Shown one piece after another: positions 1 to 64,000 of a stretch of 64,000 nt of DNA (the stretch's first letter is position 1; each line of letters starts with the position of its first letter). Where the stretch lies: the NCBI RefSeq assembly GCF_014873145.1, contig NZ_JADBEK010000001.1, positions 3,658,001 to 3,722,000 on the forward strand, written 5' to 3'. Origin of the DNA: Nonomuraea angiospora. Its GTDB lineage: Bacteria > Actinomycetota > Actinomycetes > Streptosporangiales > Streptosporangiaceae. The position numbers and the translations under genes are program-made. Below the pieces are notes generated by a model that was not told the DNA's origin, did not search any database, and saw only the letters and a list, made by a program, of their open reading frames with translations.

Positions 1-729
1 GGCGGGCGGCTCGACGCCGTCCAGGAGGTTGCGGTACGCGACCCGTTCGGCGGTGAACGTGCGGCCGGCGGGCAGCTCGTCCAGCCACAGCTTGGCCAGG
101 TCGTCGGTGGTGAAGCCGCGGCCGTGGCGCTCCAGGACGGACAGGGCCAGCAGCGGGTAGTTGAGGTCGTCGTCCTCGGGGATGCCGTCGATGTTCTCGG
201 CCAGGGAGTTGACGGCGCTGCGGCGGTTCCACGGCCAGCGGCGGGCGACGTCGTCCGGGAGCCCCTTGGCGGTGAACCAGCCGCGGATGGGCCAGTTGCC
301 GGTGGCCTCGGCGATCTGCCTGACGCCCTCGCGCGGGATCTTCTCCACGGGCTTGCCGAGCACGCACCCGGCCGCCCGCCCCTGCCACGCGCCGAGCACC
401 CGCGCCGGATCGACGGCCGATCTCGTCGTCGTGCCCGGCCAGGACGGGCAGGCGGCGACGATGCCGGCCAGGTCCGAGGGCTCGGGCAGCGGGGACGGGA
501 CGGCGGCCAGCTCGTCCAGCAGCTCCCCGGCCAGGTCCCGCAGGCGGGCCGCGCCCGGCTCGGAGGCCCCGGCGCGCGGGGGCGCGTCGTGGCCGCCGGC
601 CGCGTGCCAGCGGTCCGCGATCTCCCTCACGCGCTCCGCGTCGGGGCCGGAAGCCCGGCCGTCCTCGACGGCCTGGCGGAGTTCGTGGCCGATCAGGTCC
701 TCCGGCTGGACCCAGGTGAGGCGGATCAC
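1..729 (-). CDS. ADP-ribosylglycohydrolase family protein, C-terminus cut by window edge
   Basis: Partial: 243 codons are visible and the frame is still open at base 1. The GTG start (727-729) overlaps the stop of the upstream gene as GTGA, which implies translational coupling in one operon. Residues 1 to about 90 form an N-terminal extension absent from the three neighbouring homologues. The family domain begins near residue 95 (LGAWQGRAAGCVLGKPVEKI), and the first metal-binding acidic cluster appears as EDDDLNYPLLAL. Family members (DraG/ARH) bind a dinuclear metal and cleave N- or O-glycosidic bonds to ribose. The second metal-binding motif lies outside the window, so catalytic competence cannot be judged. 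It is the last visible gene of the sugar-importer operon; a ribosyl substrate is inferred. Confidence 0.85.
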   Translation of the reverse strand, partial: MIRLTWVQPEDLIGHELRQAVEDGRASGPDAERVREIADRWHAAGGHDAPPRAGASEPGAARLRDLAGELLDELAAVPSPLPEPSDLAGIVAACPSWPGTTTRSAVDPARVLGAWQGRAAGCVLGKPVEKIPREGVRQIAEATGNWPIRGWFTAKGLPDDVARRWPWNRRSAVNSLAENIDGIPEDDDLNYPLLALSVLERHGRGFTTDDLAKLWLDELPAGRTFTAERVAYRNLLDGVEPPA

Positions 730-1865
730 CGGCGGTCGAGGTCGGCGAAGGCGGCCTCGTGGCCGCGGCGCCGTACCAGGTCGTCGGCGTGCACCCGGCG
801 CGCCACCTCCGCGATCGCGAGCCCGGGGGCCACCAGGTCCGTCCGGCTGGCCGCCCCCACCTGCGAGACCCACTCCGGCGGCACCGCGGACAGCCCCCCG
901 AGGGCGCCCGCGATGGCCCCGCCCATGGACGCGATCGAGTCGGCGTCGCGCCCGTAGTTGACGCCGCCCAGCACGGTCTCGCGGTAGTCGCCCTTGGCGA
1001 TCACCAGGAACCCGAGCGCCAGCGGCAGCTCCTCGATGCTGTGCACCCGGCTCGGCCGCCGCGCCCCCAGCCCCTGGTCGCGGTAGGTGTCGGCGACGGT
1101 GTCGTAGGGCCGCATGGCGGCGCGCAGCGTCTCGAACGACCCGTCCCAGTGCCCCAGCCCGGCGGCGGCCTCGCAGACGGACTCGATGGCGGCCCGCGTG
1201 CCGTCCTTGGCCAGGCGCAGGCAGGCCGCGATCACGGAGTCCGCGGTGGCGCCCGGCCGCATGGCCTCGGCCACGGCGGCGGCCATCACCCCGGCGGCCT
1301 CCCGGCCGTAGCTGGACTGGTGCGCCCCGGCCAGGTCGACGGCCTCGGCGTAGGCGGCGTCGGGGTCGGCGGCGTTCACGATGCCAACGGGGGCGACGTA
1401 CATGGCGGCGCCGCAGTTGACGATGTTGCCGACGCCGGCCTCGCGCGGGTCCACGTGCCCGTAGTGGAGCCTGGCCACGATCCACTTCTCGGCCAGGAAG
1501 ATCCGCTGCAGCGGCAGCGCCTCGGCCTCCAGCTCGGGGATCCAGCGCCGCTCGCCCATCAGCTCGGGCACCAGGTGCTCGGCCATCGAGTACGCGGTCA
1601 GGTGCCCGCCGGCCTTCTCGTAGACGCGGATCAGGGCGTGCGTCATCAACGTGTCGTCGGTGATGTGGCCGTCGCCCTTGTGGTACGGGGCGATGGGACG
1701 GGCGTTGCGCCAGTCGTCGTTGAACGGCGGCACGATGCCCTCGACGCGACCCCCGTACCTCTCGACGATCTGCTCGGGGGTCCAGCCCTCGGTGGCGCCG
1801 CCCAGCGCGTCACCGACCGCCGCCCCCGCCACGCAGCCAGTGGCCCTGTCCTCAAGCGGCGTCAT
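726..1865 (-). CDS. ADP-ribosylglycohydrolase family protein
   Basis: 379 aa. The N-terminal CVAGAAVGDALGG segment, TDDT at residues 69-72 and GRDADSIASMGGAIAGALGG from about residue 305 are the metal-binding signatures of the DraG/ARH fold, so this copy looks catalytically intact. There is no signal peptide; it should be cytoplasmic. ATG start; it overlaps the upstream gene by 4 bp (ATGA) and the downstream homologue by 4 bp. Family members hydrolyse ADP-ribosyl-protein or other ribosyl glycosidic bonds. Here the context is an ABC importer rather than a nitrogenase or a partner ADP-ribosyltransferase, so a catabolic role on an imported riboside is inferred but not shown. Confidence 0.9.
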   Translation of the reverse strand: MTPLEDRATGCVAGAAVGDALGGATEGWTPEQIVERYGGRVEGIVPPFNDDWRNARPIAPYHKGDGHITDDTLMTHALIRVYEKAGGHLTAYSMAEHLVPELMGERRWIPELEAEALPLQRIFLAEKWIVARLHYGHVDPREAGVGNIVNCGAAMYVAPVGIVNAADPDAAYAEAVDLAGAHQSSYGREAAGVMAAAVAEAMRPGATADSVIAACLRLAKDGTRAAIESVCEAAAGLGHWDGSFETLRAAMRPYDTVADTYRDQGLGARRPSRVHSIEELPLALGFLVIAKGDYRETVLGGVNYGRDADSIASMGGAIAGALGGLSAVPPEWVSQVGAASRTDLVAPGLAIAEVARRVHADDLVRRRGHEAAFADLDRR

Positions 1866-2827
1866 GCGATTCCCTCCGATAGTTCGATCAGATCTTGCCC
1901 TGCCAGGTCAGGCAGGCAACAACCGGCCAGCGTGCGTACCGACGCGATCCACCCCTCCGGGATCGCCTCCAGCCCGCCGCACGCTCCCGCGAGCGCGCCG
2001 GTCAGCGCGGGCGCCGAGTCGGCCAGCGCGGCCAGGCAGGCCGCCGCGGGCACGGCCCGCGCGAGCTCGCCGCCCGCCGCCTCGGCCAGTGCCAGCGCCA
2101 CCGGCACGGTCTGCGCGGCGCCGACGCCGTAGCTGTAGACGTGGTCGAGCAGCGCGGCGTCCAGCGCGGGCACGGCCGCGAACGGGTCGCCCGCCCTGCG
2201 CGTGACCGCCAGCGCCGCGCGGGCGTTGTGGCCGATGGCGGTGTCCTCGGGCAGGACGGCCAGCGCCGCCTCCACCGCCCCGGCCACCGATCCCGACCGC
2301 ACGGCCTCGGCCACGGCGGCGGCCATGGCCAGGGCGCCCAGGACTCCGTCATAGGCGTTCGTCACCTGGGCGTCCTGCGTGGGGTCCCGTCCCAGGACCC
2401 CGAACGCCACGGCCCTGACGGCGGCGGCGTCGTCGAAGTGGTGCGGGTTGTCGTGCCCGGACGCGGGCGGCTCGAGGCCCTTGGCGAGGTTGTCGAGCGC
2501 GGTGGCCACCGAGATCCGGCCCCTGACACCGTCCCGGCGCAGCTCCCTGAACGCCTCGGCTCTCGGGCGGTCGATGGTGAGCGCCGTCCAGGCCAGCCAT
2601 TCGGCGTCGTCGGACGGGCCTACGGCCAGCGGGGCCGTGGGCTGGTTGAGCGCGAACGGGACCGGCAGCGTGGTGACCTCGTGCTCCTCCGCGAAGGCGT
2701 CCAGCTCTCTGTGCAGGCGTCTGCTCCAGGGGGCGTGCAGGGCCGCCCGGTGCCTGGCCGCCGGCCATCCGGCGGCGTCACCGACGGCGAGCCCGGCGAA
2801 GGCCCCTCTGATTCTGTCCCCCGACAT
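1862..2827 (-). CDS. ADP-ribosylglycohydrolase-like protein with degenerate metal site
   Basis: 321 aa, recognisable by its N-terminal AFAGLAVGDAAGW and overall fold pattern. The active-site motifs are eroded: the usual TDDT is SDDA (residues 72-75), and the C-terminal GRDADT-type motif is LADSAP (about 268-273), losing the paired aspartates. The reading frame is otherwise clean and translationally coupled (ATGA) to the next gene. It starts 6 bp after the upstream homologue. It may be an inactive, regulatory or heteromeric partner of the neighbouring intact copies, or have a changed metal site. Cytoplasmic, with no signal peptide. Confidence 0.75.
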   Translation of the reverse strand: MSGDRIRGAFAGLAVGDAAGWPAARHRAALHAPWSRRLHRELDAFAEEHEVTTLPVPFALNQPTAPLAVGPSDDAEWLAWTALTIDRPRAEAFRELRRDGVRGRISVATALDNLAKGLEPPASGHDNPHHFDDAAAVRAVAFGVLGRDPTQDAQVTNAYDGVLGALAMAAAVAEAVRSGSVAGAVEAALAVLPEDTAIGHNARAALAVTRRAGDPFAAVPALDAALLDHVYSYGVGAAQTVPVALALAEAAGGELARAVPAAACLAALADSAPALTGALAGACGGLEAIPEGWIASVRTLAGCCLPDLAGQDLIELSEGIA

Positions 2828-2833
2828 CGTGAT

Positions 2834-3796
2834 CTACAGTCCTCCCGCCAGTTCGTCGGCGACGTCCAGTACGTGTCTTCCGGCCACGACGGGCAGGCAT
2901 TTGCCCGTCACGGGGCCGATCCTGGCCGCCCACCGTCCGGGCACGCCGCTCTCGCCGCGCATGGCTCCGGTGATCGCCCCGGCGATGGCGCCGATCGTGT
3001 CGGCGTCCCTGCCCAGGCTCACCCCGAACGTCACGGACGCCTCGACGTCGCCGTCCCCGGCCAGCACGGCCGCCAGCGCCAGCGCCACGGCCTCGGGGGC
3101 GACGTCGGTCCAGGGGTAGTGCCTGACGACCACGGCCGCGTGCAGCGCCTCGACGAGCGCGGCCTCGTCGGCCGGGCCCGTGACCTGTTCCGTGGCGCGT
3201 ACGACGTTGCGGGCGGTCCACGAGTCGGCGGGGATCACCGACAGCGCCGCCCGTACGACGTCCTGGACCGAGGCCCCGCCCAACGCGGCGGCCACGGCCC
3301 CGGCGACCGCGCGGCCGCCCAGGATGCCCTCGCCGGACCCGCTGACCAGCCCGTCCTGCTCCACCAGCCGGGCCGCCTCGGCGGGATCGCCCGGGCAGAA
3401 CACCCCGTACGGCGCCGCCCGCATCGCCAGCCCGTCCGACCAGCCGTGCGAGTGGACCAGCCCCGTCAGCGGCGGCTCCAGCCCGCGGCGAAGCGCTTCG
3501 ACGGTGCCCAGCTCGGAGAACCCGGCCCCGCGCATGGGACCGGTGACCCGCGGGATGATCTCCCGCCGGTACGCCTGCGCCACGTCGGCGGAGGTCAGCG
3601 CGTGCCCGTGCCGCACCAGGAGCGAGGCGGCGAAGATGGCGTACTCGGTGTCGTCGGTCCCGCCGCCCTCGATCTCCGTGAGCCGGCCCCACCGCCGCCG
3701 GATCTCCGACGGCGGCAGGTTCTCGGCCGGGGCCCCGAGGGCGTCCCCGGCCGCGAGGCCGAGGAGACACCCACGGGCCTTATCCCGAAAAGTCAC
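2834..3796 (-). CDS. ADP-ribosylglycohydrolase family protein
   Basis: 320 aa with both family metal-binding motifs: TDDT at residues 47-50 and GRDADTIGAIAGAITGA from about residue 262. It is predicted to be an active, cytoplasmic ribosyl-glycohydrolase of the DraG/ARH family. The GTG start overlaps the stop of the solute-binding protein gene (GTGA at 3796-3793), tying the hydrolases to the importer in one transcript. The actual substrate (protein-linked ADP-ribose, free ADP-ribosyl compound or nucleoside-like glycoside) cannot be read from sequence. Confidence 0.9.
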   Translation of the reverse strand: MTFRDKARGCLLGLAAGDALGAPAENLPPSEIRRRWGRLTEIEGGGTDDTEYAIFAASLLVRHGHALTSADVAQAYRREIIPRVTGPMRGAGFSELGTVEALRRGLEPPLTGLVHSHGWSDGLAMRAAPYGVFCPGDPAEAARLVEQDGLVSGSGEGILGGRAVAGAVAAALGGASVQDVVRAALSVIPADSWTARNVVRATEQVTGPADEAALVEALHAAVVVRHYPWTDVAPEAVALALAAVLAGDGDVEASVTFGVSLGRDADTIGAIAGAITGAMRGESGVPGRWAARIGPVTGKCLPVVAGRHVLDVADELAGGL

Positions 3797-5100
3797 CGCT
3801 GGTACCGCTCCAACACCTTGTTGCCGTCCTCGACCAGCTTCGAGGCCGCCTGGTCAATGGTGATCTTATTGGCGAAGTACTCCTGCAGCGTCGGCGTGGC
3901 GACCTTGGTCTTCCACTCGTCGAACCCGTTCACCTTGAGGAACGGCGCCACGACGAGGTTCTTGGCGGAGGCGGTGGCCACGTCCCAGCCGTTCTCCTTG
4001 GTGGTCATCGCCGGGTCGGCGGCGGCCGCCTGGGAGGTCGGCAGGAGCCAGTCACCCTTGGCGAGCTTGGCCTGGTTCGCGCCGTTCAGGAAGAAGGCGA
4101 TGAACTTCATGGCCTCGTCCGGGTGCTTGCTGTCCTGCGCGATAGACAGCGTCTGCGAGACCGCGCCCTGCTGGGCGCTCGTGCCCTTCGGCGCGGGGAG
4201 CGTGACCCACTCGAAGCCCTCGGGAGCCTGCTCGGCGACCTGCTGGCGCAGGAACACGCCGGCGGGCAGCAGCGCGAACTTGCCCTTGTAGAAGGCCGGC
4301 AGCGGGTCCGCGGTGCCCTGGCCGAGCGCGGCCGGGTCGGCGGACTTGTCCTTGTAGAGCTGGTCGTGGATGCGCTGGAGCACCTCGCGCTCCTCGGGGC
4401 CGACCTTGACCGTGGTCTTGCCGTCGGCCGTCTGGAAGAACGTGCCGCCGAAGTTGAGCGCCAGGTTGAGCGTCTTGTTGACCGGCGACTTCATCGGCCA
4501 GGCCACGCCGAAGTTGCCGCCCTTGGTCATCTTCTTCGCCGCGGCCGAGAACTCGTCCCACGTCCAGGGGTTGTCGGGCGTCGGGACGCGCGCGCCGGAG
4601 GCGTCGAGCAGCTTCTTGTTGGCGATGATGACCTGCGACTCCTGCAGGAACGGCACGCCGTACACGCCCTGCTGGCCCTTGCCGTCGTCGAAGGTGACGG
4701 TGTCCCAGGCGGGCTGCGGGATGTCGCTCTTGAGCTCGGCGGGCAGCTTGTCCTTCAGGTCGAGCAGGTAGCCGTCGGAGGCGAAGCCGGACAGCGCGGG
4801 CGAGTCGTTGTGGATGACGTCCGGCGCCGTGCCGCCGGCGAACTGGGTGACGAGCTGGTCGTTGACGTTGTCCCAGCTGCCCTGGACGTAGGTGACCTGG
4901 ATGTTGGGGTTGGCCTTGTTCCACTCGTCCACGAGCTGCTTGTTCGCGGCGACGGATTCCTTCTGCCACGCCAGGCTGAGGAAATTGATCTTGACTGGCT
5001 CGTTGGGGGCGGACGACGACTGCGCGCCGCCGCCTCCCCCGCCGCACGCGGCGGCGAGCGTGAGGATCGCCGCAGCCGCCAGAGCGGACGTGATTCGCAT
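3793..5100 (-). CDS. ABC sugar importer, extracellular solute-binding lipoprotein
   Basis: 435 aa. It has an N-terminal lipoprotein signal with lipobox LAAAC (Cys19) followed by a Gly/Ser linker, then a family 1 solute-binding fold (NFLSLAWQKESVAANKQLV, FAGGTAPDVIHNDS). It would be anchored outside the membrane and deliver substrate to the two permeases encoded just upstream. ATG start; it begins 9 bp after the stop of the membrane gene. The ligand is unknown; the linked ADP-ribosylglycohydrolase genes suggest a ribosyl-containing compound rather than an ordinary oligosaccharide. Confidence 0.93.
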   Translation of the reverse strand: MRITSALAAAAILTLAAACGGGGGGAQSSSAPNEPVKINFLSLAWQKESVAANKQLVDEWNKANPNIQVTYVQGSWDNVNDQLVTQFAGGTAPDVIHNDSPALSGFASDGYLLDLKDKLPAELKSDIPQPAWDTVTFDDGKGQQGVYGVPFLQESQVIIANKKLLDASGARVPTPDNPWTWDEFSAAAKKMTKGGNFGVAWPMKSPVNKTLNLALNFGGTFFQTADGKTTVKVGPEEREVLQRIHDQLYKDKSADPAALGQGTADPLPAFYKGKFALLPAGVFLRQQVAEQAPEGFEWVTLPAPKGTSAQQGAVSQTLSIAQDSKHPDEAMKFIAFFLNGANQAKLAKGDWLLPTSQAAAADPAMTTKENGWDVATASAKNLVVAPFLKVNGFDEWKTKVATPTLQEYFANKITIDQAASKLVEDGNKVLERYQR

Positions 5101-5109
5101 ATGAGCCTC

Positions 5110-5928
5110 CTAGCCCTTCACGGCGCCGGCCATCAGGCCGGACTTCAGTCGCCGCTGAATGATTGCGAAGAAGATCAGGCTCGGGATCGTCGCCATGAGC
5201 GACGCCGCGGCCAGCGGGCCGAGCCTGGCCACCCCCTCGGGTCCGGTGAACCGCACCAGAGTGAGCGGGAGCGTCATGACATCGGGGTTCTGCAGGATCA
5301 CGAGCGCGAACATGAACTCGTTCCACGACGAGATGAACGAGAACAGCAGCGTGGCCACCACGCCCGGCGCCAGCAGCGGCGCGACCACGCTCGCGATCGA
5401 GCGCAGCCGGGTCGCGCCGTCCACGGCCGCGGCCTCCTCCAGCTCGCGCGGCACCGCGCGCACGTACCCCTGCAGCATCCACAGCGCGAACGGCAGCGTG
5501 AACGTCACGTGCACGACCACCAGGCCGGGCAGCGTGTTCACCAGGTCCAGATCGCGCAGGATCATGAAGAGCGGAATGATGATCAGGATGAACGGGAACA
5601 CCTGGCTGACCAGCACCCAGCCGATGGCGATGCGGTTGAGCAGGCTGCGGTAGCGCGCCATCGCGTAGGAGGCGGGCAGCGAGATCAGCACCGTGATCAC
5701 GCTGCTGAACAGCGCCACGACCAGGCTGCGCAGCCCCGCGCCCACCAGGTCCTGCTCGCCGAACGCGTCGGCGAAGTTGGCCAGCGTCGGGTCGCGCGGG
5801 ATCCACGTGGGGTCGGCCAGGGCCATCTCCCGCGGCGTCTTCAGCGCCGTCGACAGCAGCCAGGCCAGCGGGAACGCCAGGAAGACGATGTACGCGACCA
5901 GCGCCACGTACTGCGAGAAGCGCCTCAT
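5110..5928 (-). CDS. Carbohydrate ABC transporter permease (MalG type)
   Basis: 272 aa. It starts MRRFSQYVALVAYIVFLAFP, with the ATG sharing one base with the upstream stop (TGATG). About six hydrophobic helices and the cytoplasmic EAA loop (EEAAAVDGATRLRSIASVVA) that docks the ATPase identify a MalG/CUT1-type inner-membrane subunit. It pairs with the 5928-6845 permease and the lipoprotein at 3793-5100. No ATPase gene is present, so a shared MsiK-type ATPase encoded elsewhere is expected. Confidence 0.93.
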   Translation of the reverse strand: MRRFSQYVALVAYIVFLAFPLAWLLSTALKTPREMALADPTWIPRDPTLANFADAFGEQDLVGAGLRSLVVALFSSVITVLISLPASYAMARYRSLLNRIAIGWVLVSQVFPFILIIIPLFMILRDLDLVNTLPGLVVVHVTFTLPFALWMLQGYVRAVPRELEEAAAVDGATRLRSIASVVAPLLAPGVVATLLFSFISSWNEFMFALVILQNPDVMTLPLTLVRFTGPEGVARLGPLAAASLMATIPSLIFFAIIQRRLKSGLMAGAVKG

Positions 5929-6845
5929 CACTTGGTCTCCCTCATCTGGCGTCCCAGGTAGAGCGCGAGCACGGCCAGCACGACGATCGCCATCGCGAGG
6001 CCGAGCATCGAGGCGTAACCGGCCATCCGGTACCTGAACGCCTCCTCGTACGCGAACAGCATCGGCAGCCGCGTCTGCCCGCCCGGCCCGCCCTGCGTGA
6101 GCACGTAGACCAGGCCGAACTGGTTGATGTTCCACACGAAGTCGAGCGAGGTGATCGCCACGATCACCGGCCGCAGCTGCGGCAGCGTGATGTTCCAGAA
6201 CCGCCGCCAGCGGGTGGCGCCGTCCACCTCGCCGGCCTCGTAGAGCTCCTTCGGGATGCCCTGCAGGCCCGCCAGCAGGACCACCGTGGTCTGCGGCATG
6301 CCGGTCCAGATGCCGACCACGATGATCGCCGGCAGCGCGAGCGAGAAGTCGGCCAGCCAGTTGATGTCCGTGCCCAGCAGGTCGTTCAGGATGCCGGCGT
6401 CGGGGTGGTAGACGAGCTTCCACATCAGGCCGATGACCACCGGCGGCATCGCCCACGGCACCACCGCCAGCACCCGGGCCACGCCCCGGAACCGCAGGTT
6501 CTCGTTGAGCAGCAGCGCCAGGCCGAGGGCGGCCAGGAACTGCAGCACGGTCACCGAGACGCCCCAGATCGCACCGATCTTGAACGAGGACCAGAACTCG
6601 TCGTCGGTCAGCAGCCGGCCGAAGTTCTCCAGGCCGACGAAGCTCGTCTCGCGGTTACGGGTGTTGCGGGCGTCGGTGAACGCCAGGCCGATGCCGTACA
6701 GCAGCGGGCCCACGCTGAACAGCGCCACCGGCACCAGAGCGGGCAGCATGAGCAGCCACATCTCGCGCGTCTGGCGCGAGATCCGGCGGCGCTTGGCGCG
6801 CCGCGTCCCGCGCGGCGGCGCCGGCCTCGTCACGGTCGCCGTCAC
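5928..6845 (-). CDS. Sugar ABC transporter permease (MalF type)
   Basis: 305 aa. A basic N-terminus (about 30 residues rich in Arg/Lys) precedes six predicted membrane helices. The EAA loop reads YEAGEVDGATRWRRFWNITL. This is the MalF-type CUT1 permease of the importer. Its start overlaps the lacI stop (6842-6845), so the regulator and transporter are co-translated. Confidence 0.93.
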   Translation of the reverse strand: MTATVTRPAPPRGTRRAKRRRISRQTREMWLLMLPALVPVALFSVGPLLYGIGLAFTDARNTRNRETSFVGLENFGRLLTDDEFWSSFKIGAIWGVSVTVLQFLAALGLALLLNENLRFRGVARVLAVVPWAMPPVVIGLMWKLVYHPDAGILNDLLGTDINWLADFSLALPAIIVVGIWTGMPQTTVVLLAGLQGIPKELYEAGEVDGATRWRRFWNITLPQLRPVIVAITSLDFVWNINQFGLVYVLTQGGPGGQTRLPMLFAYEEAFRYRMAGYASMLGLAMAIVVLAVLALYLGRQMRETK

Positions 6846-7936
6846 GCCTTCCCTCCTTCATCCGTACGGTGCTCGCATCCGGCGCCCGGCCCGCCCGGCT
6901 TGCTCAGCCCGCTCGGCCCGGCCGGCCCGCTCTGCTCCCCGGCTGTTGAGGCACGGATCACGAGCTCGGGTGGCACGGTGACCAGCCTCGGCTCGCGATC
7001 GCCTCCCTGCAGCCGTTCGAGCAGCAGCTCGGCGGCGGCCTTGCCGCGCTCGGCGGACCCGAGCGAGACGCTGGTCAGCGACGGCCAGGAGGCGGCTGCC
7101 AAGTCGGTGTCGTCCATGCCGACCACCGCCACGTCCTCCGGCACCCGCCGCCCCGCCGCGCGCAGCACGTCGAGCGCGCCGAGCGCGATCAGGTCGTTCG
7201 CGCACATCAGCGCGTCCACGTCGGGAACCCTGGCGAGCAGCTCCGCCACCGCACGGCCCCCTTCCGCGCGGTAGAAGTCGCCGATCTGCACGAGGTTCTC
7301 GTCGTAGGGCAGGCCGAGGTCCAGGAGCGCCTCCCGGTACGCGGCCCCGCGGGCGGCGCCGGGGACGGTGTCCAGCGGGCCGTTGACCATGGCGATGCGG
7401 CGGCGGCCGAGCGCGTACAGGTGATCGATCGCCAGCCTGACGCCGGTCCGCGAGTCGGCCCGTACGTTGTCCACGCGGGTGCCCTCGGGCACCTGGCCGA
7501 TGATCACGACGGGGGTGCGGGCGGCGGCCAGCATCTCCAGGTGCGCCTCGGTGACCCGCAGCGGGCTCATGATCAGCCCGTCCACGTACCGCTCGCCCAG
7601 ACTGTGCAGCACGTCGATCTCGTCGGCCACGACGGCGTCGGTGGAGTGCAGCACGAGCCGGTATCCGGCGGCCTTCAGCACGGGCTGGATCTGGCGGAGC
7701 ATGGCCAGGTAGGCGGGGTTGCCGACGTCGGCCATGGCGAAGGCGACCTGGTGGGTGCGGCGCGACTTGAGCGACCTGGCCACGGCGTTGCGCACGTAGC
7801 CCAGCTCGTCGGCGGCGGCCATCACCTTGCGCACGGTCTCCTGCCTGGTCGGCAGGCCGTTCAGCACCCGCGAGACGGAGGCGATCGAGACACCGGCGCG
7901 CTCGGCGATCGTGTTGATCGTGGGTCCGTCGGCCAA
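6842..7936 (-). CDS. LacI family transcriptional regulator
   Basis: 364 aa. The N-terminal helix-turn-helix (TINTIAERAGVSIASVSRVL, about residues 5-24) and hinge are followed by a periplasmic-binding-protein-like effector domain. It is the first gene of its operon, so it is probably autoregulatory. The start is an unusual TTG (7934-7936) backed by a strong GGAAGGA ribosome site 6 bases upstream. Two identical 12-bp palindromes 20-45 bp upstream of the start (7956-7967 and 7980-7991) are its likely operators. The effector is presumably the imported ligand or a breakdown product. Confidence 0.92.
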   Translation of the reverse strand: MADGPTINTIAERAGVSIASVSRVLNGLPTRQETVRKVMAAADELGYVRNAVARSLKSRRTHQVAFAMADVGNPAYLAMLRQIQPVLKAAGYRLVLHSTDAVVADEIDVLHSLGERYVDGLIMSPLRVTEAHLEMLAAARTPVVIIGQVPEGTRVDNVRADSRTGVRLAIDHLYALGRRRIAMVNGPLDTVPGAARGAAYREALLDLGLPYDENLVQIGDFYRAEGGRAVAELLARVPDVDALMCANDLIALGALDVLRAAGRRVPEDVAVVGMDDTDLAAASWPSLTSVSLGSAERGKAAAELLLERLQGGDREPRLVTVPPELVIRASTAGEQSGPAGPSGLSKPGGPGAGCEHRTDEGGKA

Positions 7937-7955
7937 GGCTGTCCTTCCATGTCCT

Positions 7956-7967
7956 GTAAACGTTTAC
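7956..7967. promoter_or_regulatory. Proximal LacI operator
   Basis: Perfect 12-bp palindrome GTAAACGTTTAC with a central CG, the classic LacI-family operator form. It sits 20 bp upstream of the lacI TTG start and is identical to the copy at 7980-7991. Confidence 0.85.
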
Positions 7968-7979
7968 GATCTAGGTGCT

Positions 7980-7991
7980 GTAAACGTTTAC
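7980..7991. promoter_or_regulatory. Distal LacI operator
   Basis: Second perfect copy of GTAAACGTTTAC, 24 bp centre-to-centre from the proximal site. The pair probably binds two LacI dimers and controls the whole minus-strand operon. Confidence 0.85.
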
Positions 7992-8475
7992 GGTGTTTGG
8001 GACATGAAATATGCGTGTAACTTGCAGGTCAAGTCACGATCGCATAACGCCAGGTCAAAGCCACTTTCCGCAGTCTCCCACGTCCCCACATCCCCCGACC
8101 ACCCCCGACCACCGTCCCCACATCCCTGGACCACCGCCCCCACGCGCTCGCCACCCCCCGCCGCCGTCACACGCCGGTGGAGCGCCGTGCGCGTTGCGCC
8201 GAGCACCACCGCCCCACACCCCGCCGACCCGGCGCCCAGGCGGCGGCACCGACGGTCGCGAGTTACCCGGAGGCGCTCCTACCTGCCCTCGCTCCTCCAC
8301 GCCCACGGCCACGCCCCGCCACACCTGCGCCACACCTGCGCCACGGCCTTCGCGCCCGCCACCTCCGGCGCGCCGTCTGCAATTGCCCCTTGGAGTCCGC
8401 CGGCCGTCCAGCGCACCGCCGCCCAGGGCCGTCGCGGTCAAGCCCATCGGGGTCCAGCCCGCCGCCGCAGGCCCT
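7992..8475. other. Non-coding, C-rich low-complexity intergenic DNA
   Basis: About 480 bp upstream of the LacI operon. Open frames exist in several registers, but they give Pro/Arg/His-rich low-complexity translations on both strands with no recognisable domain, which is typical of composition-driven spurious frames. A loosely repeated GTCCCCACATCCC motif occurs twice near 8090-8130. I see no gene or RNA here. Confidence 0.6.
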
Positions 8476-8683
8476 CCACTGTCCGAGCCCTCCGCCGTCC
8501 GAGCCCTCCGCCGTCCGAGGCCACCGCCGTCCGAGGCCACCGCCGTCCGAGGCCACCGCCGTCCGAACCCATCCCCCTCCGAACCCGCCGCCATTCGGAC
8601 CCACCGCCCTCCGAACCCGGCGCCGTCCAGGCCCACCGCCGTCCGAACCCGGCGCCGTCCGGGCCCGACGCCGTCCGTGGGTG
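8476..8683. repeat. Thirteen 16-bp tandem repeats
   Basis: Thirteen head-to-tail units of 16 bp, consensus CCGCCGTCCGAGGCCA. Three units (8508-8555) are identical and the rest differ at a few positions; the last is partial in identity. Because 16 is not a multiple of 3, a frame running through it would be shifted at every unit, so the array is not coding. It ends 14 bp from the stop of the MFS gene (8698). Confidence 0.9.
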
Positions 8684-8697
8684 GCGGGCCGCCGGGG

Positions 8698-9927
8698 TCA
8701 GTCGTGGGCCGGGGCTGGGGTGGGGTCTGGGGTTGAGGTGGGAAGGTGGGTCAGGGTGCGGATGGCGGGGGTGCCGCTGAGGGCGACGACGGCGGCGAGG
8801 ACCGCGGGGATGATCAAGGCGACCGGCAGGGACGAGGCCTCGGCCACGTAGCCCAGGACGGCGGGTCCGAGGAGGAGGCCGCTGTAGCCGAAGGCGGTCA
8901 CCATGGCGAGGGCGCGGCCGACGCGGCCCCCGGCGGCCCCGACCGCGCTGAAGAGGACCGGGATCACCGTGGCCAGCCCGACGCCCGCCAGGGCCCAGCC
9001 GCTCCAGGCGCAGACGATCTGGAGGGCGCCTCCCGCCACCGGCGACACCAGGACCAGGACGTAGCCGGCCGTGGCGAACGCGCCCGCGAGCTGGATGGTG
9101 CGGACCGAGCCGAGCCGGGCACGGATGGGGTCGCCGAGCAGGCGGACGGTGGTCATGGCCACCGAGAAGATCGTGTACGCGAGCGGTGCCATGGCCGGAT
9201 CCGTCTCCAGCACCCACCGGGCGTGCAGGGCGGCCCAGTCGATGGCGGCGCCCTCGCTCAGGTGCCCGGCGAAGGCGGCCAGGCCGAGCAGGGCGATCAG
9301 GCTCCAGCCCAGCGACGAGCCGGAAGAGACGCCGGCCTGCGACGCGGCGGCGTGGGCGGGCGGGTCCGGGAGCAGGAGGCGGGCCGCCGGCACGTACAGG
9401 AGGGGCACGACCAGCGCCGCCGCGATGAGCAGCCACTGCGCGTCCACGCCGGCCTGCAGCGCGAGCGAGGTGAGCCCGCCGCCGGCCGCCCCGCCCAGGC
9501 TCCACGTGCCGTGGAAGGCCGAGATGATCGGGCGGCCGTAGCGGCGTTCGACCTCGACGGAGTGGGCGTTCATGGCGACCTCGGTCACCCCGAGCCCGAT
9601 CCCGAACAGCACCGCGAGCACCGCCAGCGCCCAGTACGAGGACGCGAGGGCGGGGCCGAGCAGCACCAGCCCCGAGAAGGGCCCGGCGAACCAGCACACC
9701 CGGCGGCTGGACCACCTGTCCACCAGCCGCCCCGCCACCAGCATCGACACCAGGGCGCCACCCGAGATCAGCAGCAGGACGCTGCCCAGCCTGGCGGGGC
9801 CGAGGCCGAGCCGGTCGTTCAGGGACGGGAGCCCGGCGGCCCATAACCCCATCACGAACCCGGCGAGGAAGAAGAATGCGAACACTCCGGCACGAGCGCG
9901 TCTGGCCTCAACGATGCTTTTGTTCAC
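8698..9927 (-). CDS. MFS transporter
   Basis: 409 aa, GTG start (MNKSIVEARRARAGVFAFFF). About twelve hydrophobic helices are present, with MFS loop motifs (GRLVDRWSSRRV after helix 2; NAHSVEVERRYGRPIISAFH). The pattern resembles the YbjJ/fucose-permease-like branch. The C-terminus ends in a Pro/Thr-rich tail adjoining the 16-bp repeat array. It is divergent from the ROK regulator with only about 23 bp between starts, so that regulator probably controls it. Substrate unknown. Confidence 0.88.
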   Translation of the reverse strand: MNKSIVEARRARAGVFAFFFLAGFVMGLWAAGLPSLNDRLGLGPARLGSVLLLISGGALVSMLVAGRLVDRWSSRRVCWFAGPFSGLVLLGPALASSYWALAVLAVLFGIGLGVTEVAMNAHSVEVERRYGRPIISAFHGTWSLGGAAGGGLTSLALQAGVDAQWLLIAAALVVPLLYVPAARLLLPDPPAHAAASQAGVSSGSSLGWSLIALLGLAAFAGHLSEGAAIDWAALHARWVLETDPAMAPLAYTIFSVAMTTVRLLGDPIRARLGSVRTIQLAGAFATAGYVLVLVSPVAGGALQIVCAWSGWALAGVGLATVIPVLFSAVGAAGGRVGRALAMVTAFGYSGLLLGPAVLGYVAEASSLPVALIIPAVLAAVVALSGTPAIRTLTHLPTSTPDPTPAPAHD

Positions 9928-9950
9928 GGCTAGAGCATAAACTGTGGTCC

Positions 9951-11168
9951 GTGATCGGTGCTACGACGAGTGGCGAGCTTCGCGCGCACAACCGGGTCCG
10001 GCTGCTGCGCGCCGTACACGACTGCGGGGCCACCCGCACCAGGTCGCAGCTGACCCGCGACCTGCGCCTGGCGCGAGGGACGGCGTCGGTGCTGGTGGCC
10101 GGGCTCGCCGAGGACGAACTGCTGCACGAGGAGCCCGCCCGCGAGCCCGCCCGGGGACGCCCGACGCAGGTGCCGGGCCCGCATCCGCGCGGCCCGCTCG
10201 CCCTGGCGGCGGACGTACGGGAGGACGCCTGGGAGCTGGCGGCCGGCGAGCTCGGCGGCCGGACCGAGACGCTCGAGCTGCGCCCGCACGACGGCACCCC
10301 CGAAGGCGTCCTGAGACCCCTGGGCGAGGCCGTCGCCGCCCACCGGAGCCGCCTCGGGCACCGGGTGGTCGGCCTCGGGCTGGCCTTCGCGGGTCCGGTG
10401 CGGCACGGCGGCCTGGTGGACATCGCCCACCTGGGCTGGCGGTCGGTCGACGTACCGCACCTGCTCGGCCCGGACGTCCCGGCGCCCGTCGTGGGCAACG
10501 ACACCGCGTTCGCGGCGCTGGCCGAGGCGCGCAGGGGGCGGCTGCGGGGCGTCCAGGTGGGCCTGCACCTGCACGTGGACTTCGACCTCGGCGGGGTGCT
10601 CGTCGTGGACGGCCGGCCGCTGGGCGGGGCGAGCGGCGCGGGGGCCGAGTTCGGTCACATGCCGCTGACCGGCGGCGACCGGCCCTGCCCGTGCGGCGCG
10701 ATCGGCTGCTGGAGCATGGACGTCGGCGCGAACGCCCTGCTCCGCCACGTCGGCCTCGCCTACGGGGGCGGCAAGGGGCGCGCGCAGGCCGAGCGGGTGC
10801 TGGCCACCAGCGAGGAGGCGGTCACCGCCAACGCCAGAGCGCTCGGACGCGGCGTCGCGGCACTCGTCAACGCCCACGACCCCGAGGTCGTGACCCTGTC
10901 GGGCCACGGCGTGGAGCTGCGCGAGCGCGCCGGGAAGGCGCTCCTCGCGGCCTGCGAGCCCGGGCTCATGGCCATCCGCCGCGACCACCCGCCCAGGATC
11001 GAGGGCTCGGCGCTGGGCTGGCGCGGGGCGCTGGTGGGGGCGGTGGAGTCGGTGTTCGACGCCTTCCTCACGCCGGAGTGTGTCGAAATGTGGCGGGAAA
11101 ACCGGCCTGACCAGGGTCGCGACACGCCCGAGCGGCAGAATGTGATGAATTCCACGCTGAAGGGGTGA
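9951..11168 (+). CDS. ROK family transcriptional regulator
   Basis: About 405 aa from GTG 9951; an ATG at 9876 would extend into the divergent MFS gene and is rejected. An N-terminal winged helix (NRVRLLRAVHDCGATRTRSQ) is followed by a ROK domain. The zinc motif CPCGAIGCW is present at about residues 246-254. The kinase phosphate loop (DIGGT in sugar kinases) is replaced by ADVREDAWEL, so it is a repressor without kinase activity. The upstream gap is too short for a normal leader; a TAGAGCATAAACT stretch just before the GTG could be a -10 region of a leaderless transcript. It probably regulates the divergent MFS gene. Confidence 0.85.
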   Translation: MIGATTSGELRAHNRVRLLRAVHDCGATRTRSQLTRDLRLARGTASVLVAGLAEDELLHEEPAREPARGRPTQVPGPHPRGPLALAADVREDAWELAAGELGGRTETLELRPHDGTPEGVLRPLGEAVAAHRSRLGHRVVGLGLAFAGPVRHGGLVDIAHLGWRSVDVPHLLGPDVPAPVVGNDTAFAALAEARRGRLRGVQVGLHLHVDFDLGGVLVVDGRPLGGASGAGAEFGHMPLTGGDRPCPCGAIGCWSMDVGANALLRHVGLAYGGGKGRAQAERVLATSEEAVTANARALGRGVAALVNAHDPEVVTLSGHGVELRERAGKALLAACEPGLMAIRRDHPPRIEGSALGWRGALVGAVESVFDAFLTPECVEMWRENRPDQGRDTPERQNVMNSTLKG

Positions 11169-11287
11169 AGCCGCTCCCGCCCGGCTCCCCGCCCGAGTCA
11201 TGCTAGCGATCTTGCCGGACCCGGCCAAGGGGCGGTACGCATGAGGGGCAGGCCAATCATGACCCCGGCGATCCGAGGGAAGCACGC

Positions 11288-11692
11288 GTGAATCTCGAGC
11301 TCGCGCTCCGCATGACCGAGGCCGCCATCAGGCGGGCGATCCGCGAGGGCGCCGTGATCTCCGTGGCGGTCGTCGACGAGGGCGGATATCTGGTGTCTTT
11401 CCAGCGTATGGAGGGTGCGGAGATCGCCGGGCCGGGTCTCGCGCAGGGCAAGGCGTACACCGCGGTGGCCCTGCGCAGACCCACCGCGGAGCTGGCCGTG
11501 CGGACGGCTCCGGGAGGTGACCTGTACGGCCTGCCCAGGCAGGACTACGTCTGCGTCGGAGGCGGCATCCCGCTCTGGGCGGACTACGGTGGGGGAGCAC
11601 GCGTGGTCGGCGGCATAGGCGTCAGCGGAGGCACGATCACGCAGGACGTGGTGTGCGCGGAAGCGGCCGCGGAGGTCTGGCGGACACGTTGA
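11288..11692 (+). CDS. GlcG/HbpS family (DUF336) protein
   Basis: 134 aa, GTG start. MTEAAIRRAIREGAVISVAV, VVDEGGYLVSFQRMEGA and the C-terminal GGIGVSGGTITQDVVCAEAA are typical of the GlcG/HbpS fold, whose members include haem-binding redox sensors and glycolate- or diol-linked proteins. There is no signal peptide, so it should be cytoplasmic. It stands alone between the ROK regulator and the IHF-like gene; its ligand cannot be inferred from neighbours. Confidence 0.85.
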   Translation: MNLELALRMTEAAIRRAIREGAVISVAVVDEGGYLVSFQRMEGAEIAGPGLAQGKAYTAVALRRPTAELAVRTAPGGDLYGLPRQDYVCVGGGIPLWADYGGGARVVGGIGVSGGTITQDVVCAEAAAEVWRTR

Positions 11693-11794
11693 GCGGCGCT
11701 TTTCGCAACACGAACCGCTGGTATCCGCCATGATTAGCCACTGCACCACGGGTAACAGAATCCCGAACGTAAACTCCCCGAGGAGAGAACCGAG

Positions 11795-12100
11795 ATGGCA
11801 CTTCCCACTCTCACCCCCGAGCAGCGTCAGGCGGCTCTGGCCAAGGCCGCCGAGGCGCGTGCGGCCCGCACCGCCCTGCTGGCCAAGGTCAAGGCCGGCG
11901 AGCTGACGTTCGCCCAGCTGCTCGAGCGCGACGACGACATCGCGAAGAAGATCAAGGTGTCGCAGGCCCTGCGCGCCGTCAAGGGCGTCGGCCCGGCCAA
12001 GGCCACCGCGCTGATGGAGGAGGCGGGCGTCGACGAGAAGCGTCGCCTCGGCGGCCTGGGCGCCCAGCAGCGCAAGAAGCTGGTCGACGCGCTCGGCTAA
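11795..12100 (+). CDS. Actinobacterial integration host factor-like protein
   Basis: 101 aa starting MALPTLTPEQRQAALAKAAE, the family N-terminus. A helical arm and a helix-hairpin-helix DNA-binding segment follow (ALRAVKGVGPAKATALMEEA, residues about 62-81), then an RLGGLGAQQRKKLVDALG tail. Family proteins (mIHF/sIHF) bind DNA non-specifically and compact the nucleoid. GAGGAGAG precedes the ATG. The usual neighbour gmk is absent and the middle of the protein is divergent, so this may be a second copy rather than the housekeeping one. A strong hairpin follows the gene. Confidence 0.88.
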   Translation: MALPTLTPEQRQAALAKAAEARAARTALLAKVKAGELTFAQLLERDDDIAKKIKVSQALRAVKGVGPAKATALMEEAGVDEKRRLGGLGAQQRKKLVDALG

Positions 12101-12115
12101 TCCTCCGAGCGGCCA

Positions 12116-12141
12116 GGTCCGCGCGCGACGCCGCGCGGACC
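12116..12141. terminator. Bidirectional terminator-like hairpin
   Basis: Perfect 10-bp arms GGTCCGCGCG / CGCGCGGACC with a 6-base loop, 15 bp after the IHF-like stop and before the convergent response-regulator stop. No U-tract, as is common in actinomycetes. Confidence 0.75.
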
Positions 12142-12224
12142 GGCCACACCCCCCGGCCACCACCCCCGGCCACCCCTCGACAACCCCTCTCCCGGCCCTC
12201 CATCGGCAGGGCTCGCCGGGAGGA

Positions 12225-12872
12225 TCAGGAGCGCAAATAGGTCAGGACGGCGAGCACCCGGCGATGCTGGTCGCTGTCCTCCGCGTAGAGGCCGAGCTTG
12301 TTGAAGATGCTCCTGATGTGCTTCTCCACGGCCCCGTCACTGATCACGAGCTGCCGTCCGATGGCCGGATTGGACTTCCCCTCCGCCATCAACCCGAGCA
12401 CCTCGCGCTCCCGCGGCGTCAGCTGCGCCAGCGGATCGTCCTTACGTCTGCGCACCATCAACTGGGACACCACCTGCGGATCGAACACCGTCCCGCCCGC
12501 GGCCACGCGCCGCAGGCCCTCCAGGAACTCGTCCACGTCGACGACCCGGTCCTTGAGCAGGTAACCCACCGCGCCCCTGGCGTCGGCGAGCAGGTCGTCG
12601 GCGTAGGAGACCTCGACGTACTGCGAAAGGATCAGCACGGGCGCCCCTGGCACCCTGCGCCGCGCCTCCACGGCCGCCCTGAGCCCTTCGTCGGTGAACG
12701 ACGGCGGCATGCGCACGTCGACCACCGACACGTCCGGCCTGTGCTCGGCGATCGCCCCTACGAGGGCGTCGCCGTCACCGACGGTCGCCACCACCTCGCA
12801 GCCGAACTCCTCCAGCAACCTGACCAGGCCCTCCCTGATCAGAACCGCGTCATCGGCCACGACTACCCGCAC
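12225..12872 (-). CDS. NarL/LuxR-type response regulator
   Basis: 215 aa, GTG start. The receiver domain has an acidic pocket at D7-D8 and phospho-acceptor D52 (VVDVRMP). The C-terminal LuxR helix-turn-helix spans about 151-195 (LTPREREVLGLMAEGKSNPA). Its start overlaps the sensor kinase by 10 bp, so the two form a pair. The likely target is its own promoter, where an 18-bp inverted repeat is found at 14167-14184. Confidence 0.93.
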   Translation of the reverse strand: MRVVVADDAVLIREGLVRLLEEFGCEVVATVGDGDALVGAIAEHRPDVSVVDVRMPPSFTDEGLRAAVEARRRVPGAPVLILSQYVEVSYADDLLADARGAVGYLLKDRVVDVDEFLEGLRRVAAGGTVFDPQVVSQLMVRRRKDDPLAQLTPREREVLGLMAEGKSNPAIGRQLVISDGAVEKHIRSIFNKLGLYAEDSDQHRRVLAVLTYLRS

Positions 12873-14110
12873 GGCACCTCCGCCACGATCACTGTCGGCC
12901 CGCCGTCCGGCGACTGCACGCTCAGCTCCCCGTCGACGGCGCGGAGCCGGTCGGCCAGCCCGGCGAGACCGTGTCCCTTGGCGACGTGCGCGCCGCCGAC
13001 CCCATCATCCCCGATCGTGAGCATGAGGAAGTCACCGATGCGGACCAGCTGGATCGCGCAGCTGGTGGCGCGGCTGTGTTTGGCCACGTTGGTGAGGGTC
13101 TCGGCGCAGACGAAGTAGAGGGCGTTCTCCACCGCGGCCTGGTAGCGCTCGGCGGTCTGCACGTCGAGGTCGACGGGGACCGTGCAGCGCCCGGCCAGCG
13201 CGGCCAGCGCGGGCGCGAGACCGCGGTCGGACAGGATCGGCGGCGCGATGCCGCGCGAGAGCGCGCGCAGCTCGTCGAGCGTCTCGCGGGTGGCCGAGAT
13301 GGCGGACTTGATCGTGGCCTGCGCCGCCTCGGGGTCCTTGGCCAGCTGCCGCTGCGCCCGGGACAGCTCCATGGCCAGCGAGACCAGCCGCTGCTGCGGC
13401 CCGTCGTGGATGTCGCGCTCCAGCTTGCGCAGCGCGTTGGCCTCGGCGGAGACGGCGGCGGCGCGGCCCTGGGCCAGGTCGTCGATGCGCTCCTGCAGCT
13501 CGGCCACGCCGGTCAGCAGGGCCCGGCCGAGCCCGGCGCGCAGCAGCGCGGAGCCGCGCACGGCGAACGGCATGATCAGCGCGAAGACCAGGCCGAGGGA
13601 GACGTAGAAGATCGAGTTGACGCCGTAGCCGTCGCCCAGGCCGAGCAGCTCGGGCAGCTCCACGTTGCCGGGGATGCGCGAGGTGATGATGCCGTAGATC
13701 GGATAGGTCAGGCCGGCCAGCGGGAGGGCCCAGAACACCACGGTGAGCACGAACGACAGGATGGCGAACGGCAGGTTGATGATGCCGTGCAGCAGGTCGA
13801 GCCAGGACTGCCCGCTGGTCAGCGGGTTGACGACCCGGCGGAAGCGGCCCGCCCCGGGCGGCGCGGGCTTGTAGCGGGGCCGTACGGGCGGGCGGTCCAG
13901 CACGTCGGACAGCCAGCCGCGCTCCGCGTCGGCGAAGCCCCGGGCGGCCAGCAGCGTGCCGGCCAGCAGCGGCACGCCCAGCCACACGATCGCCGTGCCC
14001 ACGCCGGCCGCGAAGCCGGCGAGCATGATCACGAAGCCGATGACGGCCGTGGGGAAGCCGACGAGCGTGTAACGGGTGTCGAGAAGGACACGCCTCATCC
14101 GGGAGCGCAT
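12863..14110 (-). CDS. DesK-type sensor histidine kinase
   Basis: About 415 aa from ATG 14110 (MRSRMRRVLLDTRYTLVGFP); an upstream in-frame GTG at 14143 is possible. N-terminal membrane helices belong to a sensor region with two hydrophobic blocks. The HisKA_3 box is ERDIHDGPQQRLVSLAMELS (His is the phosphorylation site). The C-terminal HATPase_c domain has TLTNVAKHSRAT and GDDGVGG. It phosphorylates the response regulator encoded directly downstream. The signal sensed is unknown. Confidence 0.9.
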   Translation of the reverse strand: MRSRMRRVLLDTRYTLVGFPTAVIGFVIMLAGFAAGVGTAIVWLGVPLLAGTLLAARGFADAERGWLSDVLDRPPVRPRYKPAPPGAGRFRRVVNPLTSGQSWLDLLHGIINLPFAILSFVLTVVFWALPLAGLTYPIYGIITSRIPGNVELPELLGLGDGYGVNSIFYVSLGLVFALIMPFAVRGSALLRAGLGRALLTGVAELQERIDDLAQGRAAAVSAEANALRKLERDIHDGPQQRLVSLAMELSRAQRQLAKDPEAAQATIKSAISATRETLDELRALSRGIAPPILSDRGLAPALAALAGRCTVPVDLDVQTAERYQAAVENALYFVCAETLTNVAKHSRATSCAIQLVRIGDFLMLTIGDDGVGGAHVAKGHGLAGLADRLRAVDGELSVQSPDGGPTVIVAEVPCG

Positions 14111-14166
14111 GGAATCACCGTATGGCGTGGCGGCCCCCGGCACGAGCGGGTGTACGGGTGTCCGGG

Positions 14167-14184
14167 GGTAGGGCCAGCCCTACC
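14167..14184. promoter_or_regulatory. Inverted repeat, probable response-regulator site
   Basis: GGTAGGGC-CA-GCCCTACC, perfect 8-bp arms, about 57 bp upstream of the kinase start and in the region shared with the divergent acyltransferase. Its position and symmetry suit a dimeric NarL-type regulator; the assignment is inferred. Confidence 0.6.
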
Positions 14185-14292
14185 GGGGAGGGTCACGTGA
14201 TCTCCACCGCAAGACGGTGGTGAGCGGCAATGTGCGCGGAAGCCCCCGACGGGAGCCTTGATTCATCTCCTCCGTGCGAATCGAGGCAACCC

Positions 14293-15564
14293 ATGACCGT
14301 CCTGCTGGACCGCCCCACCGCCGCGCCCGCGGCGCCGTCCCGCGCGGGCACCCGCACGGCGGTGCGGGACCCGTTCATCGACCTGCTGCGTGTCTTCGGC
14401 ATGGCGCTCATCGTGTTCCAGCACTGGACGATCCCGGTGCTGACCTATGACGGCGGCCGGCTGACCACGGGGAACGCGCTGTCGACGCCCGGCGTGTGGG
14501 TGGTGACGTGGATCAGCCAGGTCATGCCGCTGGTGTTCTTCGCGGGCGGCGCGGCGAACGCGATCAGCTTCGCCCGGGCGGACAAGGGCGCGCAGCGGTG
14601 GCTGGCGACGCGGCTGCGCCGGCTGGCCTGGCCGCTGCTGCCGCTGGCGGCGGTGTGGATCCCGCTCCCCCACGTGCTGCTCACGCTGGGGGTGCCGCAG
14701 CAGCCGCTGGAGACGGGCGCGCGGCTGACCGGCCAGCTCCTGTGGTTCCTGGCCGTCTACCTGATCGCCGTCACGGCCACCCCGTACGCGCTGCGCCTGC
14801 ACGAGCGGTACGGCCTGCGCGTCCCCGCGGCGCTGGCGGCCGGGGCGGTGCTGACGGACGTGGTGCGCTTCTCGACCGGGTTCGAGGCGCTGGGCTACCT
14901 GAACGTCGTGTTCGTCTGGATGGCGGTCCACCAGCTCGGCTTCTTCTACGCCGAGGGCCGGCTGCGGCGCCCGTGGGCGCTGGCGATCGGCGGGTACGGG
15001 GCCGCGGCCCTGCTGGTGGCCTACGGCCCCTACCCGGGCAGCATGATCGGCCTGCCGGGCGCCGAGGTGTCGAACATGGCCCCGCCCACCCTCGCCATGC
15101 TGGCCGTCGGGATCGGCCAGATCGGCCTGGTCACCCTGCTGCGGCCGTGGCTGCTCCGGCTGCGCACCGGCCGCCTGCTGGCCTGGGCGAGCCCCAGGAT
15201 CATGACCGTGTACCTCTGGCACATGCCGGCCCTGTTCGCGGTGACCGGCGTGGTGGTGGTCCTGCTGGGGATCGACACGCCGCGGCCCGGCAGCGGGTTG
15301 TGGCTGGCCGGGTGGCCGGTCTGGTTCGGGCTGCTGTGCCTGGTCATGTGGCCGTTGCTGAAGGGGTTCCACAGGTTCGAGACGCCGCCCGCGCTGCCGT
15401 ACGGGAAGGGCGGATGGGGCGGCACGCTCGCCTCGGCCGTGCTGATCGGCGGTGGGGTGCTGACGCTGACGGTGGGCGGGTTCGTGCCCGGCGGCGGGCC
15501 GTTCCTCGCGGTGCTCGCCCTGCTCGGGGGGCTGCTGCTGACGGCGCCGCGGGCACGGGGTTGA
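14293..15564 (+). CDS. Acyltransferase family 3 membrane protein
   Basis: About 423 aa from ATG 14293, chosen for the GAGG ribosome site 6 bases upstream; an in-frame ATG at 14230 lacks one. After a cytosolic N-terminus, FIDLLRVFGMALIVFQHW begins the first helix with the conserved acyltransferase-3 R and H residues, followed by about ten more hydrophobic helices. Such proteins O-acylate sugars, lipids or antibiotics at the membrane. It is divergent from the two-component system and may be its target. Confidence 0.85.
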   Translation: MTVLLDRPTAAPAAPSRAGTRTAVRDPFIDLLRVFGMALIVFQHWTIPVLTYDGGRLTTGNALSTPGVWVVTWISQVMPLVFFAGGAANAISFARADKGAQRWLATRLRRLAWPLLPLAAVWIPLPHVLLTLGVPQQPLETGARLTGQLLWFLAVYLIAVTATPYALRLHERYGLRVPAALAAGAVLTDVVRFSTGFEALGYLNVVFVWMAVHQLGFFYAEGRLRRPWALAIGGYGAAALLVAYGPYPGSMIGLPGAEVSNMAPPTLAMLAVGIGQIGLVTLLRPWLLRLRTGRLLAWASPRIMTVYLWHMPALFAVTGVVVVLLGIDTPRPGSGLWLAGWPVWFGLLCLVMWPLLKGFHRFETPPALPYGKGGWGGTLASAVLIGGGVLTLTVGGFVPGGGPFLAVLALLGGLLLTAPRARG

Positions 15565-15665
15565 GGGCACGGGCGCCGGATCGACACCGTACTGGTTCTG
15601 CTCGACTTGCTATAAGAGGCCCCGGCCGGTTCGACCACCCGGCAAACTTCGGCAGGATAGAGAGC

Positions 15666-18164
15666 GTGAGCCTACTCGTTGACCGCCTGCCCGAAGACCT
15701 CGACGCCGACCCGGACGCGATCTTCGACGCGTTCGTCCAGTGGAACTCCGAGCGGGGGCTCACCCTCTATCCCGCTCAGGAGGAGGCGCTCATCGAGGTC
15801 GTCTCCGGCAGCAACCTGATCCTGGCCACCCCGACCGGCTCGGGCAAGTCGCTGGTGGCCGCGGGCGCCCACTTCACGGCGCTGACGCGCGACCAGCGCA
15901 CCTTCTACACCGCGCCGATCAAGGCGCTGGTGTCGGAGAAGTTCTTCGACCTGTGCGCGATCTTCGGCACCGACAACGTCGGCATGATGACCGGCGACGC
16001 CAGCGTCAACCCGGGCGCGCCGATCATCTGCTGCACGGCCGAGATCCTGGCGAACGTGGCCCTGCGCGACGGCGCCGGGGCCGACATCGGCCAGGTCGTC
16101 ATGGACGAGTTCCACTTCTACGCCGAGCCCGACCGCGGCTGGGCGTGGCAGGTGCCGATCCTGGAGCTGCCCAACGTGCAGTTCATCCTCATGTCGGCCA
16201 CGCTCGGCGACGTGTCGATGTTCGAGCGCGACCTGACCAGGCGCACCGGCCGGCCGACGTCCGTGGTCAAGCACGCCGAGCGCCCGGTGCCGCTGGTCTA
16301 CTCCTACCGGATGACGCCGCTGCACGAGACGCTGGAGGAGATGCTCAAGACCGGGCAGGCGCCGGTCTACGTCGTGCACTTCACGCAGGCGGCGGCGATG
16401 GAGCGGGCGCAGGCCCTGATGTCCATCAACATGGCGACGAAGGCCGAGAAGGAGGCCATCGCCGCGATGATCGGGGGCTTCCGGTTCACCACGCGGTTCG
16501 GGCGGGCGCTGTCGCGGCTGGTGCGCCACGGCATCGGCGTGCACCACGCGGGCATGCTGCCGAAATACCGGCGCCTGGTGGAGCGGCTGGCCCAGGCGGG
16601 GCTGCTGAAGGTCATCTGCGGCACCGACACCCTGGGCGTCGGCGTCAACGTGCCGATCAGGACGGTGCTGTTCACGGCGCTGTCCAAGTACGACGGCAAC
16701 AAGGTGCGGCGGCTGCGCGCCCGCGAGTTCCACCAGATCGCGGGCCGGGCGGGCCGGGCCGGGTTCGACACCATCGGCTACGTCGCCTGCCAGGCCCCCG
16801 AGCACGACATCGAGAACGCCAAGGCGCTGGCCAAGATCGGCGACGACCCCAAGCGGCGGCGCGGCTACGCGCGCAAGAAGCCGCCAGAGGGGTTCGTGGG
16901 CTGGAGCGAGGAGACGTTCCAGAAGCTCCAGGAGGCCGAGCCTGAGCCGCTCAACTCCCGCTTCAAGGTCAGCAACGCGATGCTGCTCGCGGTCATCAAC
17001 CGGCCGGGCGACTGCTTCCAGGCGATGAAGCACCTGCTGACCGACAACCACGAGGACCGCAAGTGGCAGCGGCGGCACATCAGCCAGGCCATCGCGATCT
17101 ACCGGTCGCTGCTGGCGGGCGGCATCGTGGAGCAGTTCGCCGAGCCCGACGAGCAGGGCCGGCGGGCCAGGCTGACGATCGACCTGCAGGAGGACTTCGC
17201 GCTCAACCAGGCGCTGTCCACGTTCGCGCTGGCCGCGTTCGACCTGCTCGACCGCGAGTCGCCGTCGTACGCGCTGGACATCGTCTCGATCGTGGAGTCG
17301 ATCCTCGACGACCCGCGGCAGATCCTGTCGGCGCAGCTGAAGAAGGCGCGCGGCGAGGCGGTCGCGCAGATGAAGGCCGACGGCATCGAGTACGAAGAGC
17401 GCATGGAGCAGCTGGCCGAGGTCATGTACCCGATGCCGCTGGAGGACCTGCTGCTGGGGGCCTACGAGACCTACCGGCGCGGGCATCCGTGGGTGGGCGA
17501 CTACACGGTCAGCCCCAAGTCCGTCATCCGCGACATGTTCGAGCGGGCGATGACGTTCGGCGAGTACATCCAGTTCTACGAGCTGGCCAGGTCCGAGGGC
17601 ACGGTGCTGCGCTACCTGGCCGACGCCTACCGGACGCTGTCGCGCACGGTGCCCGAGCACCTCAAGACCGACGATCTGGTCGATCTGATCGAGTGGCTCG
17701 GCGAGCTGGTCCGCCAGGTCGACTCCTCGCTGATCGACGAGTGGGAGAAGCTCACCAACCCGGCCGAGGCGCTGGAGCAGAAGGACCAGCTGGAGGCCAA
17801 GGTGCGGCCGGTCACGGCCAACCCGCGGGCCTTCCGGGTGCTGGTGCGCAACGCCATGTTCCGGCTGGTGGAGCTGTGCGCCATCGAGAAGGAGGAGGAG
17901 CTGGAGGAGCTGGCTCCCGACGTCGACTGGGGCGCGGCGCTGGACGCGTACTACGCCGACCACGAGGAGATCTTCACCGACGCCGACGCGCGCGGGCCCG
18001 CGCTGCTGCGGATCGAGGAGGAGAGCGGGCTCTGGAAGGTCCGGCAGACGATCAAGGATCCGGCCGGCGACGGCGACTGGGGCATCGACGCCCAGGTGGA
18101 TCTGGCGGCCTCCGACGAGGAGGGCCGCGCGGTCCTGCACGTGATCGGCCTCAACAGGCTCTGA
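15666..18164 (+). CDS. DEAD/DEAH-box helicase with DUF3516 region
   Basis: 832 aa from GTG 15666 (VSLLVDRLPEDLDADPDAIF), preceded by a purine-rich AGGATAGAG. Motif I is ATPTGSGKS (residues 54-62), motif II is DEFH (147-150), motif III is SATL and motif VI is QIAGRAGRAG. This is a superfamily 2 Ski2-like helicase core, followed by a long C-terminal actinobacterial region (DUF3516). It probably acts on RNA or DNA structures in the cytoplasm; the exact role of this family is not established. It is a single-gene unit followed by two hairpins. Confidence 0.92.
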   Translation: MSLLVDRLPEDLDADPDAIFDAFVQWNSERGLTLYPAQEEALIEVVSGSNLILATPTGSGKSLVAAGAHFTALTRDQRTFYTAPIKALVSEKFFDLCAIFGTDNVGMMTGDASVNPGAPIICCTAEILANVALRDGAGADIGQVVMDEFHFYAEPDRGWAWQVPILELPNVQFILMSATLGDVSMFERDLTRRTGRPTSVVKHAERPVPLVYSYRMTPLHETLEEMLKTGQAPVYVVHFTQAAAMERAQALMSINMATKAEKEAIAAMIGGFRFTTRFGRALSRLVRHGIGVHHAGMLPKYRRLVERLAQAGLLKVICGTDTLGVGVNVPIRTVLFTALSKYDGNKVRRLRAREFHQIAGRAGRAGFDTIGYVACQAPEHDIENAKALAKIGDDPKRRRGYARKKPPEGFVGWSEETFQKLQEAEPEPLNSRFKVSNAMLLAVINRPGDCFQAMKHLLTDNHEDRKWQRRHISQAIAIYRSLLAGGIVEQFAEPDEQGRRARLTIDLQEDFALNQALSTFALAAFDLLDRESPSYALDIVSIVESILDDPRQILSAQLKKARGEAVAQMKADGIEYEERMEQLAEVMYPMPLEDLLLGAYETYRRGHPWVGDYTVSPKSVIRDMFERAMTFGEYIQFYELARSEGTVLRYLADAYRTLSRTVPEHLKTDDLVDLIEWLGELVRQVDSSLIDEWEKLTNPAEALEQKDQLEAKVRPVTANPRAFRVLVRNAMFRLVELCAIEKEEELEELAPDVDWGAALDAYYADHEEIFTDADARGPALLRIEEESGLWKVRQTIKDPAGDGDWGIDAQVDLAASDEEGRAVLHVIGLNRL

Positions 18165-18181
18165 ACCGGCTGGAAGCTGCG

Positions 18182-18215
18182 CTGGGGCTGCCCCCGAAGC
18201 CCAATGCAGCCCCAG
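18182..18215. terminator. Terminator-like hairpin after helicase
   Basis: CTGGGGCTGC / GCAGCCCCAG, perfect 10-bp arms with a 14-base loop, 17 bp after the helicase stop. Confidence 0.75.
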
Positions 18216-18226
18216 AAATGACAAGC

Positions 18227-18266
18227 CGTGTGCCGGAACGGACTGGCAAGGGCGCCCCGGCACACG
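18227..18266. terminator. Second terminator-like hairpin
   Basis: CGTGTGCCGG / CCGGCACACG, perfect 10-bp arms with a 20-base loop. It lies 12 bp beyond the first hairpin and before the convergent gene at 18344, so it may serve the opposite strand. Confidence 0.65.
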
Positions 18267-18343
18267 CCTGTCGATTAAGTGTCCTCGGTGGAACGTCGGG
18301 GTCGTGTCATGACCATGTCCCAAGATCGATACATTTCCCGCAA

Positions 18344-18907
18344 TCAACAATCGGCAATGGTGCAGACCTTGGCGAGCATGCGCTTGGTGTCCGTGGTCTG
18401 CTGCTTGAAGTCGGCCCCGGCGGGCTTGCCCCACTCGCCGGCCACGGTGTAGAGGATCAGGGCGTTCCCGCGGCGGGTCACGATGGCCCGCTCGCCGCCG
18501 ACGGCAGGCTTCTTGCCCTGGTAGGCCTGGCCGGTGATCTTCAACCCCTCGTCGCCGAGGTCGGCCGCGACGGCGGAGTAGCGGTAGGCGGACCTGGAGC
18601 AGGCGCGCACGGCGGCCCCGAGGTCGCGCAGGGCCTTGCCCGCGGCCGAGGCCGAGGCGTAGAGGATGACCTGCTCGGACTTGGAGTAGTCGGGCACCGC
18701 GGTGTAGACGAGCGTCCTGGCCTGCGTGCGGCCCGACTGCGCCAGCCTGGCCTTCTGGCACGGGTTCACGACGAGGGCGGCGCTCTTCTTACCGCTGGCC
18801 GTCCAATTCGTCTCCGGGTTCTTGTCCTTGGTGGCGGCGGCCTGCTCGTACAGCAGGAAGTTGTTCGGGATGGCGAGCACGACGGCGACCAACAGCGCTG
18901 GGATCAT
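18344..18907 (-). CDS. Secreted or membrane-anchored protein of unknown function
   Basis: 187 aa. A short hydrophobic N-terminus (MIPALLVAVVLAIPNNFLLY) acts as a signal or anchor. An extracytoplasmic domain with three Cys residues follows (NPCQKARL, VRACSRSAY, VCTIADC). The arrangement, including LGDEGLKITGQAYQGKKPA and a central RRGNALILYTVAG strand, resembles PknH-type extracellular sensor domains, but weakly. A TACCAT -10-like hexamer ends 8 bases before the ATG, suggesting a leaderless transcript. It is divergent from the DUF2087 gene, whose start is only 8 bp away. Confidence 0.75.
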   Translation of the reverse strand: MIPALLVAVVLAIPNNFLLYEQAAATKDKNPETNWTASGKKSAALVVNPCQKARLAQSGRTQARTLVYTAVPDYSKSEQVILYASASAAGKALRDLGAAVRACSRSAYRYSAVAADLGDEGLKITGQAYQGKKPAVGGERAIVTRRGNALILYTVAGEWGKPAGADFKQQTTDTKRMLAKVCTIADC

Positions 18908-18915
18908 GCGACAAA

Positions 18916-19434
18916 ATGGTAGGGGTGAACGACGAAGACCTCAGGCGCGTGCTCGGGCTCCTCTCCCAGGACGACACGTTACGGACCTTCGCCTCCCTGG
19001 TGCTGGGCGAGAGCGACGGCCTGTCCCCCAAGGCGCTGCACAAGCTGGCCGGCGGCGGCCTGGCGGCGTGTGACGAGAGCGGCAAGTGGCGGGCCGCGCC
19101 CGAGCGGTTCAGGGAGCTGCTGCGGGCGCGGGCCGAGCCGGTGGAGGCGCTGAGCGCCGACGAGCGGGTGCTGCGCACGTTCCTGGTGGACGGGCGGCTG
19201 ACGACCATGGGGATGCGCCGCGACAAGCGGCTCGTGGTGCTGCGCTACATCGCCACGCTGTTCGAGCCGGGCGTGCGCTACCCGGAGAAGGACGTCAACG
19301 TGACGCTGCGGGCCTTCCACGACGACTACGCGGCGCTGCGCCGCTACCTGGTGGACGAGGGGCTGCTGTCCAGGGAGGGCAACGTCTACTGGCGCAGCGG
19401 CGGGCCCGTGGACATCGGCACGATAGAGGTCTAA
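18916..19434 (+). CDS. DUF2087 domain-containing regulator-like protein
   Basis: 172 aa. The N-terminal half (residues about 5-65) looks like a winged-helix (LLSQDDTLRTFASLVLGESD). The C-terminal half is a DUF2087 module (LRTFLVDGRLTTMGMRRDKR, YPEKDVNVTLRAFHDDYAAL). Such proteins are often found as small DNA-binding regulators. The start may be ATG 18916 or GTG 18925; neither has a convincing ribosome site. The stop overlaps the convergent hexosaminidase stop by 4 bp. Confidence 0.8.
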   Translation: MVGVNDEDLRRVLGLLSQDDTLRTFASLVLGESDGLSPKALHKLAGGGLAACDESGKWRAAPERFRELLRARAEPVEALSADERVLRTFLVDGRLTTMGMRRDKRLVVLRYIATLFEPGVRYPEKDVNVTLRAFHDDYAALRRYLVDEGLLSREGNVYWRSGGPVDIGTIEV

Positions 19435-21026
19435 CGGCGCAGGTTGCTGGTCCAGGCGTCGAGCTTGGCCTGCCAGCGCTCCGGGTCCTCCGGCCGCCCC
19501 GGCACGCCGGGCCGGGTCTGCCAGGGCAGCGGCCCCTCCTCGTGCCGGTACTCCACGCCGATCGCCTCCAGCCGGGGCAGGTGCGCCGCCAGCCGCCTGC
19601 GGAAGTCGGCCAGGTCTCGCTCGGGCGGGCTCCACACCGTCTCGGAGAAGGCCGAGAGCCGGGGGAAGGCCATGTAGTCCGCGTGCCGGGCGGAGTCGAT
19701 CAGCTCCGTCCACAGGCAGCACTGCGCGCCCAGCACGCGGGCGGCCGCCGGTTCGCCGCGCAGGTCGGCGGGCACGGGCTCGAAGTTGTAGACGTCCTCC
19801 AGCGCCAGCACCGTCCCGAACGGGACCGGCTCCTCCTCCCCCGGCCCCTGCCGGTAGTCCAGGTAGAGGCTCGTGTTCGAGCAGTTGATCACGTCGTGGC
19901 CCCTCCTGGCGGCGGTCACCGCGCCCAGCTCGCCGCGCCAGGACGCGACCACCGCGCCGGGCGCGAGGCCGCCCTCCAGGATCTCGTCCCAGCCGACGAG
20001 CCTGCGGCCGCGCGCCGTCAGGTAGGCGTCGAACTGGTGGATGAACCAGCTCTGCAGCTCCTCCTCGTCCCGCAGCCCCAGCTCGGCGATGCGCCGCTGC
20101 GCCGCGGGGCTGGCCCGCCACTGGTCCTTGCGGCACTCGTCGCCGCCCAGCACGATGTACGGGCTGGGGAACAGCTCCAGCACCTCGTCCAGCACGTCCT
20201 GGAAGAACTTGATCGTGCTGTCCTCGACGTTGACCACGTTGTGGCCGACGCCCCAGGTCGTGCGCACCTCCAGGGGAGCGTCCAGGTTGCCCAGCTCCGG
20301 GTAGGCGGCGATGGCGGCCTGGGTGTGGCCGGGCAGGTCGATCTCGGGGACCACCGTCACGTGCCGCGCCGCCGCGTAGGCGACGATCTCCCTGATGTCG
20401 TCCTGGGTGTAGTAGCCGCCGTGCGGGCGGCCGTCCATGGGGCCGTCCCAGCCGGTCTGGCTCTCCTTGCGCCAGGAGCCGGCCTCGGTCAGCCTCGGGT
20501 AGCGGCGGATCTCGACCCGCCAGCCCTGGTCGTCGGTGAGGTGCAGGTGCAGGACGTTCAGCTTGTGCAGGGCCAGCAGGTCGATGAAGCGGAGCACGTC
20601 CCGTTTGACCATGAAGTGCCGGGCGACGTCGAGCAGGGCCCCGCGCCAGCCGAACCTGGGCGCGTCCTCGACGTACGCGCCGGGCACCTCGAAGGGGCCG
20701 CCCCCGGCCTTTCTGAAGGCGGCGGCCGGCAGCAGCTGCCTGAACGTCTGTGCCCCGTAGAAGGCCCCGGCGGGCCCGCCCGCGACGATCTCCACGGTGG
20801 CGCCGACGGTCAGCCGGTACGCCTCCGGCGGCAGGTCGCCGAGCTTCAGGGTGATCGTTCCCGAGCCGCCGGGCAGCAGCTCGCCACCGGTGACGGGGGC
20901 GAGCTCGCCGCGCAGCCAGGCGGCCACCTGGCCGAGCGCCGGGTCGGCGGCGAGCGAGGTCTCGCGGTCGAGGACGAACGCCCCTGGCCTGGGCTCGTGC
21001 TGGACGGGCTTGGGAACGATCAACAA
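19431..21026 (-). CDS. Beta-N-acetylhexosaminidase (GH20)
   Basis: 531 aa. An N-terminal GH20b-like domain is followed by the catalytic barrel. DGRPHGGYYTQDDIREIVAY and the catalytic pair D296-E297 (YIVLGGDECRKD) identify GH20, which uses substrate-assisted catalysis to remove terminal beta-GlcNAc or GalNAc. No signal peptide (MLIVPKPVQHEPRPGAF), so it should act in the cytoplasm on imported fragments. Last gene of the seven-gene glycan operon, 11 bp after the GH27 gene. Confidence 0.93.
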   Translation of the reverse strand: MLIVPKPVQHEPRPGAFVLDRETSLAADPALGQVAAWLRGELAPVTGGELLPGGSGTITLKLGDLPPEAYRLTVGATVEIVAGGPAGAFYGAQTFRQLLPAAAFRKAGGGPFEVPGAYVEDAPRFGWRGALLDVARHFMVKRDVLRFIDLLALHKLNVLHLHLTDDQGWRVEIRRYPRLTEAGSWRKESQTGWDGPMDGRPHGGYYTQDDIREIVAYAAARHVTVVPEIDLPGHTQAAIAAYPELGNLDAPLEVRTTWGVGHNVVNVEDSTIKFFQDVLDEVLELFPSPYIVLGGDECRKDQWRASPAAQRRIAELGLRDEEELQSWFIHQFDAYLTARGRRLVGWDEILEGGLAPGAVVASWRGELGAVTAARRGHDVINCSNTSLYLDYRQGPGEEEPVPFGTVLALEDVYNFEPVPADLRGEPAAARVLGAQCCLWTELIDSARHADYMAFPRLSAFSETVWSPPERDLADFRRRLAAHLPRLEAIGVEYRHEEGPLPWQTRPGVPGRPEDPERWQAKLDAWTSNLRR

Positions 21027-21037
21027 CGGCGGACTCC

Positions 21038-22987
21038 TTACTGGCAGGTGATGACGGCGTCGGCGAAGTCGGCGTGGTCGGAGGTCGCGTTGTCGCCTCC
21101 GTTGGTCGCGACCAGCCGGACATATCTGGCGCCCTCGACGGACGCGGTGACCTTGCGGGCGGGCATGGCGCCGGTGAGCACGCCCGAGTGGGCGACCCGG
21201 CCGCCGTCGGCCCAGACCTCGAAGTCGGCCGAGCCCGCCGCGCCGACCTCGTCGTCGATCCCGGCCTGGAACTCGACGGTCGAGCAGCGCCCGGCGAGGT
21301 AGTACTCGATCTCGGCGGGCGCGTGGGCGCCGAGGCCCTTGGCGTAGGTGACGCCCTCGATGGTGATCGGCCTGCCGTCGCCGGCCGCCTTGTCACCGTT
21401 GCTGGTGTCCTTCTCGACCGGGCCGAAGTAGTTCTTGGCGCTGGTCCAGGCCACGTCGCTGAGGGAGGTCCGCCCCGGGCCGGGCGCCGTGGCGACCGTC
21501 ACGACGGCCACGGCGGTCTGGCCGCCCTGGGTGAAGGTGATCTCGTAGGTCCCGGGCGTCGCGCCGGCGGGCGGGGTGACGGCCCACTTCACGGTGAGCG
21601 TCTCGCCGCCGTCGAGCCGGCTCGCCCGGGTAGGCGTGCGCGCGGCGACCTGCCACCCGTCCGGTACGCGGGCCGCAACCTCGACGTCGCGCAGCCCCGC
21701 CGTGGCCCCGGTGTTGGTGACCTGGGTGACGATCTCGCCGGCCTTGCCCGGCTCCAGCACCGAGGGCCGGTCGTCGCCGAGGAACGCGGGCGGGTCGGCC
21801 TCGAACGTCACCAGCGGCGGCGCCTGCTCGCGGCTCTCGCTCACCCGGTAGAGCAGGGCGCCGTGCGCGGGGACCTGGGCCGACAGCTCGCCCTTGGACG
21901 AGGCGACCGCGCCGCTCCACAGCTCCTCGACCCGGTAGCGCGAGCCGCCCAGCCTGGTCTGGATGGTGGCCGCCCGGTCGCTCTCGTTGAACAGCGCGAC
22001 GGCCCGGTCGCCGTTGGCCAGCGGCTTGGACAGCACGTGGTACCAGCCGTCGGTCTTGACGAACGTGCCGTGGACGCCCAGCGAGTCCTGGTTCACGGCG
22101 ACGACCTTGGGGTTGGCCACCACCGAGGGCGGCGCGGCGGCCGGGTCGGCCTGGAGGATCAGCGGCGCGGCGCCGACGGCCCAGAGGGTGAACTGGGCGC
22201 GGTACTCGGCCTCGGTCATCCCGCCGCGCCCGGCCTGGATCAGGTCCGGGTCGGCCCAGCTGCCCGGGCCCGCGTACTCGGCCCTGAGCTGGTTGGTCTC
22301 CCAGATGTCCACCATCGAGGCGTAGGTGTCGGGGATGGGACGGTTGTAGACGTTCGTCCGCCAGGTGGTGGCGCCCGCGCCCTTGCCCCAGAGCCACGGC
22401 ACGGTGCTGCCGTCCTCGTTGTTCATGGCGAACACGACGTCCGCGCCGAGGGCCTGGCGCATGCGCGGATAGAGGACCTGGGCGATCTGCTGCACGTTCT
22501 GGCCGGGGAAGTCGGCGGTGGGGACGTTGCACCAGTCGTACTTGACGTAGTCGACGCCCCAGCCCTTGAGCTGCCCGGCGTCGGCGGCTTCGCTCTTGTA
22601 CGAGCCGGGGCCGCCGCCTGAGCACGCCTTGGTGCCGGCCGACAGGCTGAGCCCGAGCTTCAGGCCCTTGCCGTGGACGTAGTCGGCCAGGGCCTTGACG
22701 CCGCCGGGGAAGCGGGTGGCGTCGGGGGCTAGGGCGCCGCCGGCGCGCTGGGCGGCCAGCCAGCAGTCGTCGATGATGACGTACCGGTAGCCGAGCGCGA
22801 GGAGGGGCAGGAGGGCGTCGGCGGCCTTGCGTACCGACGACTCCGAGACCGAGCAGCCGAGCGAGCGGCTGCTCCAGCCCATCGGCGGGCCGGCCGCCGC
22901 CCCCGTGAAAGACGCTGCGGCGCCGGCTGACGGGACGAAGGGCATGGCGAGGAGGGCCGCCGCGGCGGCGGCCGTGAGGATGCGCAT
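21038..22987 (-). CDS. Secreted alpha-galactosidase-like GH27 with NEW3 and NPCBM domains
   Basis: 649 aa. Residues 1-25 are a Sec signal peptide. The GH27 barrel shows YVIIDDCW, nucleophile D151 (DYVKYDWC) and a PGSWADPD segment (about 242-248). The usual PPMGWNSWN reads PPMGWSSRS, a divergence in the entry loop. An NPCBM-associated NEW3 module (about 400-490, VTQVTNTGATAGLRDVEVAA) and an NPCBM carbohydrate-binding module (about 510-649, YAKGLGAHAPAEIEYYLAGR) follow. It acts outside the cell, removing terminal alpha-galactosyl (or alpha-GalNAc) residues. It begins 10 bp after the PhoD stop. Confidence 0.92.
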   Translation of the reverse strand: MRILTAAAAAALLAMPFVPSAGAAASFTGAAAGPPMGWSSRSLGCSVSESSVRKAADALLPLLALGYRYVIIDDCWLAAQRAGGALAPDATRFPGGVKALADYVHGKGLKLGLSLSAGTKACSGGGPGSYKSEAADAGQLKGWGVDYVKYDWCNVPTADFPGQNVQQIAQVLYPRMRQALGADVVFAMNNEDGSTVPWLWGKGAGATTWRTNVYNRPIPDTYASMVDIWETNQLRAEYAGPGSWADPDLIQAGRGGMTEAEYRAQFTLWAVGAAPLILQADPAAAPPSVVANPKVVAVNQDSLGVHGTFVKTDGWYHVLSKPLANGDRAVALFNESDRAATIQTRLGGSRYRVEELWSGAVASSKGELSAQVPAHGALLYRVSESREQAPPLVTFEADPPAFLGDDRPSVLEPGKAGEIVTQVTNTGATAGLRDVEVAARVPDGWQVAARTPTRASRLDGGETLTVKWAVTPPAGATPGTYEITFTQGGQTAVAVVTVATAPGPGRTSLSDVAWTSAKNYFGPVEKDTSNGDKAAGDGRPITIEGVTYAKGLGAHAPAEIEYYLAGRCSTVEFQAGIDDEVGAAGSADFEVWADGGRVAHSGVLTGAMPARKVTASVEGARYVRLVATNGGDNATSDHADFADAVITCQ

Positions 22988-22997
22988 GGGAGTCCTG

Positions 22998-24542
22998 TCA
23001 GGCGGGGTTGAGTCTGGCGGCGCCCGGCTCGATGACGAAGGAGCCGGAGGTGTAGGCGGGGGCGTACGGCTCGGTGACGCGCGACAGCGACCGGAAGTCG
23101 ACCTTCATCTCCTGCTGCGTGAGCTTGGTGCGCACGTAGCCCCGGCGGCCGTTGAAGAACTTCACGTGCGGGTTCTCGTCGAGCAGCACCTGGGTGTTGG
23201 GGTATTCGTCCAGGCCGTTGCCGGCGCTCGTCACCGAGGTGGTGACCAGCTCGACGGCCACGGACTTCGACTCCGGGTCCTGGTGGTCGCGCTTGACCTC
23301 GCCGGCCCAGTGGCTGTGCACGTCGCCGGTGAGCACGACGGCGTTGCGCTTGTAGGTGTCGATGGCGGCCGTCAGGCGGTTGCGGGAGGCGACGTAGCCG
23401 TCCCAGCCCTCGTTGGAGTAGCCCTTGCCCTCGCCGTTCGTCCAGTCCATCTCCATGAGGAAGACCTGCTGGCCGAGCAGGTCCCAGGTGGCGCGCGAGC
23501 CCTTCAGCTCGCCGTCCAGCCAGCTCTCCTGGTCGCGGCCCAGGATCGTGCGGTTCGGCTCCAGGCGGTCGAGGCAGTCGGGGCCGACGGTGCCGCTCTT
23601 GCCGGTGCAGGCGTACAGGTCGCGGTACTGGCGCGTGTCGAGCAGGTGCAGGTTGGCCACCGCGCCCCAGCGGATGCTGCGGTAGAGCTTGAGCGCCGAC
23701 CCGTCGGGCTTCTGGGCGCGGCGCAGCGGCATGTTCTCGTAGTACGCCTGGAAGGCGGCGGCGCGGCGGGCGAGGAACGGCGGGTCGGGCTGCTCGGGCA
23801 CGTCGCCGGCCCAGGCGTTCTCGATGTCGTGGTCGTCCCACACCACGACCCAGGGGGCGATGGCGTGGGCCAGCTGCGACTCGGGGTCGGCCTTGTGCTG
23901 GGCGTGGCGTAACCGGTATCCGGCCAGGTCGAAGCACTCGCCGCCGGCCTGGTCGCGGACCGGGTACTTGTAGTCGCCGTACTCGTAGATGTAGTCGCCG
24001 AGGAAGGCGATCAGGTCGGGCTGGTCCTCGGCCATCCTGCGGTAGGGGGTGAACCAGCCCACCTGGTAGTCGGCGCAGGAGGTGAACGACAGGTTCAGCG
24101 CCCGGCTGCGGGTGCCGGGGGCGGGGGCGGTGAGGGTGCGGCCGACGGGGCTGAGCTCGCCCTCGGCCTTGAAGCGGTAGAAGTACTCGGCGCCCGGCTG
24201 GAGGCCGTCGAGCTCGACGTGCACGCTGTGGGCCGCGTCGGTGCGGGCGACCTCGACGCCGCGCCGTACGAGGTGCCGGAAGTTCTCGTCCTTGGCGAGC
24301 TGCCACTGGACCGGCACCGGGCGGTCCGGCATGCCGCCGAGGCCGTCGAGGGCGACCGGGTTCATGGCGAGCCGGGTCCACAGGACCACGCCGCCGGGCG
24401 TGGGCTCGCCCGAGGCGACGCCGAGCTGGAAGGGGTCGGACAGAGGGGCGCGGCGGACGGCCGCGCGCACGGGTTCGGCACCCAGTGCGGCGGAAATGCC
24501 CAGGCTCGCGCCCCCGGCGAACAGGGAACGCCGGGTGATCAT
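22998..24542 (-). CDS. phoD: PhoD-family metallophosphatase/phosphodiesterase, Tat-secreted
   Basis: 514 aa. A twin-arginine signal (MITRRSLFAGGASLGISAAL) targets a folded metalloenzyme outside the membrane. PhoD signatures include FTSCADYQ, IAFLGDYIYEYGDY, VVWDDHDIENAWAGDVPEQ and VLTGDVHSHW. Family enzymes use Fe/Ca and cleave phosphomono- or diesters, and Bacillus subtilis PhoD is known to attack wall teichoic acid. It lies 9 bp after the solute-binding gene inside a glycoside-hydrolase operon rather than alone, which suggests a phosphate-bearing glycan substrate. Whether it is also Pho-regulated cannot be told here. Confidence 0.92.
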   Translation of the reverse strand: MITRRSLFAGGASLGISAALGAEPVRAAVRRAPLSDPFQLGVASGEPTPGGVVLWTRLAMNPVALDGLGGMPDRPVPVQWQLAKDENFRHLVRRGVEVARTDAAHSVHVELDGLQPGAEYFYRFKAEGELSPVGRTLTAPAPGTRSRALNLSFTSCADYQVGWFTPYRRMAEDQPDLIAFLGDYIYEYGDYKYPVRDQAGGECFDLAGYRLRHAQHKADPESQLAHAIAPWVVVWDDHDIENAWAGDVPEQPDPPFLARRAAAFQAYYENMPLRRAQKPDGSALKLYRSIRWGAVANLHLLDTRQYRDLYACTGKSGTVGPDCLDRLEPNRTILGRDQESWLDGELKGSRATWDLLGQQVFLMEMDWTNGEGKGYSNEGWDGYVASRNRLTAAIDTYKRNAVVLTGDVHSHWAGEVKRDHQDPESKSVAVELVTTSVTSAGNGLDEYPNTQVLLDENPHVKFFNGRRGYVRTKLTQQEMKVDFRSLSRVTEPYAPAYTSGSFVIEPGAARLNPA

Positions 24543-24551
24543 GGGAGTCCT

Positions 24552-25853
24552 TTACTTGACGGTCGCGTTGCCTTCGGCGACGGCCTGGTCGGCGGCGGCC
24601 TTGGGGGTGAGCTTGCCGAGGTACATCTCGTTGAAGATCTGGTTGAGCTTGGTCTCGAAGCCGGTGAAGCCGGTGGTGACCGGCAGCGGGAAGGTCGAGC
24701 CCGAGGCCTCCTGCTCGAAGGGCGTGACGTCGATCTTCTTGGCCTTCCAGTAGTCGACGTAGCCCTTGCTGAGGCCGTTGAGCGCGGGGAAGACGTAGCC
24801 GCCGTCGGCCATCAGCTTCTGCGGCTCCTCGGTGCCGAGGTATTCGGCCAGCTTCATGGCCTCCTTGGGGTGCTTGCTCTTGGCGTAGACGGCCTCGGCC
24901 AGGCCGTTCAGGTTGACCGAGCGGCCCTGCGGCCCCTCCGGCATGGCCGCGACGCCCATCTCGAACGTGGCCTCCGGCGCCACGAACGGCAGCAGCGCGT
25001 TGTTGGCGGGGAACATCGCGATCTTGCCCGCCTTGAACATGTCGGTGATCTTGCCGGTGGGCGGGTTGGTCTGGGTGGCGGGCGGGGCGACGTGGTGCTT
25101 GTTGACCAGATCCACGCCGAACTGCAGCGCCTCGACCGACGCCGGGTCGTTGAAGGCGTACTTGCCGAAGGGCTTGTCGACGAGCTTGCCGCCGTTGGAG
25201 CTGACCCAGTTCATCCACTGCGTCTGGTAGTGGTTCCAGGAGGCGAAGCCGTACGTCTTGACCTTGGCGGGGTCGAAGCCCGCGTCGCCGGGGTGCTTGC
25301 CGGCCTCGTCCACGGTGAGCTTGCGCGCGGTGTCGAGCAGGGTGCCGGTGCCGTCCTTGGCCCAGGTCAGCTTGTCGGGCATCTCGACGCCGGCCTGCTT
25401 GAACAGGTCCTTGTTGTAGAGCAGGCCGACGGTGCCCCAGTCCTTCGGGACGCCGTAGAGCTTGTTCTCGTAGGTGAAGGAGCCGACGACGGTCTGGTGG
25501 TACTTCGACGCGTCCACCTGGACCGGCGACAGGACGCCCTTGGTGACGTACTCGGGGAACTGGGTGGGGGTCATCCAGAAGACGTCCGGCGCGGTGCCCG
25601 CGACGGCGTCGGCGGTGAGCTTCGTCCAGTACTGGTCGTACGGCAGCAGCTCGATGGTGACGTGGATGCCGGGGTTGGCCTTCTCGAAGGCCGCCATGAC
25701 CTTCTCGTAGCCGGCCTTCTGCTGGTCGTCCCAGAGCCGGTACGTCAACGTGACCTGATCGGACCCGCCGCCGCCCGAGCCCGAGCCGCAGGAGGTGAGG
25801 GCGAGCAGGGCGGCGCCGAGCAGCGCCCAGCGAATCGGGGGGTTGTGCGACAT
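24552..25853 (-). CDS. ABC sugar importer, solute-binding lipoprotein
   Basis: 433 aa from ATG 25853, with AAGAGG upstream. The lipoprotein signal has lipobox LTSC (Cys22) and a Gly/Ser tether; the family 1 solute-binding fold includes TAPDVFWMTPTQFPEYVTKG and a C-terminal AMKLAEYLG. It captures the glycan fragment released by the extracellular enzymes and passes it to the permeases encoded just upstream. Gap to the upstream permease is 14 bp. Confidence 0.93.
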   Translation of the reverse strand: MSHNPPIRWALLGAALLALTSCGSGSGGGGSDQVTLTYRLWDDQQKAGYEKVMAAFEKANPGIHVTIELLPYDQYWTKLTADAVAGTAPDVFWMTPTQFPEYVTKGVLSPVQVDASKYHQTVVGSFTYENKLYGVPKDWGTVGLLYNKDLFKQAGVEMPDKLTWAKDGTGTLLDTARKLTVDEAGKHPGDAGFDPAKVKTYGFASWNHYQTQWMNWVSSNGGKLVDKPFGKYAFNDPASVEALQFGVDLVNKHHVAPPATQTNPPTGKITDMFKAGKIAMFPANNALLPFVAPEATFEMGVAAMPEGPQGRSVNLNGLAEAVYAKSKHPKEAMKLAEYLGTEEPQKLMADGGYVFPALNGLSKGYVDYWKAKKIDVTPFEQEASGSTFPLPVTTGFTGFETKLNQIFNEMYLGKLTPKAAADQAVAEGNATVK

Positions 25854-25867
25854 TCGCTGACCTCTTC

Positions 25868-26677
25868 TTACTTGAGACCTGTGAGGACCACGGATCTGAC
25901 GATGTGCTTCTGGAAGAAGACGAAGATGGCCACCATCGGGACCAGCGCGATCAGACTGCCGGCCATCATGAGGTTGTAGTCGACGCCGATGCCCTGCTTG
26001 AGCGTGGCGATGGCCACCGTGATGACCTTGGTGTCGTCGCCGCTGGTGATGATCAGCGGCCAGAGGAAGCTGTTCCAGGACGAGATCACGGTGATGATCG
26101 CCAGCGTGCCGAGCGCCGGGCGGCACAGCGGAAGCATGACGCGCACGAGGATCGTCAGCGGGCCCGCCCCGTCGATCCGCGCCGCCTCCTCCAGGCCGGC
26201 GGGCAGGGTCTTGAAGAACTGCCGCATCAGGAAGATCCCGTACGGGGTGCCGAGCACGTACGGGGCGAGCAGGCCGTACCAGGTGTTGACCAGGTCGAGC
26301 TGCCGCATGATCAGGAACAGCGGGATCATCGTGACGGCGCTGGGCACCATCATCGTGGCCACGAACAGCCAGAACAGCGCGTCCCTGCCCCTGAACCGGA
26401 GCCGGGCGAACGCGTACGCCGCGAACGTGGTGAACACCAGCTGCCCGGCCGTCAGCAGCGCCGTCATCACGGCCGTGTTGAGCAGGTAGCGGGGGAAGTC
26501 GCCGGCCAGCATCTTCGCCAGGTTGTCCACGGTCGGCGGCAGCCCCGGCAGCCACGGGGCCGTCTCGCTGAGCTGCCCCTGCGTCTTGAACGCGGTCAGG
26601 ACCACGAGCAGGTACGGGAAGACGGAGACGAACGCACCGACGGCGAGCACGGCGTACAGGAGGATTCGCTTGGCCAC
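25868..26677 (-). CDS. Carbohydrate ABC transporter permease (MalG type)
   Basis: 269 aa with six helices and the EAA loop LEEAARIDGAGPLTILVRVM. CUT1 inner-membrane subunit paired with the 26694-27620 permease. ATG start, 16 bp after the upstream stop. The operon lacks an ATPase gene. Confidence 0.93.
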   Translation of the reverse strand: MAKRILLYAVLAVGAFVSVFPYLLVVLTAFKTQGQLSETAPWLPGLPPTVDNLAKMLAGDFPRYLLNTAVMTALLTAGQLVFTTFAAYAFARLRFRGRDALFWLFVATMMVPSAVTMIPLFLIMRQLDLVNTWYGLLAPYVLGTPYGIFLMRQFFKTLPAGLEEAARIDGAGPLTILVRVMLPLCRPALGTLAIITVISSWNSFLWPLIITSGDDTKVITVAIATLKQGIGVDYNLMMAGSLIALVPMVAIFVFFQKHIVRSVVLTGLK

Positions 26678-26693
26678 GGGTCTCTCAGCTCTC

Positions 26694-27620
26694 TCAGCTC
26701 AGGTCGTAGGTGGTGCGCTTGCCGAAGAACCTGACCTGCGCCATCGTCACCAGGAAGATGATCAGGAAGAGCAGCGTCGACAGCGTGGCCGCGTAGCCGA
26801 AGTCGAACTCCTTGAACGCGGTCTGGTAGATCCGGAAGTTCAGCACCTCGGTGGTGTGGCTGGGGCCGCCGTCCGTCATCGCGAACACCGTGTCGAACAC
26901 CTGGAAGGCGCCGATCAGGTTGGTCACGCTAACAAAAAACATCGTGGGGTTGAGCAGCGGCAGCGTGACCCGCCAGAACCGCTGGGCCGGGCTCGCGCCG
27001 TCGGTCTCGGCCGCGTCGTGCAGCTCCTTCGGGATGCCCTGCAGCCCGGCCAGGAAGAACAGCATGTTGTAGCCGGTGTACTGCCAGATGCTGACCAGCG
27101 CGACGGCGGGCAGCGCCCACGTGGGGTCGGACAGCCAGTCGGGGCCGGTGACGCCGACCAGCGCGAGCGCGCTGTTGATGGCGCCCTCGCGGGGGTCGAA
27201 GATCCAGCTCCAGATCAGGGCGAGGACGATGGGCGTGGCCATCCAGGGGACCACGAAGAGCGAGCGGTAGAACCTGACGCCCTTGATGCGCTGGTTGAGC
27301 AGCATGGCGAGGGCCAGGGCGAGCACGGTCTGGAGCGGGATGCACAGCAGGACGTACGCGACCGTCACCCCGAGCGAGTGCCACGCCTGCCCGTCCCCCG
27401 CCAGGCGGCGGTAGTTGTCCAGCCCGACGAACTCGGGGGACGAGAGCAGCTCCCAGTCGAAGAGGCTGAGGACGAGCACGATGAGCATCGGCAGCAGGAG
27501 GAACGCGATCACCCCGAAGAGGCTGGGGCCGACGAAGAGGTAGGCGTGCCAGCCGCTCCCCCGCCTCCTGACCGGCTTGACGTCCGCCACCAGGCTGGTC
27601 CGCGCGACGTGGCTGGTCAC
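26694..27620 (-). CDS. Sugar ABC transporter permease (MalF type)
   Basis: 308 aa from GTG 27620 (VTSHVARTSLVADVKPVRRR), which overlaps the GH36 stop as GTGA. A basic cytosolic N-terminus precedes six helices; the EAA loop is HDAAETDGASPAQRFWRVTL. The GTGA overlap argues for strict co-translation of the intracellular galactosidase and the importer. Confidence 0.92.
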   Translation of the reverse strand: MTSHVARTSLVADVKPVRRRGSGWHAYLFVGPSLFGVIAFLLLPMLIVLVLSLFDWELLSSPEFVGLDNYRRLAGDGQAWHSLGVTVAYVLLCIPLQTVLALALAMLLNQRIKGVRFYRSLFVVPWMATPIVLALIWSWIFDPREGAINSALALVGVTGPDWLSDPTWALPAVALVSIWQYTGYNMLFFLAGLQGIPKELHDAAETDGASPAQRFWRVTLPLLNPTMFFVSVTNLIGAFQVFDTVFAMTDGGPSHTTEVLNFRIYQTAFKEFDFGYAATLSTLLFLIIFLVTMAQVRFFGKRTTYDLS

Positions 27621-28918
27621 GAGGGGTCCGTCGCCGTCGGGACCATGAGACGCCTGGTCGTCTCCAGGCCCCAGTCGTCCAGCGCCGCGATCGGGTCGCT
27701 CGACCCGCGCAGGCCGCCCGTGCCGGCGAGGTGCGCGGCCCACTCCTCCCGCGCCTCCACCTCGGGGCGCAGGATGATGCAGTCGGGGTCGTTCACCCAC
27801 CAGCGGGCGTGCAGGAACTCGCGGGCCGCGCCCGTGAGCCGGGCGCCGAGCTGGGACGGCTGGCTGATGTCGCCGGACTTGGGCTGCAGGGTCGGCGCGA
27901 TGTCCGGGCTGACCCGCATGACGTCCACCAGGCCGATGCTGGGCAGCATGGGCGCGCCGCACCCGTGCAGGGTGGCGTCCGCGCCCGCGCCCCGGCGGAT
28001 CAGCTCCAGGCCGCGCCGGTACGCGGCGATCGGGTCGAGGTCCTCGTGCCGCCCGCCCGCGAGGGCTCCGGCATAGATGAAGTCGAGCTTGAAGTGGCTG
28101 ATGCCCATGGCCCTGAACGTGCGGAAGACGTCCACGAGATGCTCGACCGCCGCCGGGTTGGTGACGTCGAGCACGGCCAGCTCCTGGTCCCACATGCGCC
28201 CGGCGTACGCGTCCCGGACCAGCCAGTCGGGGTGCTCGCGGAAGGTCCGGCTGCGGTGGCCGACGAGGAACGGCGCGGTCCAGATCCCGGCCCGCCGCCC
28301 GGCGCCCGTGACGGCGTCCACGGCCCGCGCCAGCGAGCCGAACTCCGGCCGCCCCTCCAGCCAGTCGCCGATCTCGGCCTCGTAGCCGTCGTCGATGAGG
28401 AACATGTCGGCGCCCAGGCCGAGGCGTTCGGAGCGCTGGAGGTTGTCGATGACGTCGGCGTCGGTGACCTTGTCCCAGTAGCCGTACCAGGTGCACCACA
28501 TGGGCGGGACGGCGGGGAACGCCCGCTTCTCCGTCATGGTGTCCGCCCAGTCGCGCAGGGCCTGGTCCAGGCCGCCTTCGGCGCGGTGGTGGCGTACCGG
28601 GCCGTCGGCTGAGATCACCAGGCGGCCGCCCTCCTCACGCGCCCTGATCGAGGGCACCTGGAGGGGGCTCGGCGCGGACCAGAGCTCGACGGAGCCGTCG
28701 CCCGGCTCGACGGCCAGCAGCCCTTCGCCCTGGAAGGCCCCCTGGGGGACGGGGGTCTCGGGGCGGTAAGCGAGGATCTGGATGGTCTCGTCGGCGGGCC
28801 GGGGCGGGGTGTCCGTCAGGCGGTACGCGCCGGTGGGGCTCCACGACTGCCAGCCGTGCTCGAACACCCGCGCCTCGCCAGGGCCGCACCTGATCTCGCC
28901 GATGTCTTCGAACGACAT
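27617..28918 (-). CDS. Intracellular GH36-type alpha-galactosidase-like glycosidase
   Basis: 433 aa from ATG 28918, with GAGAGG 7 bases upstream; an in-frame TTG at 28924 is less likely. GH36/melibiase signatures: MWCTWYGYW (140-148), FLIDDGYEAEIGDW, nucleophile D279 (FKLDFIYAG) and acid/base D339 (MRVSPDI). It is shorter than the common 700-residue GH36 enzymes because the N-terminal beta domain is reduced. No signal peptide, so it should act on imported alpha-galactosides (or alpha-GalNAc-glycosides). First gene of the operon, divergent from the ROK regulator. Confidence 0.88.
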   Translation of the reverse strand: MSFEDIGEIRCGPGEARVFEHGWQSWSPTGAYRLTDTPPRPADETIQILAYRPETPVPQGAFQGEGLLAVEPGDGSVELWSAPSPLQVPSIRAREEGGRLVISADGPVRHHRAEGGLDQALRDWADTMTEKRAFPAVPPMWCTWYGYWDKVTDADVIDNLQRSERLGLGADMFLIDDGYEAEIGDWLEGRPEFGSLARAVDAVTGAGRRAGIWTAPFLVGHRSRTFREHPDWLVRDAYAGRMWDQELAVLDVTNPAAVEHLVDVFRTFRAMGISHFKLDFIYAGALAGGRHEDLDPIAAYRRGLELIRRGAGADATLHGCGAPMLPSIGLVDVMRVSPDIAPTLQPKSGDISQPSQLGARLTGAAREFLHARWWVNDPDCIILRPEVEAREEWAAHLAGTGGLRGSSDPIAALDDWGLETTRRLMVPTATDPS

Positions 28919-28992
28919 CCTCAATCCTCTCGACTTACGAAGGAGCGCTTCATTAGTAGCACCGGCTCTCCGGCGGGGTCAATGACGGATTT

Positions 28993-29010
28993 TTGCCGCT
29001 ATAACGGCAA
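28993..29010. promoter_or_regulatory. Probable ROK operator
   Basis: TTGCCG-CTATAA-CGGCAA: perfect 6-bp arms, 6-base AT-rich spacer, in the 166-bp gap between the divergent GH36 operon and the ROK gene. The assignment to the ROK protein is inferred. Confidence 0.65.
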
Positions 29011-29084
29011 GTAGAGGGGGCGCGTACAGCCGTCAATCGCTGGCATAATCTCTGGTTACAGAGGAGACCTACTTAAGGACGGCG

Positions 29085-30239
29085 ATGGCGGACGTTCGCG
29101 GCGGCGACCTGTCCCGGCTGCGGCAGCTCAACTCGCTGACGGCCATCCGAGAGCTGCGCAGGGCGGGGCCGCTCACCCTGTCGGCGCTCGCCGAGCGCAC
29201 CGGCCTGTCCCGGCCGTCCATGAAGGAGGTCACCGACGAGCTCATGGGCCTGGGCTGGGTGGAGGAGGTGCCGCCGAGCCCCGGCACGATGGGCCGACCG
29301 GCCCGCCGCTACCGCTTCCGCGCCGACAGCGGCTACCTGGTCGGGGTGGACATAGGGGGTCACAACATCCGCGCCGCCCTGTCCGACCTGGACGGCGAGA
29401 TCCTCGCCGAGACCCGGCAGCCGGTGCTGCCCGACGACCCGATCGAGGAGCGCCTGGCGGCGATCGAACGCGCCGTCTCCGGCTGCCTGGCGCTCAGCCG
29501 CACGTCGGTCTCCGACCTGTGGATGATCTCGGTCGGCACGGTCGGCGTGATCGACGTGGAGGGGCGCGTCATCTACTCGGCCGCCGTGCCCGCCTGGCGC
29601 GACCTCGACCTCGCGGGCAAGTTGCGCGAGATGTTCCCCTGCCAGATCCTCATCGAGAACGACAGCCGCCTGGCCGCCATGGCCGAGACCCGGCGAGGGG
29701 TCGCCAAGGGCGCCAGGGACGTGGTGTTCATGCACGTCGGCCGGCGCATGGGAGCCGGGCTGATCATCGGCGGGAAGGTGCACAGGGGGTTCGGGGCGGC
29801 GGCCGGGGAGATCTCCATGCTGCCCGAGGCCCGCTGGTTCGACCCCGCCGAGCACCTCAACACCTGCCCGTCCCTCCCCGAGGGCACTCCGCCCGAGGAC
29901 GCGGCCGGGTGGACGCTGGCCGCCGCCCGCAACGGGGACCCGGTGGCGCTGGCCGCCGTCGAGCGTTACGTGGACGACCTCGCGGTGGGCACGGCCGCGA
30001 TGGTGCTCATCCTGGACCCGCAGATGGTGGTGCTGGGCGGCGGCTTCTCCCGCTCCTCCGACGTGCTGCTGGGGCGGCTGCGGGAGCGGCTGGAGCGCAC
30101 GTGTATGCGGATGCCGGAGGTGCGGGCGTCCACGCTGGGGGACGAGTGCGTGGTGGTGGGGGCCATCGACTACGCGGTGGACCACCTCGACGACCAGCTC
30201 TTCACCCCCGACAAGGGCCCCCTCCCGGTCACCCGCTGA
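29085..30239 (+). CDS. ROK family transcriptional regulator of the glycan operon
   Basis: 384 aa, AAGGA 5 bases before the ATG and a CATAAT -10-like hexamer at 29044-29049. The N-terminal winged helix (residues about 8-65, LRRAGPLTLSALAERTGLSR) precedes a ROK domain that keeps the DIGG phosphate loop (YLVGVDIGGHNIRAAL). The Cys zinc motif normally following the AAGEI segment is missing: the stretch ISMLPEARWFDPAEHLNTCP has a single Cys. It is therefore an atypical ROK protein. It is divergent from, and likely represses, the seven-gene GH36-ABC-PhoD-GH27-GH20 operon. Confidence 0.88.
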   Translation: MADVRGGDLSRLRQLNSLTAIRELRRAGPLTLSALAERTGLSRPSMKEVTDELMGLGWVEEVPPSPGTMGRPARRYRFRADSGYLVGVDIGGHNIRAALSDLDGEILAETRQPVLPDDPIEERLAAIERAVSGCLALSRTSVSDLWMISVGTVGVIDVEGRVIYSAAVPAWRDLDLAGKLREMFPCQILIENDSRLAAMAETRRGVAKGARDVVFMHVGRRMGAGLIIGGKVHRGFGAAAGEISMLPEARWFDPAEHLNTCPSLPEGTPPEDAAGWTLAAARNGDPVALAAVERYVDDLAVGTAAMVLILDPQMVVLGGGFSRSSDVLLGRLRERLERTCMRMPEVRASTLGDECVVVGAIDYAVDHLDDQLFTPDKGPLPVTR

Positions 30240-30339
30240 CACGCCCCGGCACCGACGGACGGCAGCGCGCGCCGGTGGGGCGGAAGGAGGCCGCATCGGC
30301 ATCCTGCCCGGTTGTCGTCGGACGTCGCGCGGTGTTTGG

Positions 30340-31260
30340 ATGGGGTTCATGGCCCTCGACGAGCTGCGCGACCTCCTCCTCCGCCATGCTCGCCCCGATC
30401 TCAGGACCCCCATCGACGATGTCCTGATCTTCAAGGCCGAGCGCCCCCAGCCCCCGACGCCGACGACCTACGGCAAAGTACTGGCGGTCGTCGCTCAAGG
30501 CACGAAACGGTTCGCGCTGGGCGACCACCTGTACGAGTACCGAGAGGGGCAGTATCTCGTCGCCTCGGTCGACCTCCCGGTGACCGCCCATTTCGCGCAG
30601 GCTGGTCCTGAACGACCCGGGCTCGGGGTCGGGCTGACCCTGCGTCCGGCGGCCATCGCGGAGGTGTTGCTGCAGGCGGCGCCGGACGACCTGCCGGAGC
30701 TCGACGACGACGCGCCGCCCGCCCTGACGATCAGCACCGCCTCCGCCGAGCTCCTCGACGCCGTCGTCCGCCTGCTGCGCCTGCTCGACCGGCCCAGCGA
30801 CATCGCCGTCCTCGCGCCGCTCATCAAACGGGAGATCCTCTGGCGGCTGATCACCAGCGATCAGGGCGCGATCGTGCGCCAGTTCGGGCTTCCCGACAGC
30901 AGCCTGAGCCATGTCGCCCGCGCGGTCCAGTGGATCCGCGACCACTACGCGCAGCCATTCAGCGTCGAGGACGTGGCCAGACTCGCGGGGATGAGCGCCT
31001 CCGCCTTCTACCGCAATTTCCGCGCCGCCACCGCGATGAGCCCGATCCAGTTCCAGAAGCAGATCCGCCTCCAGCAGGCGCGGCTCCAGCTCGCCGCGGC
31101 CCCGGGTGACATCGCCGCCGTCAGCCGTCGCGTCGGCTACGACAGCCCGTCGCAGTTCAGCCGCGAATACCGTCGCCAGTTCGGTGCGCCGCCGAGCCAG
31201 GACGCCAAGCTCCTCACTCCAGCACGCGGTCGAGACGGATCGGCAGGGATCTCTGTCTGA
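30340..31260 (+). CDS. AraC family transcriptional regulator with AraC_N cupin
   Basis: 306 aa; ATG 30349 (MALDELRDLLLRHARPDLRT) is an alternative start with GGGG 5 bases upstream. The N-terminal effector cupin (residues about 25-170) precedes two helix-turn-helix motifs (VEDVARLAGMSASAFYRNFR and VSRRVGYDSPSQFSREYRRQ). The tail-to-tail neighbour is the molybdenum hydroxylase large subunit, with a 47-bp overlap of the two 3' ends, so antisense effects are possible. It is a candidate regulator of that operon. Confidence 0.9.
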   Translation: MGFMALDELRDLLLRHARPDLRTPIDDVLIFKAERPQPPTPTTYGKVLAVVAQGTKRFALGDHLYEYREGQYLVASVDLPVTAHFAQAGPERPGLGVGLTLRPAAIAEVLLQAAPDDLPELDDDAPPALTISTASAELLDAVVRLLRLLDRPSDIAVLAPLIKREILWRLITSDQGAIVRQFGLPDSSLSHVARAVQWIRDHYAQPFSVEDVARLAGMSASAFYRNFRAATAMSPIQFQKQIRLQQARLQLAAAPGDIAAVSRRVGYDSPSQFSREYRRQFGAPPSQDAKLLTPARGRDGSAGISV

Positions 31261-33268
31261 CCCCGGTGGCGTGCCAGACGGCGTTCGCGATCGCGGCGGC
31301 CGTACCGACGTTGCCGATCTCACCGACGCCCTTGACGCCCATGGGGATGCCGGGCTCGTAGTCGGGCACGAAATCGGCTTCGATGTCGGGCACATCGGCA
31401 TGCGCGGCGATATGGTAGCCGGCGAAGTCCGCGTTGACGTGCCGGCCGGAAACCGGATCGCGAAGGCCCTCTTCGTGCAGCGCCATGGAGAGCCCGCCGA
31501 TCATCCCGCCGATGACCTGGCTGCGGGCCATGAGCGGGTTGACCACCCGGCCGGCGGCGAACATCCCGAGCAACCGGCGCACGCGCACCTCGCCGGTCAC
31601 CGGGTCGACGGTCACTTCGGCGAAGACGGCGCTGTAGGCATGCCGTTCACGGGACGGGAGGTCGCCGAGCGACCGGGTGGTGTCGGCCGTGACCGTCCCG
31701 CCGTACCCCTGGCCGCGCAGCTTCTCCGCGGCCTCGGTGATCGCCCAGGCCCAGGACGTGGTCCCCCGGGATCCGCCCGCGCTCCAGACGGGACCGAGGC
31801 CGCTGTCGGAGATCCTGAGGCGGATCCGCTCCGTGCCGACCTTCAGCGCGTCGGCGGCGATCGCGGTCAGCGCGGTGCGCGCGCCGGTGCCGAGGTCGGT
31901 GGCGCCGATGGCCACCGTGAAGGTCCCGTCCGTCTCGGCGGTGATCGTGGCCGACGAGGGGAAGGCCCCGGCGCTGAAGGACGAGGCGGCCAGTCCGGTG
32001 CCGACCAGCAGAGCTCCCTCCCGCCGCAGGCGCGGCCGATGATCACGCGTGTCCCAGCCGAACCTGCGGGCGCCTTCGCGCAGGCACGCGACCAGATTGC
32101 GGCTGCTGAACGGCAGGCCGGACACGGGACCGGCCACCGGCTCGTTGCGTAGCCGCAGCTCGAGCGGATCCATGCCCAGCCGCTCCGCCAGCTCGTCCAT
32201 GGCCGATTCGAGAGCGAACGACCCGGGCGCGGCGCCCGGTCCCCTCATCGAGTACGGCGGCAGGATGTCGAGCGGAACCGCCGTGAGCCGGGTACGGATG
32301 GCGCGCGCCGCGTAGAGCGTCTTGGTGAGCTCTGTGCAGCCCTCGATGTACTCCGCCAACGTCGAGATCTCGAAGGCCGGCTCGTGCCAGATCGCCCGCA
32401 GGCGGCCGTCGGCATCGGCGCCGATCCGGATCAGCTGATCGGTCGCCGGCCGCATCGCGGTCGCCAGGAACACCTGGGCGCGGGTGAGCGTGACCCGCAC
32501 GGGCCGGCCGAACAGCCGCCCGGCCATCGCGGCCAGGATCAGCTGCGGACCGCAGAGTCCCTTGGACCCGAAGCCGCCGCCGACGTGCTCGGTACGGATG
32601 TGCACCTGATCCGGGCTCAACGAGAACAGCGTGGCAAGGGTGACGGCCACGGTGAACGGCCCCTGGTTGGAGTCGATCGCCTCCAGCCGCTCACCCTCCC
32701 ACCACGCGGTCGCCGAGTGCGGCTCCATGGCGCTGCAGTGCTCCTCGGGCGTACGGTATCGCTCGTCGATCACCACCGAGGCCGCGGCGAGCTCCGCCTC
32801 CACGTCGCCGACGTTCACGGGCTCGTCGAAGAGCGTCGCCGCCGGACGGCCCGCCGGATGATCGGCGGTGAAGACCGTGTCGTGCGGCTCCTCGTCGTAG
32901 GTCACCGGCAGCGCCTCGGCCGCCGCCTGGGCCAGCTCGAGCGTCTCGGCGACGACGAGCGCGACGGGCCGGCCGGCGAAGGGGATCACCTCGTCCTGCA
33001 ACAGCTGCAGCTGGCCGTCCGGGCCGAAGAAGCCCCCCGCCTTCGGGTCGAGGCGAGGCGCGTTCCTGTGGTCGATCACGCCCAGCACGCCGGGCATGTC
33101 CTGGACGGCGGAGACGTTGATGTCGCGGACGCGGCCGCGGGACACGGTGGCCAGGACGACCGCGCCGAAGGCCAGGCCTGGTACGGGCACGTCGGCGGCG
33201 TAGCGGGCGGCACCGGTAACCTTGTCCCGGCCCTCGATCCGCGGCTGCGCGACCCCTACTGCGTTCAT
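31214..33268 (-). CDS. Molybdenum hydroxylase large subunit (PaoC/xanthine dehydrogenase family)
   Basis: 684 aa molybdopterin-cytosine-dinucleotide-binding subunit. N-terminal RIEGRDKVTGAARYAADVPV, GGGFGSKGLCGPQLILAAM and C-terminal MGVKGVGEIGNVGTAAAIAN (with the catalytic Glu) are diagnostic. With the FAD and 2Fe-2S subunits it forms a heterotrimer oxidising aldehydes or N-heterocycles. Its start overlaps the FAD-subunit stop by 4 bp. The exact substrate cannot be deduced; the FAD subunit type favours an aldehyde oxidoreductase of the PaoABC kind. Confidence 0.92.
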   Translation of the reverse strand: MNAVGVAQPRIEGRDKVTGAARYAADVPVPGLAFGAVVLATVSRGRVRDINVSAVQDMPGVLGVIDHRNAPRLDPKAGGFFGPDGQLQLLQDEVIPFAGRPVALVVAETLELAQAAAEALPVTYDEEPHDTVFTADHPAGRPAATLFDEPVNVGDVEAELAAASVVIDERYRTPEEHCSAMEPHSATAWWEGERLEAIDSNQGPFTVAVTLATLFSLSPDQVHIRTEHVGGGFGSKGLCGPQLILAAMAGRLFGRPVRVTLTRAQVFLATAMRPATDQLIRIGADADGRLRAIWHEPAFEISTLAEYIEGCTELTKTLYAARAIRTRLTAVPLDILPPYSMRGPGAAPGSFALESAMDELAERLGMDPLELRLRNEPVAGPVSGLPFSSRNLVACLREGARRFGWDTRDHRPRLRREGALLVGTGLAASSFSAGAFPSSATITAETDGTFTVAIGATDLGTGARTALTAIAADALKVGTERIRLRISDSGLGPVWSAGGSRGTTSWAWAITEAAEKLRGQGYGGTVTADTTRSLGDLPSRERHAYSAVFAEVTVDPVTGEVRVRRLLGMFAAGRVVNPLMARSQVIGGMIGGLSMALHEEGLRDPVSGRHVNADFAGYHIAAHADVPDIEADFVPDYEPGIPMGVKGVGEIGNVGTAAAIANAVWHATGVRQRSLPIRLDRVLE

Positions 33269-34224
33269 GGCCGGAGCTCCTTCAGCACGGTCTCGATGAG
33301 ATTGCCGGCCAGCCTCACCTTGTAGCCGTTGCCGGGCAGCGGTTCGGCGGCGGCGAGTTCGGCATCGGCGGCGGCCCGGAACGCCTCAGGCGTGAGGGGG
33401 CCCTCCAGCAGGAAGGCCTCGGCGGTCCGGGCGCGCCAGGGCCGCGAGGCGACCCCGCCGAGAGCGATCCGAACCGAGCCTGCGTCCAGGTCGAGCCCCG
33501 CCGCGATGGAAACGGTGGCGAAGGCGTAGGACGCGCGCTCGCGGACCTTCCGGTAGCGCGATCTCGGGGACACCGCGCTGCCCGGCAGGGCCACCGCGGT
33601 GATCAATGCTCCCTGCGGCAGCGCCGTCTCGCGGTGCGGAGTGTCCCCGACGGGCGGGTAGAAGTCCTCCAGCGGGATCTCGCCGGGGCCGTCGAGCGTC
33701 TCGTAGCGTACGACGGCGTCGAACGCCAGCATCGCCACCGCCATGTCGGAGGGATGGGTGGCCACGCAGCTGCGGGTCCAGCCGAGGATGGCGTGGTTGT
33801 GGTGCTCCCCGGCGATCGCGGGACACCCGGTGCCGGGGACCCGCTTGTTGCACACCTGCGCGGCGAAGTAGGCGCACCGGGTCCGCTGCAGCAGGTTGCC
33901 GCCCACCGTGGCCATGTTGCGCAGCTGGCCGGACGCTCCGGCCAGCACCGCCTGGCTCAGCGCCGGGTAGCGCCGCCGTACCTCGGGGTGGGCGGCGAGG
34001 TCGCTGTTGGTCGTCGTGGCGCCGATGACCAGCCCGCCGTCCGGCGCCTCGCTGACGCCGGCGAGCGGCAGCCGCCGTACGTCGACCAGCCTCGTGGGAG
34101 CCTCCACCCCCTCCTTCATCAGATCGACGAGGTTGGTGCCGCCGCCCAGGTACCGGCCGCCGCCGTCGGCTGCGATCAACGCGTCACGGACGTCCGCCGG
34201 GCGCTCGTAGGCGAACTCCTTCAT
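33265..34224 (-). CDS. Molybdenum hydroxylase FAD subunit with [4Fe-4S] insertion (PaoB type)
   Basis: 319 aa from ATG 34224 (MKEFAYERPADVRDALIAAD), coupled to the upstream stop as ATGA. The FAD-binding segments YLGGGTNLVDLMKEG and ATVGGNLLQRTRC identify the CoxM/YagS family. Four cysteines at 117, 125, 134 and 153 occupy the insertion that holds an extra [4Fe-4S] cluster in E. coli PaoB (RTRCAYF, VCNKRVPGTGCPA, TRSCVATHPSD). It relays electrons between the 2Fe-2S subunit and FAD. Confidence 0.92.
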   Translation of the reverse strand: MKEFAYERPADVRDALIAADGGGRYLGGGTNLVDLMKEGVEAPTRLVDVRRLPLAGVSEAPDGGLVIGATTTNSDLAAHPEVRRRYPALSQAVLAGASGQLRNMATVGGNLLQRTRCAYFAAQVCNKRVPGTGCPAIAGEHHNHAILGWTRSCVATHPSDMAVAMLAFDAVVRYETLDGPGEIPLEDFYPPVGDTPHRETALPQGALITAVALPGSAVSPRSRYRKVRERASYAFATVSIAAGLDLDAGSVRIALGGVASRPWRARTAEAFLLEGPLTPEAFRAAADAELAAAEPLPGNGYKVRLAGNLIETVLKELRP

Positions 34225-34763
34225 CCCGCGATCTCCTCCTGGGCCGCCGTCTCGAGCACGGCGCGCACGATCGACGGGTAAGCGCCGCAGCGGCACAGGT
34301 TGCCGCTCATCCGCTCGCGCACCTCCGCCGCGTCCAGCACCGGCGCCGGGCCGTCCGGGGACACGTCGGCGCCGGCCGCGCTGGGCCAGCCCGCGGCGTG
34401 CTCGGCCAGCATCCCGACGGCCGAGCAGAGCTGCCCGGACGTGCAATATCCGCACTGGAAGCCGTCGAGCCTGATGAACGCCTGCTGAAGCGGCAGCAGT
34501 TCGCCGTCACCGGCCAGCCCCTCGACGGTCGTGATCTCCTCGCCCTCGGCGGCCACCGCCAACGTCAGGCAGGACACCACCCGCCTGCCGTCGAGGAGCA
34601 CGGTGCACGCGCCGCACTGGCCGTGGTCGCAGCCCTTCTTGGGTCCGGTGTGGCCGATGTCCTCGCGCAACGCGTCCAGCAGCGTCGTGCGATTGTCGAC
34701 GCTCAACCGGTGCGGCGCGCCGTTGACCTGCAGCGATATCACGCTGCGGTGGTGGTTTGTCAT
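34221..34763 (-). CDS. Molybdenum hydroxylase 2Fe-2S subunit (PaoA type)
   Basis: 180 aa. The plant-type cluster is bound by C45, C50, C53 and C65 (GCDHGQCGACTVLLDG) and the second cluster by C104, C107, C157 and C159 (QCGYC; LCRCGA). E. coli PaoA carries a Tat signal, but none is seen here (MTNHHRSVISLQVNGAP), so the enzyme is predicted to be cytoplasmic. GGAAGGAC precedes the ATG. It begins 27 bp after the broken methyltransferase gene and is probably on the same transcript. Confidence 0.93.
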   Translation of the reverse strand: MTNHHRSVISLQVNGAPHRLSVDNRTTLLDALREDIGHTGPKKGCDHGQCGACTVLLDGRRVVSCLTLAVAAEGEEITTVEGLAGDGELLPLQQAFIRLDGFQCGYCTSGQLCSAVGMLAEHAAGWPSAAGADVSPDGPAPVLDAAEVRERMSGNLCRCGAYPSIVRAVLETAAQEEIAG

Positions 34764-34790
34764 CGTCCTTCCTTTCTCTGGGCTACGTAA

Positions 34791-35263
34791 TCAGTCCTGC
34801 GGCGGGCGGACGATCCCCAAAGCTCGCGCGTCCTTGCCCATTCCTGCTCGCGTGGCGGGTGCTCTCGGGACACGGGGCCTGTGGCAGAAGTAGACGAACG
34901 CGGGCGGCACGTTGCCCCACACCGTCCGGCTGACCACGACCTCCTCGAACCGCCCGCCCAGGGACCGCCGTAGCCGCCGGGCCGGCGGAGCCCACCGCGC
35001 GTGCGTGTACGCGAACGTGGTGAACGCGCCGTGCGGGGCGAGCGCGCCGGTGAGGGCGTCGAGCAGGTCGTACTGCCGGCTCGGGGCGAACGCCGCCCAG
35101 GGCAGCCCGCTCACGATCACGTCCGCGAGGTGGTGGCCGCGCTCCGCGGCACGGGCGCGGTGATCAGGCCGGCCAGCGGCTCGCCGCTCGGCGCCACCGC
35201 GCCGACGGTGAAGGGGGCGCGCACGAACTCGTGCAGGAACGCGGCGCGGTCGTGGGCGCTCAC
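34791..35263 (-). pseudogene. Class I SAM methyltransferase (phospholipid N-methyltransferase-like), internal deletion
   Basis: The GTG at 35263 overlaps the esterase stop (GTGA) and opens the family N-terminus (VSAHDRAAFLHEFVRAPFTV, then GAVAPSGEPLAGLITAP). This frame closes shortly after the junction. The matching C-terminal half continues in another frame (ADVIVSGLPWAAF, GAFTTFAYTHARWAPPARRL, SRTVWGNVPPAFVYFCHRP). Between the halves the SAM-binding glycine motif and roughly 65-70 residues are missing, near 35160. The 473-bp span is not a multiple of three. A deletion with frameshift has probably inactivated it; a sequencing error cannot explain the lost segment. Confidence 0.8.
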
Positions 35264-36198
35264 CGGACGTCTCCGGGCGCCGGCCCCAGGACCCGGGCGA
35301 GCCAGTCGTTCCTGGTACGGCGGGCCGCGACCGAGATCCGAGCCCCCGGATACAGCGCGTCGAAGCCGTGGCAGCCGCCCGCCCAGATGTGCAGTTCCGC
35401 CTGGCCGCCGGCGGCCCAGATCCGGGTGGCGTACGCGACGTCCTCGTCGCGGAACACCTCGGCCGTTCCGGCATCGATGTAGGCGGTCGGCAGGCCGGAC
35501 AGGTCGTCGGCGATCGCGGGGGACATGTAGCCGGACACCTCCCCGCGGCCGATGACCGATCGCCAGCCGAACTCGTTCATCTCGCGGGTCCAGACGCCGG
35601 GCTCGCCGGAGAACTGGCGGCTGGAGGTGGTGAGGTTGCGGTGATCGAGCATGGGACAGATCAGCACCTGCGCGGCGATCGAGGGCGCGCCACGGTCACG
35701 GGCCATCAGGGTGAGCCCGGCGGCCAGGCCGCCCCCGGCGCTGGCTCCCGCGACGATGATGCGGCTCGGGTCGATGCCCAGCTCGCCGGCGTGCTCAGCG
35801 ACCCAGAGCAGGCCCCGATAGCAGTCCTCGACCGGGGTCATGCCGGTGCTCTCGGGCGCCAGCCGGTACTCCACGGAGACGACGGTGGCGCCGAACAGGT
35901 CGAGCCAGTCCAGGGGGATGTCGATCTGCGAGAAGCGGTCTCCCATGACCATGCCGCCGCCGTGGACCCAGTAGACGCACGGAGTCGGCGCGTGATCGGT
36001 CCGGGCCGGAGTGAAGATCGACAGCGGGACGGGGGTGGTGATCTCGCGGTGGCCGGCGGCGCGGCCGTGGAGGACCGCGTCGAGCGGCGTGGACGGCAGC
36101 CGGCGCAGCTGGGCGAGCACCCCGGCGTCGAGCCCGGACATGAGCGGCAGGTCGGCGAGGAGCGCGCGCAGCTCGGGGTCGAGGCCGGGACGGGCCAT
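35260..36198 (-). CDS. Alpha/beta hydrolase, HSL-family esterase
   Basis: 312 aa from ATG 36198, chosen for GAGGAG 6 bases upstream (GTG 36216 is an alternative). The oxyanion motif is HGGGMVMGD, the nucleophile elbow GASAGGG, the acid lies in DAGTAEVFRDED and the His in CHGFDALYPG. This is a cytoplasmic short-chain carboxylesterase or lactonase-like enzyme. It lies between a monooxygenase and the oxidoreductase genes, so it may open an ester or lactone in the same degradative route (inference). Confidence 0.9.
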   Translation of the reverse strand: MARPGLDPELRALLADLPLMSGLDAGVLAQLRRLPSTPLDAVLHGRAAGHREITTPVPLSIFTPARTDHAPTPCVYWVHGGGMVMGDRFSQIDIPLDWLDLFGATVVSVEYRLAPESTGMTPVEDCYRGLLWVAEHAGELGIDPSRIIVAGASAGGGLAAGLTLMARDRGAPSIAAQVLICPMLDHRNLTTSSRQFSGEPGVWTREMNEFGWRSVIGRGEVSGYMSPAIADDLSGLPTAYIDAGTAEVFRDEDVAYATRIWAAGGQAELHIWAGGCHGFDALYPGARISVAARRTRNDWLARVLGPAPGDVR

Positions 36199-36212
36199 GG
36201 TGGTCTCCTCGT

Positions 36213-36518
36213 TCACAGGGCGGCCTTGCCACCGACGGGGACCTCGTCGACGTACTGCGCCTCGCCGGCCAGCAGCGGTTGCAGGACTGCGACGAACGCC
36301 TGAGCCGGCTCCGTCGCGAAGAACCCGGCGTGGGCCTCCTGGCTGACCCAGCCCTCGGTGACGTAAACGGTGTCCGGATCGCCGGCCGAGCGGCCGACCA
36401 GGAAGACGACGCAGTCCTCGTTCGGCAGGGATGGCGCGTCCAGCAGGGCCGCGACCAGGTCGTCGCCCCTGCCGGGCTGCGCGGTCATGGCGGCACGGAA
36501 GCCGTGGCTGATGGTCAT
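36213..36518 (-). CDS. Antibiotic biosynthesis monooxygenase (ABM)-domain protein
   Basis: 101 aa dimeric alpha-beta barrel type (GFRAAMTAQPGRGDDLVAAL, VYVTEGWVSQEAHAGFFATE). Such cofactor-free proteins oxidise quinone-like or heterocyclic compounds or serve as stress proteins. First gene of the probable 36518-31214 operon. The region upstream holds an 18-bp inverted repeat at 36628-36645. Confidence 0.85.
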   Translation of the reverse strand: MTISHGFRAAMTAQPGRGDDLVAALLDAPSLPNEDCVVFLVGRSAGDPDTVYVTEGWVSQEAHAGFFATEPAQAFVAVLQPLLAGEAQYVDEVPVGGKAAL

Positions 36519-36627
36519 GGGATTCTCCTCAGTGGTGAAGCTCGTCGCACTCCACTGTCGGCGCCGCCCAGCCGGGCCACATCAGTCATCCGACTCCCGC
36601 CCCAAGCGCCCATGGCGGCCGATGACT

Positions 36628-36645
36628 TAACCGCCGATGCGGTTA
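36628..36645. promoter_or_regulatory. Inverted repeat, probable operator
   Basis: TAACCGC-CGAT-GCGGTTA, perfect 7-bp arms with a 4-base spacer. It sits between the divergent ABM operon and the ferritin-like gene and covers the ATG at 36637, which argues that the true start of that gene is farther downstream. Confidence 0.65.
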
Positions 36646-36693
36646 GGTCATTTGACAGATGCACGGCTCGGGCCCGTGCCCGAGCATCGACAC

Positions 36694-37257
36694 GTGACGA
36701 GTCCTCCAGAGCCGCCGGCTGTCCTGCGCATGCGCGAGGTCCGGGACCGGGCACTGTTCGACCTGGACGACGGTCCGGTCACACCGTCGAACCGGGCCGA
36801 GCTGAAAGCGGTCGCGCACCTGCTGAACGTGTTGCTGGCCAGCATGATCGTGTCCTCGTTGCAGTACGAGCAGCACGCACTGCTCGTCCGCGGGCCGTCA
36901 CACCGGCCGGTCGCGGAGTTCCTGTACGGCTGCGCCGACCGTGACCGCGCCGGCGCGCGGCTGCTCGCGACCCGCATCGCACAGCTCGGGTTCACCGCCG
37001 GTCATGATCCGCGGCACCTGCCCGCGTGGTCGCGCATCACCTTCCAGACGTTCCAGGACGGCGATCTCACCGGCATCGTGACGCAGGACCTCGTGGGAGC
37101 GCGGATCCTCATCCAGTCGTTGCAGGAGGCGGTGCGCTGGGTCGGGGCCGACGATCCCACCACCCGGCGCCTGCTGGAGCGGCTGCTGGAGGACAAGGAG
37201 GCGCAGGCCGGCGAGCTCAGCGCGGGGCTTCAGAACCCGGAGAGAGCGCATCCCTGA
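36694..37257 (+). CDS. Ferritin-like helical protein, function unknown
   Basis: 187 aa from GTG 36694; ATG 36637 is in frame but falls inside a palindrome. The protein is almost all helical, with Glu/His-bearing helices spaced as in ferritin-like domains (ASMIVSSLQYEQHALLV; CADRDRAGARLLATRIAQLG; LQEAVRW; LLEDKEAQAGEL), suggesting a di-iron or structural bundle. The assignment is by pattern only. Its 3' end overlaps the convergent LuxR gene by 41 bp. Divergent from the ABM operon. Confidence 0.6.
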   Translation: MTSPPEPPAVLRMREVRDRALFDLDDGPVTPSNRAELKAVAHLLNVLLASMIVSSLQYEQHALLVRGPSHRPVAEFLYGCADRDRAGARLLATRIAQLGFTAGHDPRHLPAWSRITFQTFQDGDLTGIVTQDLVGARILIQSLQEAVRWVGADDPTTRRLLERLLEDKEAQAGELSAGLQNPERAHP

Positions 37258-39976
37258 GCCCCGCGCGAGAGGTGACGCCAAGCTTGGGAAAGATGCGGTA
37301 CAGGTGCGCGCCCACCGTCCGGTGCGACAGGTAGAGCCGCTCCGCGATCTGTTTGTTGGTCAGACCGCTCGCCGCCAGCTCGGCGATCTGCAACTCCTGC
37401 GAGGTCAGGGCGACCGGCCCGCCCGGCGATGCCTCGGCCGGCCGGTATCCGGCGGCGCGCAGCTCGCTCTGCGCACGCTCGACCCAGGGTCCGGCGGCCA
37501 TCGCGGCGAAGCCGTCACGCGCGATGAGAAGCTGACGGCGCGCCTGCGACGCCGATCTGGCACGACGGAGCCTCTCGCCGAGGACGAGCCGGATGCGGCA
37601 GGCGTCCCACAGCCACCGTTCCGCCACGTGGCCCGACAGCAGCGACTCCAGCCGCGTCCTCGCCCCGTCGTCATCGGACACGACGAACTCCGCCGCCGCC
37701 TGAACCAGCGTCATCCGGGTCGACAACCCGGCCACGTCGGCGGCCCGCATCGCCTCGACATGCGCCCTGGCTTCGACCATCCGCCCTGTCCGCACCGCCG
37801 CCTCGACGAGGTCGAGCATGACCCACGTGCAGTGAGGCACATGCGAGGCAAGGACACCGGGCGGGCTCATCGCGGCAGCGTGGTGGAAGGCGGCGTCGAA
37901 ATCTCCCTGGCCCAGCGCGGCGAGAGCACGCGGATGCTGGGCGAAAAGGGCCGCGGCCGTCACCCCGCGCGGCAGCGCCCAGTGGGTGATCTCGTCAGCG
38001 AGCGCGTACGCCTCGTCGAAGCGTCCCCGTCCGGCGGCGAGGACGGCCCTGTTGTACAGGAAGTACCACGCGAAGAAGGAGAAGCCGCTGGCATCACAGA
38101 CCTGCTGTCCCTCACGAGCGAGTTCCTCGGCCTCGTCCCACCGGCCGACAAGGTAGTCGTCCAGACACAGGTGCATGAGGGCGCCGAGGTGCCGGCGGGG
38201 CGCTCCTCCCTCTCGTCCCTGCTGGACCAGCCGCCACGAGGACTCCCGGCAATCACCCAGGCGATCCAGATAGACCGAGGCCGTGCCGACCCGCATGATC
38301 CGGGTCGGGTCGGTTTCGTCCGCGAGAGTGCCGAGGATGGCCTGGCTGCTCACCAGCGCCGGCGCCCCTGTGCGGACCGGGTCGGGGAAGGTCTGGCTCG
38401 CCAGCGACAGCACGTCGGGCGGTCGTGGCTGCAGCCTCTGCAACGCTCGGTAGAACGGCTCCCAGTACTCCGGGGCGCTGCCGTACCAGCACAACAGCAT
38501 CAGCGTGTGCATGGCCTCGATGAGCGCGGGATCCTCGGCCCGGTAGCCGTGCTCCGCGGTCTCGATGGCGCCGACCAGAAGCCGGTGCGCGGTGGCGACG
38601 TCGCCGTCCCCGTTGAGCATCAGGAACGCGGCCGCGTTGGCCGCGTGGAGCGAGCCGGTGGAATCCGGAGCCGCCCGCCGCGCATCGGTCAGCAGCGTCT
38701 TCGCGTCGTCGATCGATCCGCTCGCCTCGGCGCCGATGTAGGCGGCCTCAGAGAGCCGACGGCCCCGATCGGCGCTCGTCACGCTCAGCTCGGCGGCGCG
38801 GATCAGCGCGGCGACCGCGGCGAACGCGTCACCGCGAAGCATGATGCGATGCGCTGAATCCTCCAGCAGCGCCGCCACCGTCTCGTCGGGGCCGGCGGCG
38901 GCCGCGGCGAGGTGCCACGCGCGACGTTCCTGGTCACCCGTCAGGGCACCGGCGAGGGCGACGTGCGCGGTCCGGCGCTCCTCGTGCGTGGACCCCGCCA
39001 CGATCGCCGACCGGATCAGCGGATGACGGAACGCGATCCGTGCCGTGGCGTCGTCCACGCGTACCAGCTGCGCCCGCTCGGCGGGGGCGAGGTCGGCCAG
39101 TCCGGCCTCATCCGCCAGGGCGGCCCTGAGCACCCGCACGTCGCCGGTGCCCTCGAACGTGGCCAGCAGGAGCATTCTGCGGGTCGATTCCGGCAGGTCG
39201 GCGATCCGCGCGGCGAACATCGCCTGGAGTCGATCGCTGAGCGGGACCACCTCCGAGTGCGCCACCGCGGGATGCGTCGCGCCCAGCAGCGTCGACGGCA
39301 GTTCCGTCAATGCCAGCGGATTGCCCTGTGCGAGGTCGAGCAGCCGTTTCCTGACCCGCACCGGCATATCCGGGAAGTTGACGTCGACCAGCTGACCTGC
39401 CGCCTCCCAATCCAGTGGCTGAACGACCATCTCGGTCAACCCTCGCGGCGCCGAGGAGCTCACTGCCCCCGTCCTGGCGGAGATCACCAGCCCGGCCCGA
39501 ACGCCTTCCAGGCGGCGGGCGACGAATCCCAGCACGACGGCGCTGGCCCGGTCGATCCATTGGACGTCGTCCACGAGGAGGGCGAGCGGCGTCTCAGCGG
39601 CGACCCCCTTGACGAGCAGGAGCGCGGCGTTGCAGACCAGCAGCGCGTCCGCGGGCGCGCCGACGCCGAATCCCAGCGCCACCGACAATGCCTCCCGAAG
39701 CTCCGGCGGCAGGCGCCGGATGTCGGCTTCGACCGGCAGGAGCAGCTGATTGAGGCAGGAGTAGCTGACGTCGGCTTCGAACTCGGACCCGGACGCTCGC
39801 AGCACGCGCATCCCCGACGTGACGGCCAGCTCGGCGGCGGCGGCCAGGAGGGCGGACTTGCCGATACCGGGATCACCCCACATCAGCCGCGCGTCGCCAT
39901 GCCGCCGAGCCGCGTCGAGAAAGCCGGACAGCTGTTCGAGCTCGGCGCGGCGGCCGAAGAGCGCGTTGCTGGCCAC
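37217..39976 (-). CDS. Large ATP-binding LuxR family (LAL) regulator
   Basis: 919 aa, GTG start. The N-terminal AAA/STAND ATPase has Walker A GDPGIGKS (34-41) and Walker B LALLVDDVQWID. A long helical, TPR-like middle (about 330-830) and a C-terminal LuxR helix-turn-helix (LTSQELQIAELAASGLTNKQ, SHRTVGAHLYRIFPKLG) follow. LAL regulators usually activate nearby metabolic genes upon ligand binding; candidates here are the oxidoreductase operon or the ferritin-like gene. A 164-bp upstream gap separates it from the next gene; I see no clear promoter in it. Confidence 0.92.
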   Translation of the reverse strand: MASNALFGRRAELEQLSGFLDAARRHGDARLMWGDPGIGKSALLAAAAELAVTSGMRVLRASGSEFEADVSYSCLNQLLLPVEADIRRLPPELREALSVALGFGVGAPADALLVCNAALLLVKGVAAETPLALLVDDVQWIDRASAVVLGFVARRLEGVRAGLVISARTGAVSSSAPRGLTEMVVQPLDWEAAGQLVDVNFPDMPVRVRKRLLDLAQGNPLALTELPSTLLGATHPAVAHSEVVPLSDRLQAMFAARIADLPESTRRMLLLATFEGTGDVRVLRAALADEAGLADLAPAERAQLVRVDDATARIAFRHPLIRSAIVAGSTHEERRTAHVALAGALTGDQERRAWHLAAAAAGPDETVAALLEDSAHRIMLRGDAFAAVAALIRAAELSVTSADRGRRLSEAAYIGAEASGSIDDAKTLLTDARRAAPDSTGSLHAANAAAFLMLNGDGDVATAHRLLVGAIETAEHGYRAEDPALIEAMHTLMLLCWYGSAPEYWEPFYRALQRLQPRPPDVLSLASQTFPDPVRTGAPALVSSQAILGTLADETDPTRIMRVGTASVYLDRLGDCRESSWRLVQQGREGGAPRRHLGALMHLCLDDYLVGRWDEAEELAREGQQVCDASGFSFFAWYFLYNRAVLAAGRGRFDEAYALADEITHWALPRGVTAAALFAQHPRALAALGQGDFDAAFHHAAAMSPPGVLASHVPHCTWVMLDLVEAAVRTGRMVEARAHVEAMRAADVAGLSTRMTLVQAAAEFVVSDDDGARTRLESLLSGHVAERWLWDACRIRLVLGERLRRARSASQARRQLLIARDGFAAMAAGPWVERAQSELRAAGYRPAEASPGGPVALTSQELQIAELAASGLTNKQIAERLYLSHRTVGAHLYRIFPKLGVTSRAGLRDALSPGSEAPR

Positions 39977-40140
39977 GGATACCTCACGGCGTCGATCAGT
40001 GCCTCACCAGGTCCGGATACAGGCTGCCGCGAGCATATCCGTCCCGCGATCCCCCTCAAGGTCTGCTTCCGCCCCTCTCCTCCAGGAAGGCGGGATCGGG
40101 CAAGGGATCGCGACCATCGAGCAAGCCATCCCACCGCGGG

Positions 40141-41043
40141 TCAGGAGGGCGAGCGCCGGCGGGCGCGGTAGTCGCGGGGCGGCAGGCCGTACTCGCGGCT
40201 GAAGGCCCGGCTGAAGTGGAACGGGCTGACGAAGCCGGACGCCGCGGCCACCTGCCCCACGTCCAGGTCCGTCACCTCCAGCAGGCTCGCGGCGTGCCGC
40301 ACCCGCGCTTCGCGGACGGCCCGCATCGGGCTGCGCCCGGTCTCGGCGGCGAACAGGTGGGCGAAGCGGGACGGCGAGAGCGCGACGGCACGCGCGAGCG
40401 AGGTGACCGAGTGCGGCGCGCCCGGCTCGGCGGCGATGAGCGCGAGCGCCCGGCGTACCCGCTCGTCGCCCTCGTCCGGCCGCCGCGCCCCCTCCGGCCG
40501 GGCGGAGGCGGTGGCCAGGACGATCGCCTCCTCGACGGCCCCCAGCACCAGCTCGCGCACCGGCCCCGCCAGGACGACGGCGGGCACCCGCGTCTCGGGA
40601 CGGAACGCGTCGGGCAGGGGCGCGCCCGGCACCCATCGGGCGTCCTGGAGCGCGCGCTCGAACGCCAGCCCCATCCGCCCGCGCACGCCCACCGGCACGC
40701 CCCCGACCAGATGGCACCCGTCGCCCCGGGCGAACGGCCCCAGCCAGGCCGCCCACGAGGGCCGGGGCTGGAAGTGCACCCACCAGAACCGCCACCGCTC
40801 CGCCCCCGGCAGCACCCGGTAGTACTGCGGCACCCCGGACCCGAGCACCGCCAGGTCCCCCGCCCGGACCTCGAACGACGCCCCGCCCTGCGCCACGAAC
40901 CCCGCCCCCGCCTCCGTCCACAGCAGCAGCCAGCTCAGCGACCCGGCCGGGCGGCGCGTGGCGTACCCGGCCGCCTGGTCGTAGTGGCCGACGATCGTCA
41001 GCTCGGCAGCAGGAACAGACATGTCCTCAGCGGTCACAGGCAT
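40141..41043 (-). CDS. AraC family transcriptional regulator
   Basis: 300 aa. The N-terminal cupin ligand domain (about 15-110, FEVRAGDLAVLGSGVPQYYR) precedes two C-terminal helix-turn-helix motifs (SLARAVALSPSRFAHLFAAE; VGQVAAASGFVSPFHFSRAF). It is divergent from the PhyH dioxygenase with about 35 bp between starts, an arrangement typical of a sugar-type AraC regulator controlling one neighbour. Confidence 0.9.
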   Translation of the reverse strand: MPVTAEDMSVPAAELTIVGHYDQAAGYATRRPAGSLSWLLLWTEAGAGFVAQGGASFEVRAGDLAVLGSGVPQYYRVLPGAERWRFWWVHFQPRPSWAAWLGPFARGDGCHLVGGVPVGVRGRMGLAFERALQDARWVPGAPLPDAFRPETRVPAVVLAGPVRELVLGAVEEAIVLATASARPEGARRPDEGDERVRRALALIAAEPGAPHSVTSLARAVALSPSRFAHLFAAETGRSPMRAVREARVRHAASLLEVTDLDVGQVAAASGFVSPFHFSRAFSREYGLPPRDYRARRRSPS

Positions 41044-41078
41044 ACCGTTGCACGATCCCGGTCTCTAGCGTGGGAAAC

Positions 41079-41858
41079 ATGAGGCTCAACGACTTCCACG
41101 ATCAGGGCTACGTGCTGGTGCCCGGTCTCCTCGCCCCGGACGAGGTGGCCGGGCTGCGCGACGAGTTCATGGCGCTGCACGCCAAGGGGCCGATCCCGGG
41201 TCACTTCGCCCCGCAGCCGCAGGAACCCGGCCGGCCGTACGACATCCTCCGTGACTACCCGCGGATCATGCACCCTCATCAGGTGAACGACCTGGCCCTG
41301 CGGTATCTGCTCGACACGCGCATCGCCGCGATTCTCCGCGACCTCCTGGGCGAGGAGCCGATAGCAGCCCAGAGCATGTTCTACTTCAAGCCGCCGGGCG
41401 CCAGGGGCCAGGCGCTGCACCAGGACAACTTCTACCTCCGGGTCGAGCCGGGCACGTGCGTGGCCGCCTGGGTGGCGCTCGACAAGGTGGACCGGGCCAA
41501 CGGCGGCCTGGAGGTCGTGCCGGGGACGCATCTCATGGACCTGTTCTGCCCCGAGGAGGCGGACCAGGACATCTCCTTCACCCGGGAGTACGTGCCGCCG
41601 CCGCCCGGCCTGGCGAAGGTGCCGGTGGACATGGAGCCCGGGGACGTGCTGTTCTTCAACGGCAGCCTGGTCCACGGCTCGGAGCCCAACAGCACGGCCG
41701 ACCGCTTCAGGCGCAGCTTCATCTGCCATTACGTGGGCCGCTCGGCCGAGCGGATCGCCGAGTACTACCCGACGCTCACGATGTCGGGCGAACCCGTCCG
41801 GCTGGAGGCGTCCGTGGGCGGCGGCCCCTGCGGCACCGAGATCACCGGCCCGCACTAG
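41079..41858 (+). CDS. Phytanoyl-CoA dioxygenase (PhyH) family protein
   Basis: 259 aa from ATG 41079; a GTG 9 bases upstream is possible. Double-stranded beta-helix non-haem iron oxygenase with the facial triad H-x-D (GQALHQDNFYL) and a distal His (NGSLVHGSEPN), plus a C-terminal FRRSFICHYVG with the 2-oxoglutarate-binding Arg. It would hydroxylate a small molecule using 2-oxoglutarate and O2 in the cytoplasm. Divergent AraC gene is its likely regulator. Substrate unknown. Confidence 0.9.
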   Translation: MRLNDFHDQGYVLVPGLLAPDEVAGLRDEFMALHAKGPIPGHFAPQPQEPGRPYDILRDYPRIMHPHQVNDLALRYLLDTRIAAILRDLLGEEPIAAQSMFYFKPPGARGQALHQDNFYLRVEPGTCVAAWVALDKVDRANGGLEVVPGTHLMDLFCPEEADQDISFTREYVPPPPGLAKVPVDMEPGDVLFFNGSLVHGSEPNSTADRFRRSFICHYVGRSAERIAEYYPTLTMSGEPVRLEASVGGGPCGTEITGPH

Positions 41859-41927
41859 AAGCGGCCTCACGACGCGGCGAGCGGAGCGCGCCCGCCTCCG
41901 CTCCCGTCCTGGTCGCCGCACGCCCGT

Positions 41928-41950
41928 CGTACCGTATGCTGTACGGTACG
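41928..41950. promoter_or_regulatory. Nested palindromes, TetR-like operator
   Basis: CGTACCGTA-N5-TACGGTACG with perfect 9-bp arms. It overlaps GTACGG-TACG-CCGTAC (41941-41956), and GTCGTAC / GTACGAC flank the whole (41926-41959). Located 26-60 bp upstream of the secreted hydrolase. The half-site style suits TetR-family dimers, but no TetR gene is in the window. Confidence 0.65.
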
Positions 41951-41984
41951 CCGTACGACAGCGGCGTGCGCGAGAGGACGAAGT

Positions 41985-43010
41985 GTGAACATGACGGCGA
42001 AGTGGCGGGCCGGGACCGCGGGCATGACCGTGATCGCGGCATTGGCGGCCGGGACGGGAGCCGCGGCGGCCGACTCCGGCCCCCCACGCTGCGAGCAGAT
42101 CTCCGTGGCCGTGCCGCTCACCGCGGGCGGCCCACTGGACCAGCGGATGGCCGGCACCCTCTGCCGCCCCCGCGGCGCCGCCCGGGCGATCCAGATCCTC
42201 GTCCCCGGCGGCACGTACGACCGGTCCTACTGGCTACGACGCGGCGGAGACGGGCCCTCGTTCGCCGAGACCATGGTGCGGGGCGGGTACGCCGTCCTGG
42301 CCCTCGACCGGCTCGGATCCGGACGCAGCTCCTGGCCGTCCGGGGCCGTCCTGCGGCCGGACAGCCACCAGGCGTCGCTCCACCAGGTGGTGCTCGCCGC
42401 CCGCCAGGGCAAGCTCGACGGGCGGCGCTACACGCGCGTCGTCGGCGTGGGCAACTCCATCGGCTCCTCGATCATCCGCGGCGTCCAGATCCGCCATCCG
42501 GACGCGCTGGACGGCATCATCCTGACCGGCGAGTCCAGCACCCCCAACGAGCGCGCCTTCGAGGAGTTCGCCGGGGCCATCCACCCGGCCGCCCAGGACC
42601 CGCGCCTGGCCGCGCGCCGGTTGGACGAGGCGTACTACACCACCCGCCCCGGCACCCGCGGCGACTGGTTCTACCACCGGCCGGGCGCGCGGCCCGCCGT
42701 CATCGCCGCTGACGAGGCGACCAAGGAACCCGACACGTTCCTGGAGTCCCTCCCGCCCGTCTCCGACAACCACCTCATCCGCGTACCCACCATGATCATG
42801 GTCGGCCGGCACGACCGGCTGCTCTGCGGCGAGGGCGCCACGGACTGCACGAGCACGGCGGCCCTGCGGGCACAGCAGAAGCGCTGGTACCCCGACACCC
42901 CGCTGGAGGCGACGGTGATCCCCGGCACCGGCCACGTCCTCACCCTGCACCGCACCGCCCCGGCCTCATCCGCCCAGGCCCTCGACTGGGTCAGGCGGAA
43001 CATCGGCTGA
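41985..43010 (+). CDS. Secreted alpha/beta hydrolase
   Basis: 341 aa, GTG start with GAGAGGAC upstream (ATG 41991 is also in frame). The Sec signal peptide spans about residues 1-29 (GMTVIAALAAGTGAAAADSG). Catalytic features: oxyanion region LVPGGTYDRSYW, nucleophile elbow VGNSIGSS, acid in VGRHDRLLC and His in PGTGHVLTLH. A C-terminal Cys pair (LLCGEGATDC) may form a disulfide. Substrate unknown. Stop is 15 bp from the convergent dihydrouridine-synthase stop. Confidence 0.88.
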   Translation: MNMTAKWRAGTAGMTVIAALAAGTGAAAADSGPPRCEQISVAVPLTAGGPLDQRMAGTLCRPRGAARAIQILVPGGTYDRSYWLRRGGDGPSFAETMVRGGYAVLALDRLGSGRSSWPSGAVLRPDSHQASLHQVVLAARQGKLDGRRYTRVVGVGNSIGSSIIRGVQIRHPDALDGIILTGESSTPNERAFEEFAGAIHPAAQDPRLAARRLDEAYYTTRPGTRGDWFYHRPGARPAVIAADEATKEPDTFLESLPPVSDNHLIRVPTMIMVGRHDRLLCGEGATDCTSTAALRAQQKRWYPDTPLEATVIPGTGHVLTLHRTAPASSAQALDWVRRNIG

Positions 43011-43025
43011 ACCCGCGCAACGGGG

Positions 43026-44144
43026 TCAGCCGCCGGAGATGTCGGACTCCGCGTCGCCGTCGGGGATCACGCAGTCCCAGGGGTCGTCCAGCCACCCGTC
43101 CGGCAGCAGCACCTTGGCCCGCTCCCCCGACTTCCCCCGGGGCGTGTCGGTGTTCGGCGGCCACGGCTGGTCGTGCTCCAGCTTCGCCAGCCCCTCGCGC
43201 AGCCCGTCGAGCGACTCGGCCGTGGCCAGCTCCCGCCGCAGCTCGCTCCCGACCGTGAACCCCTTCAGATACCACCCGACGTGCTTGCGGAAGTCGGCGA
43301 CGGCGTAGCGCTCGATGTCGAAGCACTCGGTCAGCCCCTCGGCGTGCCTGGCCATCACCTCGGCGACCTCGCCGAGCGTGGGCCGGGCCCGCTCGGGGCT
43401 GCCGTTGAACGCGTTCTCCAGGTCCTTGAACAGCCACGGCCGCCCCAGGCAGCCCCGCCCGACCACCACGCCGTCGCAGCCGGTGCGCGCCACCATGCGC
43501 AGGGCGTCGTCGGCGCACCAGATGTCGCCGTTGCCCAGCACGGGGATCTCCGGCACGGCCTCCTTCAGCCGGGCGATGGCCTCCCAGTCGGCCACGCCCC
43601 CGTAGTGCTGCTTGGCCGTACGGGCGTGCAGCGCGATCGCCGCGACACCCTCCTCGGCCGCGATCCGCCCCGCGTCGAGATACGTCAGATGGTCGTCGTC
43701 GATCCCCTTGCGCATCTTCATCGTGACGGGCAACGACCCCGCGCCGGCCACCGCCTCCCGCAGGATCCGCCGCAGCAGGTTCCTCTTGTACGGCAGCGCG
43801 GACCCGCCCCCGCGCCTGGTCACCTTGGGAACGGGGCAGCCGAAGTTGAGGTCGATGTGATCGGCCAGGTCCTCCTCGGCGATCATCTTGACCGCCCGCC
43901 CCACGATGTCGGGATCCACCCCGTACAGCTGGATGCTCCTGGGCCGCTCCGACTCCGCGAACCTGATCATCCGCAGCGTCTTCGGATTGCGCTCGACCAG
44001 CCCGCGCGTCGTGATCATCTCGCAGACGAACAGGCCCGCGCCCTGCTCCCTGCACAGCACCCGGAACGGCGCGTTCGTGATGCCCGCCATCGGCGCCAGC
44101 ACCACGGGCGGCCAAACCCCAATCGGCCCAATCTTCACTCCCAC
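43026..44144 (-). CDS. dus: tRNA-dihydrouridine synthase (DusB family)
   Basis: 372 aa from GTG 44144 (VGVKIGPIGVWPPVVLAPMA); GTG 44138 is the alternative. Signatures: APMAGITNAPFRVLC, catalytic Cys in NFGCPVPKVTRRGGG, MKMRKGIDDDHL, and VVGRGCLGRPWLF for FMN binding. It reduces specific uridines in tRNA D-loops using NADPH. Just downstream on the other strand are three tRNA genes, a coincidental but fitting neighbourhood. Divergent from the ACT gene across 74 bp. Confidence 0.94.
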   Translation of the reverse strand: MGVKIGPIGVWPPVVLAPMAGITNAPFRVLCREQGAGLFVCEMITTRGLVERNPKTLRMIRFAESERPRSIQLYGVDPDIVGRAVKMIAEEDLADHIDLNFGCPVPKVTRRGGGSALPYKRNLLRRILREAVAGAGSLPVTMKMRKGIDDDHLTYLDAGRIAAEEGVAAIALHARTAKQHYGGVADWEAIARLKEAVPEIPVLGNGDIWCADDALRMVARTGCDGVVVGRGCLGRPWLFKDLENAFNGSPERARPTLGEVAEVMARHAEGLTECFDIERYAVADFRKHVGWYLKGFTVGSELRRELATAESLDGLREGLAKLEHDQPWPPNTDTPRGKSGERAKVLLPDGWLDDPWDCVIPDGDAESDISGG

Positions 44145-44217
44145 AGTTGTAGCGCAGGTCAGGCCGTAACCGGTATTCGCGGATAGGCTATTAATCGCAT
44201 CTTCAGGGGAGGGATGG

Positions 44218-44853
44218 ATGCTTCTTCGCGTACGGGTGGCGCTGCCCGACAAGCCGGGTTCGCTCGCACAGGTGACCAAGGTCCTGGGGGCGTCGGGGGC
44301 CGACATCACGCAGGTGACCGTGCTCGACCGGGGCGCCGGCCAGGCCGTCGACGACATCACGGTCTTCTGCGCGGAGAGCACGCCCAGACAGTCGCTGGTC
44401 AAGAGCCTGGAGACGGTGGAGGGCGTGGCGGTCGAGGGCATCTGGACCACCCGGGAGGCCCCGGGCACCTACCCTGAGCTGGAGATCCTCAAGTACATCA
44501 CCACGGCGGGCGACCGGGCGCTCACCACGCTCGTCGACTCGCTCCCGGTCCTCTTCAGCGCCGACTGGGCCGCCACGACGGCCGACCGGCGCGTCCTCTA
44601 CGCGAGCTGGCGCGCCCCGAAGGACCTGGTCGTCCCGGAGGAGACCCCGTCCCGCCCGACGGCCCTCACCCTGGAGGAGGGGCTGCACGTCATCCACGCC
44701 CCGCTGCCGCCCCTGGCCATCTCCCTCCTCCTGGCCCGCTCGGAAGGCCCCGCCTTCCACCGCATCGAGGTCCACCGCCTCACCCGCATCCTGGAGATCT
44801 TCCTCAGCCTGCCCGCCACGGAGCGGAGCGTGGCCCGCCAGCTCCGCAAATAG
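44218..44853 (+). CDS. ACT-domain regulatory-like protein
   Basis: 211 aa. The N-terminal ACT domain (residues about 2-75, LLRVRVALPDKPGSLAQVTK) is a small-molecule, often amino-acid, binding module. The C-terminal portion has no clear match (ILKYITTAGDRALTTLVDSL; EGLHVIHAPLPPLAI) but is predicted globular. GGGGAGGG lies 5 bp before the ATG. Cytoplasmic; effector and partner unknown. Confidence 0.85.
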   Translation: MLLRVRVALPDKPGSLAQVTKVLGASGADITQVTVLDRGAGQAVDDITVFCAESTPRQSLVKSLETVEGVAVEGIWTTREAPGTYPELEILKYITTAGDRALTTLVDSLPVLFSADWAATTADRRVLYASWRAPKDLVVPEETPSRPTALTLEEGLHVIHAPLPPLAISLLLARSEGPAFHRIEVHRLTRILEIFLSLPATERSVARQLRK

Positions 44854-44918
44854 CCGCACTCCACCGCTACGCGTGACCATCCGGTCGGCGGAGGCGCTAG
44901 AGTTGTGCAGGCAGCAAC

Positions 44919-44990
44919 GCGGAAGTGGCTCAGTGGTAGAGCATCACCTTGCCAAGGTGAGGGTCGCGGGTTCGAATCCCGTCTTCCGCT
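44919..44990 (+). tRNA. tRNA-Gly (GCC)
   Basis: Cloverleaf with acceptor GCGGAAG / CTTCCGC, anticodon loop reading CTTGCCAAG (anticodon GCC) and T-arm GGTTCGAATCC. CCA is not encoded. Confidence 0.95.
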
Positions 44991-45006
44991 CGGAGAGATT
45001 TGACTC

Positions 45007-45077
45007 GCTGGAGTGGCCGAGAGGCGAGGCAGCGGCCTGCAAAGCCGTCCACACGGGTTCAAATCCCGTCTCCAGCT
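45007..45077 (+). tRNA. tRNA-Cys (GCA)
   Basis: Acceptor GCTGGAG / CTCCAGC, anticodon loop CTGCAAA (anticodon GCA, 45039-45041) and T-loop GGTTCAAATCC. CCA not encoded. 16 bp after tRNA-Gly. Confidence 0.95.
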
Positions 45078-45081
45078 CTGC

Positions 45082-45156
45082 GGACGATTAGCTCAGCGGG
45101 AGAGCGCTTCCCTGACACGGAAGAGGTCACTGGTTCAATCCCAGTATCGTCCACCA
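45082..45156 (+). tRNA. tRNA-Val (GAC)
   Basis: Acceptor GGACGAT / ATCGTCC, anticodon arm CTTCC-CTGACAC-GGAAG (anticodon GAC), T-loop GGTTCAATCCC. Unlike the two preceding tRNAs, an ACCA end is encoded (45153-45156). Starts 4 bp after tRNA-Cys, so the three are probably one precursor. Confidence 0.95.
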
Positions 45157-45164
45157 CGATAAGG

Positions 45165-45192
45165 GCCCCAGGTCGCCACAGGCGCCTGGGGC
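45165..45192 (+). terminator. Terminator of tRNA cluster
   Basis: GCCCCAGG-T-CGCC / GGCG-CCTGGGGC, 12 paired bases with one bulge and a 3-base loop, 8 bp after tRNA-Val. It also lies just past the stop of the convergent ABC-F gene. Confidence 0.85.
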
Positions 45193-45202
45193 TCTGTCGT
45201 CT

Positions 45203-46930
45203 TCAGGAGTCGCCGAGCCGGACGTGACGGCCCTGCCAGCGCGCTCGCAACCACCGGTCGTGGCTGGCGATCACTATCGCGCCGGGGCCTGCCGCGCCCA
45301 TCGCCTCCTCCAGTTCGTCGGAGAGGCGGGGCGAGAGGTGGTTGGTGGGCTCGTCGAGCAGGAGCACCTCCGGCGGGTCCGCCACCAGCAGCGCCAGCGC
45401 GAGCCGCCGGCGCTGGCCGACGGACAGCTCGCCCACCCGCAGGTCCACGTCCCGCCGGCCGATCAGGCCGAGTGAGCGCAGCGGCACGGACTCGGCGCGC
45501 TCCGCCCCCAGCGCCAGCTCGTACGTCTCCCGCACCGTGCGGTCCGGCCGCTCGAACACGGTGTCCTGGGCCAGCAGCCCGACGGTCAGGCCGCGCCGCC
45601 GCCGCACCTCGCCCTCCGCGTCGAGCCGGCCGGCCAGCACCGCCAGGAGCGTCGACTTGCCCGCCCCGTTCGGCCCGGTGACCAGCAGGCGCTCCCCGGG
45701 CGAGACGTCGAGCCGGTCGATCGCGAGCCGCCCCGGCACCCGCACGTCCCGCAACGCCAGCAGGGGCGGAACGGAGGCGGCGTCTTGCGGCGGGCGGGCG
45801 CCCAGCGCAGGAGCAACGTCCTCCGGCGCGCAGGTGGTCAGGGCCTGAGCGGCATCCTCCGGCGCGCAGGTGATCAGGTCCGGAGCCGTGTCCTGCGGCG
45901 TGCGGGTGGTCAGGGCGGGAGCGTGGAAGCGCAGCGGTGCCGGGGGCGGGGGGACCTGGTCGCGTTCGAGCTCGGCCAGCCGCCGGGCGGCGTTGCGCAC
46001 CCTGCGCGAGATCTGGCTCTGCACCCGCCCGCCGCGGTGCCCGTACCCCATCTTCTCGTTGTCGCGCCGCAGCCCGTCCGGCGCCACCCGCCGCGCCGTC
46101 ACCGCGACGGCCCGGCGCAGCTCCCCGAGTTCGGCCTGCTCGGCCACGTGCCGCTGCTCCCAGCGCTCCCGCTCGGCCCGCTTCTCGGCCAGGTACGCGC
46201 CGTACCCGCCCCCGTACCGGACGGGCCCGTCCACCGCGGGGTCGAGGTCGACCAGGTCCGTGCAGACCGCGTCCAGGAACGCCCGGTCGTGGCTGGCCAC
46301 GACCACGACCCCGGCCATGCCGCGCAACTGCTCCTCCACGAACACCGCGGCGTCGTCGTCCAGGTGGTTGGTGGGCTCGTCGAGCAGCAGCGCGGCGGGC
46401 CGCCTGATGAGCAGCGCCGCCAGGGCGAGCCGCCCGCGCTGCCCGCCCGACAGCGACGCGAGCGCGCGGGAACGCGGCACGCCGCCCAGGCCGAGCCGGT
46501 CGAGGACGATCTCCGCGCGCCGGTCGGCGTCCCAGGACTCGCGCTGTTGCGCCTGGTCGAGCCGGGCCCCGTACGCTTCGAGCAGCGCGGCGTCGTCCGG
46601 GGCGCCGGCGAGCGCCCGGGTGAGCCGGTCGAGCTCGGCCAGGTCCGCGCGCGCCTCGCGCAGGGCGTCGTCGAGCACGTCGGCGACCGTGGCCTCGCCG
46701 TCGAACGGCAGCTCCTGGCGCAGGAAGCCGAGGTCGGCGGGGCGGACGACGGTGCCGGAGTCGGGCTGGTCCACCCCCGCCAGCAGCCGCAGCAGGGTGG
46801 ACTTGCCCGCGCCGTTCTCGCCGATCAGCCCGATCCGGCGGCCGGGGGCGGCGGTGAGGGTGACGCCGTCGAGCACGCGCCGCGTGCCCAGCGTCCGTAC
46901 GAGGTCGCGGGCGAGCAGCGCGTCACTCAC
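45203..46930 (-). CDS. ABC-F ATPase, tandem-repeat linker
   Basis: 575 aa, GTG start overlapping the upstream ABC-F gene by 8 bp. Two ABC domains and no membrane helices: Walker A GENGAGKST and GPNGAGKST, signatures SLSGGQRGRL and ELSVGQRRRL (second degenerate), DEPTNHL in both. ABC-F proteins act on the ribosome; many of this actinomycete type protect against macrolides, lincosamides or pleuromutilins. After the first domain, residues about 335-383 contain four copies of a 12-aa unit (TPQDTAPDLITC, APEDAAQALTTC, APEDVAPALGAR, PPQDAA) in the interdomain region. Confidence 0.9.
   Translation of the reverse strand: MSDALLARDLVRTLGTRRVLDGVTLTAAPGRRIGLIGENGAGKSTLLRLLAGVDQPDSGTVVRPADLGFLRQELPFDGEATVADVLDDALREARADLAELDRLTRALAGAPDDAALLEAYGARLDQAQQRESWDADRRAEIVLDRLGLGGVPRSRALASLSGGQRGRLALAALLIRRPAALLLDEPTNHLDDDAAVFVEEQLRGMAGVVVVASHDRAFLDAVCTDLVDLDPAVDGPVRYGGGYGAYLAEKRAERERWEQRHVAEQAELGELRRAVAVTARRVAPDGLRRDNEKMGYGHRGGRVQSQISRRVRNAARRLAELERDQVPPPPAPLRFHAPALTTRTPQDTAPDLITCAPEDAAQALTTCAPEDVAPALGARPPQDAASVPPLLALRDVRVPGRLAIDRLDVSPGERLLVTGPNGAGKSTLLAVLAGRLDAEGEVRRRRGLTVGLLAQDTVFERPDRTVRETYELALGAERAESVPLRSLGLIGRRDVDLRVGELSVGQRRRLALALLVADPPEVLLLDEPTNHLSPRLSDELEEAMGAAGPGAIVIASHDRWLRARWQGRHVRLGDS
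45783..45926. repeat. Four 36-bp in-frame tandem repeats inside ABC-F gene
   Basis: Units 45783-45818, 45819-45854, 45855-45890 and 45891-45926. Each begins TCCTCCGGCG or a close variant; the two middle units share CCTCCGGCGCGCAGGTG. The 36-bp period keeps the frame and encodes 12 residues per unit in the region after the first ATPase domain. Confidence 0.88.
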
Positions 46931-48548
46931 CGGCGGGCCCTCCGGTCTCCAGCAGCCGGCCGCCGGACAGCTCCAGCCAGCGCTCCACCCCGATCTCCGC
47001 CAGGAACCGCTCGTCGTGGCTGACCACCACGAACGCCCCCTCGTACGAGCCGAGCGCGCTTTCCAGCTGCCCCACGCTGACCAGGTCGAGGTTGTTGGTG
47101 GGCTCGTCGAGCAGCAGGAGCTGGGGCGCCGGATCGGCGCAGAGCACGCAGGCCAGCGTGGCGCGCAGCCGTTCGCCGCCCGACAGCACGCCCACCGGCA
47201 GGTGGGCGCGGGCGCCGCGGAACAGGAAGCGGGCGAGCAGGTTCATCCGCTCCGCCTCCGGCATGCGGGGGGCGAACGCGGCCAGGTTCTCGGCCACGGT
47301 GCGCTCGACGTCGAGCAGGTCGAGCCGCTGCGACAGGTAGGCGACCCGGCCGTCGGCCCGCCTGGTCGTGCCGCCGTCGGGCGACAGGTCGCCGCTGATC
47401 AGGCGGAGCAGGGTCGACTTGCCCGCGCCGTTGGGGCCGGTCAGCGCGATGCGTTCGGGCCCGCGGACCGTCAGGTCGATGCCCGGCTCGGCGAACAGGC
47501 CGCGGGCCTGCAACTGCTCGCCGTGGAAGACCGTGCGTCCTGCGGGCACGTTCGTGCCCGGCAGCTCCAGGGTGATCTTCTGGTCGTCGCGCAGCGCCCG
47601 CCCGGCCTCGTCGAGCCTGGCCTTGGCGTCGCTGACGCGGGCGGCGTGCATCTGGCCCGCCCGCCCGGCCGACTCCTGGGCGCCCCGTTTCATGTTCCCG
47701 GCGAAGATGCGCGGCAGCCCGGCGCTCTTGAGGTTGCGGGCGGCGTTGCTCGCCCGGCGGTCGGCGCGCTCGCGGGCCTGTTGCAGCTCCCGCTTCTCGC
47801 GCTTGAGCTCCTGCTCGGCGCTGCGCACGTTCCGCTCGGCGGCCTCCTGCTCGGCGCGGACGGCCTCCTCGTACGCGGTGAAGTCGCCGCCGTAGAAGCG
47901 GACCTCGCCCCGGTCGAGCTCGGCGATGCGGTCCATCCGGTCGAGCAGCGCGCGATCGTGGCTGACCACGAGCAGGCAGCCGTTCCAGTCGCCGAGCACG
48001 TCGTAGAGCCGGCGGCGGGCGGCCAGGTCGAGGTTGTTCGTCGGCTCGTCGAGCAGCAGGACGTCGGGCCGCTTGAGCAGCTGCGCGGCCAGGCCGAGCG
48101 AGACGACCTGGCCGCCGCTCAGCGTCCGCAGCGTGCGGTCGAACCCGAGATCGCCGAGCCCGAGCCGGTCGAGCTGGGCGCGGGTGCGCTCCTCGATGTC
48201 CCAGTCGTTGCCGATCGTGGTGAAGTGCTCCTCACTGGCGTCGCCCGACTCGATGGCGTCCAGCGCGGCGATCACCGGCGCGATGCCGAGGACCTCGGCC
48301 ACGGTCAGGTCGCCGGCGAGGGGCAGGCTCTGCGGCAGGTAACCGAGCAGCCCGCCGACGGACACGCTCCCGCCGCCGGGCCGGTACTCGCCGGCGATCA
48401 GCTTGAGCAGCGTGCTCTTGCCCGCGCCGTTCGGCGCGACGAGGCCCGTACGGCCGCCGCCCACGGTGAAGGACAGGTCGCTGAAGACGGGCGTGTCGTC
48501 AGGCCAGGAAAAGGACAGGCTGGAGCAGATGATGAACGCGTCGGACAT
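46923..48548 (-). CDS. ABC-F ATPase
   Basis: 541 aa from ATG 48548 (MSDAFIICSSLSFSWPDDTP); a longer in-frame start at 48635 overlaps the leader and is rejected. GAGG lies 9 bases upstream. Two ABC domains: Walker A APNGAGKST and GPNGAGKST, signatures TLSGGQVVSLG and VLSGGERLRAT, both with DEPTNNLDL. The Arg/Lys-rich linker helices between domains (about 235-300) are the ribosome-probing arm. Soluble, no transmembrane segment. Expressed behind the 48573-48710 leader with its paralogue as a two-gene operon, most likely for ribosome protection. Confidence 0.92.
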   Translation of the reverse strand: MSDAFIICSSLSFSWPDDTPVFSDLSFTVGGGRTGLVAPNGAGKSTLLKLIAGEYRPGGGSVSVGGLLGYLPQSLPLAGDLTVAEVLGIAPVIAALDAIESGDASEEHFTTIGNDWDIEERTRAQLDRLGLGDLGFDRTLRTLSGGQVVSLGLAAQLLKRPDVLLLDEPTNNLDLAARRRLYDVLGDWNGCLLVVSHDRALLDRMDRIAELDRGEVRFYGGDFTAYEEAVRAEQEAAERNVRSAEQELKREKRELQQARERADRRASNAARNLKSAGLPRIFAGNMKRGAQESAGRAGQMHAARVSDAKARLDEAGRALRDDQKITLELPGTNVPAGRTVFHGEQLQARGLFAEPGIDLTVRGPERIALTGPNGAGKSTLLRLISGDLSPDGGTTRRADGRVAYLSQRLDLLDVERTVAENLAAFAPRMPEAERMNLLARFLFRGARAHLPVGVLSGGERLRATLACVLCADPAPQLLLLDEPTNNLDLVSVGQLESALGSYEGAFVVVSHDERFLAEIGVERWLELSGGRLLETGGPAGE

Positions 48549-48572
48549 GCGAGAAGACCTCGTGAGAGAACG

Positions 48573-48593
48573 CGGGCGCGCCGAAGCCGCCCG
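48573..48593 (-). terminator. Leader terminator-like hairpin with UUCG loop
   Basis: In the transcript: CGGGCG-GC-UUCG-GC-G-CGCCCG, a very stable stem capped by a UUCG tetraloop, 24 bp before the ABC-F start. Followed by UUCUCUC. Candidate attenuator. Confidence 0.6.
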
Positions 48594-48618
48594 GTAAAGG
48601 GGGACAGGGTTCGGAAAT

Positions 48619-48698
48619 GACGACATGGGCCACATCGGCGGCGGTCATGTGCGCCTGCCGGGGCCGATCAACCTCCGGTATCACCCGGAGATGTCGTC
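48619..48698 (-). promoter_or_regulatory. Long-range complementary segments of ABC-F leader
   Basis: GACGACAT inside the uORF (complement of 48691-48698) can pair with ATGTCGTC downstream (complement of 48619-48626). This would enclose the uORF stop hairpin and could be exclusive with it. Confidence 0.45.
48673..48690 (-). promoter_or_regulatory. Hairpin over the uORF stop codon
   Basis: CTCCGG-N6-CCGGAG, perfect 6-bp arms; the loop contains the stop codon of the 9-codon uORF. A ribosome stalled on the uORF would disrupt it. Confidence 0.55.
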
Positions 48699-48710
48699 GT
48701 CACCTGCCAT
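48681..48710 (-). CDS. Leader peptide MAGDDDISG (uORF of ABC-F operon)
   Basis: ATG 48710 to TGA, nine codons, with AGGAG 7 bases upstream. This is a far better initiation site than chance for such a short frame. It lies in an about 190-base leader between a TATGGT -10-like hexamer (48747-48752) and the ABC-F start. Short peptides that let antibiotic-stalled ribosomes switch leader structure are known upstream of resistance ABC-F genes; this one is predicted to work that way. Function unproven. Confidence 0.6.
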   Translation of the reverse strand: MAGDDDISG

Positions 48711-48746
48711 GTCTGGTCTCCTAGCCTCTGATCACGAGCGTTCCAC

Positions 48747-48752
48747 ACCATA
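48747..48752 (-). promoter_or_regulatory. Candidate -10 of ABC-F leader
   Basis: TATGGT on the minus strand, about 30 bp upstream of the uORF AGGAG site. No clear -35. Confidence 0.4.
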
Positions 48753-48759
48753 GCACCCG

Positions 48760-48985
48760 CCGGGCACCGGCTGTCCCATGCCCCTCTTCGCCCGGGTCCG
48801 GGCCACGGCTTCCGCGACCGCGCCGCGCCCGGCGAGCGGGGGGTTTCGGGGGATCGAAAGGGGGCGGAGCCCCTTGGGAGGCGCTGTCTGGAATTCGGAG
48901 CGCGAAGCGCCCCCTCGTGGAAGGCCGTGCTTTTCGGGAGGCGGGCCGGGCGGCGATAATGGTCCGCGCGTTCGGGGTCGGCGGC
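48760..48985. other. Intergenic DNA with short GC inverted repeats
   Basis: Between the ABC-F leader and the LacI operator. Holds GGGGC-GGA-GCCCC, GCGC-GAA-GCGC and AAAGGGGGCGGAGCCCC-like stretches, common in actinomycete intergenic DNA. No supported gene. Confidence 0.5.
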
Positions 48986-48999
48986 TGTTAGCGTTATCT
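48986..48999. promoter_or_regulatory. LacI operator, autoregulatory copy
   Basis: TGTTAGCGTTATCT, an imperfect match to the TGTTA-N4-TAACA sites at 51671 and 51751. 18 bp upstream of the lacI GTG. Confidence 0.65.
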
Positions 49000-49017
49000 G
49001 CAAGGGGGTGAGCCTCC

Positions 49018-50034
49018 GTGAAATCCAGGGACGGCAGGCCGGCAGTGCTCATGGACGTAGCCGTGCTCGCCGGAGTTTCGGCCATGACCGTGTCGCGCGT
49101 GCTCAACGCGCCGGATCGGGTGCGGGCCGAGACCAGGGCGCGCGTGCTCGCCGCCGTGCAGGAGCTCGACTACCGGCCCAACCAGGCCGCGCGCCAGCTC
49201 GTCACCGGGCGGTCCGGGGTGCTCGGGGTGGTGAGCATCGACACCACCCTGTACGGGCCCGCCTCCACGCTCTACTGCATCGAGCAGGCCGCCAGGAACG
49301 CCGGGTTCAACGTGAGCATCGCCAGCCTGCCCTCGCTCAGCCGCAGGTCGATGGAGGAGGGCGTCGAACGGCTGCGCGACCAGGCGGTGGACGGGGTGAT
49401 CATCGTCGCGCCGCACGAGTCGGCCGCCGACGGGCTGCGGCACCTGCCGGCCGAGATGCCGGTGGTCGCGGTCGACGCCGGGGACGACATCCCCGTGCCC
49501 GTGGCCAAGGTGGACCAGCGGACGGGCGCCGCCAGGGTCACCCGGCACCTGCTCAGCCTCGGCCATCGCACGGTGTGGCACGTGGCCGGGCCGGCCGACT
49601 GGCTGGACGCCAACGGGCGCATCGAAGGGTGGCGCGGGGTGCTGGAGTCCGCCGACCGGCCGGTGCCCGAGGTGCTGCGGGGCGACTGGAGCTCGCGTTC
49701 CGGCTATCAGCTCGGGCAGGAGCTGGCCCAGGATCCCGAGGTCACCGCCGTGTTCGCGGCCAACGACCAGATGGCGCTCGGCGTGCTGCGGGCCCTGCGT
49801 GAGGCCGGGCGGCGGGTGCCGGAGGACGTGAGCGTGGCGGGGTTCGACGACATCCCCGAGTCGGCGTACTTCTGGCCGCCGCTGACGACCGTACGCCAGG
49901 ACTTCCACGAGGTGGGCAGGCACGCCTTCCACCTGCTGCTGGACCGGATGGCGGGGGCCTCGGTCGACGCGCGGCGGCTGGTGGAGCCCGAGCTGGTCGT
50001 GAGGGAGAGCACCGCCCCAGCCCCAGAGGCGTAG
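49018..50034 (+). CDS. LacI family regulator of arabinoside utilisation
   Basis: 338 aa, GTG start with AAGGGGGTG 8-10 bases upstream. The N-terminal helix-turn-helix (VLMDVAVLAGVSAMTVSRVL, residues about 9-28) precedes a ligand-binding domain (VKVDQRTGAARVTRHLLSLG, VTAVFAANDQMALGVLRALR). Three related operators lie before itself, the arabinofuranosidase and the importer, giving a self-contained regulon. The inducer is probably arabinose or an arabino-oligosaccharide (inference from GH51). Confidence 0.92.
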   Translation: MKSRDGRPAVLMDVAVLAGVSAMTVSRVLNAPDRVRAETRARVLAAVQELDYRPNQAARQLVTGRSGVLGVVSIDTTLYGPASTLYCIEQAARNAGFNVSIASLPSLSRRSMEEGVERLRDQAVDGVIIVAPHESAADGLRHLPAEMPVVAVDAGDDIPVPVAKVDQRTGAARVTRHLLSLGHRTVWHVAGPADWLDANGRIEGWRGVLESADRPVPEVLRGDWSSRSGYQLGQELAQDPEVTAVFAANDQMALGVLRALREAGRRVPEDVSVAGFDDIPESAYFWPPLTTVRQDFHEVGRHAFHLLLDRMAGASVDARRLVEPELVVRESTAPAPEA

Positions 50035-50132
50035 GAGGAAGCAGCCCCGAGGCGAGGATCAGCCGGTGAAGTCCCGTGCTCAGCCCGGCGGAGGTGCCGG
50101 GCTGAGCGGCGGCGGTCAGCCCGGCGGGGTGG

Positions 50133-51629
50133 TCAGGGGCGGGACAGGCGGATCACGTTCCAGGAGACCGGGGGCAGGAGTACGCGGGCCGGGTCCTGCT
50201 CCACGTCCGGGTTGGCCTGGGGTGCGATCCGGTCCGGGTCGTCGGCCGTGTTGCGGGCGTAGACGTCCGGGTCCGTCAGGGTCGTGGCCTCGACGATGCG
50301 GGCGCCGCCGAGCGCCCGGGTGTCGATCTCCAGGGAGAGCGGCCCGTCGGTCGAGCGGTTGACGGCGAACAGCGTCGTGCCTTCGTCCGAGTGGGTGGCC
50401 ACCGCGTGCAGCAGCGGCACCTCGCCGAACTGCGCCGTCTCGTACGAGGGCGACACCGGCTCCACCCGCAGCACGTCACCGGCCGCGAGCCGGGACGCCT
50501 GCGCGAACGGGTGGAAGGTGGTCTGGCGCCACGCCCGCCCGCCGGGCTCGGTCACGATGGGCGCGATGACGTTGACGAGCTGGGCCAGCGACGCGGCCGT
50601 GACGCGGTCGCTGTTGCGCAGCAGGGTGATCAGCAGGCCGCCGAAGGCGACGGCGTCGGCCAGGTGGTAGTGGTCCTCCAGCAGCCGCGGCGCGACCGGC
50701 CAGTCGGCGGGCGGCGCGGCGTTCTGGAAGCGCGACAGGTACCAGACGTTCCACTCGTCGAAGGAGATGTCGATCCGCTTGCGCGATTTCAGCCGGGCGC
50801 CGACGGAGTCGGCGGTGGCCACGACCGAGCGGATGAAGTACTCCATGTCGGTCGAGCAGGCCAGGAAGCTGCCGAGATCGCCGTCCTTCTCCTCGTAGTA
50901 CGCGTGGCAGGAGATGTAGTCCACCACGTCGTACGCCTCCTCCAGCACCGTGGCCTCCCACGCGCCGAAGGTCGGCATGCTGGAGCTGGAGCTGCCGCAG
51001 GCGACCAGTTCCAGGGAGGAATCCACCATGCGCATGGCGCGGGCGGTCTCGGCGGCCAGCCGGCCGTACTCGTGGGCGGTCTTGTGCCCGGTCTGCCAGG
51101 GGCCGTCCATCTCGTTGCCCAGGCACCACATCCTGATCCCGTGCGGCTCCTTGGAGCCGTTGGCGATGCGCTGGTCGGACAGCGCGGTGCCGGACGGGTG
51201 GTTGCAGTACTCCAGCAGGTCGAGGGCCGCCTCGATGCCGCGGGTGCCGAGGTTGAGCGCCATCATGGGCTCGACGCCGGCTTTGCGGCACCAGCGGACG
51301 AACTCGTCCACGCCGACCTCGTTCGTCTCGGTGCTGTGCCAGGCCAGGTCGAGGCGGCGGGGGCGCTGATCGACGGGGCCGACGCCGTCCTCCCAGCGGT
51401 AGCCGGAGACGAAGTTGCCGCCCGGGTAGCGGACCGTGGACACCCCCAGCTCCCTGGTCAGGTCGAGCACGTCGCCGCGGAAGCCGTCCTCGTCGGCCGA
51501 CGGGTGGCCCGGCTCGTAGATGCCGGTGTAGACGCAGCGCCCGAGGTGTTCGACGAACGTGCCGAAGGTGCGCCGCCGGACCGGGGCGACCTTGAACGCG
51601 GGATCGAGCGTGAGTTTGGCCTGGTGCAC
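50133..51629 (-). CDS. abfA: Alpha-L-arabinofuranosidase (GH51)
   Basis: 498 aa, GTG start with GGAG 8 bases upstream. GH51 signatures: FGTFVEHLGRCVYTGIYEPG, RYPGGNFVSGYRWEDGVGP, acid/base Glu in WCLGNEMDGPWQ and nucleophile Glu in ISFDEWNVWY; a C-terminal beta-sandwich follows. No signal peptide, so it releases arabinose from imported arabino-oligosaccharides in the cytoplasm. Divergent from the importer operon; the -35 TTGACC and -10 TAACAA flank/overlap the operator at 51671-51686. Confidence 0.93.
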   Translation of the reverse strand: MHQAKLTLDPAFKVAPVRRRTFGTFVEHLGRCVYTGIYEPGHPSADEDGFRGDVLDLTRELGVSTVRYPGGNFVSGYRWEDGVGPVDQRPRRLDLAWHSTETNEVGVDEFVRWCRKAGVEPMMALNLGTRGIEAALDLLEYCNHPSGTALSDQRIANGSKEPHGIRMWCLGNEMDGPWQTGHKTAHEYGRLAAETARAMRMVDSSLELVACGSSSSSMPTFGAWEATVLEEAYDVVDYISCHAYYEEKDGDLGSFLACSTDMEYFIRSVVATADSVGARLKSRKRIDISFDEWNVWYLSRFQNAAPPADWPVAPRLLEDHYHLADAVAFGGLLITLLRNSDRVTAASLAQLVNVIAPIVTEPGGRAWRQTTFHPFAQASRLAAGDVLRVEPVSPSYETAQFGEVPLLHAVATHSDEGTTLFAVNRSTDGPLSLEIDTRALGGARIVEATTLTDPDVYARNTADDPDRIAPQANPDVEQDPARVLLPPVSWNVIRLSRP

Positions 51630-51670
51630 GGAGAGATCTCCTGGGTTTCGCGGGCGTTACGTGATCCAGA

Positions 51671-51686
51671 TTGTTAGCGATAACAA
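51671..51686. promoter_or_regulatory. LacI operator of GH51 gene
   Basis: TTGTTA-GCGA-TAACAA, perfect 6-bp arms. On the minus strand, TTGACC (51699-51694), 17 bp and TAACAA (51676-51671) form a promoter whose -10 lies inside the operator. Confidence 0.8.
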
Positions 51687-51737
51687 GGAGGCCGGTCAAG
51701 GGGTGCCCGACCAGGTCGCCCTGGTCAAGGAGGGGGC

Positions 51738-51765
51738 TTGACACACCTCTTGTTACCGCTAACAC
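51738..51765 (+). promoter_or_regulatory. Importer promoter with LacI operator
   Basis: TTGACA (51738-51743), 16 bp, TAACAC (51760-51765), overlapped by the operator TGTTA-CCGC-TAACA (51751-51764). Binding there would block the -10. Confidence 0.75.
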
Positions 51766-51836
51766 TCGGGTAACCCCAAGGAAACAAACGGCCCCCGACC
51801 TCAGCGGAAAGCGACAGCTCGCAGGAAGAGGCCACC

Positions 51837-53171
51837 GTGCAAGATCCCCCTCCCATCTCCCGCCGCCTGCTCCTCGGCGGAAGCCTCGCACTCGCCGGCG
51901 CCGCCGCCACCGGATGCGCCATCCCCGTCGGGCTCGGCTCGTCCAGGACCCGCGTCCAGTACTGGCACTTCCTCGGCGCCAGCGACGGGATCATCATGAA
52001 CAAGATGGTCCAGGCGTTCGCCAAGGACAACCCGGACATCTTCGTCGAGGAGAACGTGCTCGCCTGGGGCGAGCCGTACTACACGAAGATCGCGATGGCC
52101 GGCTCCGGCGGCCGCTCCCCCGACCTGGCCACCTTCCACCTGGCCCGCCTGGCCGGGATCGGCGCGGGGCAGATCCTCGACCCCATCAACGTGAAGCTGC
52201 TGGAGGAGGCCGGCCTGCGGGGCGCCGACTTCAGCCCGCCCATCTGGGAGCGCGCCCACCTCGACGGGGTGCTGTACGCGATCCCGTTCGACGCCCACCC
52301 GATGGTGCAGTACTACAACACCGACATCTGCGGGAAGGCCGGGCTGCTCGGCCCCGACGGCAAGCTCAAGCCCACCAAGGGCGTGGACGAGCTGGTGGCG
52401 GCGCTCGGCAAGGCCAAGGAGGTGATGGGCGGCAAGCCCCCGCTGACCTACGACGCGCTCGGCATCGGCACCGTGGGCCCCTGGCGCGTGTGGTACTCGC
52501 TCTACCCGCAGAGCGGCGGCACGCTGCTGTCGGACGACGGCACCAAGATCGCCATCGACGACGCCAAGGCGCTGGAGGTGCTGCGGTTCATGCGCCGGCT
52601 CGGGCAGGAGGGGCTGTGCGACCGGCGCACCGACTACGGGGCGTCGGTGGCCAACTTCACCAACGGCCAGGCCGCGTTCCTGTGGAACGGCGACTGGGAG
52701 ACCACCGGGCTCAAGGAGCGCAAGACGCCGTTCAGCATGACCCGGTTCCCCGACGTGTTCGGCTCGGGGGCGGCGCAGGCCGACTGCCACTCGTTCGTGC
52801 TGCCGCACCAGCGGAACCGCGACCCCGAGGTGGAGCGGGCCACGTACCGGTTCATCGCCTACCTGGTGAAGAACAGCGCGGACTGGGCGGTGGCCGGGCA
52901 CGTGCCCGCGTACCTGCCGGCGCTGGAGGAGCCCGAGTACCTGGCTCTCCAGCCGCAGTCGGAGTACCGCTCGGTCATCACCGAGGTCTCGCTCGACCCG
53001 CAGGTGTGGTTCGCCGGGTCGGCGTCGCGGCTGTGGCTCGAGTTCGGGCAGGCCTTCTCCCCGGTCATCACCGGGGACCGCACGCCGGAGGAGGGCCTGG
53101 CCGCGGCCAAGGCGGCGCTCGCCCGGCTGCTGTCCGCCCCGGACCCCTTCCCCGCCGAGGAGCGCCAATGA
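51837..53171 (+). CDS. ABC importer solute-binding lipoprotein (arabinoside locus)
   Basis: 444 aa, GTG start preceded by GGAAGAGG. The N-terminus combines a twin-arginine pair (R9-R10, SRRLLLGGSLALAG) with a lipobox (AATGC, Cys27), so it is a Tat-exported lipoprotein. The family 1 binding fold shows YWHFLGASDGIIMNKMVQAF and PIWERAHLDGVLYAIPFDAH. It should bind arabino-oligosaccharides. First gene of the importer, 22 bp before the permease. Confidence 0.92.
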   Translation: MQDPPPISRRLLLGGSLALAGAAATGCAIPVGLGSSRTRVQYWHFLGASDGIIMNKMVQAFAKDNPDIFVEENVLAWGEPYYTKIAMAGSGGRSPDLATFHLARLAGIGAGQILDPINVKLLEEAGLRGADFSPPIWERAHLDGVLYAIPFDAHPMVQYYNTDICGKAGLLGPDGKLKPTKGVDELVAALGKAKEVMGGKPPLTYDALGIGTVGPWRVWYSLYPQSGGTLLSDDGTKIAIDDAKALEVLRFMRRLGQEGLCDRRTDYGASVANFTNGQAAFLWNGDWETTGLKERKTPFSMTRFPDVFGSGAAQADCHSFVLPHQRNRDPEVERATYRFIAYLVKNSADWAVAGHVPAYLPALEEPEYLALQPQSEYRSVITEVSLDPQVWFAGSASRLWLEFGQAFSPVITGDRTPEEGLAAAKAALARLLSAPDPFPAEERQ

Positions 53172-53193
53172 CCGAGCCGACGAAGGAGGGCGC

Positions 53194-54117
53194 ATGACCA
53201 GCACCACCGTCGCGCCCCCCGCGACCGCCGCCCCCGTCGCCCAGGAGAAGGTCCGGCGCGGCTGGACGCAGCACGGGCTGCTGTTCGTGGCGCCGTTCCT
53301 GCTGATCTACCTGGCCTTCCTGGTCTGGCCGACGGTGCTGGGCTTCCGGATGAGCCTGTCGAGCGTGAACATCGCGGGCGGCAACAACCACCTGGTCGGG
53401 TTCGCCAACTACGCCGAGGCGTTCGCCGACCCGCGCATGTGGCGCTCGCTGTGGAACACGCTGGTGTTCACCGTGCTGAGCACGGTCCCGCTGGTGCTGC
53501 TCGGCCTCGGGTTCGCGCTGCTGGTGCACCACCTGCGGTTCGTGCAGTGGCTGTGGCGGCTGTCGTTCTTCGGGCCGTTCCTGCTGCCGTCCGCCGTCGT
53601 GTCGCTGCTGTGGCTGCAGATGATCTACCCGCCCGACTACGGCCTGATCAACGGCACGCTCGGCACCAAGACCCTGTGGCTGGCCGATCCGTCGGTCGCC
53701 ATGTGGTCGATGGTGCTGACCACGGTCTGGTGGACGGTCGGCTTCAACTTCCTGCTCTACCTGGCCGCGCTGCAGTCGATCCCGCAGCACCTGTACGAGG
53801 CCGCCGCCATCGACGGCGCCTCCGCCTGGGACAAGCTGCGCTCGATCACCCTGCCGCTGCTCGGCCGCACGACCGCGCTCATCGTGGTGCTGCAGCTGCT
53901 GGCCTCGCTGAAGGTCTTCGACCAGATCTACCTGATGACCGCCGGCGGGCCGCAGGACTCCACCAGGCCGATCATCGAGTACGCCTACGACGTGGGCTTC
54001 ACCGGTTACCGCACCGGCTACGCCTCGGCCGTCTCGTACATCCTGTTCGTCCTGATCGTCATCGTCTCTCTGGCGCAGCTGCGGCTGTTCCGCAAGCGGG
54101 CGGAGGTCTCGTCATGA
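53194..54117 (+). CDS. Sugar ABC transporter permease (MalF type)
   Basis: 307 aa, ATG with GGAGGG 4 bases upstream. Cytosolic N-terminus then six helices; EAA loop YEAAAIDGASAWDKLRSITL. Stop overlaps the next permease start (ATGA). Confidence 0.93.
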   Translation: MTSTTVAPPATAAPVAQEKVRRGWTQHGLLFVAPFLLIYLAFLVWPTVLGFRMSLSSVNIAGGNNHLVGFANYAEAFADPRMWRSLWNTLVFTVLSTVPLVLLGLGFALLVHHLRFVQWLWRLSFFGPFLLPSAVVSLLWLQMIYPPDYGLINGTLGTKTLWLADPSVAMWSMVLTTVWWTVGFNFLLYLAALQSIPQHLYEAAAIDGASAWDKLRSITLPLLGRTTALIVVLQLLASLKVFDQIYLMTAGGPQDSTRPIIEYAYDVGFTGYRTGYASAVSYILFVLIVIVSLAQLRLFRKRAEVSS

Positions 54118-54947
54118 CCAAGCGGTTCAGCTTCAGCCAGCTCGTCCTGCTGGTGGTCGCCCTGGCCCTGGCGGTCGTCTGGCTCGCGCCCATCGCCTGG
54201 GCGATCGCCACCTCGCTCAAGCCGGAGACCGAGACCACGAAGGTCCCGCTGCAGTGGTTCGGCAGCGAGATCACGCTGGACTCCTACCGGCTGGTCCTGG
54301 ATACCGGCGGCATCGTCAAGTGGGCGATCAACTCGACCGTCACCACGGTGATCGTCACGTTCCTGACCGTGCTGTTCTCGGCGATGGCGGCCTACGGGTT
54401 CGCGCGTACGCAGTTCAGGGGGCAGCGGGCGCTGCTCGCACTGATCCTGGCCGGGATCATGGTGCCGCCGCACGTGCTGATCGCGCCGCTGTTCGCGGAG
54501 ATGGTGGCGCTCGGGCTGGTCGACACCTGGTGGGCGATCATCCTGCCGCAGGTGGCGGCGCCGCTGATCGTGTACGTGCTGTTCAAGTTCTTCCAGGACG
54601 TGCCGCCGGAGCTGGAGCAGGCGGCCTTCGTGGACGGGGCCGGGCGGTGGCGGGTGTTCTTCACGATCGTGCTGCCGCTGTCGCGCCCGGTGCTGGCCGC
54701 CGTGTCGATCTTCACGTTCATCACGACCTGGAACAACTTCCTCTGGCCGTTCCTGGTCTCCACCGACCCGAACACGATGACCCTGCCCGTCGGGCTGGCC
54801 AACGTGGTGCAGGGGACGTTCGGGCTGCGGTACGCGCAGATCATGGCCTCGGTCGTGCTGGCCGGGCTGCCGCTGCTGGTGGTGTTCGTGCTCTTCCAGC
54901 GGCAGATCGTCCGCGGCGTGGCCCACACGGGCCTGGCCGGTCAGTGA
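54114..54947 (+). CDS. Carbohydrate ABC transporter permease (MalG type)
   Basis: 277 aa from ATG 54114 (MTKRFSFSQLVLLVVALALA). Six helices and EAA loop LEQAAFVDGAGRWRVFFTIV. Coupled to the upstream permease. No ATPase in the operon. Its last 7 bases overlap the end of the convergent HEAT gene. Confidence 0.93.
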   Translation: MTKRFSFSQLVLLVVALALAVVWLAPIAWAIATSLKPETETTKVPLQWFGSEITLDSYRLVLDTGGIVKWAINSTVTTVIVTFLTVLFSAMAAYGFARTQFRGQRALLALILAGIMVPPHVLIAPLFAEMVALGLVDTWWAIILPQVAAPLIVYVLFKFFQDVPPELEQAAFVDGAGRWRVFFTIVLPLSRPVLAAVSIFTFITTWNNFLWPFLVSTDPNTMTLPVGLANVVQGTFGLRYAQIMASVVLAGLPLLVVFVLFQRQIVRGVAHTGLAGQ

Positions 54948-56095
54948 TCCCGCAGGTGCTCCCGCAGGGCGTCCCGGTCGTCCGGGACGCCGTGCGCGCG
55001 CAGGACCTCCCGGAGGTTGATCCAGCTCCAGGCGTCGTCACCCAGGTCGGCGATGGCCGTGAGGGCGGCGTGCCGTAGCTCCGGCGCGTCCTCGACGGTC
55101 TCCAGGAGGTCGCCCGCGATCGGGAAGGCGTCCACGGGCTTCGCGGCCGCCAGGCGGGCGATGAGGGCCCGGGCCCTGGCGGGCGCCTCGCCCGGCAGGC
55201 GTCGCTTGCTGACGCGGGCGGCCAGCGTGGCCAGGTCGCCCTCTGCGTACGGGAGCGGGGTGGGGCCGGTCGCGGTGAGGAGCCTGACGACGGCGTCGCG
55301 GGCCGGCGGGGGCGCGTCCTCGCCGTGCAGGTTGACCAGCGCCAGCGCGGCGGCGTCGCGTACGAGGCCGTCGGCGTGGCCGAGTCCGGGCTCGATCGCC
55401 CCGGCCGGCCAGGGCAGCAGGGAGAGCGCGAACATCGCCGTCGCGGCCGTGACCGGGTCGGCGTCGGCCTCGGCGAGGCCGGCGAGCGCGGGCCCGGCGG
55501 TCTCCGCCTCCTCGGGGAACCAGCCCACGAGGTAGGCGGCGGCCGTCCTGACGTGCGGGTCCCCGTCGGCCAGGAGGGAGATCGGCAGGTTCTCCCTGAC
55601 GGCGTCGTAGGAGGCCAGCATGGCGGCGTCGAACATGCGCTCCAGCCTGTGGTCGTACGTCTGGCGGACGTAGGCCCGGTCCCTGCGGACGGCGTCGTTC
55701 GGCGCCTCGTCGACCCACCGCTCCAGGTGGGCGTCGGCCTCCTCCTCGCTCCTGGACTGCACGCCCGCGCTCTCCTCGCGCCAGCGCGCGATGCCGACGC
55801 CTTCCGGCAGGTGGCCCTCCTCGTAGCCGAGGGCCAGGGAGGCGAGCAGATGGAGGATCAGCTCGCGGTCGGGCGTGGCCGGGTCGGCGGCCAGGCGGGC
55901 CAGGAACGGCACCGCGTGCGGGGTGGCGGGGAAGCGGGTGCCCTGGTGGAAGATGTTGGCGTAGAGCGCCGACAAGGCTTCCCGGCGCTCGTCCTCGTCC
56001 GTGGACGCGAGCGCCCGAATCTGGCCGGGCACGTCCGTGGCCCGGCCGTAGGCGTGCTTCAGCTTCGCCCAGGAAACGCGATCGAGATCGTCCAC
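54941..56095 (-). CDS. HEAT-repeat domain protein
   Basis: About 384 aa from GTG 56095 (VDDLDRVSWAKLKHAYGRAT); an in-frame TTG at 56116 would add seven residues. Repeated amphipathic helix pairs (ALASTDEDERREALSALYAN, LLADGDPHVRTAAAYLVGWF) form an alpha-solenoid, a protein-interaction scaffold. The opening WxxLxHAYG segment recurs in actinomycete proteins of unknown function. Cytoplasmic; no neighbour suggests a role. Confidence 0.8.
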   Translation of the reverse strand: MDDLDRVSWAKLKHAYGRATDVPGQIRALASTDEDERREALSALYANIFHQGTRFPATPHAVPFLARLAADPATPDRELILHLLASLALGYEEGHLPEGVGIARWREESAGVQSRSEEEADAHLERWVDEAPNDAVRRDRAYVRQTYDHRLERMFDAAMLASYDAVRENLPISLLADGDPHVRTAAAYLVGWFPEEAETAGPALAGLAEADADPVTAATAMFALSLLPWPAGAIEPGLGHADGLVRDAAALALVNLHGEDAPPPARDAVVRLLTATGPTPLPYAEGDLATLAARVSKRRLPGEAPARARALIARLAAAKPVDAFPIAGDLLETVEDAPELRHAALTAIADLGDDAWSWINLREVLRAHGVPDDRDALREHLRDH

Positions 56096-56184
56096 GGGCG
56101 CGAGCGTATCGGCCAATATGGGATTACGTCCGCCGTTTACCGTTGCCAGGGAATTGCCAGGAACGGTGGGTAGTCTGCCTCGGC

Positions 56185-57030
56185 ATGAACTGGCAGCGCA
56201 AAATGAACAAAGCGCTGGTCAGGTTCACCGGATTCCAGATCGAACGTGTAGGAAAAGCGGCTCCTCCCCAGCCCGTTCCCGAGATCAGACCGCCCGCGGA
56301 TCCGGCGACCGACCGGTTGCTCGACTCCCCCGTGTTCCTCCTGTCCCCCGTGCGGTCCGGCTCGACGCTCCTGCGCTCGATTCTGAACGCCCACTCCGCC
56401 CTGCATGCCCCCCACGAGCTGCACGTACGCCGTCTCCGGGTGCAGTTCGACACGACCCTGGCGGCCAAGGCGATGGCGGCCCTCGGGCACAACCAGGCCG
56501 ACCTGGAGCATCTGCTGTGGGATCGCGTCCTGCACCGGGAGCTCGTACGCAGCGGCAAACGGTTCATCGTGGACAAGACCCCCGCGAACGCCTTCGCCTA
56601 CCAGCGCATCGCCGCCTGCTGGCCCGACGCGCGCTTCGTCTTCCTGCTCCGCCACCCCGCCTCGATCGCCGCGTCCTGGCACGAGGCCAGCCCCGACAAG
56701 CGCACCCCCGAGGAGGCCGCGCTGGACGCGCTGCGGTACATGAAGGCCGTGCAACGGGCCAGGTCGGCCCTGCCCGGCCTGACCGTCAGGTACGAGGAGC
56801 TGAGCGCCGATCCGGAGAAGGCGACCCGCGAGATCTGCGAGTTCCTGGGCCTGGAATGGGAGCCGGGAATGCTCGCCTACGGCAAGCAGACCGTCCTGGA
56901 GAAGGGCCTCGGCGACTGGCGCGACAAGATCCGCTCCGGCGCCGTGCAGCCCGCGCGGGAGCTCCCCTCCGCGGACCAGGTCCCGGACGCGCTGAAACCC
57001 ATGTGCCGGACCTGGGGGTACCTCACGTGA
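56185..57030 (+). CDS. Sulfotransferase family protein
   Basis: 281 aa from ATG 56185 (MNWQRKMNKALVRFTGFQIE). The 5' PAPS loop is FLLSPVRSGSTLL (about residues 52-64) and the 3' phosphate segment RFVFLLRHPASIAASW; the C-terminal part carries the RYEELSADPEKATREICEFL motif. Likely transfers sulfate from PAPS to a glycan, lipid or small molecule. Its stop overlaps the following glycosyltransferase start (GTGA), so the two act together. Confidence 0.88.
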   Translation: MNWQRKMNKALVRFTGFQIERVGKAAPPQPVPEIRPPADPATDRLLDSPVFLLSPVRSGSTLLRSILNAHSALHAPHELHVRRLRVQFDTTLAAKAMAALGHNQADLEHLLWDRVLHRELVRSGKRFIVDKTPANAFAYQRIAACWPDARFVFLLRHPASIAASWHEASPDKRTPEEAALDALRYMKAVQRARSALPGLTVRYEELSADPEKATREICEFLGLEWEPGMLAYGKQTVLEKGLGDWRDKIRSGAVQPARELPSADQVPDALKPMCRTWGYLT

Positions 57031-58217
57031 AGATCCGCTATCTCATGCTGCACGCGTACGGCATGGGCGGCACCATCCGCACCGTCGTCAACCAGGCCAA
57101 CGCCATGGCCGCCGCGGGCCACGACGTCGAGCTGGTCAGCCTGGTGCGGCGGCGCGAGAGCCCCCAGTTCGCGCTCGACCCGCGGGTCGGGATCACCACG
57201 CTGGTGGACCAGCGCGGCGGCAGGACGCCGGACTCGTTCGGGCGCAGGGCCTGGCGCAGGGTACGCGGCAAGATCGTGCCGAGGGGCGAGTTCGCGGCCG
57301 ACTACTTCACCGAGCGGGTGGAGTGGGCGGCGATGGAGTACGTCTCCGGCCTGCGCGACGGCGTCCTCGTCACCACCAGGCCCGCCCTGAACCTGATCGC
57401 CGCCCGCCGCGCCGCCAGGGACGTCGTCAAGGTCGCCCAGGAGCACATGAACCTGTCGGCCTACCCCGACACCATCCGCAGGGAGATCGCCCGCCACTAC
57501 GGCCGGTTCGACGCGGTCACCGTGCTGACGCGCACCAACCGCCTCGAGTACCAGCGCCTGCTGCCCTCGACCCCCATCGTGCAGATCCCGAACGCGGTCC
57601 ATCAGGCCGACCAGGAACGTTCCCAGCAGGTCAATCCCGTCGTGGTCGCGGCCGGGCGGCTGGTGCCGCAGAAGGGGTTCGACCTGCTCATCCCGGCCTT
57701 CGCGCAGGTGGTGCGGGAGCATCCGGAGTGGCGGTTGCGCATCTTCGGCACCGGGCCGCGCAAGAGCCAGTTGCAGGGGCTCATCGACGGGTTCGGGCTG
57801 GGCGAGCACGTGTCGCTGGCCGGGCGCACCGACCGGCTGGACAAGGAGCTGGCCGACTCCTCCGTGTACGCGCTGAGCTCCCGGTTCGAGGGCCTGCCGA
57901 TGGTGATGATCGAGGCCATGACGCACGCGCTGCCCGTGGTCGCCTTCGACTGCCCGACCGGGCCCCGCGACGTGCTGACGGACGGGGTCGACGGCGTGCT
58001 CGTGCCGCCGCGGGACGTGGACGCGCTGGCCGCCGCGCTGAGCCGGGTCATGGGTGACCGGGAGCTGCGGGTGCGGATGGGAAAGGCGGCGCACAAAGCG
58101 TCGCGTGCGTACGCGCCTGAATTGGTGATGCCATTGTGGGAGGATTTGTTCTCGGAGTTGCTGGCGGGTGAGCGCGTGGCCGACAACTTCTGGGCTTCCG
58201 GGAAAAGATTTACCTGA
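57027..58217 (+). CDS. Glycosyltransferase family 4
   Basis: 396 aa, GTG start. GT-B fold: N-terminal acceptor domain (MGGTIRTVVNQANAMAAAGH), donor domain with AAGRLVPQKGFDLLIPAF and the GT4 motif EGLPMVMIEAMTHALPVVAF. Transfers a nucleotide-sugar residue, probably to a surface glycan. Co-translated with the sulfotransferase, which suggests a sulfated glycoconjugate (inference). Confidence 0.9.
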   Translation: MKIRYLMLHAYGMGGTIRTVVNQANAMAAAGHDVELVSLVRRRESPQFALDPRVGITTLVDQRGGRTPDSFGRRAWRRVRGKIVPRGEFAADYFTERVEWAAMEYVSGLRDGVLVTTRPALNLIAARRAARDVVKVAQEHMNLSAYPDTIRREIARHYGRFDAVTVLTRTNRLEYQRLLPSTPIVQIPNAVHQADQERSQQVNPVVVAAGRLVPQKGFDLLIPAFAQVVREHPEWRLRIFGTGPRKSQLQGLIDGFGLGEHVSLAGRTDRLDKELADSSVYALSSRFEGLPMVMIEAMTHALPVVAFDCPTGPRDVLTDGVDGVLVPPRDVDALAAALSRVMGDRELRVRMGKAAHKASRAYAPELVMPLWEDLFSELLAGERVADNFWASGKRFT

Positions 58218-58257
58218 CGATTCCTCCGGCGTGGCCGGGCTTTCCGCACCCTTGTCA

Positions 58258-58276
58258 CGAAATGTCGCTCATTTCG
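58258..58276. promoter_or_regulatory. Inverted repeat upstream of carboxypeptidase
   Basis: CGAAATG-TCGCT-CATTTCG, perfect 7-bp arms, 37 bp before the ATG. Possible operator; owner unknown. Confidence 0.5.
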
Positions 58277-58312
58277 GCAAAAGCATCTCAAAGGGCGCGG
58301 CAATCTGGAGCG

Positions 58313-59194
58313 ATGCGTATCCGGAAAGCTCACCTGACCGCTGCGGCAGGTGCCCTTGCCCTGGTCACGGGGCTCACCGCACCCGCGCACGCCACCACTC
58401 CCGCCACTGTGCCCGTCCACGCCGTCCAGCAGGACGCGCCCTCGGTGTACGGCAGCGCCGCCTACCTGATGGACGCCTCCACCGGCAAGGAGCTGTTCAG
58501 CAAGAACGCCGGCGACCGCCTCCCGATCGCCAGCGTCACCAAGATGATGACCGCGTACGTCGTCCTGAAGACCGCCAAGCCCACGGACGTGGTGCAGATC
58601 AAGCGGGAGGACGTCCAGTACGCGGAGGACGGCGGCGGCACCACCGCCGACCTGCGGCCCGGCGACCGCCTCACCGTCGGCGAGCTCATGTACGGCCTCA
58701 TGCTCCCCTCCGGCGCGGACGCCGCCCACGCGCTCGCCCGCACGTACGGCCCCGGCGTCGGCGGCTTCGTCACCAAGATGAACGCGACGGCGCGCGAGCT
58801 CGGCATGAACGACACCGAGTACGTCAACGCCGACGGCCTGCCCAAGCGCGGCGGGGACGGCTACTCCACCGCCCGCGACCAGAGCGTGCTGGCGGCCAAG
58901 GCCGTGCAGGTGCCGCTGATCAAGGAAGTGGCCGGGACCCGGTACCACTCGCTGGACGCCACCTCCGAGCACCGCTCGTACAGCTGGCGCAACACCAACA
59001 GGCTGCTCGGGACGCCGGGCGCGATCGGGCTGAAGACCGGGTTCACCCGGGCGGCCGGGTTCACGCTGGCGTTCGCGGGCGAGAAGCGCGGTCACACGCT
59101 GGTCGGCGTGCTGCTCGGCGAGTCGGACTCCAGCCGCCGCTTCGACACGGCGGAAGCGCTGCTGTCCTGGGGGGCGGCCCGCGAGTCCGCCTGA
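58313..59194 (+). CDS. D-alanyl-D-alanine carboxypeptidase (PBP5/DacA family)
   Basis: 293 aa from ATG 58313 with TGGAG 2-6 bases upstream; a longer in-frame start at 58262 lies in the inverted repeat. Signal peptide to about residue 28. S11-family motifs: SVTK (74-77, catalytic Ser74), KTG (241-243), and SGA (133-135) in place of the usual SxN, replacing the conserved Asn. Trims the terminal D-Ala of peptidoglycan stem peptides outside the membrane. No C-terminal amphipathic anchor is obvious, so it may be released. Confidence 0.92.
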   Translation: MRIRKAHLTAAAGALALVTGLTAPAHATTPATVPVHAVQQDAPSVYGSAAYLMDASTGKELFSKNAGDRLPIASVTKMMTAYVVLKTAKPTDVVQIKREDVQYAEDGGGTTADLRPGDRLTVGELMYGLMLPSGADAAHALARTYGPGVGGFVTKMNATARELGMNDTEYVNADGLPKRGGDGYSTARDQSVLAAKAVQVPLIKEVAGTRYHSLDATSEHRSYSWRNTNRLLGTPGAIGLKTGFTRAAGFTLAFAGEKRGHTLVGVLLGESDSSRRFDTAEALLSWGAARESA

Positions 59195-59251
59195 CCGAAG
59201 CCCGGGCGGACACCATGGACGGTGTTGATCCTTTGGACTAGTTTGCCCGAC

Positions 59252-60310
59252 ATGAAGCTTCGAATCGCGTTGAGTGCGCTGTCAGCGGCCGCCGCCGTAC
59301 TCGCCGCCCCGGTCCCCGCCCACGCCGGGACGCCCAAGCTCGGCTGGGAGCTCAAGGAGACCGGGGTGACCGCGCGCCTGCGCGGCCTGTCGCCCGTCAG
59401 CCGGGACGTGGTGTGGGCCTCGGGCTCGGGCGGCACCGTGCTGAGGACCGTCGACGGCGGGCGGAGCTGGCAGAACGTCTCCCCGCCCGACACCTCCGCG
59501 CTCCAGTTCCGCGACATCGAGGCGTTCGACGAACGCAGCGCCGTGGCGCTGTCGATCGGCGAGGGCACGGACTCGCGCGTCTACCGCACGCAGGACGGCG
59601 GGCGCACGTGGACGGAGACGTTCAGGAACGACGAGCCCCGGGCGTTCTACGACTGCCTGGCCTTCTTCGACCGGCGGCACGGGCTGGCCATGAGCGACCC
59701 GGTGGACGGCAGGTTCCGGATCCTGGCCACGGACGACGGCGGGCGGAGCTGGCGGGTGCTGCCGGCCGACGGGATGCCGCAGGCGCTGGCGGGCGAGGCG
59801 GGGTTCGCGGCGAGCGGGCAGTGCCTGGTCACCGCGGGCGGCCGGGACGCCTGGCTGGCCACCGGCGGGGCGGAGCGGTCACGGGTGTTCCACTCGGGCG
59901 ACCGCGGACGCACCTGGACGGTCACCGACAGCCCGATCCCCGCGGGCGACCCGGCCCGCGGCGTCTTCGGCCTGGCCTTCCGCGACCGCCACCACGGTCT
60001 CGCGGTCGGCGGCGACTACCGCCCCGACCAGCCCTCCCCCAGCGCCGCCGCCCGCACCCGGGACGGCGCCACCACCTGGCAGGCCGCCGCCACCCCGCCA
60101 GCCGCCTACCGCTCCGGCGTGGCGTGGCTCCCGCACCTGCCGTCCGCCGCCGTCGCGGTGGGGCCTTCGGGCAGCGACGTGACGTGGTCGGGCGGGCGCA
60201 CCTGGGAGACCTTCGACACCGGATCGTTCGACACGGTGTCCTGCACCCGCGACCTGTCCTGCTGGGCCTCCGGCGAGCAGGGCCGCCTCGCCCGCCTGAC
60301 TCTCCGCTGA
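59252..60310 (+). CDS. Secreted Ycf48/HCF136-like BNR-repeat beta-propeller protein
   Basis: 352 aa from ATG 59252. Signal peptide to about residue 28 (VLAAPVPAHAG). Repeated Asp-box style motifs: TVDGGRSW, TQDGGRTW, TDDGGRSW, HSGDRGRTW, build a propeller. Plant HCF136 helps assemble photosystem II; bacterial secreted homologues have unknown binding roles. Followed by an irregular repeat array. Confidence 0.85.
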   Translation: MKLRIALSALSAAAAVLAAPVPAHAGTPKLGWELKETGVTARLRGLSPVSRDVVWASGSGGTVLRTVDGGRSWQNVSPPDTSALQFRDIEAFDERSAVALSIGEGTDSRVYRTQDGGRTWTETFRNDEPRAFYDCLAFFDRRHGLAMSDPVDGRFRILATDDGGRSWRVLPADGMPQALAGEAGFAASGQCLVTAGGRDAWLATGGAERSRVFHSGDRGRTWTVTDSPIPAGDPARGVFGLAFRDRHHGLAVGGDYRPDQPSPSAAARTRDGATTWQAAATPPAAYRSGVAWLPHLPSAAVAVGPSGSDVTWSGGRTWETFDTGSFDTVSCTRDLSCWASGEQGRLARLTLR

Positions 60311-60316
60311 CTCCAG

Positions 60317-60434
60317 CCTCCGCCGCCCCGTAGCCTCCGTACCCCGTAGCCTCCGCCGCCCCGTAGCCTCCGCTGACCCCGTAGCCTCCGTGACCCTCTT
60401 GCCTCGGCTGACCCCCTGTTGCCTCGGCTGACCC
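60317..60434. repeat. Irregular 16-20-bp tandem repeats
   Basis: Seven units, each opening CCTCCG or CCTCGG and usually closing CCCCGTAG or CTGTTG: starts at 60317, 60334, 60350, 60367, 60385, 60402 and 60422. They lie in the gap between convergent genes; unit lengths vary by non-multiples of three, so it is not coding. Confidence 0.8.
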
Positions 60435-60448
60435 TGGAGGGGGTCAGC
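60427..60448. terminator. Hairpin at AlkB gene 3' end
   Basis: GCTGACCC-N6-GGGTCAGC, perfect 8-bp arms, overlapping the AlkB stop codon and the last repeat unit. Could terminate both convergent genes. Confidence 0.6.
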
Positions 60449-61073
60449 GCACGCCGCGGGGCCGGAACTGGATGCTGATGCGCGGCCCCGCCGGGCGGGA
60501 GGTCTTCGGGATCGCGTGCTCCCACGTGCGCTGGCAACTCCCGCCCATCACGATCAGATCCCCGTGCCCCAGGTCCCGCCGGATGGACGGCCCGCCGCCA
60601 CGGGGGCGGAGCAGGAGCGGGCGGGGGTCGCCGACCGAGACGATCGCCACCATGGTGTCCTCGGTGCTCCCCCGCCCGATCGTGTCGCCGTGCCAGGCCA
60701 CGCTGTCGCGGCCGTCACGGTAGAAGCAGAGCCCCGCCGTGCGGAACGGCTCCCCCAGCTCCTGCCCGTAATGATCGTTGAGGGCCCGGCGGCAGTCCTC
60801 CAGCACCGGATCCGGCAGGGTCTCGTCCTCGTCGTAGAACTTCAGCAGCCGCGGCACGTCCACCACCCGGTCGTACATGCGCCGCCGCTCCGCCCGCCAC
60901 GGCACCGTCCCGGCCAGCCGCTCGAACAGCGTGTCGGCCCCCGTGACCCAGCCCGGCCGCAGGTCGATCCAGGCGCCGTGGTCGAGGTGCGTCCTGCGGA
61001 CCGTGGCGCCGAGCGGCCCGACCCCGAGCTCCTCGTCGAGGCCGAGCAGAGATGCTTGGAACGAGGCTGTCAT
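60444..61073 (-). CDS. AlkB-like 2-oxoglutarate/Fe(II) dioxygenase
   Basis: 209 aa from ATG 61073 (MTASFQASLLGLDEELGVGP). Iron ligands H128 and D130 (AWHGDTIG) and H186 (TWEHAIPK), and 2-oxoglutarate-binding Arg residues in PRISIQFRPRG. GGDLIVMGG-type loop present (HGDLIVMGGSCQ). Removes alkyl groups from nucleic-acid bases by oxidation in the AlkB repair family. An upstream in-frame extension to 61217 lacks support. Confidence 0.9.
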   Translation of the reverse strand: MTASFQASLLGLDEELGVGPLGATVRRTHLDHGAWIDLRPGWVTGADTLFERLAGTVPWRAERRRMYDRVVDVPRLLKFYDEDETLPDPVLEDCRRALNDHYGQELGEPFRTAGLCFYRDGRDSVAWHGDTIGRGSTEDTMVAIVSVGDPRPLLLRPRGGGPSIRRDLGHGDLIVMGGSCQRTWEHAIPKTSRPAGPRISIQFRPRGVR

Positions 61074-61230
61074 ACGGCCAAGTGTATGCCTTTGTTCAAA
61101 CACGCATTCGACTGGGGTGTCGGCTCGCCTTTGCCGGGGGGTCGTGCGAGGCTGGCAATCGCCGGATACGAGTGGCATCGCCCTCAGCCCGCACCGTGAG
61201 GTGAAGAGGCCACCCATCGCTTCGTCACAC

Positions 61231-61264
61231 GAAGCAACCCGAAGTCACGCGAAGTCACGCGAAG
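61231..61264. repeat. 10-bp direct repeats upstream of VOC gene
   Basis: GAAGCAACCC, GAAGTCACGC, GAAGTCACGC, GAAG: decamers in helical phase 10-43 bp upstream of the ATG. Confidence 0.6.
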
Positions 61265-61273
61265 GAGCAGGCC

Positions 61274-62041
61274 ATGCTCACCACCGACTACCTACCGGGC
61301 GCCCCCTGCTGGATCGAGGTCATCACTCCCGACGCGGAGGCGGCGAACGCCTTCTACACGGGGCTGTTCGGCTGGGAGTCCGTCACGCTGGGCCCCGAGT
61401 ACATGCAGTATCGCTTCTGCCAGGTCGACGGCAAGGCGGTCGCCGGGATCAGCGAGGTGACGAAGGACGGCTGGACCCCGGCGTGGCTGACGTACTTCCA
61501 GGCGCCCGACGTCGACGTGATCGCCAAGACGATCGAGCAGGCGGGCGGCACGGTGCTCTTCCCGCCGAGCGACGTCGAGGGCCAGGGCCGCATGGCGGTC
61601 TTCGCCGACCCCACGGGGGCCGCGTTCGCGGTGTGGCAGCCGGGCAGGACGAAGGGGCTCGGCATGGTCACCGCACCCGGCTCGCTCGGCTGGATCGAGC
61701 TCTACACCCCCGACCCCGCCGCCATCCGGGCCTTCTACCAGTCGGTCTTCGGCTGGCGCGTCGAGGACCTGCCGATGGGCGACCTGTCCTACCCCGTCAT
61801 CTCGCCCGCCGACGGCGGCGAGGAGTCGGCGATGGCCGGGATCGTCCAGCTCCAGCCCGGTGACAGCCCGCACTGGCTGCCGTACTTCGAGGTGGCCGAC
61901 TGCGACGCCACGGCGGCCATGGCGCAGCAGCTCGGCGGCACGATGCGGGGTCCCGCGACGGACGTGGCGGGAATCGGCCGCATGGCCTTCCTCGCCGACC
62001 CGTACGGCGCCCGCTTCGCGGTCATCACCAGCTCGGCCTGA
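61274..62041 (+). CDS. VOC family protein with two glyoxalase-like domains
   Basis: 255 aa, GGAGCAGG upstream. Two homologous VOC modules (residues about 8-125 and 135-252; PCWIEVITPDAEAANAFYTG and GWIELYTPDPAAIRAFYQSV), each ending in an FADPTGAAFAVWQ or LADPYGARFAVIT strand. Typical of actinomycete hydroxylase-type or resistance-type VOC proteins. Cytoplasmic. Substrate unknown. Confidence 0.9.
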   Translation: MLTTDYLPGAPCWIEVITPDAEAANAFYTGLFGWESVTLGPEYMQYRFCQVDGKAVAGISEVTKDGWTPAWLTYFQAPDVDVIAKTIEQAGGTVLFPPSDVEGQGRMAVFADPTGAAFAVWQPGRTKGLGMVTAPGSLGWIELYTPDPAAIRAFYQSVFGWRVEDLPMGDLSYPVISPADGGEESAMAGIVQLQPGDSPHWLPYFEVADCDATAAMAQQLGGTMRGPATDVAGIGRMAFLADPYGARFAVITSSA

Positions 62042-62080
62042 CCCCTTACGAGCGACGCCACTCGATCGCCCTTGCCGTCC

Positions 62081-62111
62081 TGTAACGTCTTCACTGTGTT
62101 ATGCCGTTACA
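62081..62111. promoter_or_regulatory. Split inverted repeat at MFS start
   Basis: TGTAACG (62081-62087) and CGTTACA (62105-62111), 17 bp apart, straddling the GTG start. The left arm could double as the -10 (TAACGT) of a leaderless transcript. Confidence 0.45.
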
Positions 62112-63397
62112 TGACCGGTGCGGTGGCCGCGCGCACCGGGGACGAGATGTCCGGGCCCGCGCTCCTGGTCGCCGGGCTGGCCGTCACCGGGTCTCCTCTG
62201 ACGGCGTCCTGGCTGCTGGCCGGGCTGACCGTCTCAGCCGCGGCCGGAGGACCGCTGCTCGGGGTGCTGCTCGACCGGGCGCGGCGGCCGGGGCGGCTGC
62301 TCGCGTGCTGCCTCCTCGGGTACGCCGGCGGGCTCCTGCTGGTCCTGTACGGGCTGGGCCGGGTGCCGGACGCGGCCCTGATCGGCGTGGCGGTCGTGGC
62401 CGGGCTGCTGGGGCCCGCGCTGACCGGCGGCTGGACGGCGCAGCTGCCCCGGGTGGCCGGTCCCGAACGCCTGAGCAGGGCCACCGCGCTCGACTCCATG
62501 AGCTACAACGTGGCCGGGCTGGCCGGGCCCGCCGTGGTGGGGCTGGTGGCGAGCGCGGGCGGAGGCGGCGCGACGGTGCTGGTGTGCGCCGGGCTGCTCG
62601 TCGCCGCGCTGCCGGCCGCCTGGAGCCTGCCTCCCGTACGGTCCCGCCCGGCCGCACCCGCCGCCGTACCCGCTGATCCCGGCTCGCCCGCCGCCGCAGA
62701 CGCTCACCCCGCCGCGCACGGCTCGCCCGCCGAGGGCGGCGCGGCCGGTCGAGGGCGGGCGGTTCGGGCGGAGCTGGTCGAGGGGTTCGCCGTCATCTGG
62801 CGGAACGCGCCGTTGCGTCGGGCGACAGCGGGGTCCGCGATCTCGTGTTGCGGCCTGGCCATGCTGGTCGTCTCCGCCCCCGTCCTCGGCGCCGAGCTCA
62901 CCGGCGAGAGCGGCCACGGCGCGCTGCTGCTGGCCGTCACCGCCGCGTCCGGGCTGGCCGCGAACGCGGCGATCGCCGCGTGGGGCCGGGTGCGGCGGTG
63001 GGACCGCGTCCTGGCCTGGGGGACGGCGGTGCTCGGCGCGGGGATGGCGCTGGCGGCCGGGGCCGGGGCGTTCGGGGCCGGGGCGTTCGGGGCCGGGGCG
63101 TTCTGGGCCGCGGTGGTCGCCGCGGCGGTGGCGGGAGCGGGCGAGGGGCCGCAGCTCACCGCGTTGTTCTCGGTACGGCATCGCGAGGCGCCGGCCCGCC
63201 TGCGCAGCCAGGTGTTCACCACGGGGGCCAGCTTGAAGATCACCTCGTTCGCGATCGGGTCCGCGCTGGCCGGACCGCTGGCGGCGTACTCGGCGAGCTC
63301 AGCCCTGGTGGCGGGCGCGGCGCTGCAGGCCGCTGCCGTGGTCGTGCTCATGGCCGGGCGCCGCGAGAAGGGCTCCCCGACGGAAGCGCCGCGATAG
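62096..63397 (+). CDS. MFS transporter
   Basis: 433 aa from GTG 62096 (VLCRYMTGAVAARTGDEMSG), chosen because the family N-terminus starts a few residues before YxxGAVAARTGDEMSGPALL; ATG 62111 is the alternative. About twelve helices, with a 60-residue Pro/Ala-rich cytosolic loop in the middle (after SLPPVRSRPAAPAA). One late helix contains GAGAFGAGAFGAGAFW from a 15-bp repeat. Probably an exporter; substrate unknown. Confidence 0.85.
   Translation: MLCRYMTGAVAARTGDEMSGPALLVAGLAVTGSPLTASWLLAGLTVSAAAGGPLLGVLLDRARRPGRLLACCLLGYAGGLLLVLYGLGRVPDAALIGVAVVAGLLGPALTGGWTAQLPRVAGPERLSRATALDSMSYNVAGLAGPAVVGLVASAGGGGATVLVCAGLLVAALPAAWSLPPVRSRPAAPAAVPADPGSPAAADAHPAAHGSPAEGGAAGRGRAVRAELVEGFAVIWRNAPLRRATAGSAISCCGLAMLVVSAPVLGAELTGESGHGALLLAVTAASGLAANAAIAAWGRVRRWDRVLAWGTAVLGAGMALAAGAGAFGAGAFGAGAFWAAVVAAAVAGAGEGPQLTALFSVRHREAPARLRSQVFTTGASLKITSFAIGSALAGPLAAYSASSALVAGAALQAAAVVVLMAGRREKGSPTEAPR
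63059..63103. repeat. Three 15-bp perfect repeats in MFS helix
   Basis: GGGGCCGGGGCGTTC repeated exactly three times, in frame, encoding GAGAF units in a predicted membrane helix. Confidence 0.85.
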
Positions 63398-63420
63398 CGG
63401 GACCGGCGCAAGCGCCGCGC

Positions 63421-63966
63421 TCAGCCCGGGGTGGGCGGTGAGGTGCGGGAGCGGTGGGCGGCGACGCGTTCGCGGGTGGCGCAGCGGGCGCTGCAGTAGC
63501 GTCGCGGGCTGCCGCCCCCGAGGTCCAGGTACGGCCGCCCGCACCCCCGCGAGGCACACAGCCCGCCGGGAACGCGCTGATGGTCGGCCAGCAGCACCGC
63601 CAGCGCCATCGCCGACGACGCCAGGAACCACTCCGCCCACGGCGCGTCGTCCCCGCTGTCGACGTGGACGTGCCAGCTCGTCGCGTCCCCGTGGCTGGTG
63701 AGTCTGGGCGCTCGGGCCGATGCGGCGAGCAGCCGGTTGAGCAGGCCGGCCGCCTCGCCGACGGTGGCCGCGCCCAGGACCTCGCGCAGCCGCGCCGCCG
63801 CCGCCCGCATCGCGGTCACGTCGGCCTCGCCGAGGTCGAGGTCCCCGGTCTCCCCGTGGTCGCGCAGCACCCGCGACACCGACGCGACGGACGGCCGTTC
63901 GTGCAGCAGTGCCACGCACAGGTCGACGGCCCGGGCGGCCATCGCCTTGGTCGAGTGAACCTCCAC
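63421..63966 (-). CDS. CGNR zinc-finger/ABATE-domain regulator
   Basis: 181 aa. The N-terminal ABATE-like helical domain (residues about 8-125) precedes a zinc finger with Cys pairs LCASRGCGRPYLD and RYCSARCATRERVAAHR. The CGNR signature itself reads CATR. Such proteins are putative stress or antibiotic-responsive regulators. Tail-to-tail with the MFS gene. The start near the window edge is an ATG, with TCTCGAGGTGG upstream. Confidence 0.88.
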   Translation of the reverse strand: MEVHSTKAMAARAVDLCVALLHERPSVASVSRVLRDHGETGDLDLGEADVTAMRAAAARLREVLGAATVGEAAGLLNRLLAASARAPRLTSHGDATSWHVHVDSGDDAPWAEWFLASSAMALAVLLADHQRVPGGLCASRGCGRPYLDLGGGSPRRYCSARCATRERVAAHRSRTSPPTPG

Positions 63967-64000
63967 CTCGAGAAGGTTATGCCAGTGCGGGCCCGGGGAG

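Follow-up and report, generated by a model that had tools for sequence, protein, structure and literature searches.

The (ADP-ribosyl)hydrolases DraG, ARH1 and ARH3 belong to the family PF03747, whose members, according to the available part of PMC7050489, have a two-metal centre that grips ribose by its 2'- and 3'-hydroxyls. The nearest named analogue of the locus described here is yegTUV of E. coli, in which a transporter, an ARH-family protein (YegU) and a PfkB sugar kinase (YegV) lie in one gene run, and which the accessible portion of the literature ties to ADP-glucose and glycogen. A second point of comparison is Streptomyces coelicolor. Published excerpts count eight DraG/ARH homologues in this organism, take so many hydrolases as a sign of lively ADP-ribosylation metabolism, and list four consecutive ones, SCO2028–SCO2031, as uncharacterised. 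The soil bacterium Nonomuraea angiospora carries a single minus-strand run of nine genes that encodes a LacI-family regulator, two CUT1-type permeases, a binding lipoprotein, four PF03747 proteins (ARH-a to ARH-d, hereafter a, b, c and d) and a ribokinase. The run thus resembles yegTUV in combining transporter, ARH-family protein and kinase, and S. coelicolor in having four consecutive homologues. It differs from yegTUV, which, as far as the accessible text goes, has an MFS transporter of the nucleoside:H+ symporter type, a GntR-family regulator and only one ARH. We found no paper on this operon among the matches listed from the open-licence PMC literature.

The window is the whole 64,000-nucleotide stretch of DNA analysed here, and its relevant features are as follows:

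LacI-type operator palindrome, copy farther from lacI: 7980-7991, no strand; from motif counts
LacI-type operator palindrome GTAAACGTTTAC, copy nearer lacI: 7956-7967, no strand; from motif counts
lacI, LacI-family regulator (364 aa): 6842-7936, minus strand; Pfam LacI and Peripla_BP_3
p1, CUT1-type ABC permease 1: 5928-6845, minus strand; PF00528 (BPD_transp_1)
p2, CUT1-type ABC permease 2: 5110-5928, minus strand; PF00528 (BPD_transp_1)
sbp, extracellular solute-binding lipoprotein: 3793-5100, minus strand; PF01547 (SBP_bac_1), 134 bits
ARH-a: 2834-3796, minus strand; PF03747, 189.1 bits; signature GTDDTEY...GRDADT
ARH-b, probable degenerate partner: 1862-2827, minus strand; PF03747, 84.8 bits; PSDDAEW kept
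ARH-c: 726-1865, minus strand; PF03747, 170.2 bits; signature TDDT...GRDADS
ARH-d, N-terminal part: 1-729, continuing past the left window edge to G000:C1:3657380, minus strand; PF03747, 168.4 bits
ribokinase gene, after ARH-d and outside the window: G000:C1:3656499-3657383 (locus L009, 8499-9383), minus strand; TIGR02152

The preliminary description had placed lacI, both permeases, the lipoprotein and the four ARH genes in one coupled run, and the coordinates and Pfam matches bear this out. The GTGA/ATGA coupling that it reported is present as 4-base stop-start overlaps at five of the eight junctions (lacI/p1, sbp/a, b/c, c/d and d/ribokinase) but not at the others: p1 and p2 overlap by one base, and gaps of 9 and 6 bases separate p2 from sbp and a from b, respectively. 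The run is longer than the window shows, with the remainder of d (449 aa in full; signature EDDDLN...GWDTDS) and the ribokinase gene lying beyond the left edge. An SBP_bac_1 binder with two BPD_transp_1 permeases makes up a CUT1 carbohydrate importer; none of the nine genes encodes an ABC ATPase, which is possibly supplied elsewhere. An Rfam search of window positions 1-14000 returned no match.

Four of the nine PF03747 matches in the genome are those of the importer run, consecutive and co-oriented. Because of this, and because the gene order is kept elsewhere, the grouping of ARH genes with the importer is not chance. The order a-b-c-d was found in 74 of 80 related loci, and so the arrangement, sought across actinomycetes, is not peculiar to this locus; the preliminary description would have taken such peculiarity, combined with a binding protein for ordinary sugars, as speaking against its own proposal. 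The importer lies directly upstream in 31/31 loci of the Nonomuraea group (in which we placed L014, Thermoactinospora, for neighbour counts) and in 37 of 38 other loci outside Streptomyces. Some species are represented twice in the sample (e.g. L013/L050, L014/L076, L016/L067 and L024/L081). As a control, 19 ARH loci were picked by hand from the phylum; one of them, itself of the d lineage, was in an importer operon. Smaller versions of the operon are seen in rhizobia, Mycolicibacterium and Deinococcus, and the rhizobial ones include a ugpC ATPase gene.

Among loci with enough sequence past d, a ribokinase gene follows in 33/33 of the Nonomuraea group, 18/22 of Streptomyces and 26/33 of the others. 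The N. angiospora kinase scores 318.3 bits against the ribokinase equivalog TIGR02152 (cut-off 299.65), higher than the other three matches in the genome, and each of the 15 PDB sequences that match this kinase at E 1e-30 bears the name ribokinase. In loci outside Nonomuraea, the run is usually followed by genes for a CoA-transferase and a CitE-like lyase. The transferase is downstream in 22/22 loci of Streptomyces and 27/33 of the others, accompanied by the lyase in 22/22 and 25/33, and Ensifer also has this pair after its ARH genes. These CaiB-type transferase and RipC/CitE-like lyase homologues resemble itaconate-type CoA-transferase/RipC (Ccl) lyase modules; relative to the latter, no hydratase gene was noticed alongside, and scores fall far under the equivalog cut-offs. 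Nonomuraea has homologues of the transferase (64%) and lyase (47%) paired at another locus, unlinked to the run. These may do something else, or could act in the same pathway.

All four PF03747 scores exceed the cut-off of 26.2 bits. Against the DraG equivalog (TIGR02662, cut-off 337.05) a, b and c reached 63.2, 15.7 and 46.0 bits, and against the Tri1 ADP-ribosylarginine hydrolase (NF041672, cut-off 490) they reached 39.6, 20.9 and 46.5 bits, with no match listed for d in either case. These values are so far below the cut-offs that we rejected a nitrogenase-type (DraG) or Tri1-type identity. A role in defence was rejected as well, since a–d gave no match to PADLOC anti-phage models at E 0.001. 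Compared with DraG, ARH1 and ARH3, the run holds four divergent copies inside an importer operon, b lacks catalytic positions, and d carries EDDD instead of TDDT, with ∼110 additional N-terminal residues.

The four copies differ in their active-site signatures. We assigned the metal-binding positions according to what we take to be the family pattern, alongside PMC7050489. TDDT and GRDADT are kept in 84/84 true rows of a (four rows labelled a are d fragments from incomplete loci), TDDT in 88/88 rows of c, and GWDTDS and EDDD in 92/92 and 90/92 rows of d. An intact two-metal site is thus found in not every copy, owing to b, in which the first Asp of the C-terminal DxD is missing in 88/88 rows and the Glu-flap Glu in 87/87 testable rows (the L109 b row is incomplete). 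Even so, b is under purifying selection (median dN/dS 0.21), and a–b fusions occur in 19 protein clusters of the database; the fusion frames of L085 and L108, whose records contain N runs, were excluded from the clean count. The loss of two catalytic positions, together with purifying selection and fusion to a, indicates that a and b are probably an active/inactive pair. The predicted fold of one fusion has a pTM of 0.72. When single a and b proteins were aligned to the fusion, the b rows fell on the a half, and this alignment was not used for folding; the strong PDB rows listed for the fusion are taken up by the a half, so the absence of the b half from them carries no weight. The tree row labelled L082_a in fact comes from a fused frame, of which it is the b half; for this reason the a and b lineages each required two changes. 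Of the two roles proposed earlier for the paralogues, a hetero-oligomeric hydrolase thus finds support for a and b only, from the natural fusions and the fusion fold, and a separate linkage for each paralogue is unlikely for b, given its degenerate active site. For a fair assay of a, the partner to co-purify is b.

Two operator palindromes occur in the window, both just upstream of lacI, compared to none in 100 shuffles. The 13.1-Mb genome contains the palindrome at three places, two of them at lacI; the third (3758686) has, judged by eye, no evident regulon member alongside. Of 69 loci with lacI, 59 have the exact operator close to this gene and 10 do not; elsewhere in 1.32 Mb of the same loci it has no copy. 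We considered whether a shared operator links the run to the split Streptomyces loci or to the Nonomuraea CoA-transferase locus, and rejected this, as no sites were found there. The best NCBIfam match of LacI is RbsR-like (190.5 bits, under the cut-off of 382). A promoter with near-unique operators provides a handle for finding the inducer.

We put at roughly one half the probability that this is a LacI-repressed operon for uptake and breakdown of a ribose-containing conjugate. More tentatively, it may represent an undescribed catabolic pathway for an environmental ribose-hydroxyacid conjugate, with ARH-fold ribosidases and an obligate active/inactive a–b heterodimer. The CUT1-type importer would take the conjugate into the cell, where the ARH-fold enzymes would free the ribose by hydrolysis of the ribosyl bond. 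Of these enzymes, c and d could be two distinct ribosidases and a a third, complexed with b as a maintained non-catalytic partner. Ribokinase would convert the freed ribose to ribose 5-phosphate. In most lineages, the class III CoA-transferase may then load the leftover acid onto CoA, to be split by the CitE/RipC-like C–C lyase. We know of no riboside-acid natural product that fits as substrate. The order proposed for such a pathway is import, ribosyl hydrolysis, ribokinase, CoA-transferase and C–C lyase. The locus suggests that ARH enzymes here serve feeding on ribose-bearing compounds, not reversal of protein signals, and the operon offers a testable case of the ARH fold recruited as a general ribosidase. 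Import and dismantling of ribosylated or ADP-ribose-like compounds had been proposed before; the ribokinase strengthens the ribosyl link. Nothing points to ADP-ribose itself, as Pfam finds no ADP-ribosyltransferase, Nudix or nucleotidase among the nine genes and the binder most resembles those of the oligosaccharide type. It does not look like nucleoside binders: the nearest solved chain to sbp is 5f7v (Lmo0181), after which come a binder of arabino-oligosaccharides and further sugar-binding proteins.

That a–d genuinely act as (ADP-ribosyl)hydrolases, whether on cellular ADP-ribosylation or on ADP-ribose brought in from outside, a tacit assumption of the S. coelicolor literature, accords with PF03747 membership and with the published listing of SCO2028–SCO2031 among the homologues in that organism. 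We consider it quite improbable in view of the distant DraG and Tri1 scores, the absence of transferase and nucleotide-handling genes from the run, and the catabolic look of its CoA-transferase, lyase and ribokinase neighbours. Furthermore, SCO2028 and SCO2030, each alone, showed no detectable activity on uracil-alpha-ADP-ribose in the available part of the report, which concerns this one substrate and assays lacking b; we found no reported activity for a, b, c or d in the open-licence PMC literature. The likeness of sbp to oligosaccharide binders and the tie of yegTUV to ADP-glucose and glycogen would also suit an ordinary sugar operon, in which the ARH folds cleave another glycosidic or sugar-nucleotide bond (e.g. 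an ADP-sugar or a non-riboside pentofuranoside) and the kinase takes another sugar. Consistent with this, kinases of the smaller operons fall under the ribokinase cut-off (Agrobacterium 279.4, Deinococcus 290.8 and Mycolicibacterium 189.6 bits). However, the kinase of the Nonomuraea run exceeds it, and YegU falls in none of the four a–d lineages of the tree (on a long branch, its placement unsure), making an ordinary sugar operon improbable.

Streptomyces bears on a third alternative, that the substrate arises within the cell itself, with the ARH set clearing ribosylated or damaged metabolites and recycling ribose, and the importer being separate or an occasional partner. Unlike in Nonomuraea, a-b-c-d with CoA-transferase and lyase stands apart from the importer at 18 of 19 Streptomyces loci. 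Among 150 Streptomyces genomes, c was found in 109 and sbp (at E 1e-100) in 98: both in 77, c only in 32, sbp only in 21 and neither in 20. The tight co-inheritance that we had expected was not borne out, the association being weak (odds ratio 2.3, P = 0.034, kinship ignored). Rechecking all candidates at E 1e-60 recovered sbp in none of 20 genomes taken from the 32 with c only, and c in 1 of the 21 with sbp only. Thus, the enzymes can persist without this importer, and vice versa, and the weak association allows for an internal substrate. Yet the importer is closely linked in Nonomuraea, most other families, rhizobia and Deinococcus, and LacI-type operators mark the importer-enzyme promoter, leaving an internal substrate doubtful. 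If uptake and breakdown of a ribose conjugate is the correct reading, four of the eight S. coelicolor homologues are nutrient enzymes rather than erasers of ADP-ribosylation, and the DraG/ARH count, as the accessible literature gives it, loses weight as an argument for lively streptomycete ADP-ribosylation metabolism. By synteny, rather than from S. coelicolor sequence, SCO2028–SCO2031 are very probably a, b, c and d. Counting back from trpX (SCO2038 in the portion of the literature available) along the gene order of Streptomyces locus L105 makes d, c, b and a SCO2031–2028 if ribokinase is absent, and ribokinase is missing at four other Streptomyces loci.

The window spans G000:C1:3658001-3722000, and the operon at its left end is real and conserved. 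The LacI-family regulator gene (lacI), two CUT1-type ABC permease genes (p1, p2), solute-binding lipoprotein gene (sbp) and four ARH-family genes (a, b, c and d, in operon order) claimed in the preliminary description are all present where it placed them, in one minus-strand run. Its tight GTGA/ATGA coupling holds for five of the eight junctions; of the others, one is a single-base overlap and two are gaps (6 and 9 bases). The d gene is cut by the window edge and continues in the adjoining DNA (L009), where, outside the window, a ribokinase gene overlaps its stop codon. This ribokinase exceeds the TIGR02152 cut-off, is the top of four TIGR02152 matches in the 13.09-Mb genome, and matches 15 PDB sequences at E 1e-30, all 15 named ribokinase. 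An opposite-strand gene overlapping the ribokinase end closes the run. Two more gene groups elsewhere in the window (21038-30239 and 49045-54947) look, from the N-terminal sequences of their called genes alone, like sugar importers accompanied by glycosidases.

Two exact copies of a palindrome, their starts 24 bases apart, precede the operon:

7956-7967, palindrome GTAAACGTTTAC, exact, just upstream of lacI
7980-7991, palindrome GTAAACGTTTAC, exact, just upstream of lacI

Shuffled windows contained 0 copies of GTAAACGTTTAC. Beyond these two sites, the genome has one further exact copy, 93 kb off (G000:C1:3758686-3758697), beside which we saw no recognisable riboside gene or evident link to the operon. 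Among 69 lacI loci, 59 carry an exact copy within -200 to +60 of lacI and 10 do not; none occurs elsewhere in the 1.32 Mb of these loci. We read this as a dedicated operon, self-regulated by one repressor at the predicted operators.

The lacI-permease-permease-SBP-ARH order recurs across actinomycetes. The closest relatives of b are Nonomuraea proteins, and 48 of the 150 genomes searched within the order yielded a b homologue (E 1e-10, weak matches counted). Gene order was inspected in 21 loci (that of N. angiospora plus 20 chosen from the b-homologue search). The order lacI-p1-p2-sbp-a-b-c-d is identical in 16, with ribokinase next in 13 of these; the remaining five belong to another operon type, in which a- and b-like genes alone adjoin another importer. 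A search with d across named species gave at least 481 stretches encoding a relative. Among the best 80 of these, 74 have a-b-c-d in order and 53 the complete lacI-to-d set; five of the six exceptions are truncated by contig ends and the sixth, Actinomadura alba (L077), is without c. These 80 span the Streptosporangiaceae, Thermomonosporaceae, Nocardiopsidaceae, Pseudonocardiaceae, Jiangellaceae and Streptomycetaceae.

A tree of 67 proteins, in which the program flagged several long branches as unsure, resolves the four ARH copies into distinct lineages. Support is 100/99 for a (11 rows), 100/99 for b (one mislabelled row included), 99/99 for c (12 rows) and 98/96 for d (12 rows). Three rhizobial c-like proteins are sister to c (100/99); Mycolicibacterium and Deinococcus proteins join d, followed by 700-residue proteins (100/100). 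Together, a, b and the a-/b-like genes of the other operon type group less firmly (90/84). E. coli YegU and the other ARHs of N. angiospora fall in none of these lineages.

Active-site signatures, with residue correspondence taken from our own reading of the alignments, set b apart as a degenerate copy. TDDT and GRDADT are present in 84 of 84 true rows of a; c has TDDT and GRD[ACS]DS in 88 of 88, and d has GWDTDS in 92 of 92 and EDDD in 90 of 92. The Glu-flap glutamate of c is found by pattern in 76 of 88 rows, and was present in all five inspected of the remaining twelve. In b, [ST]DDA is kept in 87 of 88 rows, but all 88 have L, V, A, T or F in place of the first C-terminal Asp, and the Glu-flap glutamate is replaced in all 87 testable rows. 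Both metals are described as required for substrate positioning, and the Glu flap as crucial in ARH3 and of little weight in DraG (PMC7050489). PDB entry titles include human ARH3 with D77 or D314 changed. With a median dN/dS of 0.21 over seven Nonomuraea pairs, compared with 0.25 (a), 0.17 (c) and 0.24 (d), b is maintained rather than decaying.

L025-L029, loci from the same bacterial family, carry a-like and b-like genes beside lacI; their binding protein and permeases differ from those of the lacI-to-d operon. In the two pairs of this type included in the tree alignment, the b-like gene again lacks the first C-terminal Asp, and hence the a/b pairing may predate the lacI-to-d operon.

Other groups have shorter versions. 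Rhizobia keep lacI-p1-p2-sbp, followed by a c-like gene, a 700-residue d-lineage gene and ugpC; to this Ensifer adds a CoA transferase and CoA ester lyase, Agrobacterium a ribokinase, and Nitratireductor neither. Pseudochrobactrum has the c-like gene alone ahead of ugpC. The Deinococcus version opens with the importer and a hypothetical gene, followed by ribokinase between two d-lineage genes; in Mycolicibacterium a single d-lineage gene stands between lacI and the importer, and ribokinase and ugpC come last. The rhizobial and Deinococcus d-lineage proteins (L110 11130-13229, L115 10091-12193) extend ~390 residues past the ARH domain, and this extension gave no Pfam hit above cut-off.

For controls, we hand-picked 19 ARH loci among the matches listed and sought neighbours with the operon's own queries (E 1e-5), which dissimilar importers would escape. 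An importer operon surrounds the ARH gene in one of the 19 (L159, a d-lineage gene); L155 has permease matches nearby on the opposite strand, and in three loci a weak ABC-ATPase match is within reach. One of five other N. angiospora ARH genes lies in an apparent CUT2-type importer and kinase operon, judged by eye. The importer-ARH association thus looks like a trait of particular lineages rather than one shared by all of the ARH family.

Outside Nonomuraea, genes for a family III CoA-transferase and an HpcH/HpaI (CitE-like) lyase usually follow. Counting only loci with 3.2 kb or more past d, the transferase is downstream in 22/22 Streptomyces, 27/33 other and 0/33 Nonomuraea-group loci, the lyase together with it in 22/22, 25/33 and 0/33, and ribokinase in 18/22, 26/33 and 33/33. 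Scores far under the cut-offs place the scanned lyase nearest itaconate lyase RipC, and the transferase nearest succinate-glutarate and formyl-CoA transferases. The top transferase homologue in the Nonomuraea genome (64%) is ~550 kb distant and adjoins a lyase (47%). That pair (G000:C1:3107924-3109932; L130 7924-9932), which may be the end of this operon moved to a new site, lies next to what by eye is another ABC system. In Allokutzneria and Jiangella (L082 12237-14180, L101 9634-11556), an extra gene of ~640 aa sits between ribokinase and CoA-transferase; its product has a C-terminal FGE-sulfatase domain and, in its first 480 residues, no Pfam match at E 0.01.

ARH enzymes grip ribose at a two-metal site through its cis 2'' and 3'' hydroxyls; their adenosine contacts vary greatly across classes (PMC7050489). 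Since the family holds ribose and the neighbours are a sugar importer and a ribokinase, the likeliest role of the ARH set is that of ribosidases; judging from the CoA-transferase and lyase, the remainder of the molecule would be a hydroxy acid. We regard this mechanism as moderately supported. The best counter-evidence to an imported ribose conjugate comes from Streptomyces: among 150 genomes, c occurs in 109, sbp in 98 and both in 77 (~71 expected; p = 0.034, without kinship correction). On recheck, none of 20 c-only genomes (from a total of 32) had sbp, and one of 21 sbp-only genomes had c. In Streptomyces genomes from the d scan, sbp does lie elsewhere in 8/8, a small sample, with both permeases beside it in 5/5 fetched loci. 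The Streptomyces enzymes can thus work without this importer. We conclude that the operon places ARH-family enzymes in a catabolic context and maintains one degenerate copy among them.

We found no literature on this operon among open-licence papers. S. coelicolor SCO2028-SCO2031 are described as uncharacterised DraG/ARH homologues (PMC9411070, PMC5087735), the older paper naming only SCO2028-SCO2030. Counting back from trpX (SCO2038) along Streptomyces gene order, we infer that these four are a, b, c and d. SCO2028 and SCO2030, each singly, had no detectable activity on uracil-alpha-ADP-ribose (PMC13036486). The closest named operon type is E. coli yegTUV, which has been linked to ADP-glucose and glycogen (PMC10819704). 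A second N. angiospora group (G000:C1:2785-2792 kb; L139 5415-11789) encodes, judged by eye, a CUT2-like binding protein, an ATPase and two permeases, followed by a kinase that matches ribokinase weakly (27%) and another ARH-family protein, and is alike in logic to yegTUV.
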